From Synechococcus sp. CC9605 (GTDB lineage: Bacteria > Cyanobacteriota > Cyanobacteriia > PCC-6307 > Cyanobiaceae): 64,000 nt of DNA. Positions 1 to 64,000 of the stretch are shown here, in pieces. The stretch covers positions 1,550,001-1,614,000 of the forward strand of contig NC_007516.1 of assembly GCF_000012625.1 (NCBI RefSeq). Direction: 5' to 3'. Each line of letters starts with the position of its first letter. The first letter of the stretch is position 1. The notes beneath the pieces were generated by a model, which searched no databases, was not told where the DNA came from, and saw nothing but the letters and a program-made list of their open reading frames with translations. Made by a program: the position numbers and the translations under genes.

Positions 1-1
1 G

Positions 2-256
2 AGCCATCGAATCAACCTGAAAGATCACTCCTGGGTTCTTGGTTGGATGTACTTCCTCCGCCCAGAACACAAAGCGCCTGAATCCGCCAAAGAACAGGTG
101 GAAGATCAACTGATCGACAAGTTTTCAGATGGATGGCGCAACGGCGATGTGTACGCCACCAAGGTTGTTGAAACCGTCTTCGAGCTGCAGCGCCAGCGCC
201 ACATCAACCGTCGGCTGAGGAACTACCTGGCTGATGACCGTGGGGGGCAGAAATGA
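2..256 (+). CDS. Hypothetical protein, 5' end outside the window
   Basis: The frame is open to the left edge, so the true start lies outside the window; an internal ATG is at 47. The visible part is charged and probably helical, ending in a Gln/Arg-rich stretch. I do not recognise a family. Its stop overlaps the ATG of the next gene (ATGA at 253), which places it in the replication operon of element 1. Confidence 0.6.
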   Translation, partial: SHRINLKDHSWVLGWMYFLRPEHKAPESAKEQVEDQLIDKFSDGWRNGDVYATKVVETVFELQRQRHINRRLRNYLADDRGGQK

Positions 257-852
257 AAGCCTCTGGACGCAACAACCCGTGCCCGATCTGCCAAAGAACG
301 CACGATGGCGATTGTCGATGGAACGACTCTTCGATCCTCTGCCACACCGGCACTGATATGCGCCCTGGCGACACCATCACCATCGCGGGGCAGGAATGGG
401 CATTCATCCATCACAAAGGTGGGTTCAGCGGCATGGCAGCCGTGTTCAAGCCGCATCGGAAGCGTGATTACAGCCGCACCCCCAGCACCGCGCAGGAGCT
501 GCTCTCACGGCAGTCCAAACGGTTCCAGTGGTCATCAGTCCTAAATCAGTTCTTCGCTGCATTCGATGCCGCCTGGAACATCCCTGATCTCTACAGCTGC
601 ACCCCCCAGCAGCTCACCAAGGCGTTCTCCACCATCGACGACGCCCAGACCAAAGCGGCAGCCCTATCCGGTCACTTGCAGGCCATCTGGCGCGATTGCC
701 CTGATCTGAAGCAACTCCACCGCCTCCGCGTTGAGCACTGCCTCAAAACCATCGCGCACATCGCGGAAGACGCCCGCCAGTTCAAACAGAACGACCTGGG
801 CATTCCTTGCCCCGCGGCTGTTCATCAACTGCTCGGGGAGGAGGTGTCATGA
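253..852 (+). CDS. Zinc-finger protein, primase-like N-terminus
   Basis: This 199-aa protein starts with a compact Cys/His cluster at residues 9-31 (CPIC, then H, C and CH) like the zinc-binding domains at the N-terminus of phage and plasmid primases. The rest is helical with no recognised catalytic domain. It lies between an upstream gene (4 bp overlap) and the helicase gene (4 bp overlap, ATGA at 849), so the three are probably translationally coupled. I infer a role in initiating element replication. It could instead be a zinc-finger regulator, because no polymerase motifs are visible. Confidence 0.65.
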   Translation: MKASGRNNPCPICQRTHDGDCRWNDSSILCHTGTDMRPGDTITIAGQEWAFIHHKGGFSGMAAVFKPHRKRDYSRTPSTAQELLSRQSKRFQWSSVLNQFFAAFDAAWNIPDLYSCTPQQLTKAFSTIDDAQTKAAALSGHLQAIWRDCPDLKQLHRLRVEHCLKTIAHIAEDARQFKQNDLGIPCPAAVHQLLGEEVS

Positions 853-2096
853 CATCTGTTCCGCAACTTGAAGATGCCTTTTCCTTGCCCACTGCTAATG
901 GGCATGAAAAACGTCAGGCAAGAAAACAAGCTCTTGCTGAGGCAGTCAATGGCGCAGATGCTCTCGAAACCTTGAAGCTCGGCCTGGAGGTGCTCGAAGA
1001 CATTGACTCCCCCACTGAGCGGTTCATTGCTCTCCAGAACCTCAGAGAACAAACAGGGCTCACTAACGGCAAGGCATTCGATCAAGCCGTTGCAACGCTC
1101 ATCGATGAGCAACGCAACGACCAAGACTGCACGCTCGCTGAACTCCTGCAGCGTCAACACGACGCCACATGGGGGATTGATCAATTCGGCTGCAAGGGCG
1201 CTCTCGTAGGCATTGGTGGAGACAAGGGCGAGGGGAAAACAACCCTCATGTATCAATCCGCCATCGCAGTCGCATCTGGTGCCCCGCTCTTCAATGAACT
1301 CACTGTTCAACGCGGTCCGGCAATCATCGTGCAATGCGATGAATCAGACCTGAACGCCAAGAAGAAATTTCTGGCAATGGGTGCTGACGCTGAACTGCCC
1401 ATTCACTGGATGTGGGGATTCAACCCCGCCATGGTTCCTGAGTTGAAACGCAAGATTCAGAAGACCGGAGCCAAGTTCATCGGCATTGATTCGATCACCA
1501 CCGTTGCAGGTGGCCGTGGCATTAAATCAACCGACCCTGAATACAGCCTGTTCCTCTATCAGCTGAACCACCTGGCGGGTGAACTTGGCGTCGTCATCTT
1601 CCTGCTGATTCACCTCCGTAAGCCTGATTCCGCCAAGGTCCGCACATCTGTCGGCCTGGATGATTTTCTTGGCACCGGGATGCTCACCGCAGCCTGCTCT
1701 GACGTCTTTGGTTACTGGGCTAATAAGGCAGAAGATGCGTTCCCCAATCAGTTCATGCTGCGCTGCCTCGGCAAGCGGAATTGCGAGGCTGGAACCACCT
1801 GGGACCTGCAGGGATCAACGGATGATTTCTCCCTCACCTTTGTTGGTGTTCAGGGCGGTGGAGAGACCCCATCAGAACGGCGCTCAGTTATCGCCAAAGC
1901 CCTCCAGTACCTCCGGCAACGGAAAGGGCAACCGCAGGCCGTAGAGACGATTGCAGCCGGCATTAGTGCCCATGAGAAGACCGTGGCCAAAGAGCTGCGT
2001 GATTACTTCTCCAGCGGCAACGCACTGAACATCCGACGCGTGAAGGGTGAATCAACAACCACCGGCGGTCGCCGGCCTTGGCTCTGGGTGTTCTGA
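849..2096 (+). CDS. RecA-fold replicative helicase (RepA/AAA_25-like)
   Basis: The start is ATG at 849, behind a strong GGGAGGAGG ribosome site and overlapping the upstream stop; an in-frame ATG at 807 lies inside the previous gene. The 415-aa product has a Walker A motif GGDKGEGKT near residue 125 and a Walker B strand FIGIDSIT near residue 210, followed by a long loop and a VIFLLIHLRKP strand. These are typical of hexameric RepA/DnaB-type helicases of plasmids and satellites. The C-terminus (from about residue 335) resembles a small winged-helix domain. With the zinc-finger gene upstream and iterons immediately downstream it forms a replication module. Element 2 has no counterpart. Confidence 0.8.
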   Translation: MTSVPQLEDAFSLPTANGHEKRQARKQALAEAVNGADALETLKLGLEVLEDIDSPTERFIALQNLREQTGLTNGKAFDQAVATLIDEQRNDQDCTLAELLQRQHDATWGIDQFGCKGALVGIGGDKGEGKTTLMYQSAIAVASGAPLFNELTVQRGPAIIVQCDESDLNAKKKFLAMGADAELPIHWMWGFNPAMVPELKRKIQKTGAKFIGIDSITTVAGGRGIKSTDPEYSLFLYQLNHLAGELGVVIFLLIHLRKPDSAKVRTSVGLDDFLGTGMLTAACSDVFGYWANKAEDAFPNQFMLRCLGKRNCEAGTTWDLQGSTDDFSLTFVGVQGGGETPSERRSVIAKALQYLRQRKGQPQAVETIAAGISAHEKTVAKELRDYFSSGNALNIRRVKGESTTTGGRRPWLWVF

Positions 2097-2097
2097 G

Positions 2098-2281
2098 CAG
2101 TTTCGGAATCTCTCGCGTAGGGGGGCTCCAAACTCCAAAACTCACGCCAAATCGGCATAAATCCCAGTCCACCACTGAAATCAGTTTCGGAACATTTGCC
2201 CCGCTCACCACGTTCCTAAACCAGTTTCGGAATGTCAAATGCAATTTCGGAATGTCGAAACGGACTGAATGTTCCTAAACC
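2098..2281 (+). repeat. Iteron cluster, candidate replication origin
   Basis: Four direct copies of CAGTTTCGGAA or a close variant occur at 2098, 2182, 2222 and 2242; the last two extend to TTTCGGAATGTC. Two copies of GTTCCTAAAC at 2212 and 2271 are the same motif inverted with one change. The cluster lies just after the helicase stop in otherwise non-coding DNA. Iterons beside a replication gene are a usual origin layout. The rest of the gap, to about 2455, is pyrimidine-rich and then AT-rich (2400-2450), compatible with a DNA-unwinding region. Confidence 0.55.
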
Positions 2282-2514
2282 TCCAATCTCTCTAATCCCT
2301 CTCTCTGACTACTCTCTCTGTAATTCTCTCTCTTGATAACTGGGGGGTTTTGGAGTTTTTCCGGATACGCACGCGCGACTCCAGTACTGGGGTTTTTAGA
2401 CGCCTTGCCTTATGACCTCTAATAAAATTTGAACAGCGCCGAATTCTTAACAACGCGGCTGCATCAATCGAGCAGAGAAAGGAAACAGAAATCAAACGCA
2501 ATCGCGCCTGGGAA

Positions 2515-2982
2515 ATGCACATCAATGGCGCCCCGCAATATGCGATCGCCGCCGAGCTGGGGATCACGCAGGGCCGGGTGAGCCAATACATCGCCCACGT
2601 CGCCAAGAACCACCCGGTGAACAAGCTCTCCCTGGACGAGCGGATGGCGATCTCTGAAGAGCGCTGGAACCTCAGCGAGCGGGAACTGCGCCAGACCATC
2701 GATAACCAACGCGCCAACGGCCGCACCGTCACGGAGACCATCACCGAGCCCAGCGGGCGGATCACCACCAAGGTCACGCATCAAGAGGGAGTCGACCCTG
2801 CACTGCTGCGGGCGCTCTCCACGCACCACGATCGCCGTGCCCGGCAACTCAACAACCAGATCGGTCCTGACGCCGGCGTGCAAGCGGTGCAAGTCAACGT
2901 CGTGCGCGACTTCCTGCAGCAGAGTGATCAGCAGGGCAAGCTCAGCGCCGATCAGTGGAATCAGCAGGTTTTGGACGTGTAA
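2515..2982 (+). CDS. Small terminase subunit (TerS)-like protein, start altered
   Basis: The product has an N-terminal helix-turn-helix (QYAIAAELGITQGRVSQYI) followed by a long helical region, as in phage small terminases that recognise the packaging site. Its homologue in element 2 (15353) begins with GTG, but the aligned codon here (2455) is GCG. No other in-frame start exists before ATG 2515, so the protein either lacks about 20 N-terminal residues, including the first helix, or starts non-canonically. The region from 2455 is still open and conserved, which suggests recent loss. It precedes the TerL gene at 4230. The HTH alone would also fit a regulator. Confidence 0.65.
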   Translation: MHINGAPQYAIAAELGITQGRVSQYIAHVAKNHPVNKLSLDERMAISEERWNLSERELRQTIDNQRANGRTVTETITEPSGRITTKVTHQEGVDPALLRALSTHHDRRARQLNNQIGPDAGVQAVQVNVVRDFLQQSDQQGKLSADQWNQQVLDV

Positions 2983-3033
2983 TTGCTTTGAAAGCAACCG
3001 GTCAGCTAGTCAGGCACTGGATTTCTGCCCCGC

Positions 3034-3053
3034 TGTGCCAAAGGGTGTGCCAA
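3034..3053. repeat. Tandem TGTGCCAAAG repeat, element 1 type
   Basis: TGTGCCAAAGG is followed directly by a second TGTGCCAA between two convergent genes. The same repeat type lies upstream of the element 1 recombinase (13850), whereas element 2 has GTGTGGTGAG-type repeats at both equivalent positions. I infer a binding site for an element-specific recombination or regulatory protein. Confidence 0.5.
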
Positions 3054-3074
3054 TAGCCCACCACCAGTGGTCGG

Positions 3075-3272
3075 TTACTGCTGCTGTTGAGCCTGTTCCT
3101 GCAGCGCCTTCCTGATGGCATTGCGAACGAACAAGCCGCCGGCCTTGCCCATCGCTTTGATGGCGTCGTGATCGCTGGCATAGAGGCGGACAGTTAATGG
3201 GCTCTTGCCCAGTGGTTCCTGCCCCTCAGGGACGGCGTATTGATGCTGTCGGAGGTGTTCTACTGATCCCAC
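3075..3272 (-). CDS. Ribbon-helix-helix-like small DNA-binding protein
   Basis: The 65-aa protein has a basic beta-strand segment (SPLTVRLYASDHDAIKAM) followed by two helices and a Gln-rich tail, which fits a CopG/Arc-type ribbon-helix-helix fold. Element 2 carries a close homologue at 15971-16168. In both elements the gene is convergent with the TerS gene and sits beside an element-specific tandem repeat, so it may be the protein that binds those repeats. That link is inference. Confidence 0.6.
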   Translation of the reverse strand: MGSVEHLRQHQYAVPEGQEPLGKSPLTVRLYASDHDAIKAMGKAGGLFVRNAIRKALQEQAQQQQ

Positions 3273-3359
3273 GCTCTGACACGTCTACATGCCATTAAGG
3301 CTAACGGTGGCGCAACAGATCACCAGCGTTAGCGTGAAACTCTTGCGAGCAGCTCACGC

Positions 3360-3611
3360 ATGACGGCATTGCCCCTGGATTTGACCAGTGACATGGCGTT
3401 GATTGCGGAGCACCACGAAGAGGGCATCAGGTTGCACCGTGCTGGGGTGTTCACGGATGCGGAATGGGCTGAGCACCAGCGGGTGAGTTATGTGGCGTTG
3501 ATGGTGTTGGGGATGGACGGGATGAAGCAACTGAGCAGGGCATGCCTGCTGGAGGGAGCGCTGCCCCCCGCCTGTGCGTTAGGTCACCACTCAATGCAAC
3601 TTCTCCTGTAA
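3360..3611 (+). CDS. Conserved small satellite protein, unknown
   Basis: The first 50-60 residues (MTALPLDLTSDMALIAEHH) match the element 2 protein at 16255. After about residue 60 the sequence diverges from the homologue and runs into the left copy of a direct repeat (3560-3578), so its C-terminus was probably replaced when the cassette behind it was inserted. It is acidic and helical, with no recognised domain. Confidence 0.6.
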   Translation: MTALPLDLTSDMALIAEHHEEGIRLHRAGVFTDAEWAEHQRVSYVALMVLGMDGMKQLSRACLLEGALPPACALGHHSMQLLL

Positions 3612-3971
3612 GGGTGACTGCAGATGCTTCCCACTAGTGGCTGCTGCTTACCTCAACAACGTCCGTGTGCTCTGTAAGGAGGGTTGCGAGGAAAAATTCA
3701 TCGCAGAGACTGAGGAATGGGTCAATCCGGAGGGCATGTTGGATGCCTATTGGGCAAAGACAGGAGAGCGCAGCTACTGCTTTGTAGGCCTATGGGAAAG
3801 CGAAGAAAGCTTGGTCGCTGCCCGTCCTCAAATGATTGAGCACCTGAACAAGGTCCGTGATTTCTTTGAGGAGCTATCTCCAGAGCTTGGCGTCACCGAT
3901 CCTGTTTCTGGATCAGTGGTGACCCATAAAGGCTGATTTCAAGCTGGAAACGCTGCCCCCCCGCCTGTGCG
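3560..3971. repeat. Direct repeat pair flanking an inserted cargo gene
   Basis: GCTGCCCCCCGCCTGTGCG at 3560-3578 recurs at 3952-3971 with one extra C. The two copies bracket the gene at 3637-3936. Element 2 lacks both the gene and the interval, so the repeats look like scars or substrates of cassette insertion. Confidence 0.55.
3637..3936 (+). CDS. Antibiotic-biosynthesis-monooxygenase-fold (ABM-like) protein
   Basis: The gene starts with GTG at 3637. The 99-aa product begins with a strand (YLNNVRVLCKEGCEEKFI), continues with an FVGLWESEESLVAARPQM segment, and has the alternating strand/helix pattern of dimeric alpha+beta-barrel (ABM) proteins. These are often small monooxygenases or stress-related enzymes. 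No catalytic residue can be assigned. It is absent from element 2 and flanked by a direct repeat, so it is probably cargo. Confidence 0.55.
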   Translation: MAAAYLNNVRVLCKEGCEEKFIAETEEWVNPEGMLDAYWAKTGERSYCFVGLWESEESLVAARPQMIEHLNKVRDFFEELSPELGVTDPVSGSVVTHKG

Positions 3972-4033
3972 GTGACAGTGAAATCCCCCTGCACGGAGAT
4001 GCGCTGCTTGGTCATGGCAGCCAACCTGATCGC

Positions 4034-4237
4034 ATGAACAAAGCCATTGCATTAGCGGCGCTATTACCCGCCGCAGGCCCTGCCTTCGCGGAAACCGCAG
4101 GGAACAAGAAACCAACCTTCAACAACCCCTCCAGGACCATTGCCGACTTCCATGCCGCGTGCTCCCGCCACGCTGAAGAACGCCAAATTGACTCAGCCAG
4201 AATGGATATAGCTGAGTTGTTGCAGTTAATTGGCTGA
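4034..4237 (+). CDS. Small exported protein
   Basis: The 67-aa product starts with a short signal-like sequence (MNKAIALAALLPAAGPAFAE) and continues with a polar region containing one Cys. Its 3' end overlaps the TTG start of TerL by 8 bp. Element 2 keeps only the last 15 or so codons (about 16800-16850), with the CAG at 4223 changed to TAG (16836). No function is apparent. Confidence 0.55.
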   Translation: MNKAIALAALLPAAGPAFAETAGNKKPTFNNPSRTIADFHAACSRHAEERQIDSARMDIAELLQLIG

Positions 4238-5804
4238 TACTTCGCCCCGCACGATTCAACTGAGCCCATGGCAGCGCAAGGTTGCAGGGCTTGTTCAATC
4301 CGTCGATGAGTTGAACACTTTGGTGCTCGCCGGTGGCCGGGGCGGAGGCAAGTCGATCCTGCTGATCTGGTTGATCGGGTTCTTCGCCCTGGTGAGTGGT
4401 GAATCATTCAACGCCGTGCTGATCAGGCGTGATCTGGCGGGTCTTTCGAAGCTGGAGGACCTGCTGTATCAACAGGTCCCGACGTTGATGCCGGGCTCGA
4501 AGTATTTCAAAGCCAAGCGTCAGTGGAGATTGAGCAATGGGGGCACGCTGAGGTTGATCCACATGGACGCAGGGGATGCGTTCAACAAAATTCAGGGTGA
4601 AGATCTCAGCCACATTTTCTGGGATGAGCTGGGGCAGGAAGCCGATCCGCAGGTGGTGCTGAGGGCCAGGTCATCAATGCGGACGACAGACCCGACGGTG
4701 GTGCCGAAGTTCATTGCCACGGCCAACCCATTGGGCCCCGGCAGCTGGTGGATCAGGGATTACGTCGTCACCAAGGCGCTGCCCAATCGGATTTTTAACT
4801 GTGAGTTCTTTGGTGCCCAGCCAGCGGTCTGGATAAAGAGCACCCTCAGGGATAACCCGTATCTCAGTAATCCGGATCAATACGAGCAGGAGCTACGGGC
4901 GAGCTGCTTTGGCGATGAGTCGAAGATCGCGGCGGAGGTGCTGGGTGAATGGGGCCAGGTCACTGCCGGTTTCTTTGGCTCAGCCCTGTCGCTTGATCGC
5001 AACATGTTGCCTGGTGATTTTCAGGTGCCATGGCCGTCGGATTCCGATGGTGTGTTCAGGCATGAGACCAAGGCGAAGTGGTGTTGGGTTGGTGGGGACT
5101 GGGGCACAGCATCGCCTGCCTGCGTCGTGTTGATGTGTCAGATACAAGAGCCGATGACGATCGCTGGAAAGCATTTACCGCGGGGCAGCTGGGTGTGTAT
5201 AGACGAGGAATATGTCTGCAGCATTCAGCCGGATGGTTCTAAGGAGTGGAACCGTGGTGATCGGAGTCTGACTGCACCGATTTTTGTGGAGCGGGTGATG
5301 AAGTTGTACCAGCGCCATGGCTTCCCGCAGGGTGCGATTCCAGCGCGGCGAACGATCATGGATTCAGCGGTAACTGCGCAACTTGGCTTTGGTGGATACA
5401 AGGACCCAGTGACGCTGAGCACTGAATTCAGAAAGTACGGGTGGAATGTGACGGGCAGCCCTAAGAGCAGTCGTGCAGTGGGCTGGCAGCTGATGAAGAG
5501 CTTGTTATGGCAGGCGGGCAGTGATCAGCCTGGATTGTTCATTTCAGAGCGTTGTGAGAGCTTGTGGGCAACGCTGCCTTATTGCATCGCGGATGATAAA
5601 AACCCTGAGGATATGGAGAAGAGTGCGCCTGACCACTCAGCTGATGCAGTGCGGTATGTGCTGACTGCAGCTAATCAGGGGCGGCATAACTTCAGGGGTG
5701 GAACAAAGCCTGGACCGCATCCGTTGATGTGGCCTATGGAAAGGAAAGCGGTGGTTTACATGAACGGGAGAGCAGTTGCAGATGCGAGACGAATGAGCAG
5801 GTGA
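4230..5804 (+). CDS. terL: Terminase large subunit (TerL), intact
   Basis: The gene starts with TTG at 4230 (MADTSPRTIQLSPWQRKV) and encodes 524 aa, a normal TerL length. The ATPase domain has Walker A GGRGGGKS near residues 35-42 and Walker B IFWDE (D132, E133). The RNase H-like nuclease domain has GGDWG as the first acidic site, MDSAVTAQLGFGG, and a late DHSADAVRY motif carrying the last catalytic Asp. TerL powers packaging of DNA into proheads and cuts it. No portal, protease or capsid gene follows, so the packaging partner must come from elsewhere. Element 2 has a damaged relative at 16843-18404. Confidence 0.92.
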   Translation: MADTSPRTIQLSPWQRKVAGLVQSVDELNTLVLAGGRGGGKSILLIWLIGFFALVSGESFNAVLIRRDLAGLSKLEDLLYQQVPTLMPGSKYFKAKRQWRLSNGGTLRLIHMDAGDAFNKIQGEDLSHIFWDELGQEADPQVVLRARSSMRTTDPTVVPKFIATANPLGPGSWWIRDYVVTKALPNRIFNCEFFGAQPAVWIKSTLRDNPYLSNPDQYEQELRASCFGDESKIAAEVLGEWGQVTAGFFGSALSLDRNMLPGDFQVPWPSDSDGVFRHETKAKWCWVGGDWGTASPACVVLMCQIQEPMTIAGKHLPRGSWVCIDEEYVCSIQPDGSKEWNRGDRSLTAPIFVERVMKLYQRHGFPQGAIPARRTIMDSAVTAQLGFGGYKDPVTLSTEFRKYGWNVTGSPKSSRAVGWQLMKSLLWQAGSDQPGLFISERCESLWATLPYCIADDKNPEDMEKSAPDHSADAVRYVLTAANQGRHNFRGGTKPGPHPLMWPMERKAVVYMNGRAVADARRMSR

Positions 5805-5830
5805 TTGCTCAGAAGTCGATGATTTAAGTG

Positions 5831-5869
5831 AATTAAAATTGTGAGGTCTATCTGGGACATTGCAGCCCT
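5831..5869 (+). promoter_or_regulatory. Repeated upstream motif, copy 1
   Basis: AATTAAAATT is followed by GGTCTATCTGGGACATTGCAGCCC. Near-identical copies lie at 9388-9423 and 23101-23139, directly before the homologous genes at 9430 and 23143. The AT-rich half could be a -10 element and the rest a transcribed leader. Here part of the motif is read as the first codons of the next gene. Confidence 0.45.
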
Positions 5870-6068
5870 ACGCGCCAACGACTCTGACCTGTTCAAGCGT
5901 TGGCTTTATGGAGGCATCGAAGACCTTGGAGAACCTGCGGTCACTGAGATGCTGCTGGACTGGCTTGACCGGTTCCTGACGGTGGAAGAGCAGGACAGGC
6001 TGCTGGGTTGGCACCTGGGGGGGGAGCCTCTAAACCCCAGACGTTGCAATGCTTCTGCACCCCTGTGA
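5841..6068 (+). CDS. Small LRANDxDLFKRWL-family protein
   Basis: The gene starts with GTG at 5841 and encodes 75 aa containing ALRANDSDLFKRWL. The same core occurs in proteins at 42711 and 44168 (both on the minus strand), where the N-terminus is MTRDT-IALFL. The N-terminus here is encoded by the repeated leader motif, so it may be a chimera. The family is a small acidic, helical protein restricted to the accessory regions of this window. Function unknown. Confidence 0.5.
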   Translation: MRSIWDIAALRANDSDLFKRWLYGGIEDLGEPAVTEMLLDWLDRFLTVEEQDRLLGWHLGGEPLNPRRCNASAPL

Positions 6069-6110
6069 GCAAGACCACAGCTGCTGGTGAGGCAGGTCGC
6101 CAGGTGAACC
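6026..6110 (+). promoter_or_regulatory. Cargo-cassette leader, copy in element 1
   Basis: The stretch GGGAGCCTCTAAA, then ATTGCA-like, CACCTGTGAGCAA and GTGAGGCAGGTC segments match the two leaders in element 2 (18444-18596 and 21192-21335) in the same order. Each leader precedes a large acidic cargo gene. Confidence 0.45.
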
Positions 6111-6171
6111 GTTGATTCAGCCGATGGTTGGTTCATCGAGAGGAGACGACCCTCCACCGCTTTTCAAAGCA

Positions 6172-7986
6172 ATGCCCCCTAAGACAAATTCAATACTTCA
6201 ATCGATTGAGGATCGCATGAATGCCTCAAGCAAAGATTCCAATAGCAGAAGTAATCAGAGTTCTGCATCTAAGCATGACTACAGCACTGGTTCTAGGCGT
6301 GACTTCATGCTGAATGGTGAAGATGGGGAGTCATATTCGGAGTACAAGCAAAGAGTCTCAAATGTCCGAGAATTTGAAGCTATTCACATCCAGGGCCAAG
6401 TAAATACAGACGAAAACAACACTGAAACCCAGGAGCCAAGCTCATTTGCGTTTAAAACCCCTTCGGCATGGAATGTATTTGAAAACACATTGGTATGCGC
6501 ACTGGGTAGTGCTATGGGTGGATGGGTTTTTAACAGAGTTAAGACTAATTCGCAGATAAGTATTTGGCTTGATGAGGGGCTCGATTTGTATAGCACTAAA
6601 TCGGAAGCGACCGTATCAAATGCTTTAAGCGAAGCAATTGAGGAGTACAGGGAAAATCATGACAGCAATGCAGGTGAAAATGCAGTTAAAAATGGAGTTT
6701 CAACAATTATTGGTGAGACTGTTAAAGGTATATTAAGGCTCGGTGAGGCTGCTGGGACGGCTACAGCTTGCCTTGTTGGAGGAGCCGCCCTTGAGGTTAT
6801 AAACATAACTCCAGATCCGCCAATGATCGATCGGGTTAATTTAAAACTTAGGCAGCTTGGGCAAATAGAAATTAGGGAAACGGTGCATGATCAGCTGGCT
6901 GCCCGCAGAAGCTCAGGCGGTAGCCAAAGCAACAGGTGGGATGGAGGTGTTAATGACAGCACCCCCTCTGGCAGTCGCTCACAAGATTCAGCTGGGCATA
7001 CAACTGGTTCTAGTGGTCATCAAAATGGCAATCAGAACACCGCAAACCCTATTGGGTACGGATACAACACACAGCAAGGTAATACCAATTCAAATCCCGA
7101 CAGCACTCCACCAGGCGGCAGCACTCCGCCAAGTGGTGGAACTCCGCCAAGTGGTGGAACTCCTCCAAGTGGTGGAACTCCGCCAAGTGGTGGAACTCCG
7201 CCATCCGATGATGATGATGGGAATGATTACAACGCCAGGCATGCTGCAGAGTGTGCAAAAAAGAACCAAGACTATGCAGGCTCAACAGACAACGGTTACT
7301 TCTGCACAGTTCGAGAAGATAATCCAAACCCAGAAGATGATGGAACCCAGGGTGGAACTAGTAAGCCTTCTGTTGGTCCCGCACCCGGAGATATAGGCGG
7401 TAGATATTCAGGCCTTATGAATCCAGGTTCTGAAAGAGGCGGTCGTCCTTCTCCTGATGATGACAATGGTGATGGTCCTTTCGACGACAGGAGTTCATCA
7501 GGCGGCCGTGGTGGCAGAGGCTCCTCTGGTCCTGGTTCTGATAGGTCAAATGCAGATGATGACTATGGGTGTGATCCTCTGACTGGTGGTGGTCTTGGTG
7601 GAGGTGGAACTCAGGATGAAGTCGGCTGGAATTTCTACAGGAGGCCACCTAAAAAAGGCGGCGGTGGTCAGTACGGAGATTCTGGTACTGGTTTTGATGA
7701 TCTCTACAAGCCAAATCCAGAAGATGACTACGGCGTAGGTGGTCCTACTGCTCGCCTTTGGAATAGCACTGAAAGTGTTGACGCCTTGGTTGCAGGTCAA
7801 TCTTCAGGAACATACATAGAGGTGCCTCCCGAGCCAGCATTCGCTTCCTTTGGGGCTTCGTTTGACTCATTCACCCCATCCAAGGATGTGTTTGGTGCAG
7901 GGTTTGAGGTGGCATCTGATTTGCAGTCAGCCAATTCGTTCGCTCCTGCCAAAGCTGACTTCACCAATGAGTTGGCAATGGTCTGA
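6172..7986 (+). CDS. Large acidic low-complexity cargo protein with TPPSGG repeats
   Basis: I chose ATG 6172 because it aligns with the starts of the two element 2 relatives after their shared leader; a TTG at 6112 would add 20 residues. The protein is rich in Asp, Gly, Ser and Pro and carries five TPPSGG-type hexapeptide repeats (nt 7110-7205). Two short Gly-rich hydrophobic segments occur near nt 6480-6540 and 6740-6800. The gene is followed by an intrinsic terminator. There is no recognised domain. The pattern (acidic, with Gly-rich membrane-like segments) is shared with 18666 and 21402. Possible roles include a surface or fibre-like structural protein or a secreted effector; neither is proven. 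Confidence 0.65.
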   Translation: MPPKTNSILQSIEDRMNASSKDSNSRSNQSSASKHDYSTGSRRDFMLNGEDGESYSEYKQRVSNVREFEAIHIQGQVNTDENNTETQEPSSFAFKTPSAWNVFENTLVCALGSAMGGWVFNRVKTNSQISIWLDEGLDLYSTKSEATVSNALSEAIEEYRENHDSNAGENAVKNGVSTIIGETVKGILRLGEAAGTATACLVGGAALEVINITPDPPMIDRVNLKLRQLGQIEIRETVHDQLAARRSSGGSQSNRWDGGVNDSTPSGSRSQDSAGHTTGSSGHQNGNQNTANPIGYGYNTQQGNTNSNPDSTPPGGSTPPSGGTPPSGGTPPSGGTPPSGGTPPSDDDDGNDYNARHAAECAKKNQDYAGSTDNGYFCTVREDNPNPEDDGTQGGTSKPSVGPAPGDIGGRYSGLMNPGSERGGRPSPDDDNGDGPFDDRSSSGGRGGRGSSGPGSDRSNADDDYGCDPLTGGGLGGGGTQDEVGWNFYRRPPKKGGGGQYGDSGTGFDDLYKPNPEDDYGVGGPTARLWNSTESVDALVAGQSSGTYIEVPPEPAFASFGASFDSFTPSKDVFGAGFEVASDLQSANSFAPAKADFTNELAMV

Positions 7987-8017
7987 TCCATCCCCCGGCA
8001 ATACCTCATACACACCA

Positions 8018-8041
8018 CCCCGTCAGCAATGGCGGGGTTTT
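8018..8041 (+). terminator. Intrinsic terminator after the acidic cargo gene
   Basis: CCCCG pairs with CGGGG around GTCAGCAATGG-type spacing and is followed by TTTTT. The same terminator recurs at 9338, 21133 and 23052. Confidence 0.8.
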
Positions 8042-8147
8042 TGCAAGGACGTTGCAGCTTTTTTACTGAAATTCAATGCAGTCACATTGTTCCAACTGGC
8101 GATACCGTCAATGCGACGGCACCCTATAAGGACAAGCCACAGTCTCT

Positions 8148-9164
8148 ATGCTCCGCCGCTTCACCATCGGGCTGCTGGCTTCAGCCATCGCCATTGCACC
8201 CCTACCAACCAAGGCAGAGGACGGCACCGCAGAAGACCTTGGTGATGTGATGAGCATCAGCCTCAAGGATGTGGTCAAACCCACCATTGGGTTTCAAGGT
8301 GCACTCCAAGGTGCAGGCACACCAAACCAAGCGGGCATTGGCGGGTTTCTTCCACTGTCTGTTGGAGAGAACAGCATTTGGTTCCTTGATGCCCTGGTCA
8401 ATGCCAGCTTTGCTGATCGTGAGGGCTACAGCAGCATCATCAACACCGACGTTGCTGGTGGAACTGTCTCCACCTCCACTCGACTTGGTTACCGCTGGCT
8501 GAATGGTGATCGCAGCTGGATGTTCGGGCTGAATGGCGGTTATGACAGCCGACCAGTGAAATCAGGTGGAACTGACACTGGTATCAGCGTCACCAATGAG
8601 CGCACAGCCTTCTTTCAGCAGATCGCACTGAATGCAGAAGCGGTCTCAAATAGTTGGACATTCAACGCCTATGGACTGCTGCCTGTTGGTGATGTTGAAC
8701 AGAAGCTCAACAGCTTTTATCAAGGCGGTGCAATGAACACCTATGGATTAGATGTTGGCTATTTCATAACCCCAGCACTCCATGCATCCGCTGGTTATTA
8801 CTACCAACATCGAGAGGAGGAACATATTGATGGTTCTGCAGTACGTGGACGTTTGGCCTATGAGATCAGCGATGGCTTAACAGCTGGCTTAAATGTCTCG
8901 CACGATTTTCAAGAGTCAGATCACTTTGAAACAAGAGTTTCTGCTGACCTAAAAGTACGCTTTGGTGGGGCTAGAACAACAGCAATGCGAAAGAAGGTTC
9001 AACAACTACCTGTAATTAATGCCTTAACATCAACACCAAGCAACCGGGATGTGCGTGTACATGACCTTAACATCTTCGTGTGCATCTTTAACATCTGGAA
9101 ATGCAGAGACGATGTGAAAAAATGTCAAGATAAGTATGGGGCGAAGGATAAACGATGTAGATAG
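8148..9164 (+). CDS. Outer-membrane beta-barrel protein (inverse-autotransporter-like)
   Basis: The 338-aa product has a signal peptide (MLRRFTIGLLASAIAIAPLPTKA) followed by alternating amphipathic strands with aromatic girdle residues (TSTRLGYRWL, SWMFGLNGGYDSR, GLDVGYFITPALHASAGYYY, KVRFGG). This is the pattern of the barrel domain of inverse autotransporters/intimins. The C-terminal 45 residues are basic and contain four Cys. As satellite cargo, a barrel in the host outer membrane could alter phage adsorption or act as a porin; that is inference. It has its own terminator at 9338. Element 2 carries different genes in this slot. Confidence 0.7.
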   Translation: MLRRFTIGLLASAIAIAPLPTKAEDGTAEDLGDVMSISLKDVVKPTIGFQGALQGAGTPNQAGIGGFLPLSVGENSIWFLDALVNASFADREGYSSIINTDVAGGTVSTSTRLGYRWLNGDRSWMFGLNGGYDSRPVKSGGTDTGISVTNERTAFFQQIALNAEAVSNSWTFNAYGLLPVGDVEQKLNSFYQGGAMNTYGLDVGYFITPALHASAGYYYQHREEEHIDGSAVRGRLAYEISDGLTAGLNVSHDFQESDHFETRVSADLKVRFGGARTTAMRKKVQQLPVINALTSTPSNRDVRVHDLNIFVCIFNIWKCRDDVKKCQDKYGAKDKRCR

Positions 9165-9337
9165 ATTAGTAAAAGGGCTGTGCGAAAGGGCTGTGCGCTT
9201 CGACAGACAAGAAACCGGATGAGATAGTGGACTCTAACCTTCACGACGCTCTTGCAATTGCAGGGGCTTTTTATTTCTTCAACCAACACCATAAACCCTT
9301 AAATCAGCCTTTGATACCTGGCACTAAATAAACATCA

Positions 9338-9360
9338 CCCCGTCGCAAGGCGGGGTTTTT
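9338..9360 (+). terminator. Intrinsic terminator
   Basis: The stem CCCCG/CGGGG with a short GTCGCAAGG-type loop is followed by TTTTT. It closes the beta-barrel cassette, about 170 bp after the stop codon. Confidence 0.75.
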
Positions 9361-9387
9361 GCTGAAAAGTCGATTAGTTGTAGCGTC

Positions 9388-9423
9388 TAAAATTAAGGGG
9401 TCAATCAGGGACATTGCAGCCCG
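9388..9423 (+). promoter_or_regulatory. Repeated upstream motif, copy 2
   Basis: TAAAATTAAGGGGTC, then GGGACATTGCAGCCCG, ends 6 bp before the ATG at 9430. It matches copies at 5831 and 23101. No Shine-Dalgarno sequence lies between it and the start codon, so the motif may contribute to initiation as well as transcription. Confidence 0.5.
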
Positions 9424-9429
9424 TAAAAG

Positions 9430-9975
9430 ATGACTCCAACCGAAATCAAAGTGTTGGTTCAAGCCTGTCGATCAGCAGGGATTGATGCCAATACGATCAG
9501 TGCAGAAAACCCGTTTGAGAAGAGCGGTTCCACTGCTGCGATATTGCAAGCGGCGGTGGCATCAATTGACCCAGCGCAGGCAGCTAAATGGCGTGTTGCT
9601 GCCGGTGGTGGGCTGAGTGTTGCGACGCTTGCTGAGCTTGAAGGTGGCGGTGATCTGAGTGCTGCAGCGAAGGCTGATCTGTATGCCCACGATCATCAGT
9701 TCGTGAGTGATCTGCAGAAGCAGCAGGTTGCTGATCAAGCGAAGACAGAGAAGTGGCTGGAGGATCAACTGGCTGCCACGGCGTTGAAGAACAAGATCCG
9801 CGAGACGGGTTCTGAGGCTGCTGCCCGGGAAAAGATGCGGCTGGAGGAGCAGCAGGCTGCAGCACTGCAGCAGTCGCGTGAGGAATCAGCGCGGCATGCA
9901 CGGGAGGTGCAGCAGCGCATTGATCAGAAGCGCATCCAAGACGCCCAGATGGCAGGACGGCTGACCAATGGCTGA
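9430..9975 (+). CDS. Conserved satellite protein with coiled-coil tail
   Basis: The 181-aa protein has a conserved N-terminal globular part (ENPFEKSGSTAAILQAA, AAKWRVAAGGGLS) shared with the element 2 protein at 23143, and a Gln/Glu/Ala-rich predicted coiled coil at the C-terminus. It is the first gene of a block kept in both elements (9430-12648), overlapping the next gene by 8 bp. Its size and coiled coil would fit a scaffold-like or capsid-remodelling role, but no family is recognised. Confidence 0.7.
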   Translation: MTPTEIKVLVQACRSAGIDANTISAENPFEKSGSTAAILQAAVASIDPAQAAKWRVAAGGGLSVATLAELEGGGDLSAAAKADLYAHDHQFVSDLQKQQVADQAKTEKWLEDQLAATALKNKIRETGSEAAAREKMRLEEQQAAALQQSREESARHAREVQQRIDQKRIQDAQMAGRLTNG

Positions 9976-10984
9976 GATCACCACGGGTGAGCAGAAGGCT
10001 TACGAAATCAGTCGGAGCAGGACAAAGAAGCAAGCAGCGAGAGATCGCGGTGTTGCTGATGCAATAGCTGAGGCACCTGTGGGTGCTGTTGAAGCAGCGC
10101 GCCAGAGAGCTCTGGGGGGTACCCAGAAAGTGGGCACCCCTGCACCGCAACTAAAGGCACCGACCACCAGTGTTCGGACGGTGAAGCTGCAGGACGGGAC
10201 GGTGGTCCCCGAGCAGTACTACGACCTGGATGCCGCTGATCAGAAGCGGATGGTGGAGCTGATCAAGCAGCGGGAGGTCAAAAAAGCTGACGACAACGCG
10301 GCGTTGACGGCGGTGAACACGCTGTTGGACTTCAGGTCGCAGGACAACGCCAGGGTGAGGGCGCTGGAGGGTCAGCTCTCCACGCTGCTGGGTGTTGTGG
10401 AAGCGCAGCAACGCCAGATCAGTGGGCTGTCGACTCAGATCGAGGTGGGCAAGTCCGATGCGTTGTTGGAGCAGCAGGCGGGGATCGGGCAGGACATCGC
10501 GAACATCAGCGCCATCCGTGCTGAAGCTGCTGCGGAGATGGCGGAATACAACCGTCAACGAGAGGCTGCTGCAGCTGAGAACCGCGCTGCGTTGGAGGCA
10601 ACGGCCACGGCAGTGGAAGCGTTGCGGGGATCGGTGTCATCCGCCAGCACGATTTATCAAGAGGGGATCGTTGCCAACCAGAACCAACTGGCTGCAGTTG
10701 ATGCAGGCGTACGGAAGGTGAGTGTTCAGCTGCAGGAGCTGGAGGGCAAAACCGACGCGTGGACTGATCCGATCACCAGGGGTGAGGTGACGGCCATGGC
10801 GACTGATCTGGTGGTGCAGCAATGGCGTGATCAGGTGCCGGCGATTGTGGATGCGGTGCTGGTGGAGCTGGCCGATCAATTCCCCACGGGTCTGGGGGGT
10901 CAGCGTGTTGATTCGAGCCGCACGCGGCAGCTGCGGAGTGATGCAGCCAACGCCACCTTCAAAGCGCAGGGGGGCATCGGGTGA
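9968..10984 (+). CDS. Long coiled-coil satellite protein
   Basis: The 338-aa protein has a short N-terminal region with ARQRALGGTQKVGTPAP, a YYDLD segment, then about 180 residues of heptad-rich coiled coil. The C-terminal part resembles that of the split element 2 homologue (23622-24548). It lies in the conserved block and overlaps the next gene by 4 bp (ATGA). The shape suggests a fibrous or scaffolding structural protein; this is inference from composition. Confidence 0.7.
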   Translation: MAEITTGEQKAYEISRSRTKKQAARDRGVADAIAEAPVGAVEAARQRALGGTQKVGTPAPQLKAPTTSVRTVKLQDGTVVPEQYYDLDAADQKRMVELIKQREVKKADDNAALTAVNTLLDFRSQDNARVRALEGQLSTLLGVVEAQQRQISGLSTQIEVGKSDALLEQQAGIGQDIANISAIRAEAAAEMAEYNRQREAAAAENRAALEATATAVEALRGSVSSASTIYQEGIVANQNQLAAVDAGVRKVSVQLQELEGKTDAWTDPITRGEVTAMATDLVVQQWRDQVPAIVDAVLVELADQFPTGLGGQRVDSSRTRQLRSDAANATFKAQGGIG

Positions 10985-11166
10985 TGGCCACCGACATCGA
11001 TGCATTGAGGGAGGAACTGGCGGAGGCCAAGGGCCTGCTGCGGGCGCTGAGCTGGGTCGACTGGAGGATGGATGTGAACCGCGGCATGGTCGATTACGGC
11101 CACCAGCTCACCAAGGTTGAGCGGCTGCAGGTCCAGCTCAACAGGGCCCTGAAGGAGGAGGGCTGA
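10981..11166 (+). CDS. Small helical protein, element 1 only
   Basis: The 61-aa gene overlaps both neighbours (ATGA at 10981; its TGA touches the ATG at 11166), showing tight translational coupling. The protein is helical with Leu heptads (DALREELAEAKGLLRAL). Element 2 has only a 28-bp gap here. No known domain. Confidence 0.6.
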   Translation: MMATDIDALREELAEAKGLLRALSWVDWRMDVNRGMVDYGHQLTKVERLQVQLNRALKEEG

Positions 11167-12203
11167 TGAGCTGGCTGCCGGTTCACGGCTGTGCGTTGCC
11201 GCTGCCGAAGCGGAACCACGCCAAGTACGGCGTCCGCCAGCACGGACCAAAGCCCAGCCAGATGTTCAGAGTGCTGCAGAAGAACCCCTATTTGTTCTGG
11301 ATCTATCGATCAGCACCAATCGATCGCGGCGCTGAAGCGGTGGCTGATTACTTGCTGGCGAAGCTGGAGATCGGCGTGCGGGCCCATGAGCGGCAGCCGA
11401 CGATGACGCTCCTGCGGCAATGCCAAACCCAGATGAGCGGCAGGACTAATTCGAGGGCTGTTTGGGTTGACCTGGTGAAGGCTGCAGAGAAGCAGCTGAA
11501 GGCACAGGAGAAGGCTGAGAAGGAGTCCTGGGCGAAGCGCCGCGCAGCGCTCATTCAGCGCGATCAAGAACGCCGTGCGGGCGTTGGGAATCAAGTGAAA
11601 CAACGGGTGGCTGCGGCTCCCAAGCCACCAGTCATTGCGCTTCACCGTCAACGGTTGGAGCGGACCTTAAAAGCCACTCCTGCCCCTGAACCCATGACGA
11701 TTGCCCCTGCATCAGAAACGAAGCCCAAGACGCATAGCCGCAGAGCCCGTGGTGAATGCGGCGTAAGGCTCGGCAAAAAGATCGATGAGCTGGTTGCTGA
11801 AATCCAACACGAAGCAGCGTGTGAATCGAGTTGCTGCGCTGCCCCTGTTGCCGTGATGGAACCACCTGTTGAGTCGTCGGTGGATCCACCAGCAGAAGCC
11901 AATGGGGCGATGGCTGAGCGGGCGCCCGACGATTCCGCCGCTGGGGGCAGCGGCTTTCTTAATCAGGCGACCGTTTGGGATGTGATGAGTGGCCAGGGGT
12001 CACTGATCACTGATCTGCGTGATTTTCTTGGTCGGCTTGATAGTGAACCGCGGCTGCGGGCCAGCGCCAATCTGCGGACCATGTCGCGGGTGCGGGAACA
12101 CCTGGAGCGGATCCCTGAATCAGCGGCGATGGGCGACCCCGTGGAACTGCGGCTGCAGGACGTGCTGGTGCTGATGAATCAGCTGATGACTCGGATGCGG
12201 TGA
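11166..12203 (+). CDS. Conserved satellite protein, 345 aa, unknown
   Basis: The homologue in element 2 is at 24577 (349 aa). Conserved regions are the N-terminal 90 residues (LPxHGC, HAKYG, GPKPS, LFWIY, GAEAVAD) and the C-terminal ELRLQDVLV segment. The middle is a basic coiled coil (KRRAALIQRDQERRAG) followed by a variable linker. The N-terminus is fairly aromatic and could be a small folded domain. The gene ends shortly before the integrase region. Function unknown; conservation against variable cargo implies a core role for the element. Confidence 0.7.
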   Translation: MSWLPVHGCALPLPKRNHAKYGVRQHGPKPSQMFRVLQKNPYLFWIYRSAPIDRGAEAVADYLLAKLEIGVRAHERQPTMTLLRQCQTQMSGRTNSRAVWVDLVKAAEKQLKAQEKAEKESWAKRRAALIQRDQERRAGVGNQVKQRVAAAPKPPVIALHRQRLERTLKATPAPEPMTIAPASETKPKTHSRRARGECGVRLGKKIDELVAEIQHEAACESSCCAAPVAVMEPPVESSVDPPAEANGAMAERAPDDSAAGGSGFLNQATVWDVMSGQGSLITDLRDFLGRLDSEPRLRASANLRTMSRVREHLERIPESAAMGDPVELRLQDVLVLMNQLMTRMR

Positions 12204-12208
12204 TCAGT

Positions 12209-12358
12209 TCAGTTCAGGATTCGCACGTAGATGGGTTCGTACATGCTCCCATTTCGCTCAATCTGCGCATTCGTCATCAGCGGTGCGGTGAAAACTGCCA
12301 GCGCCAGCAGGGAGATCGAAGCGGGCATCGCCAGTTTCAGCCAGTCGGCTTTAGTCAT
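12209..12358 (-). CDS. Small single-pass membrane protein
   Basis: ATG at 12358 opens a 49-codon frame on the minus strand: a short polar start (MTKADWLKLAMP), a hydrophobic segment (ASISLLALAVFTAPLM) and a polar tail. It occupies the only gap between the 345-aa and 70-aa genes and is absent from element 2. A holin-like or signal-anchored peptide would look like this, but there is no direct support for either. Confidence 0.45.
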   Translation of the reverse strand: MTKADWLKLAMPASISLLALAVFTAPLMTNAQIERNGSMYEPIYVRILN

Positions 12359-12435
12359 TGGTGTCAGGGTTCAACTGACAACACCGTGGCCCAATCCCCG
12401 GGATCGGCGCATCCCCCAGTCGAGCGATTGCGCTG

Positions 12436-12648
12436 ATGGCAGCCAAGCGACGGCGGAAGCAAAGCCAGGGTGAGATTGAAGAGAAGGCATTGGCAATGGG
12501 CCGCTGGAGCGGGCTGAACGAACAGCGCCGCCTGGAGCAGCAGAACCATTCAGAACGAGAGAACTGCGCTGCCCGTCGTCGGACGCGTGAATTTCTCGAA
12601 GGTGGCTGGGGGTCGATTGATTGGATCGACCTTTACGGCCAGAAATGA
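12436..12648 (+). CDS. Conserved small basic protein
   Basis: The 70-aa product (MAAKRRRKQ at the start, GGWGSIDWIDLYGQK at the end) is closely similar to the element 2 protein at 25623. It is highly charged with a conserved Trp-rich C-terminus. Its stop codon abuts the stop of the convergent integrase gene. A nucleic-acid-binding role is plausible from its charge. Confidence 0.65.
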   Translation: MAAKRRRKQSQGEIEEKALAMGRWSGLNEQRRLEQQNHSERENCAARRRTREFLEGGWGSIDWIDLYGQK

Positions 12649-13821
12649 TCAGACGTTGGCCGCGGCGAAGTTGGCGGCCGTCGCATCCGGTTTGAACCGG
12701 GCGTAGCTCTTCAGATGCACCTCGATGGTGTGGCCCATTGCCTCGCTGATCTCTGCAACGGCAAGCCGTGCCGCGTGAGCTTGTTTGGCGTAGCGATGGC
12801 GGAATGAATAGGGGGTGAGCTGCTCACCCTGGTGCTCGGCTTCAGTCTTCAGGGCCATCCACATCGTGCGTCTGCGCAAGTACTGATTCAGCGCCTGGCC
12901 ACCATCACCCTCACGGTTCAACGGCGGCAGTTGTTCGCCCACCTGCAACCGTGCCTGGAGCTTCCAATCAATGGCGGAACCATCGGCATCACGCAGCAGC
13001 AGCGGGTGCAACCGCCGCGGTTCTGTCTTGGCTCCCTTGGTTCCCCCCATCGACTTCTGATAAATCGTCCAGAGTTCAGCCCCGCTTGCCCCGTCCTTAA
13101 TCCGGAGGTGCCGCAACTCCTCAGGCCGCAACCCGTAGACGGCACAAAGCTGAATGGCGAAGCGCCATCGGTCATGTACCTCACCCTTGGGAAGGTTGTC
13201 CAGCAGCTGCAGGATCTGCGCATCGCTGAGGGGATACCCGATGCGCTTTGGCTTCAGGGTTTCTGGGAGCGCCGCAGGGGGGCTGTAAACGGGCTTCAGG
13301 TGTCCGCGTTGCACCGCCCAATTCAGGAAGCCATAGAGCTTCTGACGGCTCGTCTGGCGCATCCGTGAGCCCTGTTCCCATTGGGCCAGGCATTGCATCG
13401 CCAACGCTTCACCGTCCACCGGTGGTTTTTCTCTGAATGCTTTGGCGCAATTGCGCAGCACCGGCAGGTAATGGAACTTCCAGGTGTTGTCGCCAGCGTT
13501 AGGAACGAACTCCCGATATTTATCAATCAGCTGGGTGAAATTCAGGGTGTGGTGGCTACTGCTCGTATTTGTAGACGTGGCCGCAGCGGCAAGGCTGATC
13601 TGACCACCGTTCCACCGCTTAAACAGCTGCTGGATATACGGCAGGGCTTGTGTCGCGCCCCGCTCTGACCAGTCGTAATTCAGCGAGAGGGTGCCATGCC
13701 CAGGAACATTGAGGCGCATCCGCCCGCGGTTGTTGCGGACATACCAACCATCGCCGCAGGTGATTGCGACCTGCCGGCGAAAGGGCTTGATCCATGCGTC
13801 TGTCTCAGAAACGCGAGGCAT
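12649..13821 (-). CDS. int: Tyrosine recombinase (integrase) of element 1
   Basis: The 390-aa protein has the phage-integrase layout: an N-terminal arm-binding/SAM-like part and a C-terminal catalytic domain. Visible motifs are LRPEELRHLRIKDG (first Arg), PYSFRHRYAK (His-x-x-Arg box) and EAMGHTIEVHLKSYARF (Gly-His and the nucleophilic Tyr). The gene reads away from the right att site 155 bp behind its start and probably inserts the element into the 3' half of tRNA-Pro. The tandem TGTGCCAAAG repeat lies just upstream of its start. The element 2 integrase (26311) is a close homologue. Confidence 0.93.
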   Translation of the reverse strand: MPRVSETDAWIKPFRRQVAITCGDGWYVRNNRGRMRLNVPGHGTLSLNYDWSERGATQALPYIQQLFKRWNGGQISLAAAATSTNTSSSHHTLNFTQLIDKYREFVPNAGDNTWKFHYLPVLRNCAKAFREKPPVDGEALAMQCLAQWEQGSRMRQTSRQKLYGFLNWAVQRGHLKPVYSPPAALPETLKPKRIGYPLSDAQILQLLDNLPKGEVHDRWRFAIQLCAVYGLRPEELRHLRIKDGASGAELWTIYQKSMGGTKGAKTEPRRLHPLLLRDADGSAIDWKLQARLQVGEQLPPLNREGDGGQALNQYLRRRTMWMALKTEAEHQGEQLTPYSFRHRYAKQAHAARLAVAEISEAMGHTIEVHLKSYARFKPDATAANFAAANV

Positions 13822-13849
13822 CGAGGGGGAGGCATATTGCTACCCCCAA

Positions 13850-13869
13850 TGTGCCAAAGGCGTGCCAAA
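13850..13869. repeat. Tandem TGTGCCAAAG repeat upstream of int, element 1 type
   Basis: TGTGCCAAAGG is followed directly by CGTGCCAAAA, 29 bp upstream of the integrase start and 107 bp from the tRNA fragment. It matches 3034-3053 and is replaced by GTGTGGTGAGC repeats in element 2. It is a candidate arm-type integrase site or operator. Confidence 0.5.
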
Positions 13870-13975
13870 ACCGTCAAGCGCCTGCTGACACCAGCTGACA
13901 CCAGATCACGCAGAACTGCTGCTAGAATTGAGTCGCTGATTGGAGAAACCCAGTCCAGCACTAGAGAGCCATACT

Positions 13976-14018
13976 GCTTGGGAGCAAGATGCCGCAGGTT
14001 CGAATCCTGTCTCCCCGA
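13976..14018 (+). other. Right attachment site of element 1 (tRNA-Pro 3' fragment)
   Basis: The sequence runs from the anticodon loop (TTGGGA, TGG anticodon) through the T-arm (GCAGGTTCGAATCCTGT) to the acceptor strand CTCCCCGA. There is no matching 5' half upstream, so this is a partial tRNA-Pro. The same fragment recurs at 27649, 29335 and 35900 in the same orientation. It marks the boundary between elements 1 and 2. Confidence 0.9.
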
Positions 14019-14050
14019 TTCGATAAGAAGTCAGTCCCCAGCTGACATTT

Positions 14051-14077
14051 CCGCCGCTCTGCAAGGGGCGGTTTTTT
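14051..14077 (+). terminator. tRNA-trailer-type terminator at left end of element 2
   Basis: CCGCC and GGGGCGG form a stem around CTCTGCAA, followed by TTTTTT. All four tRNA fragments are followed by CAGTCCCCAGCTG and then a terminator of this kind, so each element carries its own tRNA trailer at its left end. Confidence 0.75.
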
Positions 14078-14092
14078 ATTGCTCGCGCGTGC

Positions 14093-14145
14093 GTGTGTGG
14101 TCACGGTGTGGTGAGGGATCAAGATCACGCCGCGCTCACCACACA
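14093..14145. repeat. GTGTGGTGAG repeats at left end of element 2
   Basis: GTGTGGTCAC at 14095 and GTGTGGTGAG at 14106 are followed by the inverse CTCACCACAC at 14135. The same unit occurs three times upstream of the element 2 integrase (27513). Matching repeats at both element ends fit arm-type integrase binding sites. Confidence 0.55.
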
Positions 14146-14180
14146 AGTTTTCTGCCACCTTTTGACACGTCCACGCGTCA

Positions 14181-14328
14181 CGTCAAAGATGGTTTCACCG
14201 AGAGATGAACGCACAAGGTTCTGCCTTGCCGTTCTCCTGCCAGGGTCTCCCTGGTCCCTACCTGACATCACCCCATGTGGTGTCGGCGCGTCGGAGGTGA
14301 CGCGGACCCCTTTCCAGGTGTTGCACGA
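14181..14328 (+). ncRNA. Candidate structured RNA at the satellite left end
   Basis: About 145 bp are conserved, inverted, at 59981-60122. Three local stems are visible: CCAGGG/CCCTGG at 14240-14254, GACATCAC/GTGGTGTC at 14264-14284, and CGCGTC/GACGCG at 14287-14304 with GGAGGT in the loop. In the other copy the second stem is GACATCAC/GTGATGTC, a G-U to A-U change that keeps pairing, and the third keeps all five inner pairs. The region can also be read as a conserved peptide frame, so a short protein is the alternative. Transcription is unproven. Confidence 0.45.
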
Positions 14329-14399
14329 CAGGTGGTTCTGTTCCCCCCTTCACTGGAAGCTCAGAACTTGCCGCGTCCGTCTCGCCACCACCACGAATC

Positions 14400-14561
14400 C
14401 AGAACCACCATTCGGTGGAACGGAGTCACCATCCGTATCCCGAAGGAAATTCAGGATTTGGCATTGGAGCGGGACTGCACCCCTTTGGTGTGCTGACTTA
14501 TTCAAAGGAAGCAATCGCGTTGCTCGACGAAGCAGCTGCCAAGGCCAAGGGATCTAACTGA
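14400..14561 (+). pseudogene. Frameshifted small regulator-like gene
   Basis: One frame reads WNGVTIRIPKEIQDLALERD up to about 14480. A +1 shift near CCTTTGGTG continues as GVLTYSKEAIALLDEAAAKA to a stop at 14559. Together they give a plausible small ribbon-helix-helix-like protein. The single frames stop early (14494), so the gene is broken or recoded. The start is unclear. Confidence 0.4.
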
Positions 14562-14570
14562 CCCCTCTCA

Positions 14571-15123
14571 ATGGATACCGCCCATCAATGGGTGTCTGAG
14601 TCGGAAGCGGCAGAACTTCTGGCAATTAAAAACAGCACCATCCGCACGATGCGGCGTGACGGCAGGTTGCCCCCTGGCGATCACTTCATCTTTGCCACTG
14701 GCACCGCTGGTGGTCCCGTCACTTACAACGTCACCGCCATCAGGCAATCGATGGCTGAGCGCACCAAGGAATTGGTGGAGGCAGAAGCCAAGCGTCGTGC
14801 TGAGACGCAACAGCAATACCTGGGACCTCATCGGCACGGCTGCAGAAGTCCGAGAAATGCAGCGTGAAGACGAAGAGGGTTCAGCTGAACAACGATTCAA
14901 AGGCTGGAAAAAAGCTGTTTGGGATGCCACCACTGACGATTGGTTGTCCACTACTCAGGTCTTCAATCGACTGGATCCAAGTCGCGCCAAAGCCGCCAAC
15001 GCCAAGCAACAAGTGCGACGAACTCTGCGTGACCTCATCACCGATTACAACGTCCTTGAGTCGCAGGATTCAGAAGAGTTTCAAGGGGAAATGCTCTGGC
15101 GGCGGATGCCCTCTCTCCCATGA
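14571..15123 (+). pseudogene. HTH protein gene with frameshift
   Basis: ATG 14571 opens an excisionase/MerR-type HTH (WVSESEAAELLAIKNSTIRT, MRRDGRLPPGDHF). Near 14818 the coding signal moves to another frame and continues as WDLIGTAAEVREMQRED to a stop at 15121. An ATG at 14857 could restart the second half. The first half fits an excisionase or DNA-binding regulator; the second has no recognised domain. It occupies the position of the element 1 replication genes. The 229 bp after it, up to TerS, hold no gene I can support. Confidence 0.5.
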
Positions 15124-15352
15124 AAAAGAAAATAGATTGTTTTTTTGTTCATCTATTGCGCTGCAGTGGATCTGCCCCGAACAAACCGCGAACAATGCAC
15201 GAACAGAAAAACAATGCGAACAATTCCGGTGTTCGAGCCAAACCCCCTGCGCCGCAACTGATGAACAGAAATGGGGGGACGAACAAGTGAAAGACTGCAC
15301 TCCTCGACTTGAGACGCCTTATAAATTTCAATAGGTCCGAGTTAATAACAAC

Positions 15353-15880
15353 GTGGCTCCATCAACTAAGGCAAATAAAGAAGCAGAAACCAGACGCGAA
15401 AAAGCCTGGATGATGCACATCAATGGTGTCACGCAATATGACATCGCCAGGGAGTTGGGAGTGACGCAAGCGCGGGTCAGTCAGTTCATCCAGCAGGCGG
15501 CACGCAGCCACCCGGTGAACAAGCTCTCGCTGGATGAGCGCATGGCGATCAGTGAAGAGCGCTGGAATCTCAGCGAACGCGAAATGCGCGAGGCAATCAC
15601 CCAGCAACGGCTCAACGGTCGCACCGTCACGGAAACGGTCACCGAGCCCAGTGGTCGGATCACCACCAAGGTCACGCGTCAGGCTGGCGTTGACCCTGCC
15701 TTGCTTCGTGCCCTCTTAACGCATCACGATCGCCGCGCACGGCAACTCAACAACCAACTGAGCCCTGACACTGGCGTCCAGGCGGTGCAGGTCAACGTGG
15801 TGAAGGATTTCATCCAGCAAGGTGAGACCGCTGGAAAGCTCACGCCAGAGCAGTGGAATCAGCAGGCGATTGACGTGTAA
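15353..15880 (+). CDS. Small terminase subunit (TerS)-like protein, intact start
   Basis: GTG at 15353 starts a 175-aa protein: a basic N-terminal helix (STKANKEAETRREKAW), an HTH (QYDIARELGVTQARVSQFI), then a helical region ending EQWNQQAIDV. It is about 75% identical to the element 1 protein, which has lost this start codon. Small terminases select the DNA to be packaged, so this would set element specificity. The adjacent TerL gene is broken. Confidence 0.7.
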   Translation: MAPSTKANKEAETRREKAWMMHINGVTQYDIARELGVTQARVSQFIQQAARSHPVNKLSLDERMAISEERWNLSEREMREAITQQRLNGRTVTETVTEPSGRITTKVTRQAGVDPALLRALLTHHDRRARQLNNQLSPDTGVQAVQVNVVKDFIQQGETAGKLTPEQWNQQAIDV

Positions 15881-15931
15881 TTGCTGGGTTAGCAAAACAC
15901 CAGCCAGTCAGTGACTGCATTTCTTGCCCCA

Positions 15932-15950
15932 TGTGTAGTGAGGTGTGTGG
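15932..15950. repeat. GTGTGGT-type repeat between convergent genes, element 2
   Basis: TGTGTAGTGAGGTGTGTGG occupies exactly the position where element 1 has TGTGCCAAAGGGTGTGCCAA (3034). The repeat type co-varies with that upstream of each element's integrase. Confidence 0.45.
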
Positions 15951-15970
15951 TCATCGACCACTGGTGGTGG

Positions 15971-16168
15971 TTATTGCTGCTGCTGGGCTTGCTGCTGCAG
16001 TGCCTTGCGCACCGCTGCACGAACGAAGGGACCACCTGCCTTGCCCATCGCTTTGATGGCGTCATGGTCACTGGCGTACAGGCGAACAGTCATCGGGCTC
16101 TTGCCCAGTGGTTCCTGCCCCTCAGGGACGCTGTATTGATGTTGCCTGAGGTGTTCGACTGAACCCAC
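15971..16168 (-). CDS. Ribbon-helix-helix-like small DNA-binding protein, element 2
   Basis: The 65-aa product is nearly identical to that at 3075-3272; the differences are mainly in KAGGPFVRAAVRKAL and the C-terminal Gln tail. It is convergent with TerS and close to the element-specific repeat. It is a candidate regulator of packaging or integration genes. Confidence 0.6.
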   Translation of the reverse strand: MGSVEHLRQHQYSVPEGQEPLGKSPMTVRLYASDHDAIKAMGKAGGPFVRAAVRKALQQQAQQQQ

Positions 16169-16254
16169 GCCCTGACGCGTCTACGTGCCACACAGGCTAA
16201 CGGTGGCGCAATAAATAACCAGTGTTACCTTCAAGCCTTGCGATTGATTTCCGC

Positions 16255-16419
16255 ATGGCTGCATTGCCCCTGGACTTGACCAGTGACATGGGAGCGATTG
16301 CAGAGCATCACCAGGAAGGCATCAGGTTGCACCGTGAGGGTGGCTTCACTGAAGAGGAGTGGAGTGAGCATCAACGCATCACCTATGTGGCGTTTATGGG
16401 CTGGGGCTTGATGGGATGA
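16255..16419 (+). CDS. Conserved small satellite protein, unknown
   Basis: MAALPLDLTSDMGAIAEHHQ matches the start of the element 1 protein at 3360. The ATG at 16255 is chosen because both homologues begin there. It ends in a 4 bp overlap (ATGA) with a 29-codon frame, unlike element 1, where the C-terminus is replaced. Confidence 0.55.
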   Translation: MAALPLDLTSDMGAIAEHHQEGIRLHREGGFTEEEWSEHQRITYVAFMGWGLMG

Positions 16420-16505
16420 ATCGATTGGGTGAGGTGTTGCTGCGACCACGTCGAGCGATGACCTACACCGAGATGATGAATAGCGGAATCCAGCAATTCA
16501 GTTGA
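16416..16505 (+). CDS. 29-aa peptide with TYTEMMN motif
   Basis: The frame overlaps the upstream stop (ATGA) and encodes RRAMTYTEMMNSGIQQF near its end. The protein at 38895-39068 carries RALTYTEMMNGGRQQ, so the motif is conserved in a separate accessory region. It is too short for functional assignment. Confidence 0.45.
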   Translation: MNRLGEVLLRPRRAMTYTEMMNSGIQQFS

Positions 16506-16611
16506 GAGAACTGGCGCGAACTCTCTTGATTGAGGTGTCTGATACAGCTCCGTCACACCCAACCAGGCAAAAATGATTTTGGTACTTTGAAGAAGTTATC
16601 CAGGAATACCT

Positions 16612-16737
16612 ATGAAAAAAGAAGCAGTGAACACAGATCAATTGGTTTGGGGGGCAATGTTTATCGGGTGGCTTCTTGGCGTGTCAACGATGCTATTTCT
16701 TGGCTACACACCTGACAACTGCCTCATACCCAATTGA
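16612..16737 (+). CDS. Small membrane protein, 41 aa
   Basis: ATG 16612 opens MKKEAVNTDQLVWGAMFIGW, followed by a hydrophobic stretch (LLGVSTMLFLGY) and a short tail. It has a single transmembrane segment, no recognised family and no equivalent in element 1. Confidence 0.4.
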   Translation: MKKEAVNTDQLVWGAMFIGWLLGVSTMLFLGYTPDNCLIPN

Positions 16738-16842
16738 GACGAAGAAAAAATGAACGAATAATAATTGCCGCATTCTCCTGTCCATCTGATAAACACCAAA
16801 TTGACTCAGCCAGAATGGATGCAGCAGAGTTGTTGTAGTTAA

Positions 16843-18404
16843 TTGGCTGATACTTCACCCCGCACGATTCAACTAAGCCCGTGGCAGCGGAAAGTTGCGG
16901 GCTTAGTGCAATCCGTCGATGAACTCAACACGCTGGTGTTGGCTGGTGGACGGGGTGATGGTAAATCATCCTATTGATTTGGCTGATTGGATATTTCGGG
17001 CTTATCAGCGGTGAGGCATTCAATGCGGTCCTAATCAGAAGAGACCTGGCGGGTCTATCGAAGCTCGAAGACTTACTTTATCAACAGGTGCCAACGCTGA
17101 TGCCTGGCTCCAAATACTTCAAAGCCAAGAGGCAATGGAGGTTGAGTAATGGGGGCACGCTGAGGCTCATCCACATAGATGCTGGAGACGCCTTTAACAA
17201 GATTCAGGGTGAAGACCTCAGCCACATTTTTTGGGACAAGCTGGGGCAGGAATCAGACCCACAAGTGGTGCTGAGGGCTAGGTCATCGATGCGGACCACA
17301 GACCCAACAGTGGTGCCGAAGTTCATTGCGACGGCTAACCCTTTGGGTCCAGGCAGCTGGTGGATTCGGGATTACGTCGTCACCAAGGCGCTGCCCAATC
17401 GAATCTTCAATTGTGAGTTCTTTGGTGCCCAGCCTGCGGTCTGGGTGAAGTCCACCCTGCGGGACAACCCGTATCTCTCCAATCCTGATCAATACGAGGC
17501 AGAACTACGCGCCAGTTGCTTTGGCGATGAATCAAACATTGCCGCAGAAGTCCTAGGTGAATGGGGTCAGGTCACTGCTGGATTTTTTGGTTCTTGCCTG
17601 AGTATTGAACGGTCGATGCTGCCCCGTGATTTCGAGGTGCCGTGGCTTGCCGATAGTGACGGGCAACTGAGATACGAGACGAAGGCGAAGCACTGCTGGA
17701 TTGGCGGGGACTGGGGCACTGCATCGCCAGCCTGCGTCGTACTCATGAGTCAACTGCAAGAGCCGATGTCGATTGCAGGGAAACATCTCGCGCGGGGCAG
17801 TTGGGTTTGTGTTGATGCGGAATATGTATACGGCGTTCAGCCAGACGGTTCAAAGGAATGGAATCGTGGTGATCGCACTTTGACTGCCCCGCAGTTCGTT
17901 GAGCGGGTGAAGACGTTGTATCAGCGGCATGGCTTCCCGAAAGGTGCCATTTCGCCCCGCAGAACGGTTATGGATTCAGCGGTTACTGCGCAATTGGGGT
18001 TTGGTGGTTATTCCGAACCCGTGACGTTGAGCACTGAATTCAAGAAATATGGATGGCAGGTAACTGGCAGCCCGAAAAGCAGCAGGGCAGTGGGTTGGCA
18101 GTTGATGAAGTCGTTGCTGTGGCAAGCGGGCAGTGATCAGCCGGGACTGTTCATTTCTGAACGATGCGAAAGCCTATGGGCAACGCTTCCGTATTGCATT
18201 AGCGACGATAAAAACCCTGAGGACATGGAAAAGGCGGCGCCTGACCACTCAGCTGACGCGGTGAGGTATGTGCTGACTGCAGCCAATCAAAAGCAGCACA
18301 ACTTCAGAGGTGGAACGAAGTCAGGACCGCATCCATTGATGTGGGCAGAGGACAGGAAGCGGGCAGTTGTAGCGCGTGGGTTGAAGGTGGTTGGTCGCTG
18401 GTGA
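16843..18404 (+). pseudogene. terL: Terminase large subunit, broken (element 2)
   Basis: The TTG start (16843) and the whole sequence align with the intact TerL at 4230. Right after Walker A one base is missing (near 16968: AAATCATCCTATTGA, where element 1 has AAGTCGATCCTGCTG), giving an immediate stop; the rest is open from ATG 16974. Walker A is GRGDGKS instead of GRGGGKS. The Walker B catalytic Glu is Lys (FWDK, codon 17238). The nuclease motifs (GGDWG, DHSADAVRY) remain. A product from 16974 would lack the ATPase P-loop but keep the nuclease. Confidence 0.9.
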
Positions 18405-18443
18405 ATCGAGCCCCCCACCCAGATGGGGGATGAAGCCCACTGA

Positions 18444-18596
18444 ATAAATCCCTCGGATGGGGGTGGTGCTTCCCAGCTGGAACAGAGATGGTGTGTTCAC
18501 GGGGGGAGAGCCTCTAAAAGCAGTCATTGCAGCGTGTTTGAGCACCTGTGAGCAAACTCACAGCCCTGCATGAGGCAGGTCATCAACTGGATCTGT
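18444..18596 (+). repeat. Cargo-cassette leader, element 2 copy A
   Basis: This segment recurs almost identically at 21192-21335. It includes ATAAATCCCTC, GGTGTGTTCACGG, GAGCCTCTAAAAGCAG and a hairpin GTGAG-CAAA-CTCAC (about 18549-18562). A shorter version lies at 6026 in element 1. It precedes the acidic cargo gene and probably carries its promoter. Confidence 0.6.
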
Positions 18597-18665
18597 GATT
18601 CCGGAGATGGTGTGTACATCGGAGGGGGAGACCCCAAAGACACAAACCACACACCACTTAGGGCA

Positions 18666-19967
18666 ATGACCTTCAAGCTGAACCAAAGATTCAACCGAAG
18701 CATTGCAACGAAAGAACTAAACTTCACCAATCTCTCTGGATCTTTTGCGAAAGACCTGAGTATCAATAAAATACAAGAGCTTGGATTTGATACCAGCAAA
18801 GTTCACACAGATTTCAACAAGAACATCCAAGCGGAAATGATTTTAGATTATGGGAATGCAGGCAGTGCTCAAATCAAAGGTGATTTCGATAGACATGGTA
18901 TTGGATCAGGACTTATCGACATAGATAAGGATTTTAGTTTTGGAGAAGAAGCACCACATGGCGAGGAGCTGGCCAATAGAGCTCAAGCAGTCCAAGTCGG
19001 CTCTAGGGGAAACTGGGGCAGTGTTGCAAAAGGAGGCATGAAGGCATATGACGCATACACTCATATTGGCATGGCTAAAAAAAGTGTAAATATAAACAGC
19101 GAAGCTGAATCACTGACATGTGACTTTGTAGGATTGAAAGCGGGCGTGTATGGAAGCCTACTGGGCACTCCAGTCGTTGGATTTGTTGCCGGCAATGTTG
19201 TCAGTGAAACTTGTCATTATGCACGTGGTTCCGAAGGAACATTAACCAAAGCAGCTAAATGGGTCTGGGGCTTATTTGGTTCATCCAATTCCGCAGAAGA
19301 AGCACCGCCGGTAGCGTCCCCTGACGCAACCCAAGGGCCTGGTGCCACTGAGGAGCCTGGTAACAACGAGGCGCCTGACAGCAACGAGGAGCCTGGCAAC
19401 AACGAGGAGCCTGACAGCAACGAGGAGCCTGGCAACAACGAGGAGCCTGACAGCAACGAAGAACCTGACAATAATGACGAGCCTGACAATAATGACGAGC
19501 CTGACAATGACACAGACGATTCAGGGTCTGATGATGGTCAAAATAATGACGGGCAAGATAGCGATTCGACTGAAACAACAAACAATCCTATGGATGATGG
19601 GCAAGGTGGAAATGATGAAGAAGCAGACTCATCTGTAGGAGATGTGAATAGCAACATCAACTGGGGGCCCGATGGCGAAGGCGGTGGAGGCGATGACTCC
19701 TCGTATGAGGGACCTATTGATCAACTTGATCCGATTACAAATTGGGGCCCTGATGGAAAGGAAGGCGAGGCTCATTTTGAGATGATTATTGGTATCGATG
19801 TTCTTGATCCATACACTAACTGGGGTGATTCGCAATCTGAATCTGAGTATGTAATAATCGACCAATCTGAAGTCTTATGCGACATCGCTCCGACTCATAA
19901 TGATTCTGAAAATGATCAAAACAATTTTGTTGAGTCAATGACAGCTGCGGGGGACGATTTCTTTTGA
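18666..19967 (+). CDS. Acidic cargo protein with NWGPDG repeats
   Basis: ATG 18666 is chosen because it aligns with the starts of 6172 and 21402 behind the shared leader; an in-frame ATG at 18570 would add 32 residues. The protein has a mixed N-terminal half with a Gly-rich hydrophobic stretch (GVYGSLLGTPVVGFVAG). A tandem array of about eight five-residue repeats of the EEPGNN/EEPDSN type follows (nt 19350-19510). The acidic tail has three TNWGPDG-like motifs. The motif DPxTNWG is shared with 21402. No known family; probably secreted or surface-exposed, by composition only. Confidence 0.6.
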   Translation: MTFKLNQRFNRSIATKELNFTNLSGSFAKDLSINKIQELGFDTSKVHTDFNKNIQAEMILDYGNAGSAQIKGDFDRHGIGSGLIDIDKDFSFGEEAPHGEELANRAQAVQVGSRGNWGSVAKGGMKAYDAYTHIGMAKKSVNINSEAESLTCDFVGLKAGVYGSLLGTPVVGFVAGNVVSETCHYARGSEGTLTKAAKWVWGLFGSSNSAEEAPPVASPDATQGPGATEEPGNNEAPDSNEEPGNNEEPDSNEEPGNNEEPDSNEEPDNNDEPDNNDEPDNDTDDSGSDDGQNNDGQDSDSTETTNNPMDDGQGGNDEEADSSVGDVNSNINWGPDGEGGGGDDSSYEGPIDQLDPITNWGPDGKEGEAHFEMIIGIDVLDPYTNWGDSQSESEYVIIDQSEVLCDIAPTHNDSENDQNNFVESMTAAGDDFF

Positions 19968-20006
19968 CTTGTAAACTTCGGTAAGCCTGATATAGATTGA
20001 AAGTGG

Positions 20007-20120
20007 CTGAAAGCAATACAAGACCCGCAATGGAAAAGCATAGAGCATTGTGATTGTCGCTATCCATCTCACGATATAGCCTCACACACTTCAACTCATG
20101 TCATAGCGGGGCTTTTATTG
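20007..20120 (+). repeat. Cargo-cassette trailer, element 2 copy A
   Basis: CTGAAAGCAATA, GTCGCTATCCATCTC and CCTCACACACTTCA occur in the same order at 21045-21159. Copy B ends in a good terminator (21133); copy A ends in a degraded one (GCGGGGCTTTTATT). Confidence 0.5.
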
Positions 20121-20377
20121 ATCATTCATATGGGGGAAAGCAGCTACTTGAAAGATCCATCGTCTGGTGAAGTAAAGGACTTGTTTTTCGTTGGCTAGTT
20201 ACGGCACGGGTTCTGTTGTCTTTTTTGACAAACAAGGCACTTGAGAAGAGCACCTGGGGTGTGATCAAGATCACAAGCAGCACTGTATGGGGTCATCAAC
20301 TGACCGTCTGAATTCATCGATCTTGTTGGTATCGCTAAGGCACATCCCGACGCTTTCCAAACCAACCCTCGCAAACC

Positions 20378-20941
20378 ATGGCACCACAACACTTTCTTGT
20401 TTTGCTTCCCTTTCAGGCTTTGCTGCTGTTCGCTCCAGCAGGGCAAGCCCACACCATCGGCTCCACCCGGTTCGTTCCCGACGGTTACCGCGGGGCGACA
20501 TGTTTTGCCTTGAAGCCCGGGTGCATGACCAAACAGCAGTGGGCCAACTACTGCCGAAAGACCTACCCGATGCACCACCACCCATGGCCCAAGAGTTGCC
20601 GCGATGCGATCGCCTCGCATAGCCATAACGATTCTGAGCCTGCAACACGCTTCCTGCCTGATGATTACAGGGGCCGTACATGCCGGGCTTTGTCGCCATC
20701 ATGCATGACGCGAAGCCAGTGGGCCAACCACTGCAAGTCCTGGAACTACTACGTGCTCCCTAAGAGCTGCCGCGACGCCCTTGGGCTGCGTAGAGATGTT
20801 GTGCCTAAGCCTCCAATCAGCTTCGTGCCTGGCTTGAAGGACGGAGGGAAAATGACTTGCCTGGCTTTGTCCGAAGCCTGCATGGGCCGGGACGCTTGGG
20901 CCGAGGTTCAACACACATACATCCTGCCGCCTGGTCGCTAA
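20378..20941 (+). CDS. Secreted Cys-rich protein with three repeats
   Basis: The 187-aa product has a signal peptide ending near APAGQA and three tandem units. The first two follow the pattern FxPDxYRGxTCxAL, CMTxxQWANxC, PKSCRDA; the third is shorter (FVPGLKDGGKMTCLAL, CMGRDAWAE). Each unit has conserved Cys spacing, which suggests disulfides in the periplasm or outside the cell. An intrinsic terminator follows at 20957. It sits between the two acidic cargo cassettes. I know of no family; adhesion, enzyme inhibition and toxin roles are all possible. Confidence 0.6.
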   Translation: MAPQHFLVLLPFQALLLFAPAGQAHTIGSTRFVPDGYRGATCFALKPGCMTKQQWANYCRKTYPMHHHPWPKSCRDAIASHSHNDSEPATRFLPDDYRGRTCRALSPSCMTRSQWANHCKSWNYYVLPKSCRDALGLRRDVVPKPPISFVPGLKDGGKMTCLALSEACMGRDAWAEVQHTYILPPGR

Positions 20942-20956
20942 CGGTTGGCTTGAAAA

Positions 20957-20981
20957 GTCCCTCCACCAAGGGACCTTTTTT
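20957..20981 (+). terminator. Intrinsic terminator after the Cys-rich gene
   Basis: GTCCCT pairs with AGGGAC around CCACCA, followed by a run of T. Confidence 0.8.
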
Positions 20982-21132
20982 GTTGGCTTCCTGAAACAGC
21001 GGGCAAGCTGTTACGTCGGGAAGCCTCATGTCATCACTAACTGACTGAAAGCAATAAAAGACCCTTTGGGGGAAAGCAGGGGGCGTTGTTGTCGCTATCC
21101 ATCTCCCGACAGAACCTCACAAACACACTTCA

Positions 21133-21157
21133 CCCCGTCAGCAATGGCGGGGTTTTC
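21133..21157 (+). terminator. Intrinsic terminator in trailer copy B
   Basis: The CCCCG/CGGGG stem around GTCAGCAATGG-type spacing is followed by TTTTCTTT. It is the same unit as at 8018 and 23052. Confidence 0.7.
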
Positions 21158-21191
21158 TTTGGCTAGCCAGTTGGGGGAGGCGATTCGCTAG

Positions 21192-21335
21192 ATAAATCCC
21201 TCAGATGGGGGAGGTGATTCCCAACTGGAACAGAAATGGTGTGTTCACGGGTGGAGAGCCTCTAAAAGCAGTCATTGCAGCGTGTTTGAGCACCTGTGAG
21301 CAAACTCACAGCCCTGCATGAGGCAGGTCATCAAA
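21192..21335 (+). repeat. Cargo-cassette leader, element 2 copy B
   Basis: Direct repeat of 18444-18596, including the GTGAGCAAACTCAC hairpin. It precedes the second acidic cargo gene. Confidence 0.6.
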
Positions 21336-21401
21336 TGGTCCTGTGATTCCAGAGAGGGTGTGTGCATTCGAGGGAGCTATTCCACACCACTCTTCAGATC
21401 C

Positions 21402-23003
21402 ATGACTCGCAAAGATCCCAACGCACAACAAAAAGAAGGCAACAGCTTTCTCGGTGATGTTCTGACCAACGCAGGAAACATTGTTGCAGATGATGCAATC
21501 AAAGAGATCAACGGCGAACCCATCGATCTGTTGACCGGTGGTCTGAAGCGATTAGGCACTGCCGGTCGTGCAAGCGCTGCTGCTATCGAATATAGTGCCG
21601 AAGCATTTCAAGATGCTTTCTTAGACGAAAGCAGAGAGCTTATTCAGGATAACGAAGGCACAACTGTCGGGGAATTAATCAAAGATTTAGCAGAAGGTGC
21701 TTTCGAAGGGCTTATGGTTGGTGGAACTGTTGGTATCGTAGCTGGACCCCCAGGCTGGGTTGCTGGAGGTCTCGCAGTAGGACTTGGAGCAGTAAGTGGT
21801 GCTCTCAAAGATCGCTTATCAGAAGGCGGACCCGCTGCTGTAATTGAAGAATATTTGGAAAGTGAAAGAGCCAAGAATTGGGGTCTAAACTTGCACCGAG
21901 AAGCAGAACAACAAGAAGCACATTTCTATACCCGGATTGGAAAAAGTCGCCTGACACGGCGCCCAGCCATCACTCGTCCTCAGACAGAGGATTCTCAGCA
22001 AGAAGAGTTGGATCTGGAGCAGGAATCACCGCGTGTCAATAGAAGGTCAAGGATCAATCGCCAAACAAGACGAGGCGTAGAGGTCACAGTCGAAGAAACC
22101 ATTAACAACCAACAGGCAGAGGCTCAGCAACAGGGAAATACAGAGCTGCAAGAAGTGCTTTTCAGGCAAAATCAAGAAAGGCAAGGTAATATTAACCAAG
22201 AACAAGACCAAAGAAATGAATCTGCTGCCCGAGGAAGGGTCAGCAATGATGGTGTTGTCTCCTACCTGGACAAGGATGGTCAGCTACATACATTCGAAAG
22301 AGAAATTGACTCTGAGGGAAATCCCACAGGCCGGTTCAAAGAAACAGTAAGAAAGCCCGTAAAAGGAGAAGATGATGAGTCAGCGAGCTGGGAAGTTGTG
22401 TCGGAAGAAATGATTACCGATGGCGATAATGATGGTGACGGAATTCCGAATTCTAAAGATTCAGACTATGTTCCACCTAAGGAGGAACCAACCGAACCTA
22501 AAGAACAAGAAGAGCCAGAGCCTGACGGTCCAAGCGATGATGATGATGATTGGGACGAGGAGAAACGCCCAAACCCCGCCAATGAAGACCAAGGTGATCC
22601 TGATGCCAATTCAGATAGCCCTTTGAGGGATGTCGATGCTGATATTGATCATGGTCCTTTTCACGAAGAGGGAGGTGATTTAATTACTGGTTATGAGCTG
22701 CTAATTGAATGGAACGGAAAAATTGATGGCGATCCCATAGGTGAGCTTCAGCATGATGCAGATGCCGTTGGTCGCTTTGAATGGTTTGTCAAAATAGATC
22801 CTGTTACCAACTGGGGACCTGACGGAAATCAGAGTGATGATCCAGTTAACAACGACATCAACAGTCATATTGAAGGGATTAACCCACGCTTTATGGATTC
22901 ACTTGGAACGATGATGGAAAGCAAGGATCTCGGCAGTGCTGTTATTGGAGTTGATTTGCATAGTGATAATCAGATTTCCATAGCAGCCTTCGCAGACATT
23001 TAA
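21402..23003 (+). CDS. Acidic cargo protein with Gly-rich hydrophobic segment
   Basis: The start ATG 21402 aligns with 18666 and 6172; ATG 21318 is an in-frame alternative. The N-terminal third contains a long Gly/Ala-rich hydrophobic stretch (LMVGGTVGIVAGPPGWVAGG), like pore-forming or glycine-zipper segments. A Gln/Arg-rich middle and a very acidic C-terminal half with one NWGPDG motif follow. A terminator follows at 23052. It shares its layout but little sequence with the other two cargo proteins. A bacteriocin-like or surface role is speculative. Confidence 0.6.
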   Translation: MTRKDPNAQQKEGNSFLGDVLTNAGNIVADDAIKEINGEPIDLLTGGLKRLGTAGRASAAAIEYSAEAFQDAFLDESRELIQDNEGTTVGELIKDLAEGAFEGLMVGGTVGIVAGPPGWVAGGLAVGLGAVSGALKDRLSEGGPAAVIEEYLESERAKNWGLNLHREAEQQEAHFYTRIGKSRLTRRPAITRPQTEDSQQEELDLEQESPRVNRRSRINRQTRRGVEVTVEETINNQQAEAQQQGNTELQEVLFRQNQERQGNINQEQDQRNESAARGRVSNDGVVSYLDKDGQLHTFEREIDSEGNPTGRFKETVRKPVKGEDDESASWEVVSEEMITDGDNDGDGIPNSKDSDYVPPKEEPTEPKEQEEPEPDGPSDDDDDWDEEKRPNPANEDQGDPDANSDSPLRDVDADIDHGPFHEEGGDLITGYELLIEWNGKIDGDPIGELQHDADAVGRFEWFVKIDPVTNWGPDGNQSDDPVNNDINSHIEGINPRFMDSLGTMMESKDLGSAVIGVDLHSDNQISIAAFADI

Positions 23004-23051
23004 GATTTTTTCCAACTCATATTTCTGGGAAAGGCTATACAGAATCATCGG

Positions 23052-23076
23052 CCCCGTCAGCAATGGCGGGGTTTTT
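23052..23076 (+). terminator. Intrinsic terminator
   Basis: CCCCG/CGGGG stem followed by TTTTT, closing the second acidic cassette. Confidence 0.8.
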
Positions 23077-23100
23077 GCTGAGATTTTGTTTATTAGCCAC

Positions 23101-23139
23101 AATTAAAATTAAGGGGTCTATCCGGGACATTGCAGCCCG
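23101..23139 (+). promoter_or_regulatory. Repeated upstream motif, copy 3
   Basis: AATTAAAATTAAGGGG and CCGGGACATTGCAGCCCG end 3 bp before the ATG at 23143. It matches 5831 and 9388 and precedes the same gene as in element 1. Confidence 0.5.
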
Positions 23140-23142
23140 CAA

Positions 23143-23622
23143 ATGATAACCAAAAAAGAAATCGAGGTGTTGAGCCAAGCCTGTCGAATGGCTGGGGAAG
23201 ATACGACCAAGATCAAGCCTGAAAATCCATTTGAAAAGAGTGGATCTACTGCGACCTTTATTCAGGGTGCAGTGGAGCAGATCGATCCTGTGATGGCTGC
23301 CAAGTGGCGTGTTGCTGCTGGCGGTGGATTGAGTCTGGCGACGATGGCTGAGCTGCAATCAGGCGAAGCATTGAGTGAAGCGGCACAGAAGGATCTGTTT
23401 CAGCACGATCCTGAATATGTGAAAGAGGTTGTGGCGCAACGCCAGAACGCTGAAGAGCAGCTGCTGAAGCAAATGGAGGAGCGAACTGCAGATATGCGGT
23501 TCTACAACACGCTGAGGCGTGCCGGGGGAAATGAGCATGCCGCCCGACGAATGATCGAGGGAGAAGACCAGCAGAACGCACGGCACCAGCAACAACTGCA
23601 CGTAACGCGAGGTGGCAACTGA
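23143..23622 (+). CDS. Conserved satellite protein with coiled-coil tail, element 2
   Basis: Homologue of 9430-9975 (ENPFEKSGST, AAKWRVAAGGGLS conserved), 159 aa. It overlaps the next gene by one base and starts the conserved late block of element 2. Confidence 0.7.
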   Translation: MITKKEIEVLSQACRMAGEDTTKIKPENPFEKSGSTATFIQGAVEQIDPVMAAKWRVAAGGGLSLATMAELQSGEALSEAAQKDLFQHDPEYVKEVVAQRQNAEEQLLKQMEERTADMRFYNTLRRAGGNEHAARRMIEGEDQQNARHQQQLHVTRGGN

Positions 23623-24548
23623 TGGCAAAGAACACCACTGCACTGGAGCGCGCAAGACAACGGGCATTGGGGGGAGACACCCCGGCACGCCCTGTCCAAC
23701 CAAAGCCAGTTGCGAGACAACGCATCACGATCCAGGCGCGAGGACGTGAGTACCCAGCGCTGGATCCCGGGTATTACGAGCTGTCTCCAGATCAGCAGAG
23801 CGCTTATCTCGACTCCTTAGATGCCCTAGAGGACCAGAAAAAAGGAGAGACCCTCTTTGATCGAACTGCGCTCGCTCTCACGGATATTGCCCAAGCGCAG
23901 GGCAAAAAGATCACGAAGCTGGAGCGTCTCGTCGAATCCCTGGTGGGCGAGGTCCGCGAACTCCGGCAGGAGCTATCGCAACGTGACCAAGCGTTGGATA
24001 TCCAGAGATCAGACAGCCTGGTGGAAGCCGAGTCGCAGCTGGCTCAGACAGTTGTTAACTCTGCTGCAGTCGAGGCTTCTCTTCGGAATCAGACCAAAGA
24101 GAGCGAGGTTGTTCACGAGCGCCAACACCTGGAAACGCAGGCTCAGCTGAAGTCGTTAACGGCACCGATCACCACCCTGGAAGGCAGGGTGAAGTAGAGC
24201 ACCACGCTGATGGGCGAGCGCTCGAATGCGGTCGTTGATCAGCTGGCATTAATGGAGAGTCGACTCGCCAAGGCTCAGGTCAGCCAGAAGGAGATCGACG
24301 ACGGCATCCGCCGGAACCGCACCACCCTGGAGACATTCACCGGGTACGACCTGGGGAGCGCCATCGACAGCAGCGTGAAGCGCAGCTTCGACGACCAGCT
24401 GGAACCAGCGATGGAAGGGCTGATCGAGCGGAAATACGTGACCACTGCACTTACTACGGGCACCGACGGCTACGACCCGAAAGTCGACAGCAGCGCCAAG
24501 CCGTTCCTGGCTGAACAGCAAGCGACAACGCCACTGAACGCGCTGTGA
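23622..24548 (+). pseudogene. Coiled-coil satellite protein split by an in-frame TAG
   Basis: The frame is open from 23622 to 24548 except for TAG at 24195-24197; both halves are in the same frame and together correspond to the 338-aa protein at 9968. The first half (191 aa) holds ARQRALGG and the coiled coil. The second (ATG 24210, 112 aa) holds the rest. Either two polypeptides are made or the gene is disrupted; readthrough would restore a 308-aa protein. Confidence 0.65.
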
Positions 24549-24576
24549 ACCGTGCCCTGAAGAAAGGGGGCAAAAG

Positions 24577-25626
24577 GTGACTTGGCTGCCGACGCATGGC
24601 TGTGAGTTGCCATCGCCCAGGCGAGATCATGCCAAATACGGCATCCGCCCATGGGGACCAAAGCCCAGCCCGTTATTTCGAGCGTTGGAAAAACATCCCC
24701 GCTTGTTCTGGATTTATTCGGCGTCATCGCCCGACGGTGGCGCCGAAGCGGTGGCTGATTTTTTGTTGGCGCAGCTGGAGATCGGTGTGCGCCCCCATGA
24801 GCTGAAGCCAGCAATGACGCTTCTCCGCCAATGCCAGTCATGGATGAGCGGCAGACCTGGCGCCAAGGTTTCTTGGGTTGACCTGGTGAAGCTCGCAGAG
24901 CAGCAGCACGAAGAGCAGGAGAAGGCTGCAGCGGAGTCCTGGGAGAAACGCCGCGCAGCAATCATCCAACGCGACCAAGAACGCCGTGCAGGCTTTGGGA
25001 ATCAAGTCAAACAACGGGTTGCAGCAGCCCCCAAACCTGCTGTTGTCACGCTTCAGCGCCAACGGCTGGAGCGGTCCTTAAAAGCCACTCCAGACATGAC
25101 TGAACCCATCACGACACCACCAGCAACAACGACGCATAGCCGCAAGCCCAAGGGCGAATGCGGACAACGGATAGGGCGAAAGCTCGACAAGTTGATCGCC
25201 GAAATCAAGCACGAAGCCGAATTTGAATCGACCTGCTGCGCCTCGCCTGTAGCGGTCATTGAGAGACCACCAGAAAAGACCGACGTGGTGGATCCACCTA
25301 AAGGCGATGACTGCGGGGGCGCAGTCGTTGCTGAAGGGCAGCCCGTCGAACCTGCTGGCACTGGGGGCAGTGCTGGCTTCACTCATTCATCGACTGCCTG
25401 GGACTGCATGGCAGGCAAGGCGGAATTGATCTCTGAGGTGCAGGACTTCCTGAAGGAACTGGACGAATCACCAGACCTTCGAGCTGCTGCCACGTTGCGA
25501 TCACTCAGTCGCATTCGCGGTGAGCTGGAACGCATCCCAGAGACCGCTGCCCTGGGTGATCCAGTGGAACTGCGGCTGCAGGACGTGCTGGTGATCGCCA
25601 GGCAAATGCTGTCGCGGTTGCGGTGA
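24577..25626 (+). CDS. Conserved satellite protein, 349 aa, unknown
   Basis: GTG start. Homologue of 11166-12203 with the same N-terminal (LPTHGCELP, HAKYG, GPKPS, LFWIY, GAEAVAD) and C-terminal (ELRLQDVLV) conserved parts and a variable middle. It overlaps the next gene by 4 bp (ATGA at 25623). Confidence 0.7.
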   Translation: MTWLPTHGCELPSPRRDHAKYGIRPWGPKPSPLFRALEKHPRLFWIYSASSPDGGAEAVADFLLAQLEIGVRPHELKPAMTLLRQCQSWMSGRPGAKVSWVDLVKLAEQQHEEQEKAAAESWEKRRAAIIQRDQERRAGFGNQVKQRVAAAPKPAVVTLQRQRLERSLKATPDMTEPITTPPATTTHSRKPKGECGQRIGRKLDKLIAEIKHEAEFESTCCASPVAVIERPPEKTDVVDPPKGDDCGGAVVAEGQPVEPAGTGGSAGFTHSSTAWDCMAGKAELISEVQDFLKELDESPDLRAAATLRSLSRIRGELERIPETAALGDPVELRLQDVLVIARQMLSRLR

Positions 25627-25838
25627 TGGCTGCCAAACGACGACGCAAGCAATGCCGTGGTGAGGTTGAAGACCAGCTGTTGAGTAATGCCCGCTGGAGT
25701 GGGCTGCAGGAGCAAGTGGGACTCCAGGCAAGGAATCACAGCGAGGCAGAGAACTGCGCTGCCCGTCGTCGCTGCAGGAAGTTTCTGGAAGGGGGCTGGG
25801 GGTCGATCGACTGGATCGACCTTTACGGCCAGAAGTGA
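25623..25838 (+). CDS. Conserved small basic protein, element 2
   Basis: The 71-aa homologue of 12436-12648 has the same MAAKRRRKQ start and GGWGSIDWIDLYGQK end. It is coupled to the upstream gene by a 4 bp overlap. Confidence 0.65.
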   Translation: MMAAKRRRKQCRGEVEDQLLSNARWSGLQEQVGLQARNHSEAENCAARRRCRKFLEGGWGSIDWIDLYGQK

Positions 25839-25931
25839 TCATCTGACCACTGCCATCGCGTCATCTGAACGGCACTGCACACCAGCCGGGCTGAGGGTGT
25901 CTTCGGAAGTTCTGCCGTTAGGGCTTTCCAT

Positions 25932-26007
25932 CCAATGGTTTCTCCAATGACCATTGGCCGCTGATAACACCACTGACTCCTCTGTCATGAGCGATGAGAG
26001 GAGTCAG
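25932..26007. terminator. Two hairpins between convergent genes
   Basis: CCAATGGT/ACCATTGG (25932-25957) and CTGACTCCTCT/AGAGGAGTCAG (25973-26007) are perfect inverted repeats in the gap between the plus-strand late genes and the minus-strand 90-aa gene. They probably act as a bidirectional terminator, although no T-run follows. Confidence 0.45.
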
Positions 26008-26014
26008 ATCAGCG

Positions 26015-26287
26015 TTATCTGACTGGTGGTGAGCACCGCCGCCAGCCTGTTTTCAGCATCTTGTCCCACGCATCGATGGCGTTATGCCGAAGCATCCGTC
26101 TGCGGGCTTGCGGCACTGGCGGGCGAGGCGGAACCCAGCGATAGGTGCGCACCGCAACCCACTGCGCATGGACCGTGGCTGAGTCAGGTTTGAACTGACA
26201 AAGCAACTGCTGTTCAGGACTCACCAGCCAACCCTCACCGCCCGGTTTCTCGGGCGGGGGATTGGTGGCGCGGTTCTTGTTTGCCAT
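26015..26287 (-). CDS. 90-aa satellite protein behind the integrase
   Basis: ATG 26287 is chosen because it aligns with the relatives; upstream frame sequence belongs to the integrase. The protein reads MANKNRATNPPPEKPGGEGW, then a QLLCQFKP part and a WVPPRPPVPQARRRMLR part. Fragments or relatives lie at 37197 (N-terminal half), 40786 (N-terminus) and about 40385-40450 (PPRPPVPQ part). It is absent from element 1. Function unknown. Confidence 0.6.
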   Translation of the reverse strand: MANKNRATNPPPEKPGGEGWLVSPEQQLLCQFKPDSATVHAQWVAVRTYRWVPPRPPVPQARRRMLRHNAIDAWDKMLKTGWRRCSPPVR

Positions 26288-26310
26288 GGGGTGGTTTCTG
26301 GCTAGATCGG

Positions 26311-27483
26311 TCAGAGGTTGACTGCTGCCACAAGGTCTGCCGTCGCATTGGGCTTGAACCGTGCGTAGCTCTTGAGGTGAACCTCGATGGTGTGCCCCAT
26401 TGCCTCGCTGATGTTGGCGATGGGGATATTGGCGGCGTGCATCCCCTTGGCGAAGCGATGGCGGAATGAATAGGGGGTGAGCTGTTCGCCCTGTTTCTTG
26501 GCGTCGTCCCGCATTGCCATCCACACGGCACGGCGGCGCAGGTATTGATTCAGCGCCTGACCACCATCACCGTCACGGTTCAACGGCGGCAATTTCTCAC
26601 CGACCTGGAGTCGAGCCTGCAGGTTCCAATCAATGGCGGAACCATCGGAATCACGCAGGAGCAGGGGGTGCAGCCTGCGGGGTTCAGTCTTCGCGCCTTT
26701 GGTGCCACCCATTGATTTTTGGTAGGTGGTCCACAGTTCTGCCCCGCTTACGCCGTCTTTGATGACGAGGTGGCGCAATTCCTCAGGGCGCAGCCCATAA
26801 ATGCTGCACAGCTGAATGGCAAACCGCCAACGGTCATGCACTTCACCTTCAGGCAGGTTGTCCAGCAGCTGGAGGATTTGTGCATCGCTGAGGGGGTATC
26901 CGATGCGCTTGGCTTTCAGCACCTCAGGAAGGGCTGCAGGGGGGCTGTAAATGGGCTTGAGGTGTCCCCGTTGCACCGCCCAGTTCAGGAAGCCATAGAG
27001 CTTCTGACGGCTCGTCTGGCGCATCCGTGAGCCTTGTTCCCATTGCGCGAGGCATTGCATCGCTAACGCTTCACCGTCCACTGGTGGTCGGTGGTCGAAT
27101 GCCTTGGCGCAGTTGCGCAGGACTGGCAGATAAAACGTCTTCCAGGTGGTGTCGCCAGCGTTGGGAACGAACGCCCGATATTTCTCAATTAGCTGGCTGA
27201 AATTCAGTTTCTGGTGACTGCTGCTGGTGTCTGCGTTCTGTGCAGCAGCGGCAAGGGTGATCTGACCACCAGCCCAGCGTTTGAAGATCTGCTGAATACG
27301 GAGCAGGGCTTGCGTGGAACCCTCAACGGTCCAGGGGTAAGGCAGTGAAACGCTGCCCAGTCCTTTGACCTGCAGGCGCATCCGCCCACGGTTATTCAGC
27401 ACCCACCAGTCGGGTGCGGTGGAGGCACGCACTTGATCGCGGAAAGGCTTGACCCAGGGCTCGGTATGGCGAAGGACTGCCAA
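26311..27483 (-). CDS. int: Tyrosine recombinase (integrase) of element 2
   Basis: The 390-aa protein is closely related to that at 12649, with LRPEELRHLVIKDG, PYSFRHRFAK and EAMGHTIEVHLKSYARF providing the Arg, His-x-x-Arg and Tyr catalytic set. The N-terminal 120 residues, likely the arm-binding part, differ most between the two, matching the different repeats near their ends. The gene lies 165 bp from the right att and reads away from it. Confidence 0.93.
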   Translation of the reverse strand: MAVLRHTEPWVKPFRDQVRASTAPDWWVLNNRGRMRLQVKGLGSVSLPYPWTVEGSTQALLRIQQIFKRWAGGQITLAAAAQNADTSSSHQKLNFSQLIEKYRAFVPNAGDTTWKTFYLPVLRNCAKAFDHRPPVDGEALAMQCLAQWEQGSRMRQTSRQKLYGFLNWAVQRGHLKPIYSPPAALPEVLKAKRIGYPLSDAQILQLLDNLPEGEVHDRWRFAIQLCSIYGLRPEELRHLVIKDGVSGAELWTTYQKSMGGTKGAKTEPRRLHPLLLRDSDGSAIDWNLQARLQVGEKLPPLNRDGDGGQALNQYLRRRAVWMAMRDDAKKQGEQLTPYSFRHRFAKGMHAANIPIANISEAMGHTIEVHLKSYARFKPNATADLVAAVNL

Positions 27484-27512
27484 TCGATGGGAGGCATATT
27501 GCTACCCACAGT

Positions 27513-27545
27513 GTGTGGTGAGCGTGTGGTGAGCGTGTGGTGAGC
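27513..27545. repeat. Three tandem GTGTGGTGAGC repeats upstream of int
   Basis: Three perfect 11-bp direct repeats lie 30 bp upstream of the integrase start. The same unit occurs at the left end of element 2 (14093-14145). They are probable arm-type sites or an operator. Confidence 0.6.
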
Positions 27546-27648
27546 GTCAAGCATCTGGTGGCATCTGCTGACGACTGGTGACGCAGAAACACTGCCAGAA
27601 CTGAGTCCACGACTAGAAAAACCCAGTTACGGACTAGATAGCCAGGCT

Positions 27649-27691
27649 GCTTGGGAGCAAGATGCCGCAGGTTCGAATCCTGTCTCCCCGA
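27649..27691 (+). other. Right attachment site of element 2 (tRNA-Pro 3' fragment)
   Basis: Identical to the fragment at 13976, with the flank CTGCTTGGGAGCAAG. It marks the junction of elements 2 and 3 and is followed by CAGTCCCCAGCTGACA and a terminator at about 27722-27748. Confidence 0.9.
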
Positions 27692-27779
27692 TGCGTAAAA
27701 AAGTCAGTCCCCAGCTGACATGTCTGCCGCTCCGCAAGGGGCGGTTTTTTATTGCTTGCACTGCTAAAGCAAGCTGTTT

Positions 27780-27812
27780 CTAGGGCTTCTCAGCCCACTT
27801 TGCGAGCCCTAG
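27780..27812. repeat. Inverted repeat near left end of element 3
   Basis: CTAGGGCT and AGCCCTAG form a perfect 8-bp stem with a 16-nt loop, about 90 bp inside the left end. Confidence 0.4.
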
Positions 27813-27848
27813 GGCGAGCTCCTAGAAAATAACCGCAAGAACTCTTTC

Positions 27849-27995
27849 TCACTTCTTGCTCTGGGGAATGCCGACGCGCCAGTGCTCACACTCGACGAGA
27901 AATCCGCTAAAGCCGCCCCACCGCTTCCGCAGCGTCTGCACCGAGATGGCGAAATAATCCGCCATCACTTTCGTGGTTACCCAGCTCTCCGCCAT
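27849..27995 (-). CDS. Excisionase-like HTH protein
   Basis: ATG 27995 overlaps the stop of the upstream gene. The 48-aa protein has the winged-helix pattern of Xis/AlpA factors: WVTTKVMADYFAISVQTLRK followed by a WGGF loop and HWRVG wing. Such proteins direct excision by a tyrosine recombinase. No recombinase remains in element 3, so it might act on its neighbours. Confidence 0.6.
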   Translation of the reverse strand: MAESWVTTKVMADYFAISVQTLRKRWGGFSGFLVECEHWRVGIPQSKK

Positions 27996-28153
27996 CAGCC
28001 CTGCTCCCGGTGCTTCAGGTACTCGGCCAGCCACACGTTGTTCTGAGCATTGCGGTGCTGGTCGGCAATGGCCCTGCGCTTCAGTACCAGGGCGAAGGGG
28101 TTGGCCTGCTGCCGGGCATCGGCGAGCACCTCCTTTAGTGGCGATTGCGGCAT
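27995..28153 (-). CDS. Small protein upstream of the excisionase-like gene
   Basis: The 52-aa frame (MPQSPLKEVLADARQQANPF) is helical and ends in TGATG overlap with the HTH gene, indicating a two-gene operon. Directly upstream is a hairpin plus T-run on the same strand (CCCTGCAAGACAGGG), so the transcript may start within or read through a terminator. The span 28154-28417 contains an inverted repeat GTACGGGAACC/GGTTCCGTAC but no gene. Confidence 0.5.
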   Translation of the reverse strand: MPQSPLKEVLADARQQANPFALVLKRRAIADQHRNAQNNVWLAEYLKHREQG

Positions 28154-28417
28154 AAAAAACTGCCCTGTCTTGCAGGGTTCAAAACATCAGACCGACTCCC
28201 AATAGGCTGCACTTGGAGCTGCTCTGGCCGAAAGGGATTCCACTTGACCAGTGGGCACTGCGTTCGTGAGTTGACCGTACGGGAACCGACGCGGCCTGTC
28301 ACTAGGTTCCGTACCCATGGACAGTGTCATTTTTCGGATCCCCGGCAGGGCTTAACGGTTGCTGCCTTGCCCTGCCCCCCTAACCCGTTCTAGTGCATTT
28401 GTATTAGCTCAAGAGGA

Positions 28418-28663
28418 ATGTCGGCTGGCCATTCGAGCGGTGTCGCAACACCAAAGACGGACCCGGTGTTTCTCCACGTTCGTGCGGGGATGACCGTGAT
28501 CGTGAAGGACGGCAAGGACTGGCGGATGGCTGATGTGATCTGGGTCGATGGCGGCGCCAGAAATCCGAAGGTGCCCACCCTGTTTCAGGTGGCTGATGTC
28601 GATACCGGCGTCATCAACTGGGTGAACGCTGACCTGGTGACTCACATCGTTCCAAGGGTCTGA
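28418..28663 (+). CDS. DUF3104-like small protein
   Basis: The 81-aa product contains GMTVIVKDGKDWRMADVIWV, GGARNPKVPTLFQ and DVDTGVINWVNAD, which I recognise as the pattern of the cyanobacterial DUF3104 family (from memory, not searched). Function unknown; likely cargo of element 3. The next gene starts 2 bp after the stop. Confidence 0.6.
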   Translation: MSAGHSSGVATPKTDPVFLHVRAGMTVIVKDGKDWRMADVIWVDGGARNPKVPTLFQVADVDTGVINWVNADLVTHIVPRV

Positions 28664-28665
28664 AA

Positions 28666-29166
28666 TTGCTGCCATCCTTGGGAAGTCCCATTGATGTCAG
28701 GACTAGAGCCTTGGCCCCTCTATATCGTCTTTGCCTCAGCATCACTGCTGCATTCGCTATTTCCAGCTTTGCTTCAGTTGCATCACCATCACGTGTTTCA
28801 GCTGAAACTGCTTCCGTACAAGATGCTTTGGAAGAAGAGGTTCTAGACCAAGATAGTCTTGAACAAGTCACCGTGGCCTTCGGAATGCTGACGTGGATAC
28901 CACGGCTAGAGAGTGCGTGTGACCTGTATAAGGAGGGATTTTTTGCTGAGTCAAAATTGCCGGAGGCTTATCGCATTCTCTATGAAACCTATGGAGCTGA
29001 AGAAAAATCCCCTGAATCGGCTAAAGCCTTGGCAAAGCTTCTTGAGCTTATAGAAGGCGGTGCTCAAGCAATGGCTGAATATTTCCAAGAAGATGATTTC
29101 AAAAAATTTGAGGCAACATGGTTTGAAGGTTGTCCGCTACCAACTAAGGAAGGATTGGGCCTCTAG
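28666..29166 (+). CDS. Exported alpha-helical protein
   Basis: TTG at 28666, two bases after the preceding stop, gives a 166-aa protein with a hydrophobic signal segment (LYRLCLSITAAFAISSFA). A helical acidic mature region with two Cys (SACDLYKEGFF, FEGCPLPTKEG) follows. An exported effector or periplasmic protein is plausible. Not recognised. Confidence 0.5.
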   Translation: MLPSLGSPIDVRTRALAPLYRLCLSITAAFAISSFASVASPSRVSAETASVQDALEEEVLDQDSLEQVTVAFGMLTWIPRLESACDLYKEGFFAESKLPEAYRILYETYGAEEKSPESAKALAKLLELIEGGAQAMAEYFQEDDFKKFEATWFEGCPLPTKEGLGL

Positions 29167-29299
29167 TTAAAACCGGGGCCAAGGGTCTGATGCGCTTGCT
29201 TCACCACCCCCGACCCCAAGTTTTGCGAGCGACAGGGCTTTTCGGTGCTTGTCGAGCTCGAGCTGAGAGCTGTTCTGCGAGCTAATGCCGCTGGAACGC

Positions 29300-29341
29300 C
29301 CCAAAGCCCTGTGGCTACCAAAAAAGTGCCACGGCTTTGGG
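29300..29341. repeat. Inverted repeat overlapping the att core
   Basis: CCCAAAGCC plus GTGGC pairs with GCCAC plus GGCTTTGGG around TACCAAAAAAGT. The right arm enters the anticodon loop of the tRNA fragment at 29335, so the hairpin spans the crossover region. Confidence 0.5.
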
Positions 29342-29377
29342 AGCAAGATGCCGCAGGTTCGAATCCTGTCTCCCCGA
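29335..29377 (+). other. tRNA-Pro 3' fragment (att) ending element 3
   Basis: Third copy of the fragment, TTTGGGAGCAAG to CTCCCCGA. It is followed by CATCAGTCCCCAGCTGAT and a terminator (GACTGGGGTTTTTT) at about 29420-29437. No recombinase gene lies to its left. Confidence 0.85.
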
Positions 29378-29573
29378 TGCCCATCAGTCCCCAGCTGATA
29401 CCTGAGACCTTAGTAAATGACTGGGGTTTTTTATTGCCTTGACATAGGCACAGGATCCCTACTCAACCGGTCACAGGCATCATTGCACTGACTGAGAAAT
29501 ATGTAGCTGCTGCCCTGTAGGCACGGACTGAAGACGTGAAAGCTTTCATTGCTGATTATGCCTATGAGGCCGA

Positions 29574-29792
29574 GTGATGGCTCTTGGATTTAATCCGCAG
29601 AAGACAAGCGTTAGCTACGAAGACAACACAGGCATTCACGCACCTAAGCCTCACAAGAAATTAGGTCGCAATAACAAAAAGAATCACTCTTACAAGATGG
29701 AGTCTATAGGTTCAACCACTGCTGCTGGTCGTGGCCTGAAACCTTGTAAAGACTCTTCCGATGATCTTCCTGACGAACAAATTATACTCTGA
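29574..29792 (+). CDS. Small basic protein in element 4
   Basis: The 72-aa frame (MMALGFNPQKTSVSYEDNTG) is rich in Lys, His and Asn and has no recognised domain. The nearest upstream feature is the element terminator. It could be non-coding. Confidence 0.35.
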   Translation: MMALGFNPQKTSVSYEDNTGIHAPKPHKKLGRNNKKNHSYKMESIGSTTAAGRGLKPCKDSSDDLPDEQIIL

Positions 29793-29834
29793 GTTATTAA
29801 TAATTTTTACTATTCTATAGAAAGCCCTGTGCAA

Positions 29835-30002
29835 TCATTTCTCCCAATTGGCATCTTCTATTTCTTTCATAATGACCTTTAGCTTCTTGGTGATCTCAAT
29901 TACCTTGTCTTCATTGCATTGTGATTGAAAATAAGACAGCCTGGTTTTTTCCCATATCTGAGCCACCAAGAGCTTTTCGATCGGAGTGATTGCATTGTTC
30001 AT
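29835..30002 (-). CDS. Small protein, second gene of an operon
   Basis: ATG 30002 overlaps the stop of the upstream gene (ATGA). The 55-aa helical, charged protein begins MNNAITPIEKLLVAQIWEKT. Unknown. Confidence 0.45.
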   Translation of the reverse strand: MNNAITPIEKLLVAQIWEKTRLSYFQSQCNEDKVIEITKKLKVIMKEIEDANWEK

Positions 30003-30277
30003 TGGCTTAATAAGAGGTCTCCAGAAGCAGCTGCTTTTTCAAGTCCTATCTTTTCTGCTTCAAGGTCATCACTTTCATCAGGAGAATCTATTGCATGAAT
30101 CTCTTTTAAGCTTTGCAGGTAGGTCAGGCAATGATATCTGATCTCCATTAACTCCTCATAACAATGGTAGTCACTTGCTAGTCTCCTTAAATCATGGTCA
30201 GGCTTTATCACCGATGCTGTAAACAGCTTTAGTGCTCTTGAGTAGGCATCTGATTCATGTGAATTCATTGCTGCCAA
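29999..30277 (-). CDS. Small helical protein
   Basis: The 92-aa product (MAAMNSHESDAYSRALKLF; YHCYEELMEIRYHCLTYLQ) is mostly helical and is translationally coupled to 29835-30002. AT-rich codon use suggests foreign origin. Not recognised. Confidence 0.5.
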   Translation of the reverse strand: MAAMNSHESDAYSRALKLFTASVIKPDHDLRRLASDYHCYEELMEIRYHCLTYLQSLKEIHAIDSPDESDDLEAEKIGLEKAAASGDLLLSQ

Positions 30278-30408
30278 GTTGTCCTGTATGAAGGATAGAT
30301 CTCATGGCTATTGGAGACAAGTGGCATCTAGTACACTTTGGCAATGGTTATCTAGGCAACAGAAATCCAAGGGTGTCTCAGACAAGGATAGTCATTTTTT
30401 TATTTATC

Positions 30409-30588
30409 ATGTCTGCGTGGGAAAGTAATCTTAAGATGATTACTGTTGACGAGGCTCCAAAACTAGAGGTCCTTAAAACTATTAATTGGTTGAAGACAAG
30501 GTCTGAACTTCTTCTATCCAAGGAACTTGCTGAGTAGGCTCTTTCCTTAATTAATGAGTTTGATGACCCTTTAGAGGCTGCGTCCTGA
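30409..30588 (+). pseudogene. MSxW-family small gene interrupted by TAG
   Basis: MSAWESNLKMITVDEAPK and INWLKTRSELLLSKELAE are followed by TAG (30535) and then, in frame, ALSLINEFDDPLEAAS to a TGA at 30586. The paralogue at 30811 has the same layout without a stop, so the TAG interrupts a 59-codon gene. Confidence 0.5.
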
Positions 30589-30590
30589 TA

Positions 30591-30899
30591 ATGGATTGGC
30601 TTTCTGGTTTTGGATGGCCAGGGCTAATAACAGTAGCAGTGTCTGTTTCTGTTGTCTGGGACATCTTTTTTCCATTGAACAATCTGCTAATTATTAATGT
30701 CTATGTAATTTCCTTTATTGGTTGGCTCATCTTGGAAAATCTACATAGGTCATCTAGGCAACAGACCTCTTTGAGTGGAGTCGTTAAATTCTTGGCCTCC
30801 TCGATATGTCATGTCCTACTGGGAGCAAAACCAGAGAAGGAACCTGAAGCTCATCACTGCGAACGAGACACCAAAAGCTCAACAGATACAGGTGTCTAA
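30591..30899 (+). CDS. Small membrane protein, unit 1
   Basis: MDWLSGFGWPGLITVAVSV and IINVYVISFIGWLILENLH give two membrane segments. It starts 2 bp after the MSxW gene. The last 30 codons overlap the next MSxW gene in another frame, so the original C-terminus has probably been replaced. Its counterpart is 31011-31181. Confidence 0.45.
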   Translation: MDWLSGFGWPGLITVAVSVSVVWDIFFPLNNLLIINVYVISFIGWLILENLHRSSRQQTSLSGVVKFLASSICHVLLGAKPEKEPEAHHCERDTKSSTDTGV

Positions 30900-31008
30900 C
30901 TGGTTAAAAGTTAGATGCGAATACTTACTAGATGCATCGAGTGATCTCGAAGCAGAGTGTCTGTTTCAAGAGTTTGATACCTATGATTATCAAGACACCT
31001 GTTGTTAG
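30811..31008 (+). CDS. MSxW-family small protein, unit 2
   Basis: MSYWEQNQRRNLKLITANET and VSNWLKVRCEYLLDASSDLE align with the interrupted copy at 30409. 65 aa, helical, acidic C-terminus. It is followed directly by a membrane-protein gene, so the two-gene unit is duplicated in tandem. Confidence 0.55.
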   Translation: MSYWEQNQRRNLKLITANETPKAQQIQVSNWLKVRCEYLLDASSDLEAECLFQEFDTYDYQDTCC

Positions 31009-31010
31009 TC

Positions 31011-31181
31011 ATGAGATTTGAGTTCAACTACAGAAGCTTGCTATGGACTCTGCTGGCAGATGGTTTGCTGGTGTTTTCTTTAAAAGTTTTCTTTCCTGGC
31101 TATATTGATGATGGTTCCATTATTTATCTCTTTCTTGCCTCTATCCTACTCTGGGCTTGGGATTGCAAGCAGAAGGACTAG
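31011..31181 (+). CDS. Small membrane protein, unit 2
   Basis: The 56-aa frame (MRFEFNYRSLLWTLLADGLL, then GSIIYLFLASILLWAW) has two hydrophobic segments and starts 2 bp after the MSxW gene. It parallels 30591. Confidence 0.5.
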   Translation: MRFEFNYRSLLWTLLADGLLVFSLKVFFPGYIDDGSIIYLFLASILLWAWDCKQKD

Positions 31182-31546
31182 GACTGCATTGCCTCTTAGA
31201 GGCCTCTGTGGTCGCCTGTGAGGAGCCTATCTATTATCTTAGATATCTAAAGTTGACAATATTTAGGACTCTTGTAGAGCCTTTCCTTCAAATTTTTGTC
31301 GAAAAAGCGTGAAGTCCTACATCGTTGGTACAGGGACGCAAACACCCCCTATGGGGTACTTGAATTTGTAGCCAAGGGCCAGCCAGGCACAGAAAAATCT
31401 TACTACCCAAGCCAGCCAGAAGCCAGGCACAGCAATGGGTCTGAGCCAGCCGGCTACCAAACCAGCTACAAAGCAAGGTGCATCCACCGCACCAACAGGA
31501 CCAAACAGAGGAGAGAGGCGCTGCCTCAATCAGTCTCTTGTAGGAC

Positions 31547-31804
31547 TCACTTCAATACGCATCTGTCCGTTTTTGTTTTCTCGCTAAACATAAGGGCGAC
31601 AAGTTCAATCACATCCACCATCACCTCACGTGCCCGCTCGTCGATCACGTTGACACTGTTCACAAGATCCCTGTCAGTGGATGGACGGGCTGCAGCTTCG
31701 ATGCAGACGGATCTGATCCAGTTGCTCCTGCCCATTCCCCTTGCTGAGGCCACTTCACGGATAAATGATGGAGGCGATGAAAGCACAGTACTGACAACAA
31801 ACAA
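31547..31804 (-). CDS. Ribbon-helix-helix-like small protein
   Basis: SARGMGRSNWIRSVCIEAA resembles the helical part of ribbon-helix-helix regulators or MobC-like proteins; the remainder is a long helix ending in MFSEKTKTDRC. The plus-strand frame over the same bases is Ser/Thr/Arg-rich, as expected for an antisense shadow. It probably forms an operon with 31831-32001. The span 31182-31546 holds Gln/Pro-poor repeats of CCAGCCAG but no gene I trust. Confidence 0.45.
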   Translation of the reverse strand: MFVVSTVLSSPPSFIREVASARGMGRSNWIRSVCIEAAARPSTDRDLVNSVNVIDERAREVMVDVIELVALMFSEKTKTDRCVLK

Positions 31805-31830
31805 TCAGCCTGCAATTAAAAACCTGTTCA

Positions 31831-32001
31831 CTACAAATCTTGATTAGGATCCTTACTGACAACGATCGCAAGCGAGACCAATCCTGCTGTGATCACCATT
31901 AAGGATTGAGTTTGTTCTTTTATTTTGATGAAGCCAACTGCAAGCATCAGACCAGATAAGGCAAAAAGAACGGATCGGATCCAAAGATCCTTGACATACA
32001 T
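31831..32001 (-). CDS. Small membrane protein
   Basis: From ATG 32001 (MYVKDLWIRSVLFALSGLML) the 56-aa protein has two hydrophobic segments and a charged tail. A longer in-frame start at 32052 exists. Confidence 0.45.
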   Translation of the reverse strand: MYVKDLWIRSVLFALSGLMLAVGFIKIKEQTQSLMVITAGLVSLAIVVSKDPNQDL

Positions 32002-32117
32002 CAGTGAATAAGTCCTTGCAATAAGACATTTCCATCTTCCACATTTTCGCACAAGAGGGATGTCTCAAGGATTACAGTTTGACGGAATCAAAGACTAAAA
32101 ATTGAGAGACTTAAAGC

Positions 32118-32378
32118 CTAAGTGATATTGAGGATTTGAATGAGTTCCGAAATTTCATTCACCTGAACAGGCTCCTTATCCCTGTGATCAACAAAAGTCA
32201 CTTCGTATCCCTTTAAATTCTTTATTAAATCAAGTTCAAGGCTATCGCCATTAAGAAACATACGAATATTGAGACCCCAGTCAGAGAACTGAATTAATAG
32301 TGATTCTACTGTGTCTTTTTTAAGATCAGCGAAAAGGGTACGAATTTCAATTTCAACAGACTCTCCGTTCATGGGCAT
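32118..32378 (-). CDS. Small acidic protein
   Basis: The 86-aa frame (MPMNGESVEIEIRTLFADLK; LNGDSLELDLIKNLKGYEV) alternates strands and helices and looks coding. AT-rich. Not recognised. Confidence 0.45.
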   Translation of the reverse strand: MPMNGESVEIEIRTLFADLKKDTVESLLIQFSDWGLNIRMFLNGDSLELDLIKNLKGYEVTFVDHRDKEPVQVNEISELIQILNIT

Positions 32379-32435
32379 CTAAAGCGCAAGCAGAGTCTTG
32401 TAACTGGCAAATCATACTCTATGGCGGCATAGTCC

Positions 32436-32828
32436 ATGGTGAACTCTTATTCCAGCCAGATAAATCTCTTAAATCGTTTTAATCATGACGAAGGGTTGAA
32501 TGGATTATGCGACAGCCAAGTCAAACTTGACGAAGGTACGCTCAGCACCACGGCACAGAATCGCCTAGAGAAAATATCTTTGCAAACCAAATTTGGAAGC
32601 CTAACTTGCTCATTAGATCATAAATTTATAAAAAAGATAAAAGAGTTCCATAGAAAAACCGCCCAAGAGGGCAACTCGCCTACGGAGATTTTTCCATATG
32701 ATTTCTATATCACCGTCGTAATAAGCCTGCCAGCACCAATAGTTACAAGAAAAGCCATCATGATTACCACATCCCGTGCCTTGGGCCTGATGAAGCAAAG
32801 GTCTGAGATTGATATTGCAACAAAGTGA
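32436..32828 (+). CDS. Hypothetical protein
   Basis: The 130-aa frame (MVNSYSSQINLLNRFNHDEG) has a basic helical middle (KFIKKIKEFHRKTAQEG) and no recognised domain. It is divergent from 32118. Confidence 0.4.
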   Translation: MVNSYSSQINLLNRFNHDEGLNGLCDSQVKLDEGTLSTTAQNRLEKISLQTKFGSLTCSLDHKFIKKIKEFHRKTAQEGNSPTEIFPYDFYITVVISLPAPIVTRKAIMITTSRALGLMKQRSEIDIATK

Positions 32829-32879
32829 CTATTACACCCGTAACAACATCACGATGAAGCGTTGTGAAGTAAAGTGATT

Positions 32880-33149
32880 TTATTTTTTGCTCATAAAGCT
32901 TTCATCGGCTTCAGTCATGGCTACTTCGTCATCATGGAAAGAGCATCCATACAAAAGATTCTCTATTCGAGAGACGTCCATGTCGCGATCTGCGACCTCT
33001 TGCCATAAATAAATTTCCTGAAATCTGTTTCCAAGATAGAATTGCGCTTCGGAAATATCCCTCGTAATTTTAAAATAAGCAGATTGCTTCTTCGCACTCG
33101 GCGAAACGTAGGTCAGAATTTTCCTTCCGACTGACTGCAGTAACGCCAT
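32880..33149 (-). CDS. Hypothetical protein
   Basis: The 89-aa frame (MALLQSVGRKILTYVSPSAK; FYLGNRFQEIYLWQEVADRD) looks coding, with an acidic C-terminus. AT-rich like its neighbours. Not recognised. Confidence 0.45.
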   Translation of the reverse strand: MALLQSVGRKILTYVSPSAKKQSAYFKITRDISEAQFYLGNRFQEIYLWQEVADRDMDVSRIENLLYGCSFHDDEVAMTEADESFMSKK

Positions 33150-33256
33150 AGGTCACTTCGAGATCTATGCATATCTTAGTAGCAACCGATACAAAATCAA
33201 TAGGCTTTTATACCGGTCATGAAGGCTCTATTGCCTAGCCGATGCAAGCCTGTCAG

Positions 33257-33489
33257 TCAGTCAGGCCGGGCAATCCGGAAGCTTGTTGAGTAGGGAAAGC
33301 TGTATCCATGCTCTATCTCCTCAAGGTGCTCTTCAGCCAAGTAGAGGCTGCGAGCGAAGAAACACGATTGCTCGCTATCGCAAACCATGAACTTGCCGCC
33401 TTCGACTCTTTGTATGGATGAGCCACGTGGAGTTTGAGTAATCAGCTCTGCTAATGCCGCTTTGTTTCTGAGAACACTTCTTGCTTATG
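33257..33489 (-). pseudogene. Truncated relative of the 58787 gene
   Basis: The minus strand reads TPRGSSIQRVEGGKFMVCD, then SLYLAEEHLEEIEHGYSFPY, matching TPHGASIQKTEDGQFIVCD and LYSVEQELSVMETGFSFHY of the protein at 58787. There is no start codon in frame; the nearest ATG (33498) is in another frame, so the 5' end is shifted. Confidence 0.55.
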
Positions 33490-35130
33490 GCCTCGGTCAT
33501 GGAAGGCAGGGTGTAACGAAGACCACAGTTTGCTGATATTCTCGCGTAAATGTCCAGCCGCTGCCAGCCTCATTGAATATGAGGGCTTGAGGGAAATCGA
33601 GATTGAGTGACACAGGCACTTGAAGAACATATAAACTACTTCCGATAAGAGGAAACCCGAAGTAATGCCGAAATAGCAACAGATGATACTTGACCCGCAT
33701 TGTGTTCTGGTTACACCGAGGTAGTTGGTAGGAGATCTGATGGAGATTCACCTTCACCACGCTCAATCTCTCGGTGAATTCATCGTTGATGGACGACACA
33801 CGCCGTTTCGCGCACTGGCTTGCCCGTTGAAACCTGCGGTGGTGAGAAGCGGAACAGAGGCAAAGCGTCACCAGTAGTTCGGATGTAGACCAAACCTCGG
33901 TATGCCGATCCTGCATATCGGATTGAGTTGCCCCATCACCTCCGCTTGACCTCATCAAGATGAGTTCGGTTTCAGGGGGGTGTGCTTTGCAAAGCTGGCA
34001 CTCCTTTGTTTCCACCCTGTTGATCGGTCGGGTCTGTCGATAGGTGACAGGTGATGCGCTCCGCTCTGTCGATGCAGTGTTACGACAGAGGTGCTCTTGT
34101 TTTGCACCGGGCAAGAGCGGCGGAACCACCCACTTCTTGGCGCTAGCCGGTGGTTTCGCTCGCCCAAAAAATGAGCCCCCCAGCTCTGAATAAAGGGGCT
34201 CATGTCTGATTGACCTGCATAGCTTGGCAATTGAAAGAAGAGCTGCAGCGTCGGGTCAGTGAGCCCTCATCGAGGACACATCGGCTCGCTACCACTGGTG
34301 ACTGGACCGAGTCAAATCAGTGGCCATTCCCGTCAACGGATCAAAGGTCCCAGCAACTCGGCCCGCTTCTCCCTCAAAATTGAGAGAAATAACCTCCAGT
34401 TCCTCAAGAAGCCGGAGGTCGCCCAACTACCTGAGTGAAGCCTCAGGCTTTTAGAAACTAAAAATCGAGAGCGGAAGCTGATGTGCGGATGACCGTCACA
34501 CCTTCAGCGAGTGGGTAGTTGTAGATACATCACGAGCTTTTTCACCAGCGTTATGCCGGAATTACCCCAGGGACGGCCGCACCATTGGGGTAGCGAGACC
34601 ATCTATCGCTCGGTCGACTAGCCGGTGGTTTCGCTTGACCTAAAGAAGAAGGCGGGGCGGTATCCCTATCGCCCCACACCCATGCTCAAGGCTTCAACAG
34701 GCTGCCGTGGATTCGCCAAAGAAAAAGTCCTGATGTTCGGTGCCGTGACTGCCGTCTCTCATGACGCGACTCAGACCTAACAGAGTGCATAAGTATTTAT
34801 GCGTACGGCTTACACGACCTTCACGCAGCGGGTGATGCGTCATGCCCTGCTTCGACAGGGTTACGCCAAAGGAGCTTCAGCCCAACACCTCTGGAACAGC
34901 GGAACCACCATCCTTCGGCTTGGCCGGTGGTTTCGTTCGAGCAAGAAAATAGCCCTCAACTCTCTCAAGCAAGGGCTCCGTACAGATCCGAGCGGTCAGG
35001 TTGGCAAGTGATAAAGAGAAACGTGATGTTGGGTCAGTGAGCTCTCATCCAAGCCCCATAAGCAGCAATGAGTGGGGGAAGGGAGGTCGCCCTGAAGTTG
35101 CTATCAAATTGAAGTGCTGAGTTACTTCCC
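33490..35130. other. Gene-poor stretch with three structured repeats
   Basis: No frame here is convincing; the 210-codon minus frame at 33497-34129 has no coding character. Three copies of a two-hairpin unit occur at 34119-34203, 34571-34676 and 34898-34980. Each has CCGGTGGTTTCG followed 15-20 bp later by a second stem: GAGCCCC/GGGGCTC, GGGGCG/CGCCCC and AGCCCT/AGGGCT respectively. The stems differ in sequence but keep pairing. Confidence 0.5.
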
Positions 35131-35349
35131 ATGCGACTTGCTGCGCTCCTCTCTCTGTTGCTGCTGACGCCAGCAACTGTGTTTGCCCATGAGGCCAAGG
35201 TCACAGCCGAAGGAATGTCAGAAGAATTCGCGACTGCTGAAGCAATGCGTGGAGTTCCCAAAGGTGCATCGGTGACAGACACCGCTTGCAGGAGTCAAGA
35301 CGTTGGGATGTCGACCCGCTACTGGTGCACCGTCACGTACAGCGATTAG
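35131..35349 (+). CDS. Small secreted protein
   Basis: The 72-aa product has a signal peptide (MRLAALLSLLLLTPATVFAH) and a short mature part with two Cys (VTDTACRS, TRYWCTVTYSD), probably one disulfide. A truncated relative of its last 28 residues lies at 59814-59903. Its stop overlaps the end of a convergent small gene. Confidence 0.65.
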   Translation: MRLAALLSLLLLTPATVFAHEAKVTAEGMSEEFATAEAMRGVPKGASVTDTACRSQDVGMSTRYWCTVTYSD

Positions 35350-35489
35350 CCGGATGCGGGCTGGGTCTTTATCTTCTTGAGCTTCTCGAAGGCAGCGAGC
35401 ACGTTTGCAGTAGCCACCGCTTGAGACTCTCCGGTGTTCTGCACCCGTCTCTCTACGAGCTTCTCTAAAAGCTTCTGAGTGGCGTCCAT
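35346..35489 (-). CDS. 47-aa helical protein with strong RBS
   Basis: ATG 35489 follows AAGGAGG at ideal spacing. The product (MDATQKLLEKLVERRVQNTG) is helical and basic. The strong ribosome site supports translation. The 400 bp to its right up to the tRNA fragment hold nothing I can support. Confidence 0.55.
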   Translation of the reverse strand: MDATQKLLEKLVERRVQNTGESQAVATANVLAAFEKLKKIKTQPASG

Positions 35490-35899
35490 TCAGGCGTCCT
35501 CCTTGTACGGATCCACTGCTGAGCAGAAGACCCAATACTTACAGCTCTTGAGGGGGTGTGCTGCAGGGGCCAGCAAACCCTGCCTGAGGTGACAGCTGCC
35601 AAGCACCTGGCATTGGCCGAGGGTCACTTATCCGAAGTGAGTGCAGGTCGAACAGCTTCTGCGCCCCCTGAAGGAATCAAGCTCCCGGTCATCCAAGAAA
35701 CCCCACTCCTCCATCAACCACCTGAGCAGTACACCTATACTAGCAAAAGGCAAAGGCAATCCTCTGGAATCGGACCTGAAAAATCAGGCTTGGTAGCGGC
35801 CAAAAGGAGGAGAGCTAAATCTGGTAGCCGTGTGGTAGCACCCTGCTTTTTGAATCTCAAACTCGATGCACCACAATGGATCTCAGAGGACCCTTGGCT

Positions 35900-35943
35900 G
35901 CTTTGGGAGCAAGATGCCGCAGGTTCGAATCCTGTCTCCCCGA
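35900..35943 (+). other. tRNA-Pro 3' fragment (att) ending element 4
   Basis: Fourth copy, CTTTGGGAGCAAG to CTCCCCGA. It is followed by CCAGTCCCCAGCTGG and the terminator CCGTCCCGCAAAGGGCGG plus TTTTTT (35973-36003). I take it as the right end of the nested array. The 36004-36320 stretch holds no convincing gene. Confidence 0.85.
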
Positions 35944-36326
35944 TGCGATCAGAAACCAGTCCCCAGCTGGTGTTTAAGCCGTCCCGCAAAGGGCGGTTTT
36001 TTATTGCTTACGCGCAGGTGTGCGCAAAACGTGAGCAAAGTCACCTGACAAAAATCCTCTTTTGCGCACGACTATCGGGCACCCCCTGACAGTTGGACGA
36101 CAGCAAATAACGTTTAGACAAGCTCACTTGAGCACAGCCGCCACCCAGCGCCCCTTGCTCACGAACCTGCGGCCACTTCGCAATGAACCGAGCTGAAAAC
36201 GCTCGACCAGCAGAGGGATGGGTATTGCTGCCCTCTTGCGTGTGAAACCTCAGCCGATAGACAGGTTCATCTGCGCATGGAGCCGGGAGTGATGACCGGG
36301 CTTTTTTTGCCTCTGCTCAGGCAAGA

Positions 36327-36351
36327 AAAAACCCCCGCCAACGGCAGGGGC
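36327..36351 (-). terminator. Terminator of the DUF3303-like gene
   Basis: On the minus strand GCCCCTGCC and GGCGGGGG form a stem followed by TTTTTT. Confidence 0.7.
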
Positions 36352-36383
36352 TGCAAAACAATTTTTTAGGGCGTGAGCCTGAG

Positions 36384-36698
36384 TCAGGCCCCCATCATCT
36401 CGAACAACTCCTTGTGGCATGCACAGGCTTCCTCATCGGTGAAAGCAGGCTGCATATCGAATTCAACGCCGAACATCGCGCGCCAGGGAGCGAAGTGCTT
36501 GAACAGAACCATGCTGCTTTCCGCTTTGCAGATCACGACGCCACTGCCGGTTTGAGGGCAGTGCGTGCGACTGATCAACTCAAAGCCTTCAATGTGATCA
36601 CCTTCAGCGCCGCTAGCCATGTACTCAACCAACTTGGCGTAAGCAGCCTTTTGCCCTTCGATCTCAGGGAACTGCCAAGTGACGTTGTAGAGCTGCAT
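36384..36698 (-). CDS. DUF3303-like small protein
   Basis: The 104-aa protein (MQLYNVTWQFPEIEGQKAAY, SGVVICKAESSMVLFKHFAP, FDMQPAFTDEEA) has the ferredoxin-like strand/helix order of DUF3303, a family common in cyanobacteria. Role unknown. A terminator follows. It probably belongs to the same unit as 36815. Confidence 0.65.
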   Translation of the reverse strand: MQLYNVTWQFPEIEGQKAAYAKLVEYMASGAEGDHIEGFELISRTHCPQTGSGVVICKAESSMVLFKHFAPWRAMFGVEFDMQPAFTDEEACACHKELFEMMGA

Positions 36699-36814
36699 CT
36701 GATCTCAAAAGTGAAGACGTCTTCTAGCACTGAAACCCTGAACACCATGCAGCGCAGGCGACCTGAGCCAGCCTCAGGCGACCAGCCCATCTCGTTCATG
36801 CTCTTTAAGGGCTG

Positions 36815-37093
36815 TCACGCAAGCCAACGGGTGATCACGGTGCCTTCATAGACATGACCAGAAGCTTCAACAATTGGCTTGGTCTCTGGGTTCATGAAGA
36901 TGTTGTAGAGGACGTCCTCGGGTCCTTGAAACATCACTGTCGGTCTTTGAGGGTCGTCCTTGCAGACGCCAATAAAGAAGGTCTTGACTCCCATCTCGGC
37001 AAACATCGCTTGCTGCTCAGGAGCATTCAAATATGCGCGATATTCCCCAAACGTGTTGCTGAGCTTGAAGTCCAAAACAGTTGTCTCGGTCAT
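36815..37093 (-). CDS. DUF3764-like small protein
   Basis: The 92-aa product (TTVLDFKLSNTFGEYRAYL, KTFFIGVCKDDPQRPTVMF, GHVYEGTVITRWL) matches my memory of the cyanobacterial DUF3764 family. Function unknown. Confidence 0.65.
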   Translation of the reverse strand: MTETTVLDFKLSNTFGEYRAYLNAPEQQAMFAEMGVKTFFIGVCKDDPQRPTVMFQGPEDVLYNIFMNPETKPIVEASGHVYEGTVITRWLA

Positions 37094-37196
37094 GGCTTAG
37101 CAGACGTTCATTCATGACAGATCTCTTTTAGCCCGCTTCCGTAGTCCAGCCCACTTGATGCTGCAGTGAGTGCTCCACGCTCGCCAGACTCCAGCG

Positions 37197-37367
37197 ATGG
37201 CGAGCAAGGACCACAGCAACCACGAACCGCCAGAGAAGCCCGGTGGTGAGGGCTGGCTTTACAGCGAGCAGCAGCAGAAGCTCTGTCACTTCAAACCTGC
37301 CATGGCGACCGTTCACGCCCAATGGGTCGAGGTCCGCAAGGACTCTTCCCTGCATCATTCGTTTTGA
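37197..37367 (+). CDS. N-terminal copy of the satellite 90-aa protein
   Basis: MASKDHSNHEPPEKPGGEGW and QQQKLCHFKPAMATVHAQWV match the first half of the protein at 26015-26287; the PPRPPVPQ half is missing. A truncated satellite remnant, possibly still expressed. The span 37368-37862 has no convincing gene. Confidence 0.5.
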   Translation: MASKDHSNHEPPEKPGGEGWLYSEQQQKLCHFKPAMATVHAQWVEVRKDSSLHHSF

Positions 37368-37862
37368 CAAGTGGGCTAGCAGTTTATGGAAAGTCGATTG
37401 TGATCAACCAGCTTCTCGTCGGTAGTCAGTGATACCAGCGAAATAGAGGCACACGAAAGAAATTCTTGATCCCAAAGGTCTCCGAAAAATGGTGTGCGGT
37501 GCCACTGGTGAGTCTCTATTAATGGTTCCTGCGGCACTTCCTCATACGGCTGAGTGAGGCATCGCAGCAGCACGGGAGCGACCCGTTGGCTGGCAGACAA
37601 TCCAGTCCCAGCACACGGCAAGCGTGATGGGGTTGGCTTTGTGCTTATCCCCGTCTTCCAATAACGGGAAAGACTTAATGCATCGCACCGAAATACATAA
37701 TGCCTCGTCAACGTTATGGAACGGCAACTGCATCGCTCGGGGAGAATGCTGTTCTCCTCGCGGTTCCGTCGCCCCACATCATTGCTTCGGTTAAGGCTGT
37801 TGGAAGTCAGCCCAACCAATAGAAGGGGCTGCGCCGCATCAAGAAGACGAGCATCTCGGAAA

Positions 37863-38090
37863 TCACCGCACGTAGCGTGCGTAGCTCGGCAGTCGTTTCA
37901 ATCGAATTTGAGTCGAGTAACCTGTCGGCGTGATGATATTCACCACTTCAGGAGCAGGGAGACTCAGCGTGTAACCACGATCGGTCAGCTTCTCCCAGGA
38001 TTGTTTGAGCAATTCAGTATCCATAAGCTCTGAGTAACACATCTCATAGGGATTCCGCCAATCGAGGTCGTTATGTGCCATTTGATGCAT
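37863..38090 (-). CDS. Small hypothetical protein
   Basis: The 75-aa frame (MHQMAHNDLDWRNPYEMCYS; ELLKQSWEKLTDRGYTLSLP) looks coding. Not recognised. The span 38091-38397 is empty as far as I can see. Confidence 0.5.
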   Translation of the reverse strand: MHQMAHNDLDWRNPYEMCYSELMDTELLKQSWEKLTDRGYTLSLPAPEVVNIITPTGYSTQIRLKRLPSYARYVR

Positions 38091-38397
38091 TTAAGAGCGG
38101 GTTATTAACCGAACATCAGACAAAGCGGAAGAGAGATGATCCAAAAACTCAGCACGATTTCGCGGCCTCCGCCGATGGTGCATCAGCTTGATGAGAAGCG
38201 CTTTGTAGTGTGCGTGTCGAGTGGGCTTTGCCTGGAATTTGCTGACCGATGGGATGCCGAGTGCTGCTTGAAAAGCCTTCAGGCTTCAAGTGTTTTAGCT
38301 AAGTAGCCATTAATACATTGGCGGGCAAGGATTAAGCATTTTTGGCTACTGCGCAACTTCAGGATTACGGCATTATCGGCTAACTCACAGCTGGCAC

Positions 38398-38547
38398 ATG
38401 TCACCAGAAGAGAAGTACATCCTCTTGATGGAAGCTGCTTACACCGCCACAAAAAAAGATACCTACTATGAGTTGATGCAAAAGTCTGATTAGGTCTTCA
38501 TAGACACTCAGGCAACCTTAGACAACATTGATGCAGAGGCTGCTTAA
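38398..38547 (+). pseudogene. Small gene with in-frame TAG
   Basis: MSPEEKYILLMEAAYTATKK runs to TAG at 38491 and continues in frame as VFIDTQATLDNIDAEAA to TAA at 38545. The acidic C-terminus resembles that of the MSxW genes at 30409. The following 350 bp hold no gene I support. Confidence 0.4.
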
Positions 38548-38894
38548 AGACCTCCGCGAACTTCCTCAAAGATCAGAAATAGCTCGCCCTCGGTCATTCA
38601 GCAGATAGTTGCTGAATCCCCTGAATCCAGGGTTGCCTTGAGCCAGACGCTTCGACCTTTCTCTTTAAGCCCTCACTTGGGCAGATCGTCGTTGGCTCGA
38701 CTATCGGCAACCCCGAGAAGCTCGCTGCCGCCCACCGGCATATGCCAGTCAGAACCTCGTAATTTAGGCGATGAAAAAAACGCATAATTCTCGCCAGCAC
38801 TGACGACAGAGGAGCGATCACTGTTCTTCAGGCGTGGCCACCTGCTATCAGCCACCAATTACGGACTGGAGCTTTCGATACCGCCCTGAAGTGA

Positions 38895-39068
38895 TTACTC
38901 AAGCCAAGCAACGTCCTTCTCCAGGTCTTCGACCCGCTGCTGCAGCTGTTGCTCGCGGACGTGCTCGGCTTCATCCATCTGCTGACGGCCCCCGTTCATC
39001 ATCTCGGTGTAGGTCAACGCTCTGGGCTTCATCGGCTCCTCTCGAGAGGGGATTGCCGGGTCAGTCAT
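38895..39068 (-). CDS. Small protein with TYTEMMN motif
   Basis: The 57-aa product contains RALTYTEMMNGGRQQ, shared with the element 2 peptide at 16416, and a C-terminal coiled coil (REQQLQQRVEDLEKDVAWLE). It overlaps the upstream gene's stop by 8 bp. Last of a three-gene minus-strand operon. Confidence 0.55.
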   Translation of the reverse strand: MTDPAIPSREEPMKPRALTYTEMMNGGRQQMDEAEHVREQQLQQRVEDLEKDVAWLE

Positions 39069-39246
39069 CAGAGCCCTTGTAAGCGGTAAGTCGACCAGCG
39101 ACAAAACCAACGCCACCAGCAACGACTGCAGCCTGAAGTTGCCACACCAGACGCCTATGGCGCCATGTCATGCGGTTGAGCCAAAACCCAGCGCCGACGG
39201 CCACAACCAGCAGAATGACCAGACCAGCCTGGGTGAAGGTTTTCAT
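39061..39246 (-). CDS. Small membrane protein, two segments
   Basis: From ATG 39246 the 61-aa protein has two hydrophobic segments (LVILLVVAVGAGFWL; AAVVAGGVGFVAG) separated by a basic loop. Middle gene of the operon. Confidence 0.55.
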   Translation of the reverse strand: MKTFTQAGLVILLVVAVGAGFWLNRMTWRHRRLVWQLQAAVVAGGVGFVAGRLTAYKGSDD

Positions 39247-39254
39247 AGTTTCCC

Positions 39255-39398
39255 TCACTTCTCCAGCGCAGCCTTCAAGGCGGTTAGTCCCTCTTCCAAC
39301 TGAGAGTAGTTGCCTGGATCTGCATCCCAAGCATCGACCAACTTTTGCGCGGTTTCGATGAACTCTTTCATCTTGTCGCAAGCCTTCAGAAGATCCAT
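39255..39398 (-). CDS. MDLL-family helical protein
   Basis: The 47-aa protein (MDLLKACDKMKEFIETAQKL, NYSQLEEGLTALKAALEK) is about 65% identical to that at 58610-58762. It is a small conserved helical protein shared by the two accessory regions. Role unknown. Confidence 0.6.
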   Translation of the reverse strand: MDLLKACDKMKEFIETAQKLVDAWDADPGNYSQLEEGLTALKAALEK

Positions 39399-39582
39399 GG
39401 CGCAGAAGCCGAGGAGGGCAAAAACTTACTGCCATCGCAAAGGACAAGAAAGTCCCCTGGAGGTTTCAGTTCCAGGGGTGCTTTTCTCGCCGACCTCAAG
39501 TTGATGCACCCACATGGCCAGGGTGTGATCAGAACGCTTGGGGTTGATGACCAGATGCAACTCGTTGGCTCACCCCACTCCG

Positions 39583-40352
39583 GGAGCCCAGCCCAATTCC
39601 TTCTACCAGGTGGGTGCCCAATGCTTGCAGCGCTTCTTCAGGTGCTGAGCATCTGTTCTGCCCAATCACTTCTTGAGTGGGTCGGCTTCCAACTTGACGC
39701 GCTGCTTTTGAGCAGCTTCAGGATTGCTTTCAGCCCATGCCTTCATGCCTGGGTTTGCCTCTAGATAGGCGTTCCAGTCGCACTCGAATGGAACCAGTCT
39801 TTTGGAGCACTTAGGGCGCTTGGCTTCGGCTTCGATAGCTCGCCAGTTGTCTTCAGCATGCTCACAACTGGAGTTCCAACCTTCTTGCAGGGCAATTGAT
39901 GGACAGTCAGAAGTTTGCTCAACCTTGACGGTGGCACCAAGGCGCATGATTTCCAACCTGCAGCTCGTCCTTCCAGAAGTTGTAGTTATTCCCGCAGCGC
40001 CAGCTGGACCTACCAGCAACCAGCGGTTCATGGTGACCTCCGCCCAGCCCAACCCAGTCGCAATAGACACGATGGCATTTGCCTTCGCCTATGTAGGCGT
40101 GATTTTCAGGGCACTTGTTACCGAGATACTCAGGGGTTCCAGCCTGAGCTGCAACACAACCGCGATAGTCAGCCGCCTGCAAGCAGAGCTGATGGATTTC
40201 AGGGGCGACTTCACCAGCAGCAGAAACTGGAATTGCTCCAGCAATCAGAGCAATCGTTGTGAGAGACGTACGAATCATTAGCCAATTGTTCTCTGAACTC
40301 GCCTCAGGTGCAGAGCCCACTTGCTTCTGCCACGTCGGTGCCCAAAGCTTGC
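39583..40352. repeat. 770 bp direct duplication, copy 1
   Basis: Sequence identical to 45680-46449 (offset 6097 bp) as far as I can compare. Identity starts within GGGAGCCCAGCCC and ends within GTGCCCAAAGCTTGCAG. It contains the whole frameshifted secreted-protein gene. Perfect identity points to a very recent duplication or gene conversion. Confidence 0.85.
39666..40278 (-). pseudogene. Secreted Cys-rich protein, frameshifted (copy 1)
   Basis: ATG 40278 opens a signal peptide (MIRTSLTTIALIAGAIPVSA) and a mature part with CLQAADYRGCVAAQ and GEGKCHRVYCDWV. Around 39985 the reading must shift to the other minus frame, which continues MRLGATVKVEQTSDCPSIAL and EGWNSSCEH. The combined order matches a Cys-rich exported family I recall from marine Synechococcus. 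The unshifted frame ends at 39919 and the shifted one at 39666. The identical copy at 45763 carries the same shift. Confidence 0.6.
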
Positions 40353-40509
40353 AGCGCTTCTTAAGGTGCTGACCCTTCTGCAGGCGAAGCATTCGCCTAC
40401 GGGTTTGCGGCACTGGTGGGCGGGGCGGAACCCAGCTTGAGGAGCGCACACAAAACGACACTCTCTGTAATCGCAGCAAAGAGTTCTTATTGATACAGCT
40501 TGACCAGAT

Positions 40510-40761
40510 ATGGGCCAAGCCATGGGCGACGTAAGCAAGGAGCAGGAACAAGCCATCGCTCAGTCAACGATGTATCTTGTCGCAGCACTCCTGAGCATCC
40601 TGATGATTTTCATTGCAGGACTGTTTCTTTCTGCGGAACTTGAACAGCAAGCCCTGCAGAAAGCAGAGACGGCACAGCAGATCGCACTGCAACAGGAGGT
40701 CACTCCTCAAGCCCAGCGGCCATGGGCTCTGTGGAGAAGGCACGCTGATCAGGAAACCTAG
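40510..40761 (+). CDS. Small membrane protein
   Basis: The 83-aa frame has one clear membrane segment (YLVAALLSILMIFIAGLFL) followed by a Gln-rich helix. A second ATG at 40522 is possible. Just upstream (40385-40450, minus strand) is a PPRPPVPQTRRRMLR fragment of the satellite 90-aa protein. Confidence 0.5.
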   Translation: MGQAMGDVSKEQEQAIAQSTMYLVAALLSILMIFIAGLFLSAELEQQALQKAETAQQIALQQEVTPQAQRPWALWRRHADQET

Positions 40762-40785
40762 GGATACAGCGGTAACAACCATCCC

Positions 40786-40839
40786 TCACCACCCGGTTTT
40801 TGTTGGGGGGGGATTGGTGGCGCGGTCTTTGTTCGCCAT
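40786..40839 (-). pseudogene. Fragment of the satellite 90-aa gene
   Basis: ATG 40839 reads MANKDRATNPPPTKTGW and stops. It matches the first 17 residues of the protein at 26015-26287, so it is a remnant. Confidence 0.55.
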
Positions 40840-40990
40840 GGCGTGGAGTCTTTATTGATCCCACCAAATGGGTTCGAAGACCCACACGCTCGCTGTGAGT
40901 AGCCAGTTGTACTGAAAACGAATTAATGAGTGATTAATGGGCCGCTCCTTATTTGGCATGGGCAGTTTCTAGCCAAACTGGTGAAGTCCC

Positions 40991-41395
40991 ATGGTTTCTG
41001 CGTTGAGACAGCTGTTGCTGCTCCTGTGCCCACTGCTCTTGGCAGAAACAGTCATTGCCTTTGATGGAGGCGGCCATGAAACAGAGAAAGAAGCCAAGCT
41101 TTCTACCAATCAATCAAAAACAAAAACTCTTGCTAAATATTCTGAATTTCACCAATCTTGCATGGACATCCAGATGACCATGTGGGGAGAAGTTTCAGAG
41201 CTAATGGAAGATCTTGCTACTGCACATTGCTACTGCGAATACACTAAACTTGAGGACTTGGCTACTATTACATGGGAAGACGAGAATGAAGCTAATGTTG
41301 CGTGCGCTTGGGAGGGAATGATTAGAAAAAAAGAAGCTTTTATTTGGTGGGCTCTTCCACTACACCGTCAACGGCTAGAAGCCGATCAGCAATAG
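40991..41395 (+). CDS. Secreted SKTKTLAKYSEF-family protein
   Basis: The 134-aa product has a signal peptide (LRQLLLLLCPLLLAETVIA) and a conserved mature domain with QSCMDIQMTMW, HCYCEY and a C-terminal WWALPLHRQRL. Four Cys suggest disulfides. A paralogue at 58069-58461 is about 75% identical over the mature part. The 41396-41839 stretch has only a weak frame (MTFRAENQDIWAWHYEPTF, 41422). Confidence 0.65.
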   Translation: MVSALRQLLLLLCPLLLAETVIAFDGGGHETEKEAKLSTNQSKTKTLAKYSEFHQSCMDIQMTMWGEVSELMEDLATAHCYCEYTKLEDLATITWEDENEANVACAWEGMIRKKEAFIWWALPLHRQRLEADQQ

Positions 41396-41839
41396 TTCCT
41401 GCCCACTCCACAGCCGCCACGATGACGTTTCGCGCCGAAAACCAAGACATATGGGCCTGGCACTATGAACCGACTTTTAACAACTACCGAAATTTGTCTT
41501 ACTGGTGCTTGGGCGCTCCGATTGGGCAATGCGAAACAGCCATTTGTCGCATGGTTGCCGCTACAGCGCTTTGATTGTTGAATGCGCGATAGACAGCGAG
41601 CTGTTTGCTCAATTCGTGGCATTCCTTTTGTTGGGAGTCCATGAGTAAACCCTTGACATGGAAATCATGGCCTCAGCAAGCACGGCGTGTTGTGCCAAGT
41701 GCCACAAAATGACATTGCCATGAATCAAAGATCTGAACGACCGGTCTAAGTATTAATACCCCCTAAAAGTTTTATGTGATCAATGATGCAGAGGCGGCAA
41801 AATCAGCCTATTAAAGTTTCATCGATACAGGAGATGACT

Positions 41840-41923
41840 ATGGGATTTACTATTCCAGCGTTCTCAATCGGGGTCGTTATGTATCTATTTTTTCACTTTT
41901 TACTGCGAGGCGTGTTCGTCTAA
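41840..41923 (+). CDS. 27-aa membrane peptide
   Basis: ATG 41840, preceded by GGAG, opens a frame with one hydrophobic segment (PAFSIGVVMYLFFHFLL). Very short; could be chance. Confidence 0.3.
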   Translation: MGFTIPAFSIGVVMYLFFHFLLRGVFV

Positions 41924-41945
41924 TTAATGAAGCCTGGCTTATAAG

Positions 41946-42618
41946 TCATACGTTGACTGCTGCCACGAGGTAAGCCGTCGCGTTGGGCTTGAACCTGGCA
42001 TAGCTCTTGAGATGAACCTCGATGGTGTGCCCCATTGCCTCGCTGATGTTGGCGATGGGGATGTTTGCGGCGTGCATCCCTTTGGCGAAGCGATGGCGGA
42101 AGGAATACGGGGTGAGCTTTTCACCCTGTGGCTTGGCTTCATCCCTTAATGCCATCCAAACGGGACGGCAGCGCAGGTATTGATTCAACGCCTGCCCACC
42201 ATCACCGTCACGATTCAGCGGTGGCAGTTGCTCGCCCACCTGCAACCGTGCCTGCAGATTCCAGGCGGAGCCATCGACATCACGCAGAAAGAGCGGGTGC
42301 AACCGCCGCGGTTCTGTCTTCGCTCTCTTATTGCCGCCCATCGAATTCTGATAGATGGTCCAGAGTTTTGCCACAGTTGTCCCGTCTTTGATCCGGAGGT
42401 GTCTCAGCTACTCAGGACGCAACCCATACACGGCGCATAACTGGATGGCAAAGCGCCAGCGGTCATGAACTTCGCCCGCAGGCAGGTTGTCGACCAAATG
42501 CAGGATTTGCGCATCGCTAAGGGGGTATCCGATGCGCTTTTGCTTCACTGTCTCTGGGAGCGCCGCAGGAGGGCTGTAGATCGGCTTTAGGTGACCACGT
42601 TGCACCGCCCAATTCAGA
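41946..42618 (-). pseudogene. Truncated tyrosine recombinase
   Basis: The minus strand covers the C-terminal half of the satellite integrases (LNWAVQRGHLKP to LKSYARFKPNAT). There is a stop in LRPE*LRHLRIKDG (TAG at about 42409-42411) and a 6-bp deletion in SAWNLQ. The N-terminal half is missing; the breakpoint joins another gene near 42615. The His/Arg/Tyr box remains. A relic of a third or fourth satellite. Confidence 0.85.
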
Positions 42619-42711
42619 CAGCCAACGCTTGAACAGGTCAGGGTCGTTGGCGCGTACGGCTGCCACCAGCTCCCCGATCAGAAACAAGGCAATGCGGGTG
42701 TCGCGGGTCAT
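42616..42711 (-). pseudogene. MTRDT gene truncated at the integrase relic
   Basis: ATG 42711 reads MTRDTRIALFLIGELVAAVR, then ANDPDLFKRWL, and runs into the integrase sequence out of frame. It belongs to the family of 5841 and 44168. Confidence 0.55.
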
Positions 42712-42988
42712 GGGTCCGTCGTGACTGCCTTGCGCTTCTCCTGATCTGCATAAGCTGAAAATCGACATTGCTCACAGGACTCATTATCGATTAAGTATTA
42801 GTAAGAGACACCTACTGAGACAAAGAATCTCTCTCTTTAGTGCTAACTCTATCTAGGAATCACAATACTCTTTCACATCACAATGCCCGACCTCTTTCTT
42901 TACTGGCTAGTCAAATTAGCCTCGCTAGCCATTAACATAGGCCAAAGGCACCAGGCAATGTAGAATAGTTTTCTCCTTATAAAATACA

Positions 42989-43888
42989 GTGAAGCCACTT
43001 TTCAACGTACTCGCTGTTTTTAAAAATGAATGCAGGGCTCTACCTGAATGGATTGATCATTACCTAAGCGAAGGCGCAAACCGCATAGTTTTAGTTAACA
43101 ATAACAGTACTGACGGCTGGGAAGATTCGTGCGCTGATTACATGAACAACAAGCGTGTGACTTTTCTTGAGGACAATAGGAAGTGGTCTCAGGTCGAAAT
43201 ATACGACGATGTCTTCTTTGAAATCAAACAAGAGACTCATTTTTTATTAGTATGCGACCTTGACGAATTTGTATATCCACAACACACCTTTACGACAATA
43301 GAAGAATACCTAGCTTTTCTCAAAAGGATTAATTTTGAAGGATGTATTAAAATCCCATGGAAAGCATTTGGTTCCTCCGGTCACAAAAAACATCCCAAGG
43401 GTGGGATCATAAAAAACTTTATTTACCGTCGCAAATACAAGAATTCTAGTCATACTCTCGTCAAATATATATGCAGGAATAAAGATACGTTGAGGCTTGG
43501 ATGCCACGTTCCGGTCCTTGATAATGGAAGTTTTTATGATTCAAGACTTAGGAAGTCCGACAATAGTCCAACATTGACTGTTGACGAGGAATCATTGAAG
43601 TGCGACATTCTTGCAATGAACCACTATCAAATACAATCCGAGGAGTTTTTTAGAGAGTGCAAGATGACGAGGGGAGACGCATTAGACCAGAAAAGTGAAA
43701 ATATTCGCGACATGAGCTACTTCAATAAGCATGATTTTCGCGACATTAAGGACAAAAGGCTCAAAAAACTGCATAGAATTAGAAAACCTAGAGGCCATAC
43801 TCCTAGAGAATTTAATACAATCATACGTATAATAAATCACGTCAAAAAGATCTCAGATTTTCGGAAAAATAGCAATTTCTTCAATTGA
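42989..43888 (+). CDS. Glycosyltransferase, GT2/GT92-like
   Basis: GTG at 42989 starts a 299-aa protein (FNVLAVFKNECRALPEWIDH, NRIVLVNNNSTDGWED) with a DLDEF metal/sugar-nucleotide motif near residue 92 and MNHYQIQSEEFF toward the end, as in the Glyco_tranf_2_4/GT92 group. It would add a sugar to a surface glycan; the substrate is unknown. It is strongly AT-rich compared with core genes and sits alone between mobile relics, so it is probably acquired and may affect phage receptors. Confidence 0.85.
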   Translation: MKPLFNVLAVFKNECRALPEWIDHYLSEGANRIVLVNNNSTDGWEDSCADYMNNKRVTFLEDNRKWSQVEIYDDVFFEIKQETHFLLVCDLDEFVYPQHTFTTIEEYLAFLKRINFEGCIKIPWKAFGSSGHKKHPKGGIIKNFIYRRKYKNSSHTLVKYICRNKDTLRLGCHVPVLDNGSFYDSRLRKSDNSPTLTVDEESLKCDILAMNHYQIQSEEFFRECKMTRGDALDQKSENIRDMSYFNKHDFRDIKDKRLKKLHRIRKPRGHTPREFNTIIRIINHVKKISDFRKNSNFFN

Positions 43889-44003
43889 TTCAAACTTGTT
43901 AACATTCACCTAGCAGAATATTGTTCAAGATCGTGCGGATGGCGTAAACGGATCGTACGTCTAACTGTGAAGCTCTTACATAGTCAAAGATGGTTAAAGT
44001 CAG

Positions 44004-44168
44004 TCAAGCTGCAATTCCTCCATCAAAGGCTCCCCTAGGATTTGCAACCCTCCAGTCAGCCATATTTTGAATTAATCTAGGCCTTTTAAAGGTGTCATGG
44101 TCATTGGCGCCTAAAGCAGCAACCAGCTTTCCCATCAGGAACAGGGCAATGAAGGTGTCGCGGGTCAT
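44004..44168 (-). CDS. MTRDT-family small protein
   Basis: MTRDTFIALFLMGKLVAALG, then ANDHDTFKRPR and a divergent tail, 54 aa. It shares its N-terminus with 42711 and is preceded by the same leader (CAAGGCAGTCACAACTG). The tail differs, suggesting recombination after the ANDxD core. Confidence 0.5.
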   Translation of the reverse strand: MTRDTFIALFLMGKLVAALGANDHDTFKRPRLIQNMADWRVANPRGAFDGGIAA

Positions 44169-44544
44169 AGTTCAGTTGTGACTGCCTTGAGTATTCCCCG
44201 CTCTGCTCAAGTAATAAAAGCACCACTTTCTGACGGGGTAAGTGGTCTATCGGGAGATAGTGGCTCAACGCTTCACCAATTGCTAAAAACACCACCACCG
44301 CCATTGCCCCAAGCACCGCTTCCGTTGCGCCAGCCGCCACCATTGCCCCAGCAGCAATATCCGTAGATTTGTGCGACTTTGGTATAAACCGGAGCGGCCA
44401 GCTGTCGTCACTGTGTGTAGCAGTAATACGTTGCTCACCGCTGTTGTCAGCATTTTGGATTGAATACATTTCCGCCTCAGTGGCACCAACACTGCTCCAA
44501 GTGATTATGAGGACCAGAGTTCCAAAAAGGGTGGTTGGCTTCAT
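44101..44544 (-). CDS. Exported protein with hydrophobic segment
   Basis: The 147-aa frame has a signal peptide (TLFGTLVLIITWSSVGATEA) and a Gly/Ala-rich membrane segment (DIAAGAMVAAGATEAVLGAM, AVVVFLAIG). The last third overlaps the 44004 gene in another frame and looks like readthrough, so the original C-terminus is probably lost. Confidence 0.45.
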   Translation of the reverse strand: MKPTTLFGTLVLIITWSSVGATEAEMYSIQNADNSGEQRITATHSDDSWPLRFIPKSHKSTDIAAGAMVAAGATEAVLGAMAVVVFLAIGEALSHYLPIDHLPRQKVVLLLLEQSGEYSRQSQLNYDPRHLHCPVPDGKAGCCFRRQ

Positions 44545-44653
44545 TAGTCAGAGTGAACAACTGAACTTCCGAAGTACCAGTCACGATGCAAGCGGCTGGT
44601 CATGAGTCAGTCGTGACTGCCTTGAATGTTCCTCACTTACACCACTCGCAGCC

Positions 44654-44860
44654 TCACTTCCCAGACTGAGCCCAAGCGGCTTGACAACCAGGATCTTGCT
44701 CTAAAGCCACCTTCTTTGCCCGATTCACTGCGTCATCTCCGACATATTCACCCTTGATGAGAGTCGTCAGCCGTCATATTGCATATCTGCATTGCTCTTC
44801 ACTGATCCAGCCAAGGTCGTAAGAGATGCAGGTCGCGTTGAGCCGACCCTGAGCCTCGCC
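44654..44860 (-). pseudogene. Small cyanobacterial gene with in-frame TGA
   Basis: The minus strand reads ATCISYDLGWISEEQCRYAI, a TGA, then RLTTLIKGEYVGDDAVNRAK and CQAAWAQSGK to a stop at 44656. This resembles a small Synechococcus family with ATCIS and two Cys. The TGA and unclear start make it a probable pseudogene. Confidence 0.4.
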
Positions 44861-45048
44861 TTATAGCTCTATCTCAAGTTCATTAAGAACGGGTAATGCC
44901 ATGACAGGAGCACCCCGAAAAAAAGGAGAGGCTATAAGCAGAGAAGCCAGTAGCAGATGCTTAGGCACAACATCATCGAAGCCCATGGGACGCAATACTA
45001 TTTATTTTATTAAGATTTCAAGAGCATGCGTATTGTGCAAAAATTTAA

Positions 45049-45240
45049 TTGAACAAAAAGTTGTGCATGAACTGGGCTGTCACGATCTTGAGAAAAATGC
45101 GCAATAAAGTCGCCTCAAAATTCACTCATCCAGACAATGCATTCTTTGGCGCAGTCAAAGACAATTATTCAATTGAATACTCTTGGTCGATTGACAAGGA
45201 TCCGATCAATTACCTTGACAAAACTATAATTCAAAAATGA
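45049..45240 (+). CDS. Small hypothetical protein
   Basis: The 63-aa AT-rich frame (TILRKMRNKVASKFTHPDNA; YSIEYSWSIDKD) overlaps the next gene by 4 bp (ATGA), which supports both. Confidence 0.4.
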   Translation: MNKKLCMNWAVTILRKMRNKVASKFTHPDNAFFGAVKDNYSIEYSWSIDKDPINYLDKTIIQK

Positions 45241-45524
45241 TTCTTCGAGCCTTGGACAGGCACGGTGGCGGCAGTATTTATAAAGCTGTAGAGGTTTCCA
45301 CCTCATCACGATCAGCACGGATTGATCAACCGCCAGTCACTGGAACAATCGATTTAGTACTTGACTTTTACGTCGCACCAGGCGAATTTTCTATACTTGA
45401 AGCTTCAGAGATTGATTTGGGATTAAAAATTATTGAGCGGCCCAAAGAAGCCAATTGGTTCACAAATGAATCCGAGAATATCCACCAAGAAATGTATGAG
45501 AAAGCCATAAAAACTCAACGCTAA
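45237..45524 (+). CDS. Hypothetical protein
   Basis: The 95-aa frame (MILRALDRHGGGSIYKAVEV; IDLVLDFYVAPGEFSILEAS) looks coding. Coupled to 45049. Not recognised. Confidence 0.45.
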   Translation: MILRALDRHGGGSIYKAVEVSTSSRSARIDQPPVTGTIDLVLDFYVAPGEFSILEASEIDLGLKIIERPKEANWFTNESENIHQEMYEKAIKTQR

Positions 45525-45679
45525 TGAATGGCTCCGAGAACTTCATATCAAGAGTTAAATAATTTAGGCTTTAAACAATTTGCCAGTAGCAACATAAAAC
45601 TCTTTAATGCCTAGTGCCATTGATACTTTAGGTAACATTTCAGAGCTTTTACCCAGTCTCAGGTGCGAAGCCCACTTCG

Positions 45680-46449
45680 GGAGCCCAGCCCAATTCCTTC
45701 TACCAGGTGGGTGCCCAATGCTTGCAGCGCTTCTTCAGGTGCTGAGCATCTGTTCTGCCCAATCACTTCTTGAGTGGGTCGGCTTCCAACTTGACGCGCT
45801 GCTTTTGAGCAGCTTCAGGATTGCTTTCAGCCCATGCCTTCATGCCTGGGTTTGCCTCTAGATAGGCGTTCCAGTCGCACTCGAATGGAACCAGTCTTTT
45901 GGAGCACTTAGGGCGCTTGGCTTCGGCTTCGATAGCTCGCCAGTTGTCTTCAGCATGCTCACAACTGGAGTTCCAACCTTCTTGCAGGGCAATTGATGGA
46001 CAGTCAGAAGTTTGCTCAACCTTGACGGTGGCACCAAGGCGCATGATTTCCAACCTGCAGCTCGTCCTTCCAGAAGTTGTAGTTATTCCCGCAGCGCCAG
46101 CTGGACCTACCAGCAACCAGCGGTTCATGGTGACCTCCGCCCAGCCCAACCCAGTCGCAATAGACACGATGGCATTTGCCTTCGCCTATGTAGGCGTGAT
46201 TTTCAGGGCACTTGTTACCGAGATACTCAGGGGTTCCAGCCTGAGCTGCAACACAACCGCGATAGTCAGCCGCCTGCAAGCAGAGCTGATGGATTTCAGG
46301 GGCGACTTCACCAGCAGCAGAAACTGGAATTGCTCCAGCAATCAGAGCAATCGTTGTGAGAGACGTACGAATCATTAGCCAATTGTTCTCTGAACTCGCC
46401 TCAGGTGCAGAGCCCACTTGCTTCTGCCACGTCGGTGCCCAAAGCTTGC
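45680..46449. repeat. 770 bp direct duplication, copy 2
   Basis: Second copy of 39583-40352 in the same orientation. The two copies bracket about 5.3 kb including the recombinase relic and the glycosyltransferase. Confidence 0.85.
45763..46375 (-). pseudogene. Secreted Cys-rich protein, frameshifted (copy 2)
   Basis: Identical to 39666-40278, including the frame break (here near 46082). ATG 46375 is the start. Confidence 0.6.
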
Positions 46450-46799
46450 AGAAGAAGGTGGGCTGGACGCATCAGGCGTGCTGATTGGCGGAAATTACTA
46501 GTGCACTGAAAGAAAAAAACTGCAATTGTTTCCTTGTAAACGAATATTTTGCCGCTTGGACGCAAGGTTGAAGATCTGCTGGTTGCTAGGTTTACATCCA
46601 TTAGACCCCGAACCACCTCCAGAAGACGAAATGTTGGTATATAGAATTCTGGGCATTGCACCAATTTCGAATCAATAAGTGGACCCACGCTATATTCATC
46701 TATGTACTTGTGATACTCGGGAAATCTGTTGTATGTCATTGCGGTGATTTTATCCTTAGGCATCACTTTACGGAGCTTGTCGCATTCAAAGGAAGCCAT
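46401..46799 (-). CDS. Hypothetical protein
   Basis: From ATG 46799 (MASFECDKLRKVMPKDKITA) the frame continues through ECPEFYIPTF-like sequence and a helical middle. Its 3' end enters the duplicated segment, so the C-terminus is probably chimeric. Not recognised. Confidence 0.4.
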   Translation of the reverse strand: MASFECDKLRKVMPKDKITAMTYNRFPEYHKYIDEYSVGPLIDSKLVQCPEFYIPTFRLLEVVRGLMDVNLATSRSSTLRPSGKIFVYKETIAVFFFQCTSNFRQSARLMRPAHLLLQALGTDVAEASGLCT

Positions 46800-47083
46800 G
46801 TTTATGCCCACTATAGTCTAGCATTGATAGTAGTTGGCAGCAAAAAAGTACTAACGGCAATGAAACCCAATACTGAAAAACCTTTCATTTGAAAAACACG
46901 GCTTTTCTTGTTTTAAAGCTTGCTTTGACAGTTTTGGGTGAATGTCCGCCAAAGTGATGGTTGGAGTTCTCTGAACAACCTTGGATTAATTACGTCAGTA
47001 GTCCATGCCCCAAAAAGCAGGGAACACTCAAGTCAGTCACGCCGAAGCCAAGATCCTCGAGCAGCAAGACCCGACCCAGACAC

Positions 47084-47950
47084 CTAGCCATAAGGTCCAA
47101 ATCGCGTCGCACAAGCAGCACCACACTGGGCACCCAAGGCAATGGCCCTCGCCAATGACCAGCGCGCACCAAGGGCAGTGACCACCCCGGCCGCAAAGCT
47201 GTCGCCGCAGCCATAACTCTCGACCAAGGGCCCAGGCAGAGCTGCAGGGTCATAACGACCGCCCGGAAGACTGAGGCCCCCTGCAGCACCTTCCGTACGA
47301 ATGAGCGCACAGGGAGCTGGGTTCAACTGCTCTGGCTCCACCCGTTCACCTGGATCAAGGCCACTGCCAATCAAGGCATCGAGTTGCACCCCCGCCTGCT
47401 GAAGCACAGGCAAACGAACCCGCGGGGTCGCGGCCAAAACTGCAGCAGAACGGCAGGCTTTCAACAGACGCGCATCAGCGGCCGTGACGAAGAGGCCATC
47501 GCATTCGCCGAGGGCCTCCCAGGGCAGGTCATCATCCAGTGATGGGGTCAGTCGCTCACCGATCACTGTGATCGCCCGATCCCCCTCGCCATCGACCATG
47601 CTCACGCCCCGACGGGTTGGTGCTTCCCTCCAGGCGACATGAACCTCCAAGCCCAGATCCTTGAGCCTCTTGACGCAGGCTTCGCCGACCGAATCACGAC
47701 CTAGAGCCGTAAAGAACTGAACGGGTTGTTGCTGCAAACGTGCCATCTGCACCGCAACGACAGCACCACCACCAGCAGGTTCTTGCAGGGCCCGCAAGGC
47801 ATGACCGATCGCCCCCGGATGGGGGAGCTGATCCACCGCGAGAAATTCCACCCACTCAACATGGCCAACGACGGCCAAACGCAAAGGCGGCAGTGCTGAA
47901 GTGGAAGACAACGGCTGTTCCAGAAAGCTGGAGTCCCATCCTCTCCACAC
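47084..47950 (-). CDS. PfkB-family carbohydrate kinase
   Basis: The 288-aa protein has the ribokinase-like start (LRLAVVGHVEWVEFLAVDQL), the early GGGAVVAVQMARLQ signature, RRGVSMVDGEGDRAITV in the middle, and the C-terminal SYGCGDSFAAG signature with the catalytic Asp and anion hole. It phosphorylates a sugar or nucleoside; the substrate cannot be told. Normal length. It marks the return to core chromosome. Confidence 0.85.
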   Translation of the reverse strand: MWRGWDSSFLEQPLSSTSALPPLRLAVVGHVEWVEFLAVDQLPHPGAIGHALRALQEPAGGGAVVAVQMARLQQQPVQFFTALGRDSVGEACVKRLKDLGLEVHVAWREAPTRRGVSMVDGEGDRAITVIGERLTPSLDDDLPWEALGECDGLFVTAADARLLKACRSAAVLAATPRVRLPVLQQAGVQLDALIGSGLDPGERVEPEQLNPAPCALIRTEGAAGGLSLPGGRYDPAALPGPLVESYGCGDSFAAGVVTALGARWSLARAIALGAQCGAACATRFGPYG

Positions 47951-48065
47951 GCCGATGGAAAGTTCCTGAAAGAGTGCAGGGGCCTGCTTGATCGGATGGT
48001 GCTGGCAGATCGAACAGCGTCGAACTAAAACGACGCACAGACAGCATTCTGTTCAGGTCATCTCG

Positions 48066-48323
48066 ATGGAGTTAGACAACAAAAACCTGAGGGCGATCGA
48101 CAACAAAGACCCGATGACCCTTGTTCAATATCTTCTGTTGATCGCTCTGGGTGTGGTGTTCGCCCTAATCTGTGCCTGGATCGGTCCAATTTTGGCAGTT
48201 GTTCTCAGCCTTGGGACCGCTGGCATCGTTCTGGTGCTGGTCCGGCGCTTCAGGCCCCGCTGGATCAAAGCCTTTTGGACCTGGTGCATCGATATCGGCC
48301 AGAACTTCCGCCCAAGCCCGTAA
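48066..48323 (+). CDS. Small membrane protein
   Basis: ATG 48066 gives 85 aa with two adjoining hydrophobic segments (TLVQYLLLIALGVVFALICA; ILAVVLSLGTAGIVLVLV) and a basic C-terminus. Not recognised. Confidence 0.6.
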   Translation: MELDNKNLRAIDNKDPMTLVQYLLLIALGVVFALICAWIGPILAVVLSLGTAGIVLVLVRRFRPRWIKAFWTWCIDIGQNFRPSP

Positions 48324-48550
48324 AAGATCTGATCGGTCGCAAAAGTTGCCAACAGCTCATGTGATGAACCTGCTTTGTTCCTCTTTTTCAAGCATGGAAC
48401 CCACCGAGGCCTGTCTGATTTGGAGTGCCAGCACCCTGCAATGCAGCTTGGAAACCAATCGTTGACTTGAGCAAATCCTTGAGGCTGATGCTCATCACAT
48501 CGCGAAGGTCTTCTGCAAGGTGGGTGTGATTACTCGCCTTGAAGTGCTGA

Positions 48551-48835
48551 TCAGGCCAGCGTCACGCCCTTGTTTCGGTAGAAGGCAAAGCGCTCACGAA
48601 TGGATTCAGCCTCCGGCTTCGGAGTGTCGTAGGCCCACACCGCATTGGTGATGACCTGATCGCCCACCACCAAATCCCAGTAACGGGCCGTGCCCTTCCA
48701 GCCGCACACAGTGCTGTGGCTCGATTCACGAAAAAACTCCGTGTTCATCGCTTCACGGGGGAAGTAGGGATTGCCATCCACCTTCACGATGTCATCGCTT
48801 TCCGCAAGCACCGTGCCGTTGAAGATTGCCTGCAT
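48551..48835 (-). CDS. DUF427 family protein
   Basis: The 94-aa product has the DUF427 pattern: MQAIFNGTVLAESDD, NPYFPREAM, STVCGWKGTARYWDLVVGD and VWAYDTPKPEA. Small beta-rich domain of unknown function, common in cyanobacteria. A longer DUF427 protein is at 54819. Confidence 0.85.
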   Translation of the reverse strand: MQAIFNGTVLAESDDIVKVDGNPYFPREAMNTEFFRESSHSTVCGWKGTARYWDLVVGDQVITNAVWAYDTPKPEAESIRERFAFYRNKGVTLA

Positions 48836-49036
48836 GATCGCTGAATCGGGTTTAATCGGAACTGACCCTAAACAGAGCTGGGCTGCTCAGTGATCGAACA
48901 ACGGACTCATATGGCCAGACCACTTGCTTCTCCTATCAAGGTGCAACAGTCATCGGCCCATCATTTTTACAGTCACGCCACCGATGAAGTCCTTATGAAA
49001 TCCATCACTGGGACCTCAGGCACCTAGGGACTTTCA

Positions 49037-49279
49037 ATGCATCCACTCGACCTGTTCGATCGCTTTCGACGCTGGTTGGGCTGGGCTTTGCCTGGTCGTC
49101 AGCCATGGGATCGCAAGCCTGGGCAAGTGGCTCCAGAGCGCCCTGATGACTGGCTTCTGGAGCCCCCGAGCCTGGAAGAGGCCTGTTTGTTGTTTCCGCA
49201 ATTGGATGAAGAGCGGGCCCTGCTTCGCTACCAGCAACTCCGCCTGGAAATGCGGGAGCGTGACGGACGTGGCTTCTAA
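49037..49279 (+). CDS. Conserved small cyanobacterial protein
   Basis: The 80-aa frame (MHPLDLFDRFRRWLGWALPG; PPSLEEACLLFPQLDEERAL) has good coding character. Function unknown. Confidence 0.6.
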   Translation: MHPLDLFDRFRRWLGWALPGRQPWDRKPGQVAPERPDDWLLEPPSLEEACLLFPQLDEERALLRYQQLRLEMRERDGRGF

Positions 49280-49363
49280 AGAATGATGGTTTTGGCCATG
49301 CGCTGGCAGTTACCAAAGTGCGGGGCTTTTGCCCGAATGGTTTCGGCTGGTGAGCTAGCCAGC

Positions 49364-49618
49364 TCAGATGATCTCTTTACAGCCAGCATTGATCTTGGCT
49401 TTGGCCGATACGAGACCAAAAATCAGCAGGATGAGAAGGCCTGCAATCACACCAACGAAAAACAATACGTCCATGACATCAAGATGGCTTTGCTCGTCAT
49501 AAGGAAAGAGAGCGAAAAAGCTCATCAGCCAAAAGGCCCATCCAATCCCGAAGAAAAATGAAGCCTCGTGCTGATTTAGAGCGATCTGGCGAAACCAACT
49601 ACGACTGCAAACCGCCAT
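49364..49618 (-). CDS. Small two-span membrane protein
   Basis: From ATG 49618 two membrane segments (FFFGIGWAFWLMSFFALF; DVLFFVGVIAGLLILLIFG) are visible. Its start overlaps the end of the next minus-strand gene. Confidence 0.5.
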   Translation of the reverse strand: MAVCSRSWFRQIALNQHEASFFFGIGWAFWLMSFFALFPYDEQSHLDVMDVLFFVGVIAGLLILLIFGLVSAKAKINAGCKEII

Positions 49619-49844
49619 CACGATCGGTTGAGTCCCGACCTTGCTGTTGTCGAAGCCGTTCGAGGAGCTCAGGATCACCAACAATCTGACGACGGCATCC
49701 GTCTTCACCCATGTAAGTCAGACGTCCTTCGGAATCGATGACCAGGGCCGTCATGGGGGTGACTGGAGATGACTCGTCGATAGCGAAGTACTCTTCGTTC
49801 AGATCACCATTCTGCGTCCTCTCAGCACTCCAGCCATAAGCCAT
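49599..49844 (-). CDS. Small hypothetical protein
   Basis: ATG 49844 (MAYGWSAERTQNGDLNEEYF) is preferred to upstream starts because they would overlap the divergent gene at 49891. Contains ALVIDSEGRLTYMGEDGCRR. Unknown. Confidence 0.5.
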   Translation of the reverse strand: MAYGWSAERTQNGDLNEEYFAIDESSPVTPMTALVIDSEGRLTYMGEDGCRRQIVGDPELLERLRQQQGRDSTDRDGGLQS

Positions 49845-49890
49845 CTCCAAACAGGCAGAGCGACACCAGCCGTATCGGCAGCGTTGCTCT

Positions 49891-50088
49891 ATGAAGAGTG
49901 GGATGAACGGGATTCTTTCCAAACGCGTGACTGACCAACAAGGCAAAGACAAGACCTACTGGATTCATGAGATCGCGTTCCTCGAGGCTCGCTTGAACGG
50001 CAGCCAGGGTGACATCGACAGCGAAGACAGAGCGGCTTGCGAAGAAGCCCTGAAGGCAGCCAAAGCAAACTTGGCAGCAGCGCGTTGA
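49891..50088 (+). CDS. Small helical protein
   Basis: The 65-aa product (KDKTYWIHEIAFLEARLNGS; RAACEEALKAAKANLAAAR) is helical and divergent from 49599. Unknown. Confidence 0.6.
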   Translation: MKSGMNGILSKRVTDQQGKDKTYWIHEIAFLEARLNGSQGDIDSEDRAACEEALKAAKANLAAAR

Positions 50089-50212
50089 ACAGAGGGCTGC
50101 CGGATGTTCAGGCCAGACCTATGGTTTGAATGTGGGAGGGAGACCTCTTCGGGCGTGGTTGCTTGATTTGGTGGGTGGTGTCACGACCTACTGCCTCTCT
50201 CACACCTCATGG

Positions 50213-50437
50213 TCAAGGCTGAGCCAGGCCCCTCTCCTTGGCATAACTCTTGTAATGACTCGGAAATTCATCAGCGAGTCGAACAAGTGCATCGCTTGAT
50301 GAGCCCATTTGCTCGTTGACTTCATCAAATACCGAAGCGAAACAGCTCTCACACCTAATTTCAAGACAGAGCTCTTCCCAGCTCGTTTTTTGTTGATTGA
50401 AACTGGCAACAAGCTCCTTAAAAGTCACAAGCAACAA
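50213..50437 (-). CDS. Small hypothetical protein
   Basis: The 74-aa product (MLLVTFKELVASFNQQKTSW; LVRLADEFPSHYKSYAKERG) looks coding. Unknown. Confidence 0.5.
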   Translation of the reverse strand: MLLVTFKELVASFNQQKTSWEELCLEIRCESCFASVFDEVNEQMGSSSDALVRLADEFPSHYKSYAKERGLAQP

Positions 50438-50551
50438 ACTCTTTGGGGTTGGGCCAGCCTAAAGGCAATGGCATCAATCAATTTGAAGCCGAATTACATC
50501 AGGAATGCCATCACCTGACGGCCCAAGGCTGTGATGACGCAAAATTAAAGG

Positions 50552-50677
50552 ATGAAACGACTGCTGCAACTGTTTCAGCGATGGGCCGGTCAACGCCAGA
50601 AGCCCCCATTGCACACGCCTGAGGAGCTGGAGTGCTTTAAAACAGACGCGATCGACAACCGCGGCAAGCACTACTGA
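50552..50677 (+). CDS. 41-aa basic peptide
   Basis: ATG 50552 follows AAAGG; the product begins MKRLLQLFQRWAGQRQKPPL. It ends in TGATG overlap with the next gene. Confidence 0.45.
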   Translation: MKRLLQLFQRWAGQRQKPPLHTPEELECFKTDAIDNRGKHY

Positions 50678-50856
50678 TGCAGGGGGCCACTGAACTAGCA
50701 CTTCTCGCCCTGGCGTTTGTTGGGCTCCAGCTCTGGTGGCTCAGCAAGGTGTTTCTGAAACGACCCCGTCAGCCAAGACCGCTGGGCAAACCCATGCAGG
50801 CCAATTCTCTCCAAAACGAACGAAGTACCCTGCAAAAGATTTTTGATCAATCCTGA
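50677..50856 (+). CDS. Small single-pass membrane protein
   Basis: 59 aa with one N-terminal membrane segment (ELALLALAFVGLQLWWL) and a basic cytoplasmic tail. Coupled to the upstream peptide. Confidence 0.5.
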   Translation: MQGATELALLALAFVGLQLWWLSKVFLKRPRQPRPLGKPMQANSLQNERSTLQKIFDQS

Positions 50857-50944
50857 TCAGCGCCATCATTGACGGCAACTAAGGAAAAACACCGATGTCT
50901 CTTTTGATCTGAACGATCAGCGTGGTGCATCAGCAACAACAGCC

Positions 50945-51091
50945 ATGGCCCTGATTTGTTGTGCGACCTGCGGTCACATGCATTCGAGCCTGAGACGGGC
51001 CTGCCCCCAGTGCAGCCAGCATGGAAGCAAGGTCACCCTCCAGCCGCTTACGAAATTGAACAAGACAACGCAAGGCAACATCAAGAGCTGA
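50945..51091 (+). CDS. Small zinc-ribbon protein
   Basis: The 48-aa frame starts MALICCATCGHMHSSLRRAC and continues PQCSQHG, giving two CxxC pairs. Likely a zinc-binding peptide. Confidence 0.5.
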   Translation: MALICCATCGHMHSSLRRACPQCSQHGSKVTLQPLTKLNKTTQGNIKS

Positions 51092-51137
51092 GAGCTGCGT
51101 TTTGGTTGCTAACTGTTGAGTGAGTGAAGGAAGCACC

Positions 51138-51305
51138 ATGGCCTTTGAAGCTCCCCCCGCAGAGGGACGTCAGTGCATCAGCTGCGGTGACATCAAAACT
51201 CTGAATTTCTTTGGTTTAGATCAACAGGAGTGCCGTAACTGTGAATCACGACGACGCCAACAGGTCATGAAACAAAATGCCAATGATGCAGTCGAGGAGC
51301 CTTGA
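51138..51305 (+). CDS. Small zinc-ribbon protein
   Basis: From ATG 51138, behind GAAGGAAG, the 55-aa product has CISCGD and ECRNC separated by 17 residues, a typical zinc ribbon. It follows another tiny zinc-ribbon gene. Confidence 0.6.
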   Translation: MAFEAPPAEGRQCISCGDIKTLNFFGLDQQECRNCESRRRQQVMKQNANDAVEEP

Positions 51306-51391
51306 ATCAAATTGAGCCTTAATAAGCATATGCACCAATGTTCAATTGACATCCATGGGCTATCACATGGGTAGAGTTGCAAAGAGGTGTC

Positions 51392-51580
51392 ATGGGCAAG
51401 GTTCTTTCAGCAGCAAAATGGTCGCTCGATCTACTTGGCCAACGCATCAGTGCCCTCCGTCTTACAAAGAGCTTTTCAGAATCAAGGATTTACAGCGACT
51501 GGGCTTATGACGAATCACAGATGAAAGAGGCCGATTTTGGCAAGCGTGAGCAGAAATCTCATCTTGAATACGATTGCTGA
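51392..51580 (+). CDS. Small hypothetical protein
   Basis: From ATG 51392 (MGKVLSAAKWSLDLLGQRIS) the 62-aa product is basic then acidic. Unknown. Confidence 0.45.
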   Translation: MGKVLSAAKWSLDLLGQRISALRLTKSFSESRIYSDWAYDESQMKEADFGKREQKSHLEYDC

Positions 51581-51724
51581 AGCCACAAGCTGAATCATCA
51601 AATTCAAAGACCGTGGCTTAACAGGCGCCAAACCATGGCCTTCAACGGCAACTGACCACTTAAGGATGGCGGTTGGCAATTTGGGTCCAAGTCCCCTAGA
51701 ACTCTGTTCAGCACCGTTGCACAG

Positions 51725-51901
51725 ATGGCCTTGATTCCCCGCTGGCAGGTCATGACTGACAGCAGCAAAGCCATGGTGAAGCGATCTGCGATCACACTTG
51801 TGGTCGTTCTGATTGGATTAACACTGCTGCGCGCAATCTTTCCTTGGATCCTGCTTGGCCTGGCCCTCTATGGTGCCTGGTGCCTGGTAAACCGGAAATA
51901 A
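51725..51901 (+). CDS. Small membrane protein
   Basis: 58 aa; MVKRSAITLVVVLIGLTLLR and FPWILLGLALYGAWCLV form a hydrophobic hairpin. ATG 51752 is an alternative start. Confidence 0.5.
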   Translation: MALIPRWQVMTDSSKAMVKRSAITLVVVLIGLTLLRAIFPWILLGLALYGAWCLVNRK

Positions 51902-51904
51902 CCG

Positions 51905-52051
51905 ATGAGCGACGACTCAGCCCAAACCAGACGAACGCTCTATCTCTGGGCCCTTGGCCTCAACGTTGTCGCTTGGGGCGGATACCTGGTTCTGACCAAG
52001 GTGATGGGAATCGATTTTGAATCGATTCGGCAAGCCAGATTGGCTGGTTAA
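51905..52051 (+). CDS. Small membrane protein
   Basis: 48 aa with one segment (LYLWALGLNVVAWGGYLVL), starting 3 bp after the previous stop. Probably co-transcribed. Confidence 0.5.
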   Translation: MSDDSAQTRRTLYLWALGLNVVAWGGYLVLTKVMGIDFESIRQARLAG

Positions 52052-52218
52052 TGTCCCAGCCCCAAAGATCGATCTGACTGGTCCGATCAGGTCGTTATCC
52101 AAGGAATCGGCAAAACCGGATAAGAAACGTCATTCCCCCAGCACAAATCAAAGAGTTCACGTCATAACCTTCTCTTAATGAGACGGCAACTTCGTGAATT
52201 GCCCCCTAACTCAAGGCT

Positions 52219-53190
52219 TTGAGGCTCATCCGTCCTCAGAAAAGAGTCGATCTGAAAGCTTTGCTAAGGCAGACGACGGTGCAGCGCATCTGCGGCCAGG
52301 CCTTTGTGTGGTTTGGAGTCGTGATTCTTGGAGTGTCTCTTTATAAATTCATCAGTGCTTTCTGGACTGAGGCCTCCCCTTGGCCCGAGTTGCAATTTGG
52401 GGCTGCAGGTTTGATCGTGGTTGCGGCAGGACGCGGATTTCGAAACTCAGCATTTATAACGACACTGCTTTCAGAAAACAGCCATTCAGCACGAGCACGA
52501 CGATCCTTTCTCATGCTTGCTCTCGCATCCTTCATCATGGGCTGCGTTGTTTTACTTAAACTTTCCGTACAAGACATCTATCGCTACAAACGCTTGCTTG
52601 GAGAAGGAGGAATCCTTGAATATTTGCAAGCTCTGATTCTCTTTACATCCGCGTGGATATCGTGGCTCATCTCCAAAGATCTACGCAAGCGCTTGTTCAT
52701 GCGCCTACATTCAGTGGTTTACGCGATCATTTCCTTCGTAATGCTGTTTGTGGGCCTGGAAGAGATTGCCTGGGGACAAATCCTGTTCGGGTGGAAAACA
52801 CCTGAGAACATCGCTGCAGTTAACGCCCAAAACCAGACAACCCTCCACAACCTTGAATTCTTTCAGAATTACCTCGACCTCAATCTTTTCTTGGTCTCGG
52901 TCGTGCTTTTGGTGTTAGTGCTGTGGAGACCTTCAGTTCGATGAAAACGAATAACAACCCTCGATACAGATCAGATTTCCAACGGAAACTTCCTCATACC
53001 GAGATACTTCTGGCCCCTCTTCCTCTGCGCTGCATTTCTGTCTTTCTTTGTGGCGACAGAGTCGGGAACTGCACTTGTCATCAATATTGATCAGGAGTGG
53101 GCAGAGTTACTTCTCTACCTGGCTGCAGGTCTGAACTTATTGAGAACCTACATTCTTCTTGGCTTCGCACAACCGCGACCAAACCACTGA
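52219..53190 (+). pseudogene. Multi-pass membrane protein interrupted by TGA
   Basis: TTG 52219 opens a 241-codon frame with five or six hydrophobic segments and a conserved GLEEIAWGQILFGWKTPE motif. After TGA at 52942 the same frame stays open to 53188 and encodes more membrane segments (FWPLFLCAAFLSFFVATESG; LLLYLAAGLNLLRTYILL). The whole 323-codon frame looks like one protein cut by a nonsense codon. Confidence 0.65.
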
Positions 53191-53631
53191 ACAAATGCTA
53201 ATTGCGGCCGGCCTCGGCCTTAGACATCTCCAGGCAAGGGTTACAGGTGCAGATGCACAGCTGACCTGATCCAGCCGCAGCGGGCTTGATCCACGAGTCA
53301 CCAAGGGTATAAATCGTTCGGTGCAGACAAAAAACCGCCCCATCTCTGAGTCGGCTCAATAGCCAAGGCAATCCCCATCACCCGGCGATCTGCACCAACC
53401 CTTGATGCAATATAAAAATAATACTCACCCAACACCAGATGTAGTGGACGTCAACACTCACTTAAGACTCTGGTAAACATGCGTGAAGAGTTCGAATCGT
53501 GCAACAGGGGCACTGCATCTAGTGCTTGGAAGCCTTAGCCAGCTTCATCACCAAAATTTCGAATCACGCACGCAACAAGCCTGGCGTGAAGGAAACACCA
53601 CATCTGGAGTAAGAGGCCTAAAAACCTCGGC

Positions 53632-53850
53632 ATGGAGATGCTTCATGCTGAAGACATCCTTAAGGGAGAAGCCATGATTTCTGGCCCATCCTGCCCACTG
53701 CACTTGGGAGTTCTGGACAGTCCGGACTATTGGACTGATGACGCACTGATGTCTGCAGTGCGTCCATTGAATCCAGAGGAACTGCACAACCTGGCCATCG
53801 GATCTCAGCAACAAAGGACTCGAGAACGCGGTCTTCGCACCACCCCCTGA
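53632..53850 (+). CDS. Hypothetical protein
   Basis: The 72-aa frame (MISGPSCPLHLGVLDSPDYW; LMSAVRPLNPEELHNLAIGS) has moderate coding character. The 53191-53631 stretch holds nothing convincing. Confidence 0.4.
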   Translation: MEMLHAEDILKGEAMISGPSCPLHLGVLDSPDYWTDDALMSAVRPLNPEELHNLAIGSQQQRTRERGLRTTP

Positions 53851-54117
53851 TCAACTGCGGCGGCTGAACCCAGCCAGGAGTTGATGGAACGGCTCGAGCA
53901 ACCTGTCGAACCAGGCGCCTGAGCGTCGACCAGCAGGCCGCTGCAATGCCGAGGCATGCAGCATCGGCCCGCTCGGGCCATACCCCTCAAAGGCAATCAA
54001 GGCGTCTTGAGCTCCCTGCAGCTCCTGGTCGATTCGACAGGAGGAGAAGCGGCTGTGGGCTCGGTTTCGCGACGTTGACATGTCCGGAGCGGATGCACCT
54101 ACCTCCGGTCTGGCCAC
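53851..54117 (-). CDS. Hypothetical protein
   Basis: The 88-aa frame ends in ASALQRPAGRRSGAWFDRLL and FHQLLAGFSRRS. Weak support; the start is uncertain. Confidence 0.3.
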   Translation of the reverse strand: MARPEVGASAPDMSTSRNRAHSRFSSCRIDQELQGAQDALIAFEGYGPSGPMLHASALQRPAGRRSGAWFDRLLEPFHQLLAGFSRRS

Positions 54118-54225
54118 GGACCGAGCTGTTTGGCAGCAGTTGGTGATGCCTCTTAGGAAGCCAAAGCGCCACCCATTTACAAACCGTTACAAGAGCCTTA
54201 ACATTTTGAAATCTTCAGTCAAGCG

Positions 54226-54423
54226 ATGGCTTCTTCCACCCCCAACGACGACTGGTTCCAGAGCGCTGCAGCAGCTCAAATTCGCAACGAGCGTTTCGAG
54301 CGGGCAGAGCTCCTCAATGGCCGTGCCGCCATGATCGGCTTTGTGGTGGGCGTGCTGACGGAAGCCCTGACGGGGCACGGGATCGTCAGCCAGATCACCT
54401 TTGGTCTGTTCGGCTGCAATTGA
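54226..54423 (+). CDS. hli: High-light-inducible protein (HLIP)
   Basis: The 65-aa product has the chlorophyll-binding single helix ERAELLNGRAAMIGFVVGVL with the ExxNGRxAM core typical of HLIPs. These thylakoid proteins bind chlorophyll and carotenoid and protect photosystems under high light. Full length for the family. Diagnostic for cyanobacteria. Confidence 0.95.
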   Translation: MASSTPNDDWFQSAAAAQIRNERFERAELLNGRAAMIGFVVGVLTEALTGHGIVSQITFGLFGCN

Positions 54424-54577
54424 ATCGGTCAGCTGCCAATGGGTTGAGGTGTGCGACTGAACCCTGCACTCGAGGCGCATTGGAAGTTCACAAGCTCTGA
54501 CAAGACTCTTTTTTTGGGTGAAACGCTTGATGTTGCAGGCGTTTCGCGATAATAGGTTATGAATCGGTTATGAATAG

Positions 54578-54736
54578 ATGAAGACAAGCACCGCCCATTC
54601 GCGTCTCGAGTCCCTCCAGCTCGCAGCTGAGGAGTGCTTAACCCGTGTTGAAGCCCAGAAGATTCTTAAGAAAGCCGACAAGGCTCACGCCAAGCTCGAG
54701 TCTTCTGCAGCCCCCTTCCACCGTCCAAAGAACTGA
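54578..54736 (+). CDS. Small helical protein
   Basis: The 52-aa product (MKTSTAHSRLESLQLAAEEC; AQKILKKADKAHAKLE) is helical and basic. Unknown. Confidence 0.5.
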   Translation: MKTSTAHSRLESLQLAAEECLTRVEAQKILKKADKAHAKLESSAAPFHRPKN

Positions 54737-54818
54737 GCAAGCCACTCAGGTCCACAGAAGACGAACAGATAACTCCCCTTGGACGTGATCAGGAGTGAGT
54801 CCACTCACTCCAAATTCC

Positions 54819-55301
54819 TCAAATCAAATCGGGATGTTCGGGATCCCCTTTGAAGGGTCCCTGGATCCATGGGGTGACCCAGCCGCCATAAAACTCGCCG
54901 GGTTGAGCCAGAACGTCCTCTCCATCCAACCTGCAGCGATCCACGCGACGGGGATAAACACTGATCCAGCTGGCCAAAAGAGAAAAGGCTTCCGTTGGCT
55001 TGGGGTAACTCCAGCCTGCGCGAACACGGCGATCGGTGCCATCAACAGCACTCACATCCCAGTAGGACGCCACTCCTTTCCACTCACAGAACGAAGGTCG
55101 TCCCGTTGAGGGGTGGAGCGTTCCAGGTTGAAACGCTGAAGGGTGCAGATAAATCGTGGGCGGATGGAAGGTTTCACAAACGCGCACGTAGCGCTGATCA
55201 TGGGCGATCGCCTGTCCTGCAATCCAGATCTCCACAGAACCGGACACCAGCTCAATCAGAGGAGGACGGGGATAGCTCGCAACATCTTCAACAGATCTCA
55301 T
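54819..55301 (-). CDS. DUF427 family protein, long form
   Basis: The 160-aa protein contains PPLIELVSGSVEIWIAGQAI, TFHPPTIYLHPSAF and FCEWKGVASYWDV, the DUF427 pattern, followed by a C-terminal extension with GGWVTPWIQGPFKG. It starts just after the stop of 55305, in one operon. Confidence 0.85.
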   Translation of the reverse strand: MRSVEDVASYPRPPLIELVSGSVEIWIAGQAIAHDQRYVRVCETFHPPTIYLHPSAFQPGTLHPSTGRPSFCEWKGVASYWDVSAVDGTDRRVRAGWSYPKPTEAFSLLASWISVYPRRVDRCRLDGEDVLAQPGEFYGGWVTPWIQGPFKGDPEHPDLI

Positions 55302-55304
55302 GAA

Positions 55305-55703
55305 TCAACCCATATCGAGCAGGTAGTGCATGACGGCAACCCGATGTGACAAAGCAATGCCTTCGGGGGAGTCGGGGCCGATCAACGCCTCGGGGACACG
55401 ATGAATGCGAGTGATGGGTTTGATCTCATAGGCCGTCCCTTCGGGGGCACCGGTGCCGCGACTGCGGTCCCAGATCCCGCTGGCGTCACCCTTGTAGTGC
55501 CCCGACACCTGCGACAGGTGCGCATAGACGTTGGGCCCCATGCGGCAGACCACGATGGCCAGACAGGCATCGAAATCGTCGGACGAGAACACATTGATCC
55601 CATCACGGACAGCGCGTTCGTCAACCCCGAGAACCATGTCCTCGAGAGCTGTTTCACCCGTCAACTGCCAGCAACGGATGGTGACGGCGTCGTGTTGACT
55701 CAC
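55305..55703 (-). CDS. Conserved hypothetical protein
   Basis: GTG 55703 overlaps the stop of the upstream small gene. The 132-aa product (GINVFSSDDFDACLAIVVCR; GTAYEIKPITRIHRVPEALI) is not recognised. In operon with the DUF427 gene. Confidence 0.55.
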   Translation of the reverse strand: MSQHDAVTIRCWQLTGETALEDMVLGVDERAVRDGINVFSSDDFDACLAIVVCRMGPNVYAHLSQVSGHYKGDASGIWDRSRGTGAPEGTAYEIKPITRIHRVPEALIGPDSPEGIALSHRVAVMHYLLDMG

Positions 55704-55825
55704 TTTCTGCGGGTTAAGTCGCCGAAATCATCGTCGTTGGGCTGCAGGAACTGCCAAACAACAGGGACTGTGAGGGCGACCGTTAGGCCAATGGTGACCC
55801 AAATCGCTGTTGTGTAATCACCCAT
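55700..55825 (-). CDS. Small single-pass membrane protein
   Basis: 41 aa: MGDYTTAIWVTIGLTVALTV, then PVVWQF and an acidic tail. Its TGA overlaps the GTG of 55305-55703. The 55826-56084 stretch has no convincing gene. Confidence 0.55.
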   Translation of the reverse strand: MGDYTTAIWVTIGLTVALTVPVVWQFLQPNDDDFGDLTRRK

Positions 55826-56084
55826 GCCATGTCCCCAACCCCGTGGACCTTAACCAGTCCGGGTTGAAGAGGCAGCGAACACCCGAGTCACACCTGGACA
55901 TGCCTTTGCCACAACCTGCTCATCCTTTGCAGGGCCGCTGCCAGCACACTTGATTTGGGGGACGAGACACCCCTCACACACGGACCAAGGGCTTCCGGAA
56001 CACCTGGAGGCCCTTTTCAATAAGCCTTGATGAGTCCAGCACGCCTCACCATGAGACAATTAAGCAATCCTTAAGGACTGCTGA

Positions 56085-56336
56085 ATGGGTCACTTCGCTA
56101 AGCAGCTCAGCGCGCAGGAAATCAAGCAGGGCTACTCCCTGCTCAACTTGATGGAACATCTCGACCGCGAGATGGATCTGCTCAATCAGCAGCGAATCCG
56201 CGTCGGGCCAACAACCCAGGAAGGGCAGCGACTCACCCAGATCAAGCTGAGCCATTTGCGCAAACTGCAGAGCTGCATTAGCGAACTGGACACCAGTGGC
56301 TTCAACGACTGGTTGCTGCACCAGCAGCCTGCATAA
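56085..56336 (+). CDS. Helical protein whose 3' end is duplicated at 60277
   Basis: The 83-aa product is helical (MGHFAKQLSAQEIKQGYSLL; TQIKLSHLRKLQSCISELD) and ends DWLLHQQPA. The last codons (56313-56332) recur at 60277-60296 with synonymous changes, so this gene is probably the insertion target of the following island. Confidence 0.65.
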   Translation: MGHFAKQLSAQEIKQGYSLLNLMEHLDREMDLLNQQRIRVGPTTQEGQRLTQIKLSHLRKLQSCISELDTSGFNDWLLHQQPA

Positions 56337-56522
56337 CAAGGCCAACACTGGGACTCTCCAGCCCAAAACTCATATTTCGCAGTATTTCTGCGTCATCAGC
56401 TGTCGGCAGGTGTCAGTAGCAAGGAAAACACCTCACTCAAGCCTGCCGAAATTGGAAACCCGTGGATCACGTCGAAACCGGCCACGCCGTCGCTTCTTAA
56501 GAACGAATGTTGCCGTAAGCGC

Positions 56523-56738
56523 CTATCCGACCAGATGGTCGTCATCAGTCAGCACCGCTTTCCCATTTGAGAGTCTCAGGACTTCACCGGAGTCGCCGGT
56601 ACTTTGGTACGTGACTCGATAGAGCCCGTAGGTACTCAAAGATTGGATGCGAGCATTTATGAATGCCTTGAACTCAGTCTTGAAGCACTGCTCCTTAATC
56701 CAAGTCTCTTGTCCATCACTTCGTTCGACGCAGAACAT
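56523..56738 (-). CDS. Small protein, paralogue of 56848
   Basis: MFCVERSDGQETWIKEQCFK, TEFKAFINARIQS and YRVTYQSTGDSGEV match the neighbour in order and spacing. A one-strand/one-helix domain with two or three Cys. Unknown. Confidence 0.5.
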   Translation of the reverse strand: MFCVERSDGQETWIKEQCFKTEFKAFINARIQSLSTYGLYRVTYQSTGDSGEVLRLSNGKAVLTDDDHLVG

Positions 56739-56847
56739 GCTCTGTATCAAGCTGAACGTATCTTGATGAGATCATTGCGGCTCGCCAGCTTTCTCAACGA
56801 GAGCTTTGGAATCGTGTTGCACTTTGCGACTGGAAGTCCGGCAGTGC

Positions 56848-57036
56848 TTAAACAGCGGAGCCTTTGTCCTTCTCGACGACAACAACCACCTCGCTGGTTG
56901 CCTTACGGACAACTCTGTAGTTGCATCCTTTCACCTTCGACATCACCCTTGCTCGGACAAAAGCTCTTAGCTCTGTCTTGAAGCACAGGTCCTGAATCCA
57001 TTGACCAGGGCCAGCCTCTTGATGGATGCAATACAC
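56848..57036 (-). CDS. Small protein, paralogue of 56523
   Basis: MYCIHQEAGPGQWIQDLCFK, TELRAFVRARVMS and YRVVRKATSEVVVVVEKDKG. A tandem duplicate of the 56523 gene in the second island. Confidence 0.5.
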   Translation of the reverse strand: MYCIHQEAGPGQWIQDLCFKTELRAFVRARVMSKVKGCNYRVVRKATSEVVVVVEKDKGSAV

Positions 57037-57263
57037 AGCAATGTTGGTTCACCTAACTTCGTGCTATCACAGCCAGGACATGTCCGACCACATCCGGACA
57101 CTACTGGCCATTTCGCTGAAAAGCCCTGCGGTGGCAAGCTCTAGACACCTCGGACACTATTGACTCTCCTTTTTATAAGAGAGAAAAAGTTAGAGAGTTA
57201 AGGAGCGGTTTAATCACCATTCACCACCCAGGGTTGAACGGCCTGAAATTTCGGCAAAGCACC

Positions 57264-57308
57264 TACGCAATCAGCAGGGGTTAGGAGTTCGAGTCTCCTT
57301 GACTCCAC
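57264..57308 (+). tRNA. tRNA-like 3' fragment, perhaps tRNA-Ala relic
   Basis: AGGAGTTCGAGTCTCCT forms a perfect T-arm and is followed by an acceptor-like TGACTCCA. The 5' half is missing. From memory the sequence resembles the 3' half of a Synechococcus tRNA-Ala(GGC). It is probably an old attachment-site remnant, not a working tRNA. Confidence 0.4.
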
Positions 57309-57628
57309 TAGGTTTTTACCAATTGGAACATCCCGAGTCGAACAAAAGCTAAAGCAAACCAGCTCTAGCGATCTTTTTTTTTCTAACTCCACCCATATGG
57401 ACTCCAGGATTAAATCCCGATGGAGTAGGTGCAGCCCTGCGCCCATTAATGCAGCGGCCTCGGCCAGGTTGTGTTCAGCGATGAAGGCGCAGCAGCGTGC
57501 AACCGACAAATGATCTACCCACATCAATGGTCGTGCTAATCAGGTCAGTCTGCCGAGGGTTTTAGGCAGACTCCACCCCATGCCGAATAGGGACCTCAGC
57601 CACCACTAACCACCTGAGAAGCCCGGGT

Positions 57629-58042
57629 GTGTTGACCCGAACTTTTTGTCTCTCTGGACTTGACGCAATATGGGCCGTAACCGTAGACAGACCTGCAGTG
57701 GGTGACGCTGCGAAACGTGATCGATTTTTAGGCGCAAATGTCGTCCCCAATACCGCAATCCTTGACCAGCAGGGAGATATTTTTCCTAAGCGGCTGGGTC
57801 AGGCAGACCAATACGCGAGAATCACTTGCCTAACCAGTCAAATGAGCCGAAGAGGAATCCACCCGCTGTTTATGGGTCTAGATAAGCCAAAGCGCACAAC
57901 ACATTTCGCTGTACAGCAAGATCTGAATGGTTACGAGTCCGCTCAGAGAAAGCGGTTTCTACGGTCGAAAATAGAAGAGGAAAAGCAAGCCGCAGCAGCG
58001 GGGCGCCGACACCTTCTCAGGCTGGAACGCCAAGCAGCGTGA
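57629..58042 (+). CDS. Hypothetical protein
   Basis: The 137-aa frame has a plausible helical basic C-terminus (RKRFLRSKIEEEKQAAAAGR) but a weak N-terminus. Low support. Confidence 0.3.
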   Translation: MLTRTFCLSGLDAIWAVTVDRPAVGDAAKRDRFLGANVVPNTAILDQQGDIFPKRLGQADQYARITCLTSQMSRRGIHPLFMGLDKPKRTTHFAVQQDLNGYESAQRKRFLRSKIEEEKQAAAAGRRHLLRLERQAA

Positions 58043-58068
58043 TTGAACTGGCTGACGAGGGCAAACAA

Positions 58069-58461
58069 CTATTGCTGCTCGTCTCCTAAGCGTTGTCGGT
58101 GCAGGGGAAGAGCCCACCAGATGAAGGCTTCCTTTTTGCTAATGATGCCTTCGTTGGCACATGCAATGTCAGCATCATTCCTGTCAGCCCAAGTAACAGT
58201 TTCCAAGCTCTCAAGCTTGGTGTATTCGCAATAGCAGTGCGCTGTGGCCAGATCTTCCATTAGTTCTGCAACTTCTCCCCACATGGTCATCTGGATGTCC
58301 ATGCAGGATTGGTGAAACTCTGAATACTTGGCAAGAGTTTTTGTTTTTGACTGATCGGTAGGAACTTCCATTTTTTCCTCTGCCTCAAAGCCCCTCCCAT
58401 CAAAGGCAATGGCTGGGTCTGCTAAGACTACTGGGACCAGGAGCAGTAGTAGCCGTTTCAA
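58069..58461 (-). CDS. Secreted SKTKTLAKYSEF-family protein, second copy
   Basis: TTG 58461 is preferred because it puts a signal peptide (KRLLLLLVPVVLADPAIA) at the N-terminus, as in the paralogue at 40991. The mature part keeps QSCMDIQMTMW, HCYCEY and WWALPLHRQRL. Four conserved Cys. Confidence 0.6.
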   Translation of the reverse strand: MKRLLLLLVPVVLADPAIAFDGRGFEAEEKMEVPTDQSKTKTLAKYSEFHQSCMDIQMTMWGEVAELMEDLATAHCYCEYTKLESLETVTWADRNDADIACANEGIISKKEAFIWWALPLHRQRLGDEQQ

Positions 58462-58609
58462 GTCCAATGGCTCGGGATACCAAACAGTCTGGCTAGGAAT
58501 TGAACTTTGCCCAACAAGGGCTGCAGCTTTACAAGGCGTCAGAGACGGATAGAGGGACACCGCCCTCCGCATGAACTACAGCGGCAACACCAAGAAGACT
58601 TACTGAAAT

Positions 58610-58762
58610 TCAATTCTTGAACTTATCGAGTTCTGCCTTCATCGCAGTGAGGCCTTCCTCCAACTGGGAGTAGTTGTCTGGGTCCTCTTCCCACGTCTCT
58701 ATCAGCTTCTGGGCTGTCTTGATGAAGCCCTTTATCTCATCACAAGCCCCGAGAAGGTCCAT
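58610..58762 (-). CDS. MDLL-family helical protein, second copy
   Basis: The 50-aa product (MDLLGACDEIKGFIKTAQKL, NYSQLEEGLTAMKAELDKF) is the paralogue of 39255-39398. Confidence 0.6.
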   Translation of the reverse strand: MDLLGACDEIKGFIKTAQKLIETWEEDPDNYSQLEEGLTAMKAELDKFKN

Positions 58763-58786
58763 GCTTTGAAAATGAGCTAGAGGGTT

Positions 58787-58990
58787 TTACCCCACCTTCG
58801 CCAGATGAAAGGCGATTGAGTAATGGAACGAAAACCCCGTCTCCATAACACTTAGCTCTTGTTCTACCGAGTAAAGAGTTCTTGTGATGCGGCAGTTGTT
58901 TTCACCGTCGCAAACAATGAATTGGCCGTCCTCGGTCTTTTGGATCGAGGCACCGTGAGGTGTCTCAACGATGGGGTTTGATTTCGCCAT
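58787..58990 (-). CDS. Small protein with VCD motif
   Basis: From ATG 58990 the 67-aa product (TPHGASIQKTEDGQFIVCD; YSVEQELSVMETGFSFHYS) is related to the degraded copy at 33257. Unknown function. Confidence 0.55.
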   Translation of the reverse strand: MAKSNPIVETPHGASIQKTEDGQFIVCDGENNCRITRTLYSVEQELSVMETGFSFHYSIAFHLAKVG

Positions 58991-59460
58991 GGATGAAGCC
59001 TCGACATACATGTGATGGCTAAGCTCAGCTCGTTCTGACGTATCCAAGAGCACCGACTTTGCAAACAGCAATGATGCCCGCTGTCTTAAGGGGTAAGACA
59101 CGCTGGAAGCACTGCCCACCACCTGTGCGCTGAAGAGTGAGGGAGAAGCGGGTCGAGGGAAACCCGCTGCATGCAATTACATCTCCCGATGGCGTTGCAG
59201 TGGTTGGTGCTCGCGCCAACTGAATAATCAGATGCGCGAGAACGATTCTCACTGAGTTGTTATGCCTAATTTGCTTGCTGAGAGTTCCCTTAGAAGTGGT
59301 TCAGGCGACATCAAAAGGGGTGTTCGCTAAGGCACATTTCTAGAGAAGGCAGTGGTGCCTTCAACGCGCCTGTTTGGGGAGGTGGGGTGAGGGGCCTGCC
59401 TCTTTTTATTGATGACGCAAGAAAAACAAGTGAGCTGGACTCCTGGGGTTGCTTAGTCAG

Positions 59461-59655
59461 TCAGGACTCAACGTCCAGAAGCTCAATCTCAACTTCACGC
59501 CCTTTCAGCCTATTGAGGATGTCGCGGCTGTCATCGATGGGCGATCCGTAGTACTCGAAATCCATCTGGAATTGCGGCAGGACGGATCGCAGTCCAAGGC
59601 GTTTCTGCCGAGCTAAATAACGATGAAAGCGGTTGAACGACCTTGATCGACTCAT
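59461..59655 (-). CDS. Small basic protein
   Basis: ATG 59655 is preceded by GGAGG. The 64-aa product (MSRSRSFNRFHRYLARQKRL; DILNRLKGREVEIELLDVES) is basic at the start and acidic at the end. Unknown. The 58991-59460 stretch shows no convincing gene. Confidence 0.55.
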   Translation of the reverse strand: MSRSRSFNRFHRYLARQKRLGLRSVLPQFQMDFEYYGSPIDDSRDILNRLKGREVEIELLDVES

Positions 59656-59813
59656 GGCACCTCCTTCAGTTATGTCTCAGTTGTAAGGCACCTTCAGGGT
59701 CGGGAACTGTGTTGGAACAAACCATCGGGAAAAATTGCAGCATGCATAAGAAAGAGGCGCAAGCTCTAAGAACCGACGTGGCAGAAAAGGATGGGCTGGG
59801 CTCCTGAAGCGGC

Positions 59814-59903
59814 CTAATCGCTGTACGTGATCGTGCAGCTCCAGCGTTTTTGGAACACGTAGTTGAGCTTCTTGCAGGAGGTGTCAGTCACCGTCGCTCC
59901 TTA
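59814..59903 (-). pseudogene. 3' fragment of the 35131-type secreted gene
   Basis: The minus strand reads ATVTDTSCKKLNYVFQKRW and SCTITYSD to a TAG, aligned with ASVTDTACRS and WCTVTYSD of 35131-35349. The signal-peptide part is missing; upstream sequence is the satellite left end. Confidence 0.6.
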
Positions 59904-59980
59904 GGGCACACGGCGCATTGCCTTGGCAGTCGCGACCCCTTCTGATGTATTTGAGGCAAGTGATTTTTGTGCTTCGTGGG

Positions 59981-60122
59981 CTCGCACAACACCTGAAAAG
60001 TGGTCCGCGTCACCTCCGACGCACCGACATCACATGAGGTGATGTCAGGTAGGGTCCAGTGAGATCCTGGCAGGAGAACGGCAAGGCAGAAACTTGTGCG
60101 TACATCTCTCGATGATTTGACG
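59981..60122 (-). ncRNA. Second copy of the structured left-end sequence
   Basis: Read on the minus strand this matches 14181-14328. The stem GACATCAC/GTGATGTC is fully paired and the GCGTC/GACGC stem with loop GGAGGT is kept. About 80 bp upstream on the same strand is GTGCCAAAGCGGTGCCAAA, the element 1-type repeat. It indicates an inverted satellite remnant. Confidence 0.45.
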
Positions 60123-60307
60123 GTACCTGGTGTTGTTTGCACGGCGCAACGTGTCAGGAGGAAGTCGTGCCAAAGGGATCGAATCTTCTGACGCCATTTG
60201 GCACCGCTTTGGCACATACGATCTGAGTGATTCTTCAAAACTCAGGCTTGCACTGGGGACTGGGGCGTTAGATCTGTTGCTGCACCAACAGCCTGCCTGA
60301 CCCTTGA

Positions 60308-61258
60308 ATGGGGCTGAGCCATCCCGGAAGAGACAACCCTTTGCCGCTTCCGGTCGTTTATCACCCGCATTACTCCGCGCCGCTGCCGAGCACCCATCGC
60401 TTTCCGATGGCGAAGTTCCGGCTGCTGCATCAACTCCTGCTGGAGCAGGGGGTCGTCCAGGCCGACGAGGTGCATCGGCCCTTGAGCATCGCCCGCAGAG
60501 ATCTGGAGAGCGTCCATCCCCGCACGTATCACGAAGCCTTCAGCCGTGATCACCTGAGCCGACCGGAGCAACGTCGCATCGGGCTTCCGGCCACGCGGCC
60601 TTTGGTGCAGCGCACCTGGCTAGCCGTGGGCGGCACCCTGTTGACGGCACGACTCGCTCTCCAGCGGGGCTTGGCCTCCCATCTGGCAGGCGGCACCCAC
60701 CACGCCCACCCCGGCTTCGGCAGTGGCTTCTGCATCTTCAACGACTGTGCTGTCGCCGCACGGGTGTTGCTGAGAACAGGGGAGGTGCGGCGAATTCTGA
60801 TCGTGGATCTCGATGTGCACCAAGGGGATGGTTCGGCAGCCTGCTTTCAACACGACCCCAGGGTGACCACCCTTTCGGTGCACGCCGCCAGCAATTTCCC
60901 TTTGCGCAAAGTGGACGGGGATATCGACATCCCCCTTGCCGACGGCACCAGCGACGACGACTATCTCGCTGCCATTGCCGACCGGTTGCCCGATGCCTTG
61001 GACACCATCGCGCCGGATTTGGTGCTTTACAACGCGGGCGTCGATCCCCATCGCGATGATCGGCTCGGCCGACTCGCCCTCAGCGATGCGGGGTTGAAGA
61101 TGCGCGATCGACTTGTGCTCGATGCCTGTCTGCGCCGCAGGATTGCAACCGCAACGGTGATCGGTGGTGGCTACGACGCCCTCGCTCCCCTGGTGCAGCG
61201 GCACGCCATCGTGGTGCGTGCTGCTGCCGAGCAGGCTCGCTTGTTCGACCTTCCATGA
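60308..61258 (+). CDS. Histone-deacetylase-family hydrolase
   Basis: The 316-aa protein has the arginase/deacetylase fold signatures: GGTHHAHPGFGSGFCIFND (active-site His pair), DLDVHQGDG (zinc-binding Asp-x-His), NAGVDPHRDD (zinc-binding Asp) and GGGY near the end. Bacterial members hydrolyse acetylated polyamines, acetoin-related substrates or acetyl-lysine; the substrate is unknown here. It overlaps the next gene by 4 bp (ATGA at 61255). Confidence 0.93.
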   Translation: MGLSHPGRDNPLPLPVVYHPHYSAPLPSTHRFPMAKFRLLHQLLLEQGVVQADEVHRPLSIARRDLESVHPRTYHEAFSRDHLSRPEQRRIGLPATRPLVQRTWLAVGGTLLTARLALQRGLASHLAGGTHHAHPGFGSGFCIFNDCAVAARVLLRTGEVRRILIVDLDVHQGDGSAACFQHDPRVTTLSVHAASNFPLRKVDGDIDIPLADGTSDDDYLAAIADRLPDALDTIAPDLVLYNAGVDPHRDDRLGRLALSDAGLKMRDRLVLDACLRRRIATATVIGGGYDALAPLVQRHAIVVRAAAEQARLFDLP

Positions 61259-61833
61259 CTGAGGGAATCTCTGAAACCATCCCCCCCTGGAGACCTCTGC
61301 TGCGCGCGGCCATGCAGCGAGAGGGGCGCTCCGTTGCCGCCCGCTGGGTGCAACTGGCCACAACAGGACGCGATGGCACACCTCGGGTGCGAACCCTGGT
61401 GTTCCGCGGCTGGGCCGGTGCAGCCCAACTCGAACTGTTCAGCGATCAGCGCAGCGAGAAGGTGACGGAACTCGCCAACGATGGAGCAACTGAACTGTGC
61501 TGGTTGTTCCCCAAAGCCCGCCAGCAGTACCGCCTGCGGGGAAAGGTGAAGCTGATCAAAGCCACCGAACAACCTGAGCTCTGCCAGCAGCGCTGGCAAA
61601 AGCTCTCCGATACAGGACGAGCCGTCTGGGGGTGGCCCACCCCGGCGGATCCGCTGGACCCCACGGCGGCCTTCCACGATCAACTGGCTGAAACTGCACC
61701 GCTGCCAGAGCATTTCGTGGTGCTAAGGCTGCAGGTGATCAGCGTTGAGCGGCTCAACCTTGGCCCCCACCCCCATCAACGCACGCGTTGGAGTGCGGAC
61801 ACGCTCTGGCAGGAGGAACCGCTGAACCCCTGA
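61255..61833 (+). CDS. FMN-binding PPOX-family protein (Alr4036-like)
   Basis: The 192-aa protein contains WVQLATTGRDGTPRVRTLVF, ELFSDQRSEKVTEL, ELCWLFPKARQQYRLRGKVK and FVVLRLQVISVERLNLG, the pyridoxamine-phosphate-oxidase-like split barrel. It resembles the cyanobacterial Alr4036 group. It probably binds FMN; the substrate is unknown. Coupled to the deacetylase gene. Confidence 0.88.
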   Translation: MTEGISETIPPWRPLLRAAMQREGRSVAARWVQLATTGRDGTPRVRTLVFRGWAGAAQLELFSDQRSEKVTELANDGATELCWLFPKARQQYRLRGKVKLIKATEQPELCQQRWQKLSDTGRAVWGWPTPADPLDPTAAFHDQLAETAPLPEHFVVLRLQVISVERLNLGPHPHQRTRWSADTLWQEEPLNP

Positions 61834-61839
61834 TCACCA

Positions 61840-62169
61840 TCAACGCTCAACGCGACCAACCGACGGACGACCGGGTTCACTGGGCACCGTCACCACCGAC
61901 AGCCGCTGCAGGTCTCGGCGGTAATCAAAGCTGCAGAAGCCAACGCCCGTACCGGAACAGGCCGAAAGGCTTTCGAGCCCAACAGAGGCCCAGCGCCGCT
62001 CCTCGGGCGTTGGCGTTTTTTCCGGGGCAGGACGCCAGCCATCGGCAATCAAGTGGCGATTCGCCTCGAGGATGGTTTGCCTGGCGCTGAGCTGCGGCTC
62101 AGGTCTGGCGAAGGCAGAGCCTCCCACCAACCAGGGCAGCAACAGCGGCATAACAACACAACGTGCCAT
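61840..62169 (-). CDS. Exported small protein
   Basis: From ATG 62169 the signal peptide (MARCVVMPLLLPWLVGGSAF) is followed by a mature region with two Cys (LSACSGTGVGFCSFDY). Convergent with the PPOX gene. Unknown. Confidence 0.6.
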   Translation of the reverse strand: MARCVVMPLLLPWLVGGSAFARPEPQLSARQTILEANRHLIADGWRPAPEKTPTPEERRWASVGLESLSACSGTGVGFCSFDYRRDLQRLSVVTVPSEPGRPSVGRVER

Positions 62170-62224
62170 GGAGAGGCCCATCCCTCTCTGACCTAGCCAT
62201 GAATTGGAGCGCTGACCACAGGGG

Positions 62225-63237
62225 TCAGCCCGCGGTGAGCTTAGCGAGGGGCTGAATGCTGAGGGCGATCACCACACTCACCACAACTCCAACGGCAGCT
62301 TTCCAGAGATCCGTGCCGATGACCTTGGCCAGACTGCCCCCCTCCCGGTTGGTGAACACGAAGTCGGATGTTTGTTGCCTGATCCGCAAGGCCAACTCAC
62401 GGCCGCCGATCAGGCCCAGAAACACCCAAGTGGTGCTGAGGGGGAAGCTGGAGAGAAAGGCCTTGTAGAGCAGGCAAAGACCGAACAACAGATCGATCAG
62501 CGTGGCCGAGCGCAAATCAGAACTGTTGGTCTTGGTGCGGAGCACGGCCTGAATCGCCCCACCCCCGGTGGCCACCAGGACACAAAGGCCCAAGCAGAGC
62601 ACCAGCGTGCAGATGAGCATCGGGACGAGGTCCAACTGGCGCGGCAAGAACACGAAAATGTTGGCCAGGTCCTGCACCAGCCACATGCACCAGAGGAAGC
62701 CGGTGGAGAACCACTGCAAGCCGTACCAGACCTTGCTGGGGTCTTTGCCGTCCTGGGAACGGCAGAACACCCAGCGCTCCAGCAACCACAAGCCCAGGCC
62801 GTAGGCCGCCAGGCCTACGGCGAAGGCGAGGCCATACCCGTCAGCGAGCTGCTGAGCAACATGCCGATGTTGGCAGGCGTAAACGATGACAACACCAGAA
62901 ACGAGGTGCTCACCGGTGCTCCCCACTGGGTAAGGGCCACAACAGCGAGCGGTGGAAGCACGTAGACCCAGGTGAACGGCTCGGGCCAAGGAAACTCCTT
63001 GCCAGGCACACTGAGGCGGCCCCAGGTGGGATCACAGTTGTTGAGGAACCAGCCCAACAGCAGCACTCCACAGGTGACCGTGCAGATGAACAGCATCTGC
63101 ACCGGCTTCGGCGTGCGTTTCCGGTTGGAGGAGAGATAGGTGCCGAGGGTCTGAAGCGAGTCGTTCGCCACCACGGAATAGGCCGCCAGCAGGAATCCGA
63201 CGAGCATCCAGATGCTGACGTCCATGAATCCGATCAA
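62225..63237 (-). pseudogene. PiT-like permease gene with frameshift
   Basis: The first frame (63237-62815) encodes VVANDSLQTLGTYLSSN and APVSTSFLVLSSF; coding then shifts near 62845 to the second frame (to 62225), with DGYGLAFAVGLAAYGLGLW and FPLSTTWVFLGLIGGREL. The paired ND-x-x-x-GT and P-[VL]-S-T-[TS] motifs recall PiT-type phosphate permeases. A single-base indel separates the frames; it could be a real mutation or a sequencing error. The full protein would have about eight membrane segments. Confidence 0.65.
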
Positions 63238-63630
63238 GCCGATGGTTTGCCTTCCTTGTAAAGAGCCCTAGGAGGAACGTCGGTGCTCCAGGTCACTCGG
63301 ACGTGTAGTGATTGAGGAATGTTGTGTGGTCGACGGTGATGCACCACCGAAGCGATTCGACCACGAAGGTACGTTGACGGACGAATCGGTGTTGAGGGAT
63401 ACACACCCAAATGTCTTAAGAACGAGCGGATTTGACCTCAGCCAAAGCCAAAGCCAAATCCCAGTTCCCGTCGGGCATCGCTCGGCCCGGCTTCCAAGCC
63501 CGTTAGCGATCTAACCTACGCATCATGAGCCGAAAAGAACACGGTTGCAGGGCGATCAGCGACGATTTTTCGACATTCACAAATTTTTTCGAGACCGAGT
63601 TTGGGACTGCTGCACGTCAAGGCTGTCTGA

Positions 63631-63999
63631 TCAGTTCACCACCTTCAGAGTGCGAATCCCAGTTGCCTTGACCCAACTGGCGAGCGCATCGATATCAGCC
63701 CGCTCGGGAATGCAGATGCAACCCGTGCCGGGATAACAGCGGTGGATGCCCAGAGCACTTCGGGTGGTATCGAAACGAGGGGTCAGGTCAAACCACAGAT
63801 CATTCCCCCATGGTTCCGGACGCCCCAGGCTGTACACACCAGCGGGCAGAGGGGCTGCATTGCCGGGGCTCCAGCGACGATCAGCACTCTGGCGCCGGGC
63901 TACACCACTGGCCGCTGGCCAGCTGGCCAGCAAACGCGGGCCGCGATGCAGTTCAACCTTCCAGATGCGGTTGCCGTCCGGAAACAGCTCGGCCGTGCG
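63631..63999 (-). CDS. L,D-transpeptidase-like protein, 5' end outside the window
   Basis: The frame is open to the right edge. GIHRCYPGTGCICI, close to the C-terminus, resembles the His and Gly-Cys active-site region of YkuD-type L,D-transpeptidases, and WFDLTPRFDTTRSALG precedes it. These enzymes cross-link peptidoglycan. The assignment rests on this short motif. The 63238-63630 stretch holds no convincing gene. Confidence 0.5.
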   Translation of the reverse strand, partial: RTAELFPDGNRIWKVELHRGPRLLASWPAASGVARRQSADRRWSPGNAAPLPAGVYSLGRPEPWGNDLWFDLTPRFDTTRSALGIHRCYPGTGCICIPERADIDALASWVKATGIRTLKVVN

Positions 64000-64000
64000 A

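Follow-up and report, generated by a model that had tools for sequence, protein, structure and literature searches.

The two tandem elements analysed here are probably phage satellites of marine Synechococcus that are integrated at a tRNA-Pro gene and combine the heads of a helper phage with a packaging motor of their own. Known satellites mostly redirect the motor of their helper by means of a small subunit, or else bring a whole head (partly from the excerpted text of PMC10690885). The best reading of our data is that the present satellites bring their own motor and at most a small virion module, with the rest coming from the helper. An earlier note on this DNA had proposed the use of a helper procapsid together with the element's own packaging specificity; we retain that proposal as the best reading, within which docking on a foreign portal and the formation of particles would be the presumed steps.

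The window, the whole 64,000-nucleotide stretch of DNA that was analysed, carries both elements (features are on the forward strand unless stated, the att cores being unstranded). Element 1 is 15.5 kb in full (window -1561..13977), with 1..13977 inside the window and the left end beyond it, in locus L026, and a 41-bp direct repeat of the 3' end of tRNA-Pro(TGG) flanks it at -1561 and 13978. Element 2 (13.7 kb; 13978..27650) follows in tandem, with att copies at 13978 and 27651. The att core between the elements (13978..14018) matches the tRNA-Pro 3' end exactly over 41 bp, the core to the right of element 2 (27651..27691) also matches it over 41 bp, and a further core matching this 3' end (29337..29377) closes a 1.7-kb remnant; the window and genome G024 alike have tRNA-Pro(TGG) at the insertion site. 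A tyrosine integrase lies at the right end of element 1 (12649..13821, reverse strand; PF00589, 4.9e-8; phrog_1, 1.3e-22), that of element 2 (26311..27483, reverse strand) is 79-80% identical to it, and integrase dN/dS is 0.13-0.17. At the left end of element 1 is an AlpA-like gene (L026:13003-13314), and element 2 has an AlpA/excisionase-like regulator (14571..14867; TIGR01764, 5.9e-4, below the cut-off) that has homologues. Replication is represented by a zinc-finger protein (253..852; homologues in L027 and L123), which we call primase-like from its CPIC..C pattern and position and which had no match in an NCBIfam search, and by an AAA_25/RepA-like helicase (849..2096; PF13481, 1.8e-17; phrog_239, 2.9e-11). 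Further along element 1 are a low-complexity 624-aa cargo protein (6112..7986), with no family match in Pfam, PHROGs or PADLOC, and a 338-aa protein with a signal peptide (8148..9164; beta-barrel-like by eye, dN/dS 0.15-0.23, no family match) that recurs in L134, L135, L136, L139, L255 and L259. PADLOC gave no match for any of six window cargo proteins.

The motor itself is best seen in the large terminase subunit (TerL) of element 1 (4230..5804), a 524-aa product with a TTG start whose ATPase and nuclease motifs are intact. It matches phrog_2 'terminase large subunit' at 3.2e-21, PF03237 at 2.1e-4, which is just under the family cut-off, and TIGR01547 at 1.5e-10, which is well under it. Across five homologues (40-85% identity) the Walker A motif GGRGGGKS and the acidic pair of Walker B are invariant, as are the aspartates of DWGT, MDSA and DHSADA. 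The dN/dS of 0.06-0.14, with no point value given for pairs with saturated dS, indicates that TerL is under strong purifying selection, and this speaks against decaying prophages. The terminase pair that the earlier note saw in both long elements holds for element 1 alone; in element 2 TerS is intact and TerL (about 16843..18404) is broken by a one-base deletion directly after Walker A, which reads GGRGDGKS, leaving a frame of 476 aa. Other broken or partial copies are found among the 28 TerL-bearing genomes (G011, G014, G016, G309 and one copy in G329), so that decay is also ongoing, and the Walker A pattern matched 16 of 21 TerL frames, those without a match being L132, L137, L138, L140 and element 2. 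A PDB search with the TerL profile returned only an ABC-transporter P-loop match, and an IMG/VR scan with the window TerL alone found no relative. In the TerL tree the cyanobacterial rows form two groups, and a contig with capsid and portal (L037) falls inside the larger one; the TerL family is therefore not exclusive to satellites.

The helix-turn-helix (HTH) protein upstream (2515..2982; 155 aa) is probably the small terminase (TerS), judging from its HTH, the block VDPALLRALSTHHDRRARQLNNQL, its position and a stop/start overlap in relatives, the TerS stop overlapping the TerL start in four distant relatives that are 20-26% identical. Homology extends upstream to about 2455, a position that aligns with the GTG start of relatives and reads GCG here, and the frame has no ATG, GTG or TTG ahead of 2515. 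Searches of Pfam, PHROGs and NCBIfam gave no TerS family match for this protein, a PDB search with the TerS profile gave only HTH regulators and KorA/HTH domains, and a pattern-based IMG/VR scan gave no relative; against the TerS proteins of environmental elements the profile matched weakly, over 30 HTH columns (E 0.015). The dN/dS of TerS is 0.15-0.21, and the intact candidate of element 2 lies at 15353..15880. A TerS of at least 150 aa, on the same strand and within 5 kb upstream, accompanies 15 of the 20 full-length TerL frames (at least 450 aa) in the fetched Synechococcus-family loci, element 2 being excluded, or 16 of 21 once its broken frame is included. An alignment of the terS upstream region from four elements, made to look for a candidate packaging site, showed only about 60 conserved bases, beside the start.

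The statement that these elements have no recognisable capsid, portal or tail gene has been borne out. Pfam and PHROGs scans of the main proteins of the window elements gave none among the matches listed, and capsid and portal HMMs matched neither within window 1-30000 nor within the fetched Synechococcus-family TerL loci; the same HMMs do pick up capsids in diverged phages as well as in satellites that carry one. The host genome itself has no PF04860 portal and no PF05065 capsid, each of which was found in 4 of 14 control genomes. Capsid and portal queries from KBS-S-2A found nothing in 24 genomes (23 of the 28 TerL-bearing genomes and G028), the capsid query being able to recover MED4-117, P-HS2 and L197. 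A head-gene scan of 88 proteins from 26 loci comprised 74 of 137 listed proteins, picked by eye with likely host genes, short peptides and all of L123 and L136 left out, and 14 others, with two tape measures scanned apart; its listed matches represent 25 of 29 PHROGs families and 25 of 28 Pfam families. MuF-type head-protein fragments were seen in at least 2 of the 88, and a MuF-type C-terminus lies in the G250 locus. The general Pfam and PHROGs scans of element proteins, which involved no search by name, gave no match to Sid, Psu or delta, the proteins that mark P4-like satellites. Selection on TerL, a host without PF04860 or PF05065, TerS upstream of 15 of 20 TerL frames and loci without capsid or portal together lead us to the reading of an own motor working on helper procapsids. 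Once a helper infects the cell (a lytic cyanosiphophage being the likeliest), the integrase and AlpA-like gene would bring about excision of the element, and a primase-like protein and helicase of its own would replicate it; the element's TerS would then pick out element DNA, and its TerL would dock on the portal of helper procapsids and fill them. The helper would supply the head, portal, connector and tail genes, with two sister elements additionally bringing their own tape measure.

These two are Synechococcus-family TerS+TerL elements in genomes G009 and G250 (sister loci L028 and L131), and it is their tape measures, not elements 1 and 2, which have none, that provide the link to cyanosiphophages. 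The G009 tape measure is 59-60% identical over about 270 aa to those of MED4-117, MED4-184 and P-HS2; that of G250 shares 28% identity with KBS-S-2A across 44% of its length, and its lowest E-value among the matches listed is to a Burkholderia phage (3e-17). Tape measures occur in only 2 of 20 intact TerL loci, and the G250 locus has a serine recombinase in place of the tyrosine integrase. The satellite genes used as queries had no relative in any of 80 IMG/VR tape-measure loci; IMG/VR is where packaged elements might be expected. Environmental contigs share the window TerL family (hhalign 2.4e-71). Of 19 with TerL and integrase, three have a capsid, two a neck protein, two a tape measure, one a tape measure and a neck protein, 11 none of these modules and none a detected portal. 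These counts derive from similarity to a small number of query proteins taken from the same loci, which makes some of the matches self-matches, and the contigs are in many cases fragments. The integrase of L053 was checked against PHROGs, the rest being named by eye or by similarity to queries. Across all 108 environmental loci, 71 lack any match to a capsid, tape measure, neck or portal protein. The claim that satellites carry either TerS alone or a full capsid set is accordingly too narrow, given that these relatives pair TerS and TerL with a tape measure, a neck protein or a capsid without a detected portal, and that PLEs carry tape measures (PMC12987554, in part).

A broader reading, which we put forward tentatively as something close to an even chance, is that there are widespread modular 'motor satellites' in cyanobacteria and other bacteria, with a constant core (integrase, replication gene, TerS and TerL of one family) and, beyond it, no more than a small interchangeable virion module (a tape measure alone or with a neck protein, a neck protein, a capsid protein, or the cyanobacterial proteins B1-B4 discussed below). 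Such elements would regularly lack a portal, so the motor would have to work on that of a foreign phage, and B1-B4 would represent a new type of module for remodelling the helper, one that is employed even alongside an unrelated TerL.

It could instead be argued that the elements are degraded prophages, the remains of siphophages that lost their head and tail genes and were kept by chance. The broken TerL of element 2, the partial copies in other genomes and the MuF-type C-terminus left in the G250 locus would fit, but we consider this unlikely, since TerL, TerS, integrase and block are under strong purifying selection, the same layout without detected capsid or portal recurs in several genomes, tape measures across relatives come from several different families, and the association of B1-B4 with an unrelated TerL as well indicates exchange of modules, not decay. 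Somewhat less likely again is that these are anti-phage elements, whose TerL and TerS act as decoys that spoil the packaging of an infecting phage without the element itself being packaged. Phage interference is often carried by satellites and islands, and the G250 locus has a PD-Lambda-1-like gene; a decoy would, however, have no need of the ATPase and nuclease catalytic motifs that are kept here, and the presence of an integrase, of replication genes and of att sites points to a mobile element.

Returning to satellites with their own motor, the block at 9430-12648 was suspected earlier of hiding structural or remodelling proteins. It consists of B1 (9430..9975; AlphaFold pLDDT 82, all helix), B2 (9968..10984; coiled-coil-like by eye, dN/dS 0.29-0.49), B3 (11166..12203; pLDDT 59, all helix, with homologues) and the 70-aa B4 (12436..12648), whose homologue in L251 directly follows an unrelated TerL2. 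In element 2 the block spans 23143..25838 (B1 23143-23622, B2 in two frames at 23622-24197 and 24210-24548, B3 24577-25626, B4 25623-25838). Of 400 family genomes, 14 contain a match to the B1 profile, dN/dS of B1-B4 is below 0.5, and the block recurs in sister elements and also around an unrelated TerL; pattern-based IMG/VR scans with B1 and B3 found no relative, and we know of no B1-B4 in PLEs. The structural part of the suspicion has found no support, there being no capsid or portal family match in the block, and the check for a capsid or portal fold gave all-helical models for the products at 9430 and 11166; Foldseek gave no match for the former, the best E-values being 0.59 in PDB and 1.6 among viral models. 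Among the roles that B1-B4 might have is the remodelling of procapsids, possible but unproven. That the elements encode a head after all, with this block specifying a tiny all-helical shell or portal of a new kind, is highly improbable: the block is conserved, under selection and free of family matches, but B1 and B3 are predicted to be all-helical (B3 at low confidence), unlike known capsids and portals, B1 has no Foldseek match, the frame resembling B3 reaches just 104-172 aa in L124, L134, L135 and L252 and is split in three further loci (L251, L253, L254), and L306, a relative that belongs to the same TerL family and does carry a capsid, has an ordinary capsid protein. The idea of B1 as a scaffold mimic is kept as an idea and dropped as evidence, the profile comparison giving P 0.17 over 18 columns. 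NPF or NPW occurs in all eight B1-type proteins of a first set and in only two of five further B1 proteins, and the C-terminal helix of the cyanosiphophage scaffold also has NPF (NPFxxxSFNLTEQ). A protein of G250 that reads NPFANGGNLTDQ is B1-like by eye only, an iterated B1 search having missed it.

Several known systems resemble these elements in part. PICI/SaPI and P4-like satellites are about 10-15 kb long with integrase, AlpA-like regulator, primase/helicase and att site, and TerS is present in some PICIs (partly PMC10690885 and PMC11364771, in excerpt); the classical ones package with the TerL of the helper (partly PMC10690885, in excerpt). The window elements share this size and gene set, with AlpA as a weak match and the primase by pattern only, but the TerL at 4230-5804 is intact and the element's own, so TerS does not stand without it. 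cf-PICIs encode replication genes, as the window elements do. They also encode TerS, TerL and an integrase, as here, together with capsid, protease, portal and connectors, borrowing only tails (PMC10690885, in part), whereas own capsid and portal were not detected in the window elements. MulchRoom and MiniFlayer of Streptomyces resemble element 1 in encoding TerS and TerL, and also encode portal, capsid, scaffold and adapter, with no known primase in the relevant part of PMC10690885. The PLE of Vibrio cholerae, a satellite of a lytic phage, encodes a tail tape measure of its own that enters chimeric tails (PMC12987554, in part), and a satellite-encoded tail chaperone likewise characterises PLEs; the G009 and G250 elements are alike in carrying tape measures, unlike elements 1 and 2, and PLEs differ in having ICP1 as helper, with no TerL mentioned for them in that portion of the source. 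Tycheposons of Prochlorococcus are bordered by a tRNA and carry a tyrosine recombinase as well as cargo (excerpts of PMC10872708, PMC10803314, PMC11389934 and PMC10187409); they too are marine, as are VEIMEs, and the window elements have the tRNA border and tyrosine recombinase that define tycheposons (PMC10872708, in part), both classes being compared by description. In general terms the elements have what phage satellites have: integrase and att, replication genes, a packaging gene and no complete virion set. Head-less TerS+TerL elements were not found in the literature searched, tape measures having already been published for PLE satellites.

A complete motor without portal or shell, if true, would mean that terminases can routinely dock on foreign portals, and such an element would offer a clean system for asking what fixes the specificity between motor and portal. 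The relatives with tape measures tie the published 'chimeric tail' strategy of PLEs to unrelated hosts, and suggest candidate Synechococcus helpers of the P-HS2/MED4-117 type and, less surely, of the KBS-S-2A type. Finally, some loci of these elements contain runs of Nif11-leader peptide genes, and the elements may thus help to spread prochlorosin-like gene families in the ocean.

Two elements stand in tandem at the tRNA-Pro(TGG) gene of this 2.51 Mb genome (G000:C1:1550001-1614000), where 41 bases of the tRNA 3' end recur as exact copies at window positions -1561 (left of the window and within the tRNA itself, L026:12406-12480), 13978, 27651 and 29337. These repeats bound element 1 (-1561..13977, 15.5 kb), element 2 (13978..27650, 13.7 kb) and, directly after it, a 1.7 kb remnant between the copies at 27651 and 29337. 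Both elements begin with an AlpA-like gene and end with a minus-strand tyrosine integrase. At 520000-550000 of G000:C1 (L033, L034) there are additional fragments of TerL, one of B1, a helicase and an AlpA-like gene, probably belonging to decayed elements.

The 524-aa product of 4230-5804 in element 1 is a large terminase (TerL); five relatives of 40-85% identity all share without change its Walker A motif GGRGGGKS, an acidic pair for Walker B and the DWGT, MDSA and DHSADA aspartates. We infer that the HTH protein encoded upstream (2515-2982) is the small terminase (TerS), because the TerS of distant relatives ends where TerL begins (L035, L133, L135, L139); those candidates are 20-26% identical to it, it matches no TerS family, and the alignment of its profile with TerS profiles of distant elements is limited to the HTH. 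The earlier note had given both long elements a terminase pair, which holds for element 1; element 2 has an intact TerS, but its TerL is frameshifted by one base deleted just after a Walker A that itself carries a G-to-D change, the remainder being 87% identical to element 1 TerL. Element 2 may, at a guess, rely on the TerL of element 1. Immediately 5' of terS (about 2410-2470), some 60 bases are conserved in four elements and represent a candidate promoter or packaging site.

Using Nei-Gojobori estimates with bootstrap, in which several deep pairs had saturated dS, we obtained dN/dS values of 0.06-0.14 for TerL, counting the broken frame of element 2; TerS gave 0.15-0.21 and the integrase 0.13-0.17, with 0.14-0.37, 0.29-0.49, 0.26 and 0.21 for B1 to B4 of the conserved block. 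By their sequences, the element genes appear functional rather than decaying.

That the elements have no recognisable capsid genes is borne out by Pfam and PHROGs scans of their proteins, which returned helicase, terminase and integrase and no structural virion protein, and by cyanosiphophage capsid and portal HMMs, which had no match in window 1-30000 or in any fetched cyanobacterial locus searched; these HMMs do detect other phages' capsids and portals, and the capsids of capsid-carrying satellites. Among the matches listed for 88 selected proteins from 26 loci there was no capsid or portal family; two proteins had MuF-type head-protein fragments, and HNH, TPR, pentapeptide, Nif11 and other matches were also seen. 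The portal PF04860 and capsid PF05065, each positive in 4 of 14 control genomes, were not found in the host genome. None of 24 genomes yielded a KBS-S-2A-like capsid or portal; they comprised G028 and 23 of the 28 that bear TerL, and 17 of the 24 were at least 90% complete. The positive control run with this tool was for the capsid query. Other capsid families could escape detection.

We therefore regard this as a real, selected and apparently head-less TerS+TerL element, a variant of phage satellite that we have not found in print. The claim of novelty is a limited one, applying to the literature searched, outside which lie most subscription papers, the tycheposon paper included. The most economical model is that helper phage infection would trigger excision and then replication of the element, whose TerL, with TerS specificity, would pack element DNA into helper procapsids via the helper's portal, the helper also supplying the tails. 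The earlier reading of a helper's procapsid is thus retained as probable, given a selected TerS+TerL element in which head genes were not detected.

Tape measures offer a clue to the helpers. After B4, the G009 locus (L028), whose TerL is 68-70% identical to that of element 1, encodes a tape measure of 802 aa (PF10145 6.4e-28, phrog_991 4.9e-52, TIGR01760 6.2e-25); across some 270 aa it is 59-60% identical to the tape measures of the Prochlorococcus phages MED4-117, MED4-184 and P-HS2. The G250 locus (L131) encodes TerS, TerL and, from a different family, a tape measure of 873 aa (PF20155 7.5e-23), its C-terminal half 28% identical to KBS-S-2A (E 4e-14) and its N-terminal domain matching other phages, e.g. 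BcepNazgul (3e-17); a serine recombinase sits where the tyrosine integrase is expected. The two proteins have similar C-terminal ends, which some marine phage tape measures share, and their genes are followed by related ones encoding 57-63 aa. The phage tape measures are 776 aa (MED4-117) and 938 aa (KBS-S-2A) long. The likeness of the two satellite proteins to phage tape measures points to lytic cyanosiphophages as putative helpers of these two elements, with a firmer case for G009 than for G250; applied to elements 1 and 2, it is an extrapolation. Relatives of the G009 tape measure are encoded on 437 IMG/VR stretches, and none of the 80 loci retained from these held relatives of the satellite genes queried. 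It has matches in 3 of 400 family genomes (G009, G250, G212); in G212 one contig (C45) carries this match at 10.7 kb and a match like the second large terminase, TerL2, at 43.5 kb, and is possibly a real prophage. Between TerL and TerS of the G250 locus lies a PD-Lambda-1-like defence gene (L131:10287-11885, PADLOC 2.1e-115).

PMC12987554 shows for PLE satellites that chimeric tails contain the satellite's tape measure in place of the helper's, and that transduction falls by 96-99.9% when it is deleted; its Extended Data Figure 10 legend lists putative tmp genes for both PLE-like elements and cf-PICIs. Satellite tape measures have thus been known since 2026.

The conserved block of element 1 (B1 9430-9975, B2 9968-10984, B3 11166-12203, B4 12436-12648) is a candidate remodelling module. 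The earlier note looked to predicted structures of its products. The B1 model (pLDDT 82) consists of helices throughout, a long helical part forming its C-terminal portion, and has no structural match; B3 is predicted helical at low confidence. The B2 sequence looks coiled-coil by eye. The idea of B1 as a scaffold mimic was dropped as evidence when the profile comparison test failed. The block also occurs around TerL2 (414 aa, unrelated to element 1 TerL), in the order B1, B2, B3, TerL2, B4 at L251 (G000:C1:435000-454900), the third locus in this genome, and B1, B3, TerL2 in G028 (L254), and is therefore not the property of one terminase. TerL2 matches, many fragmentary, occur in 20 of 330 genomes. 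A serine-recombinase-like gene lies close to the L251 block.

Of 400 family genomes, 28 had a TerL profile match (22 among the 251 good genomes) and 14 a B1 match, many of these matches being partial. Among 21 TerL frames of at least 450 aa, which include element 2's broken one and several per genome in some, TerS was close upstream in 16, an integrase was found in 10, B1 in the fetched locus in 6 (an 86-aa piece in L027) and a tape measure in 2, given that 20-kb locus ends can miss genes.

IMG/VR contigs also hold members of this TerL family (hhalign probability 100, E 2.4e-71), with another integrase type: L053 has integrase, a TerS-like gene (no match), TerL and tape measure (phrog_24 8.8e-36); L051 integrase, tape measure (phrog_28 1.8e-9), TerS and TerL; L041 integrase, primase, TerS, TerL and neck protein; L301 the same set plus a tape measure; and L306 integrase, TerS by position, TerL, a scaffold-like gene (no match) and capsid. 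Across 108 loci with TerL relatives, 12 had capsid without portal, 3 capsid and portal, 8 portal without capsid (one with a neck match), 6 neck alone, 8 tape measure (2 with neck, 0 with capsid or portal) and 71 none of these modules, such absences being weak in environmental contigs because these are often fragments. Of the 19 loci with an integrase, 3 had a capsid, 2 a neck protein, 2 a tape measure and 1 both a tape measure and a neck protein; 11 had none of these modules, and a portal was detected in 0. Modules differ between close neighbours in the TerL tree (capsid in L039 against neck in L050, tape measure in L051 against capsid in L044), and the cyanobacterial rows form two groups, the larger containing L037 (capsid and portal). 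The 12 loci with capsid near TerL and portal not detected (L039, L043, L044, L047, L052, L292, L294, L295, L296, L298, L305, L306), three of them with an integrase (L039, L044, L306), are possible capsid-only satellites distinct from cf-PICIs.

Some accessory genes also recur. A signal-peptide protein with a beta-barrel-like look (8148-9164) recurs in L134, L135, L136, L139, L255 and L259, loci that hold TerL or B1 genes; it has no family match, is under purifying selection, and is possibly a surface protein influencing phage entry. Long acidic low-complexity proteins at 18570-19967, 21318-23003 and L125:17888-19483 share a recurring N-terminal stretch, the two of element 2 having no PHROGs match. 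Genes for Nif11-leader double-glycine peptides, which we take to be prochlorosin-like precursors, occur in runs within or next to loci that bear a terminase or B1 (L123:13719-15737, L124:10948-14283, L125:12507-17433, L135:6247-6519, L252); among the proteins scanned, one matched PF07862 (6e-16), and the others were recognised by eye.
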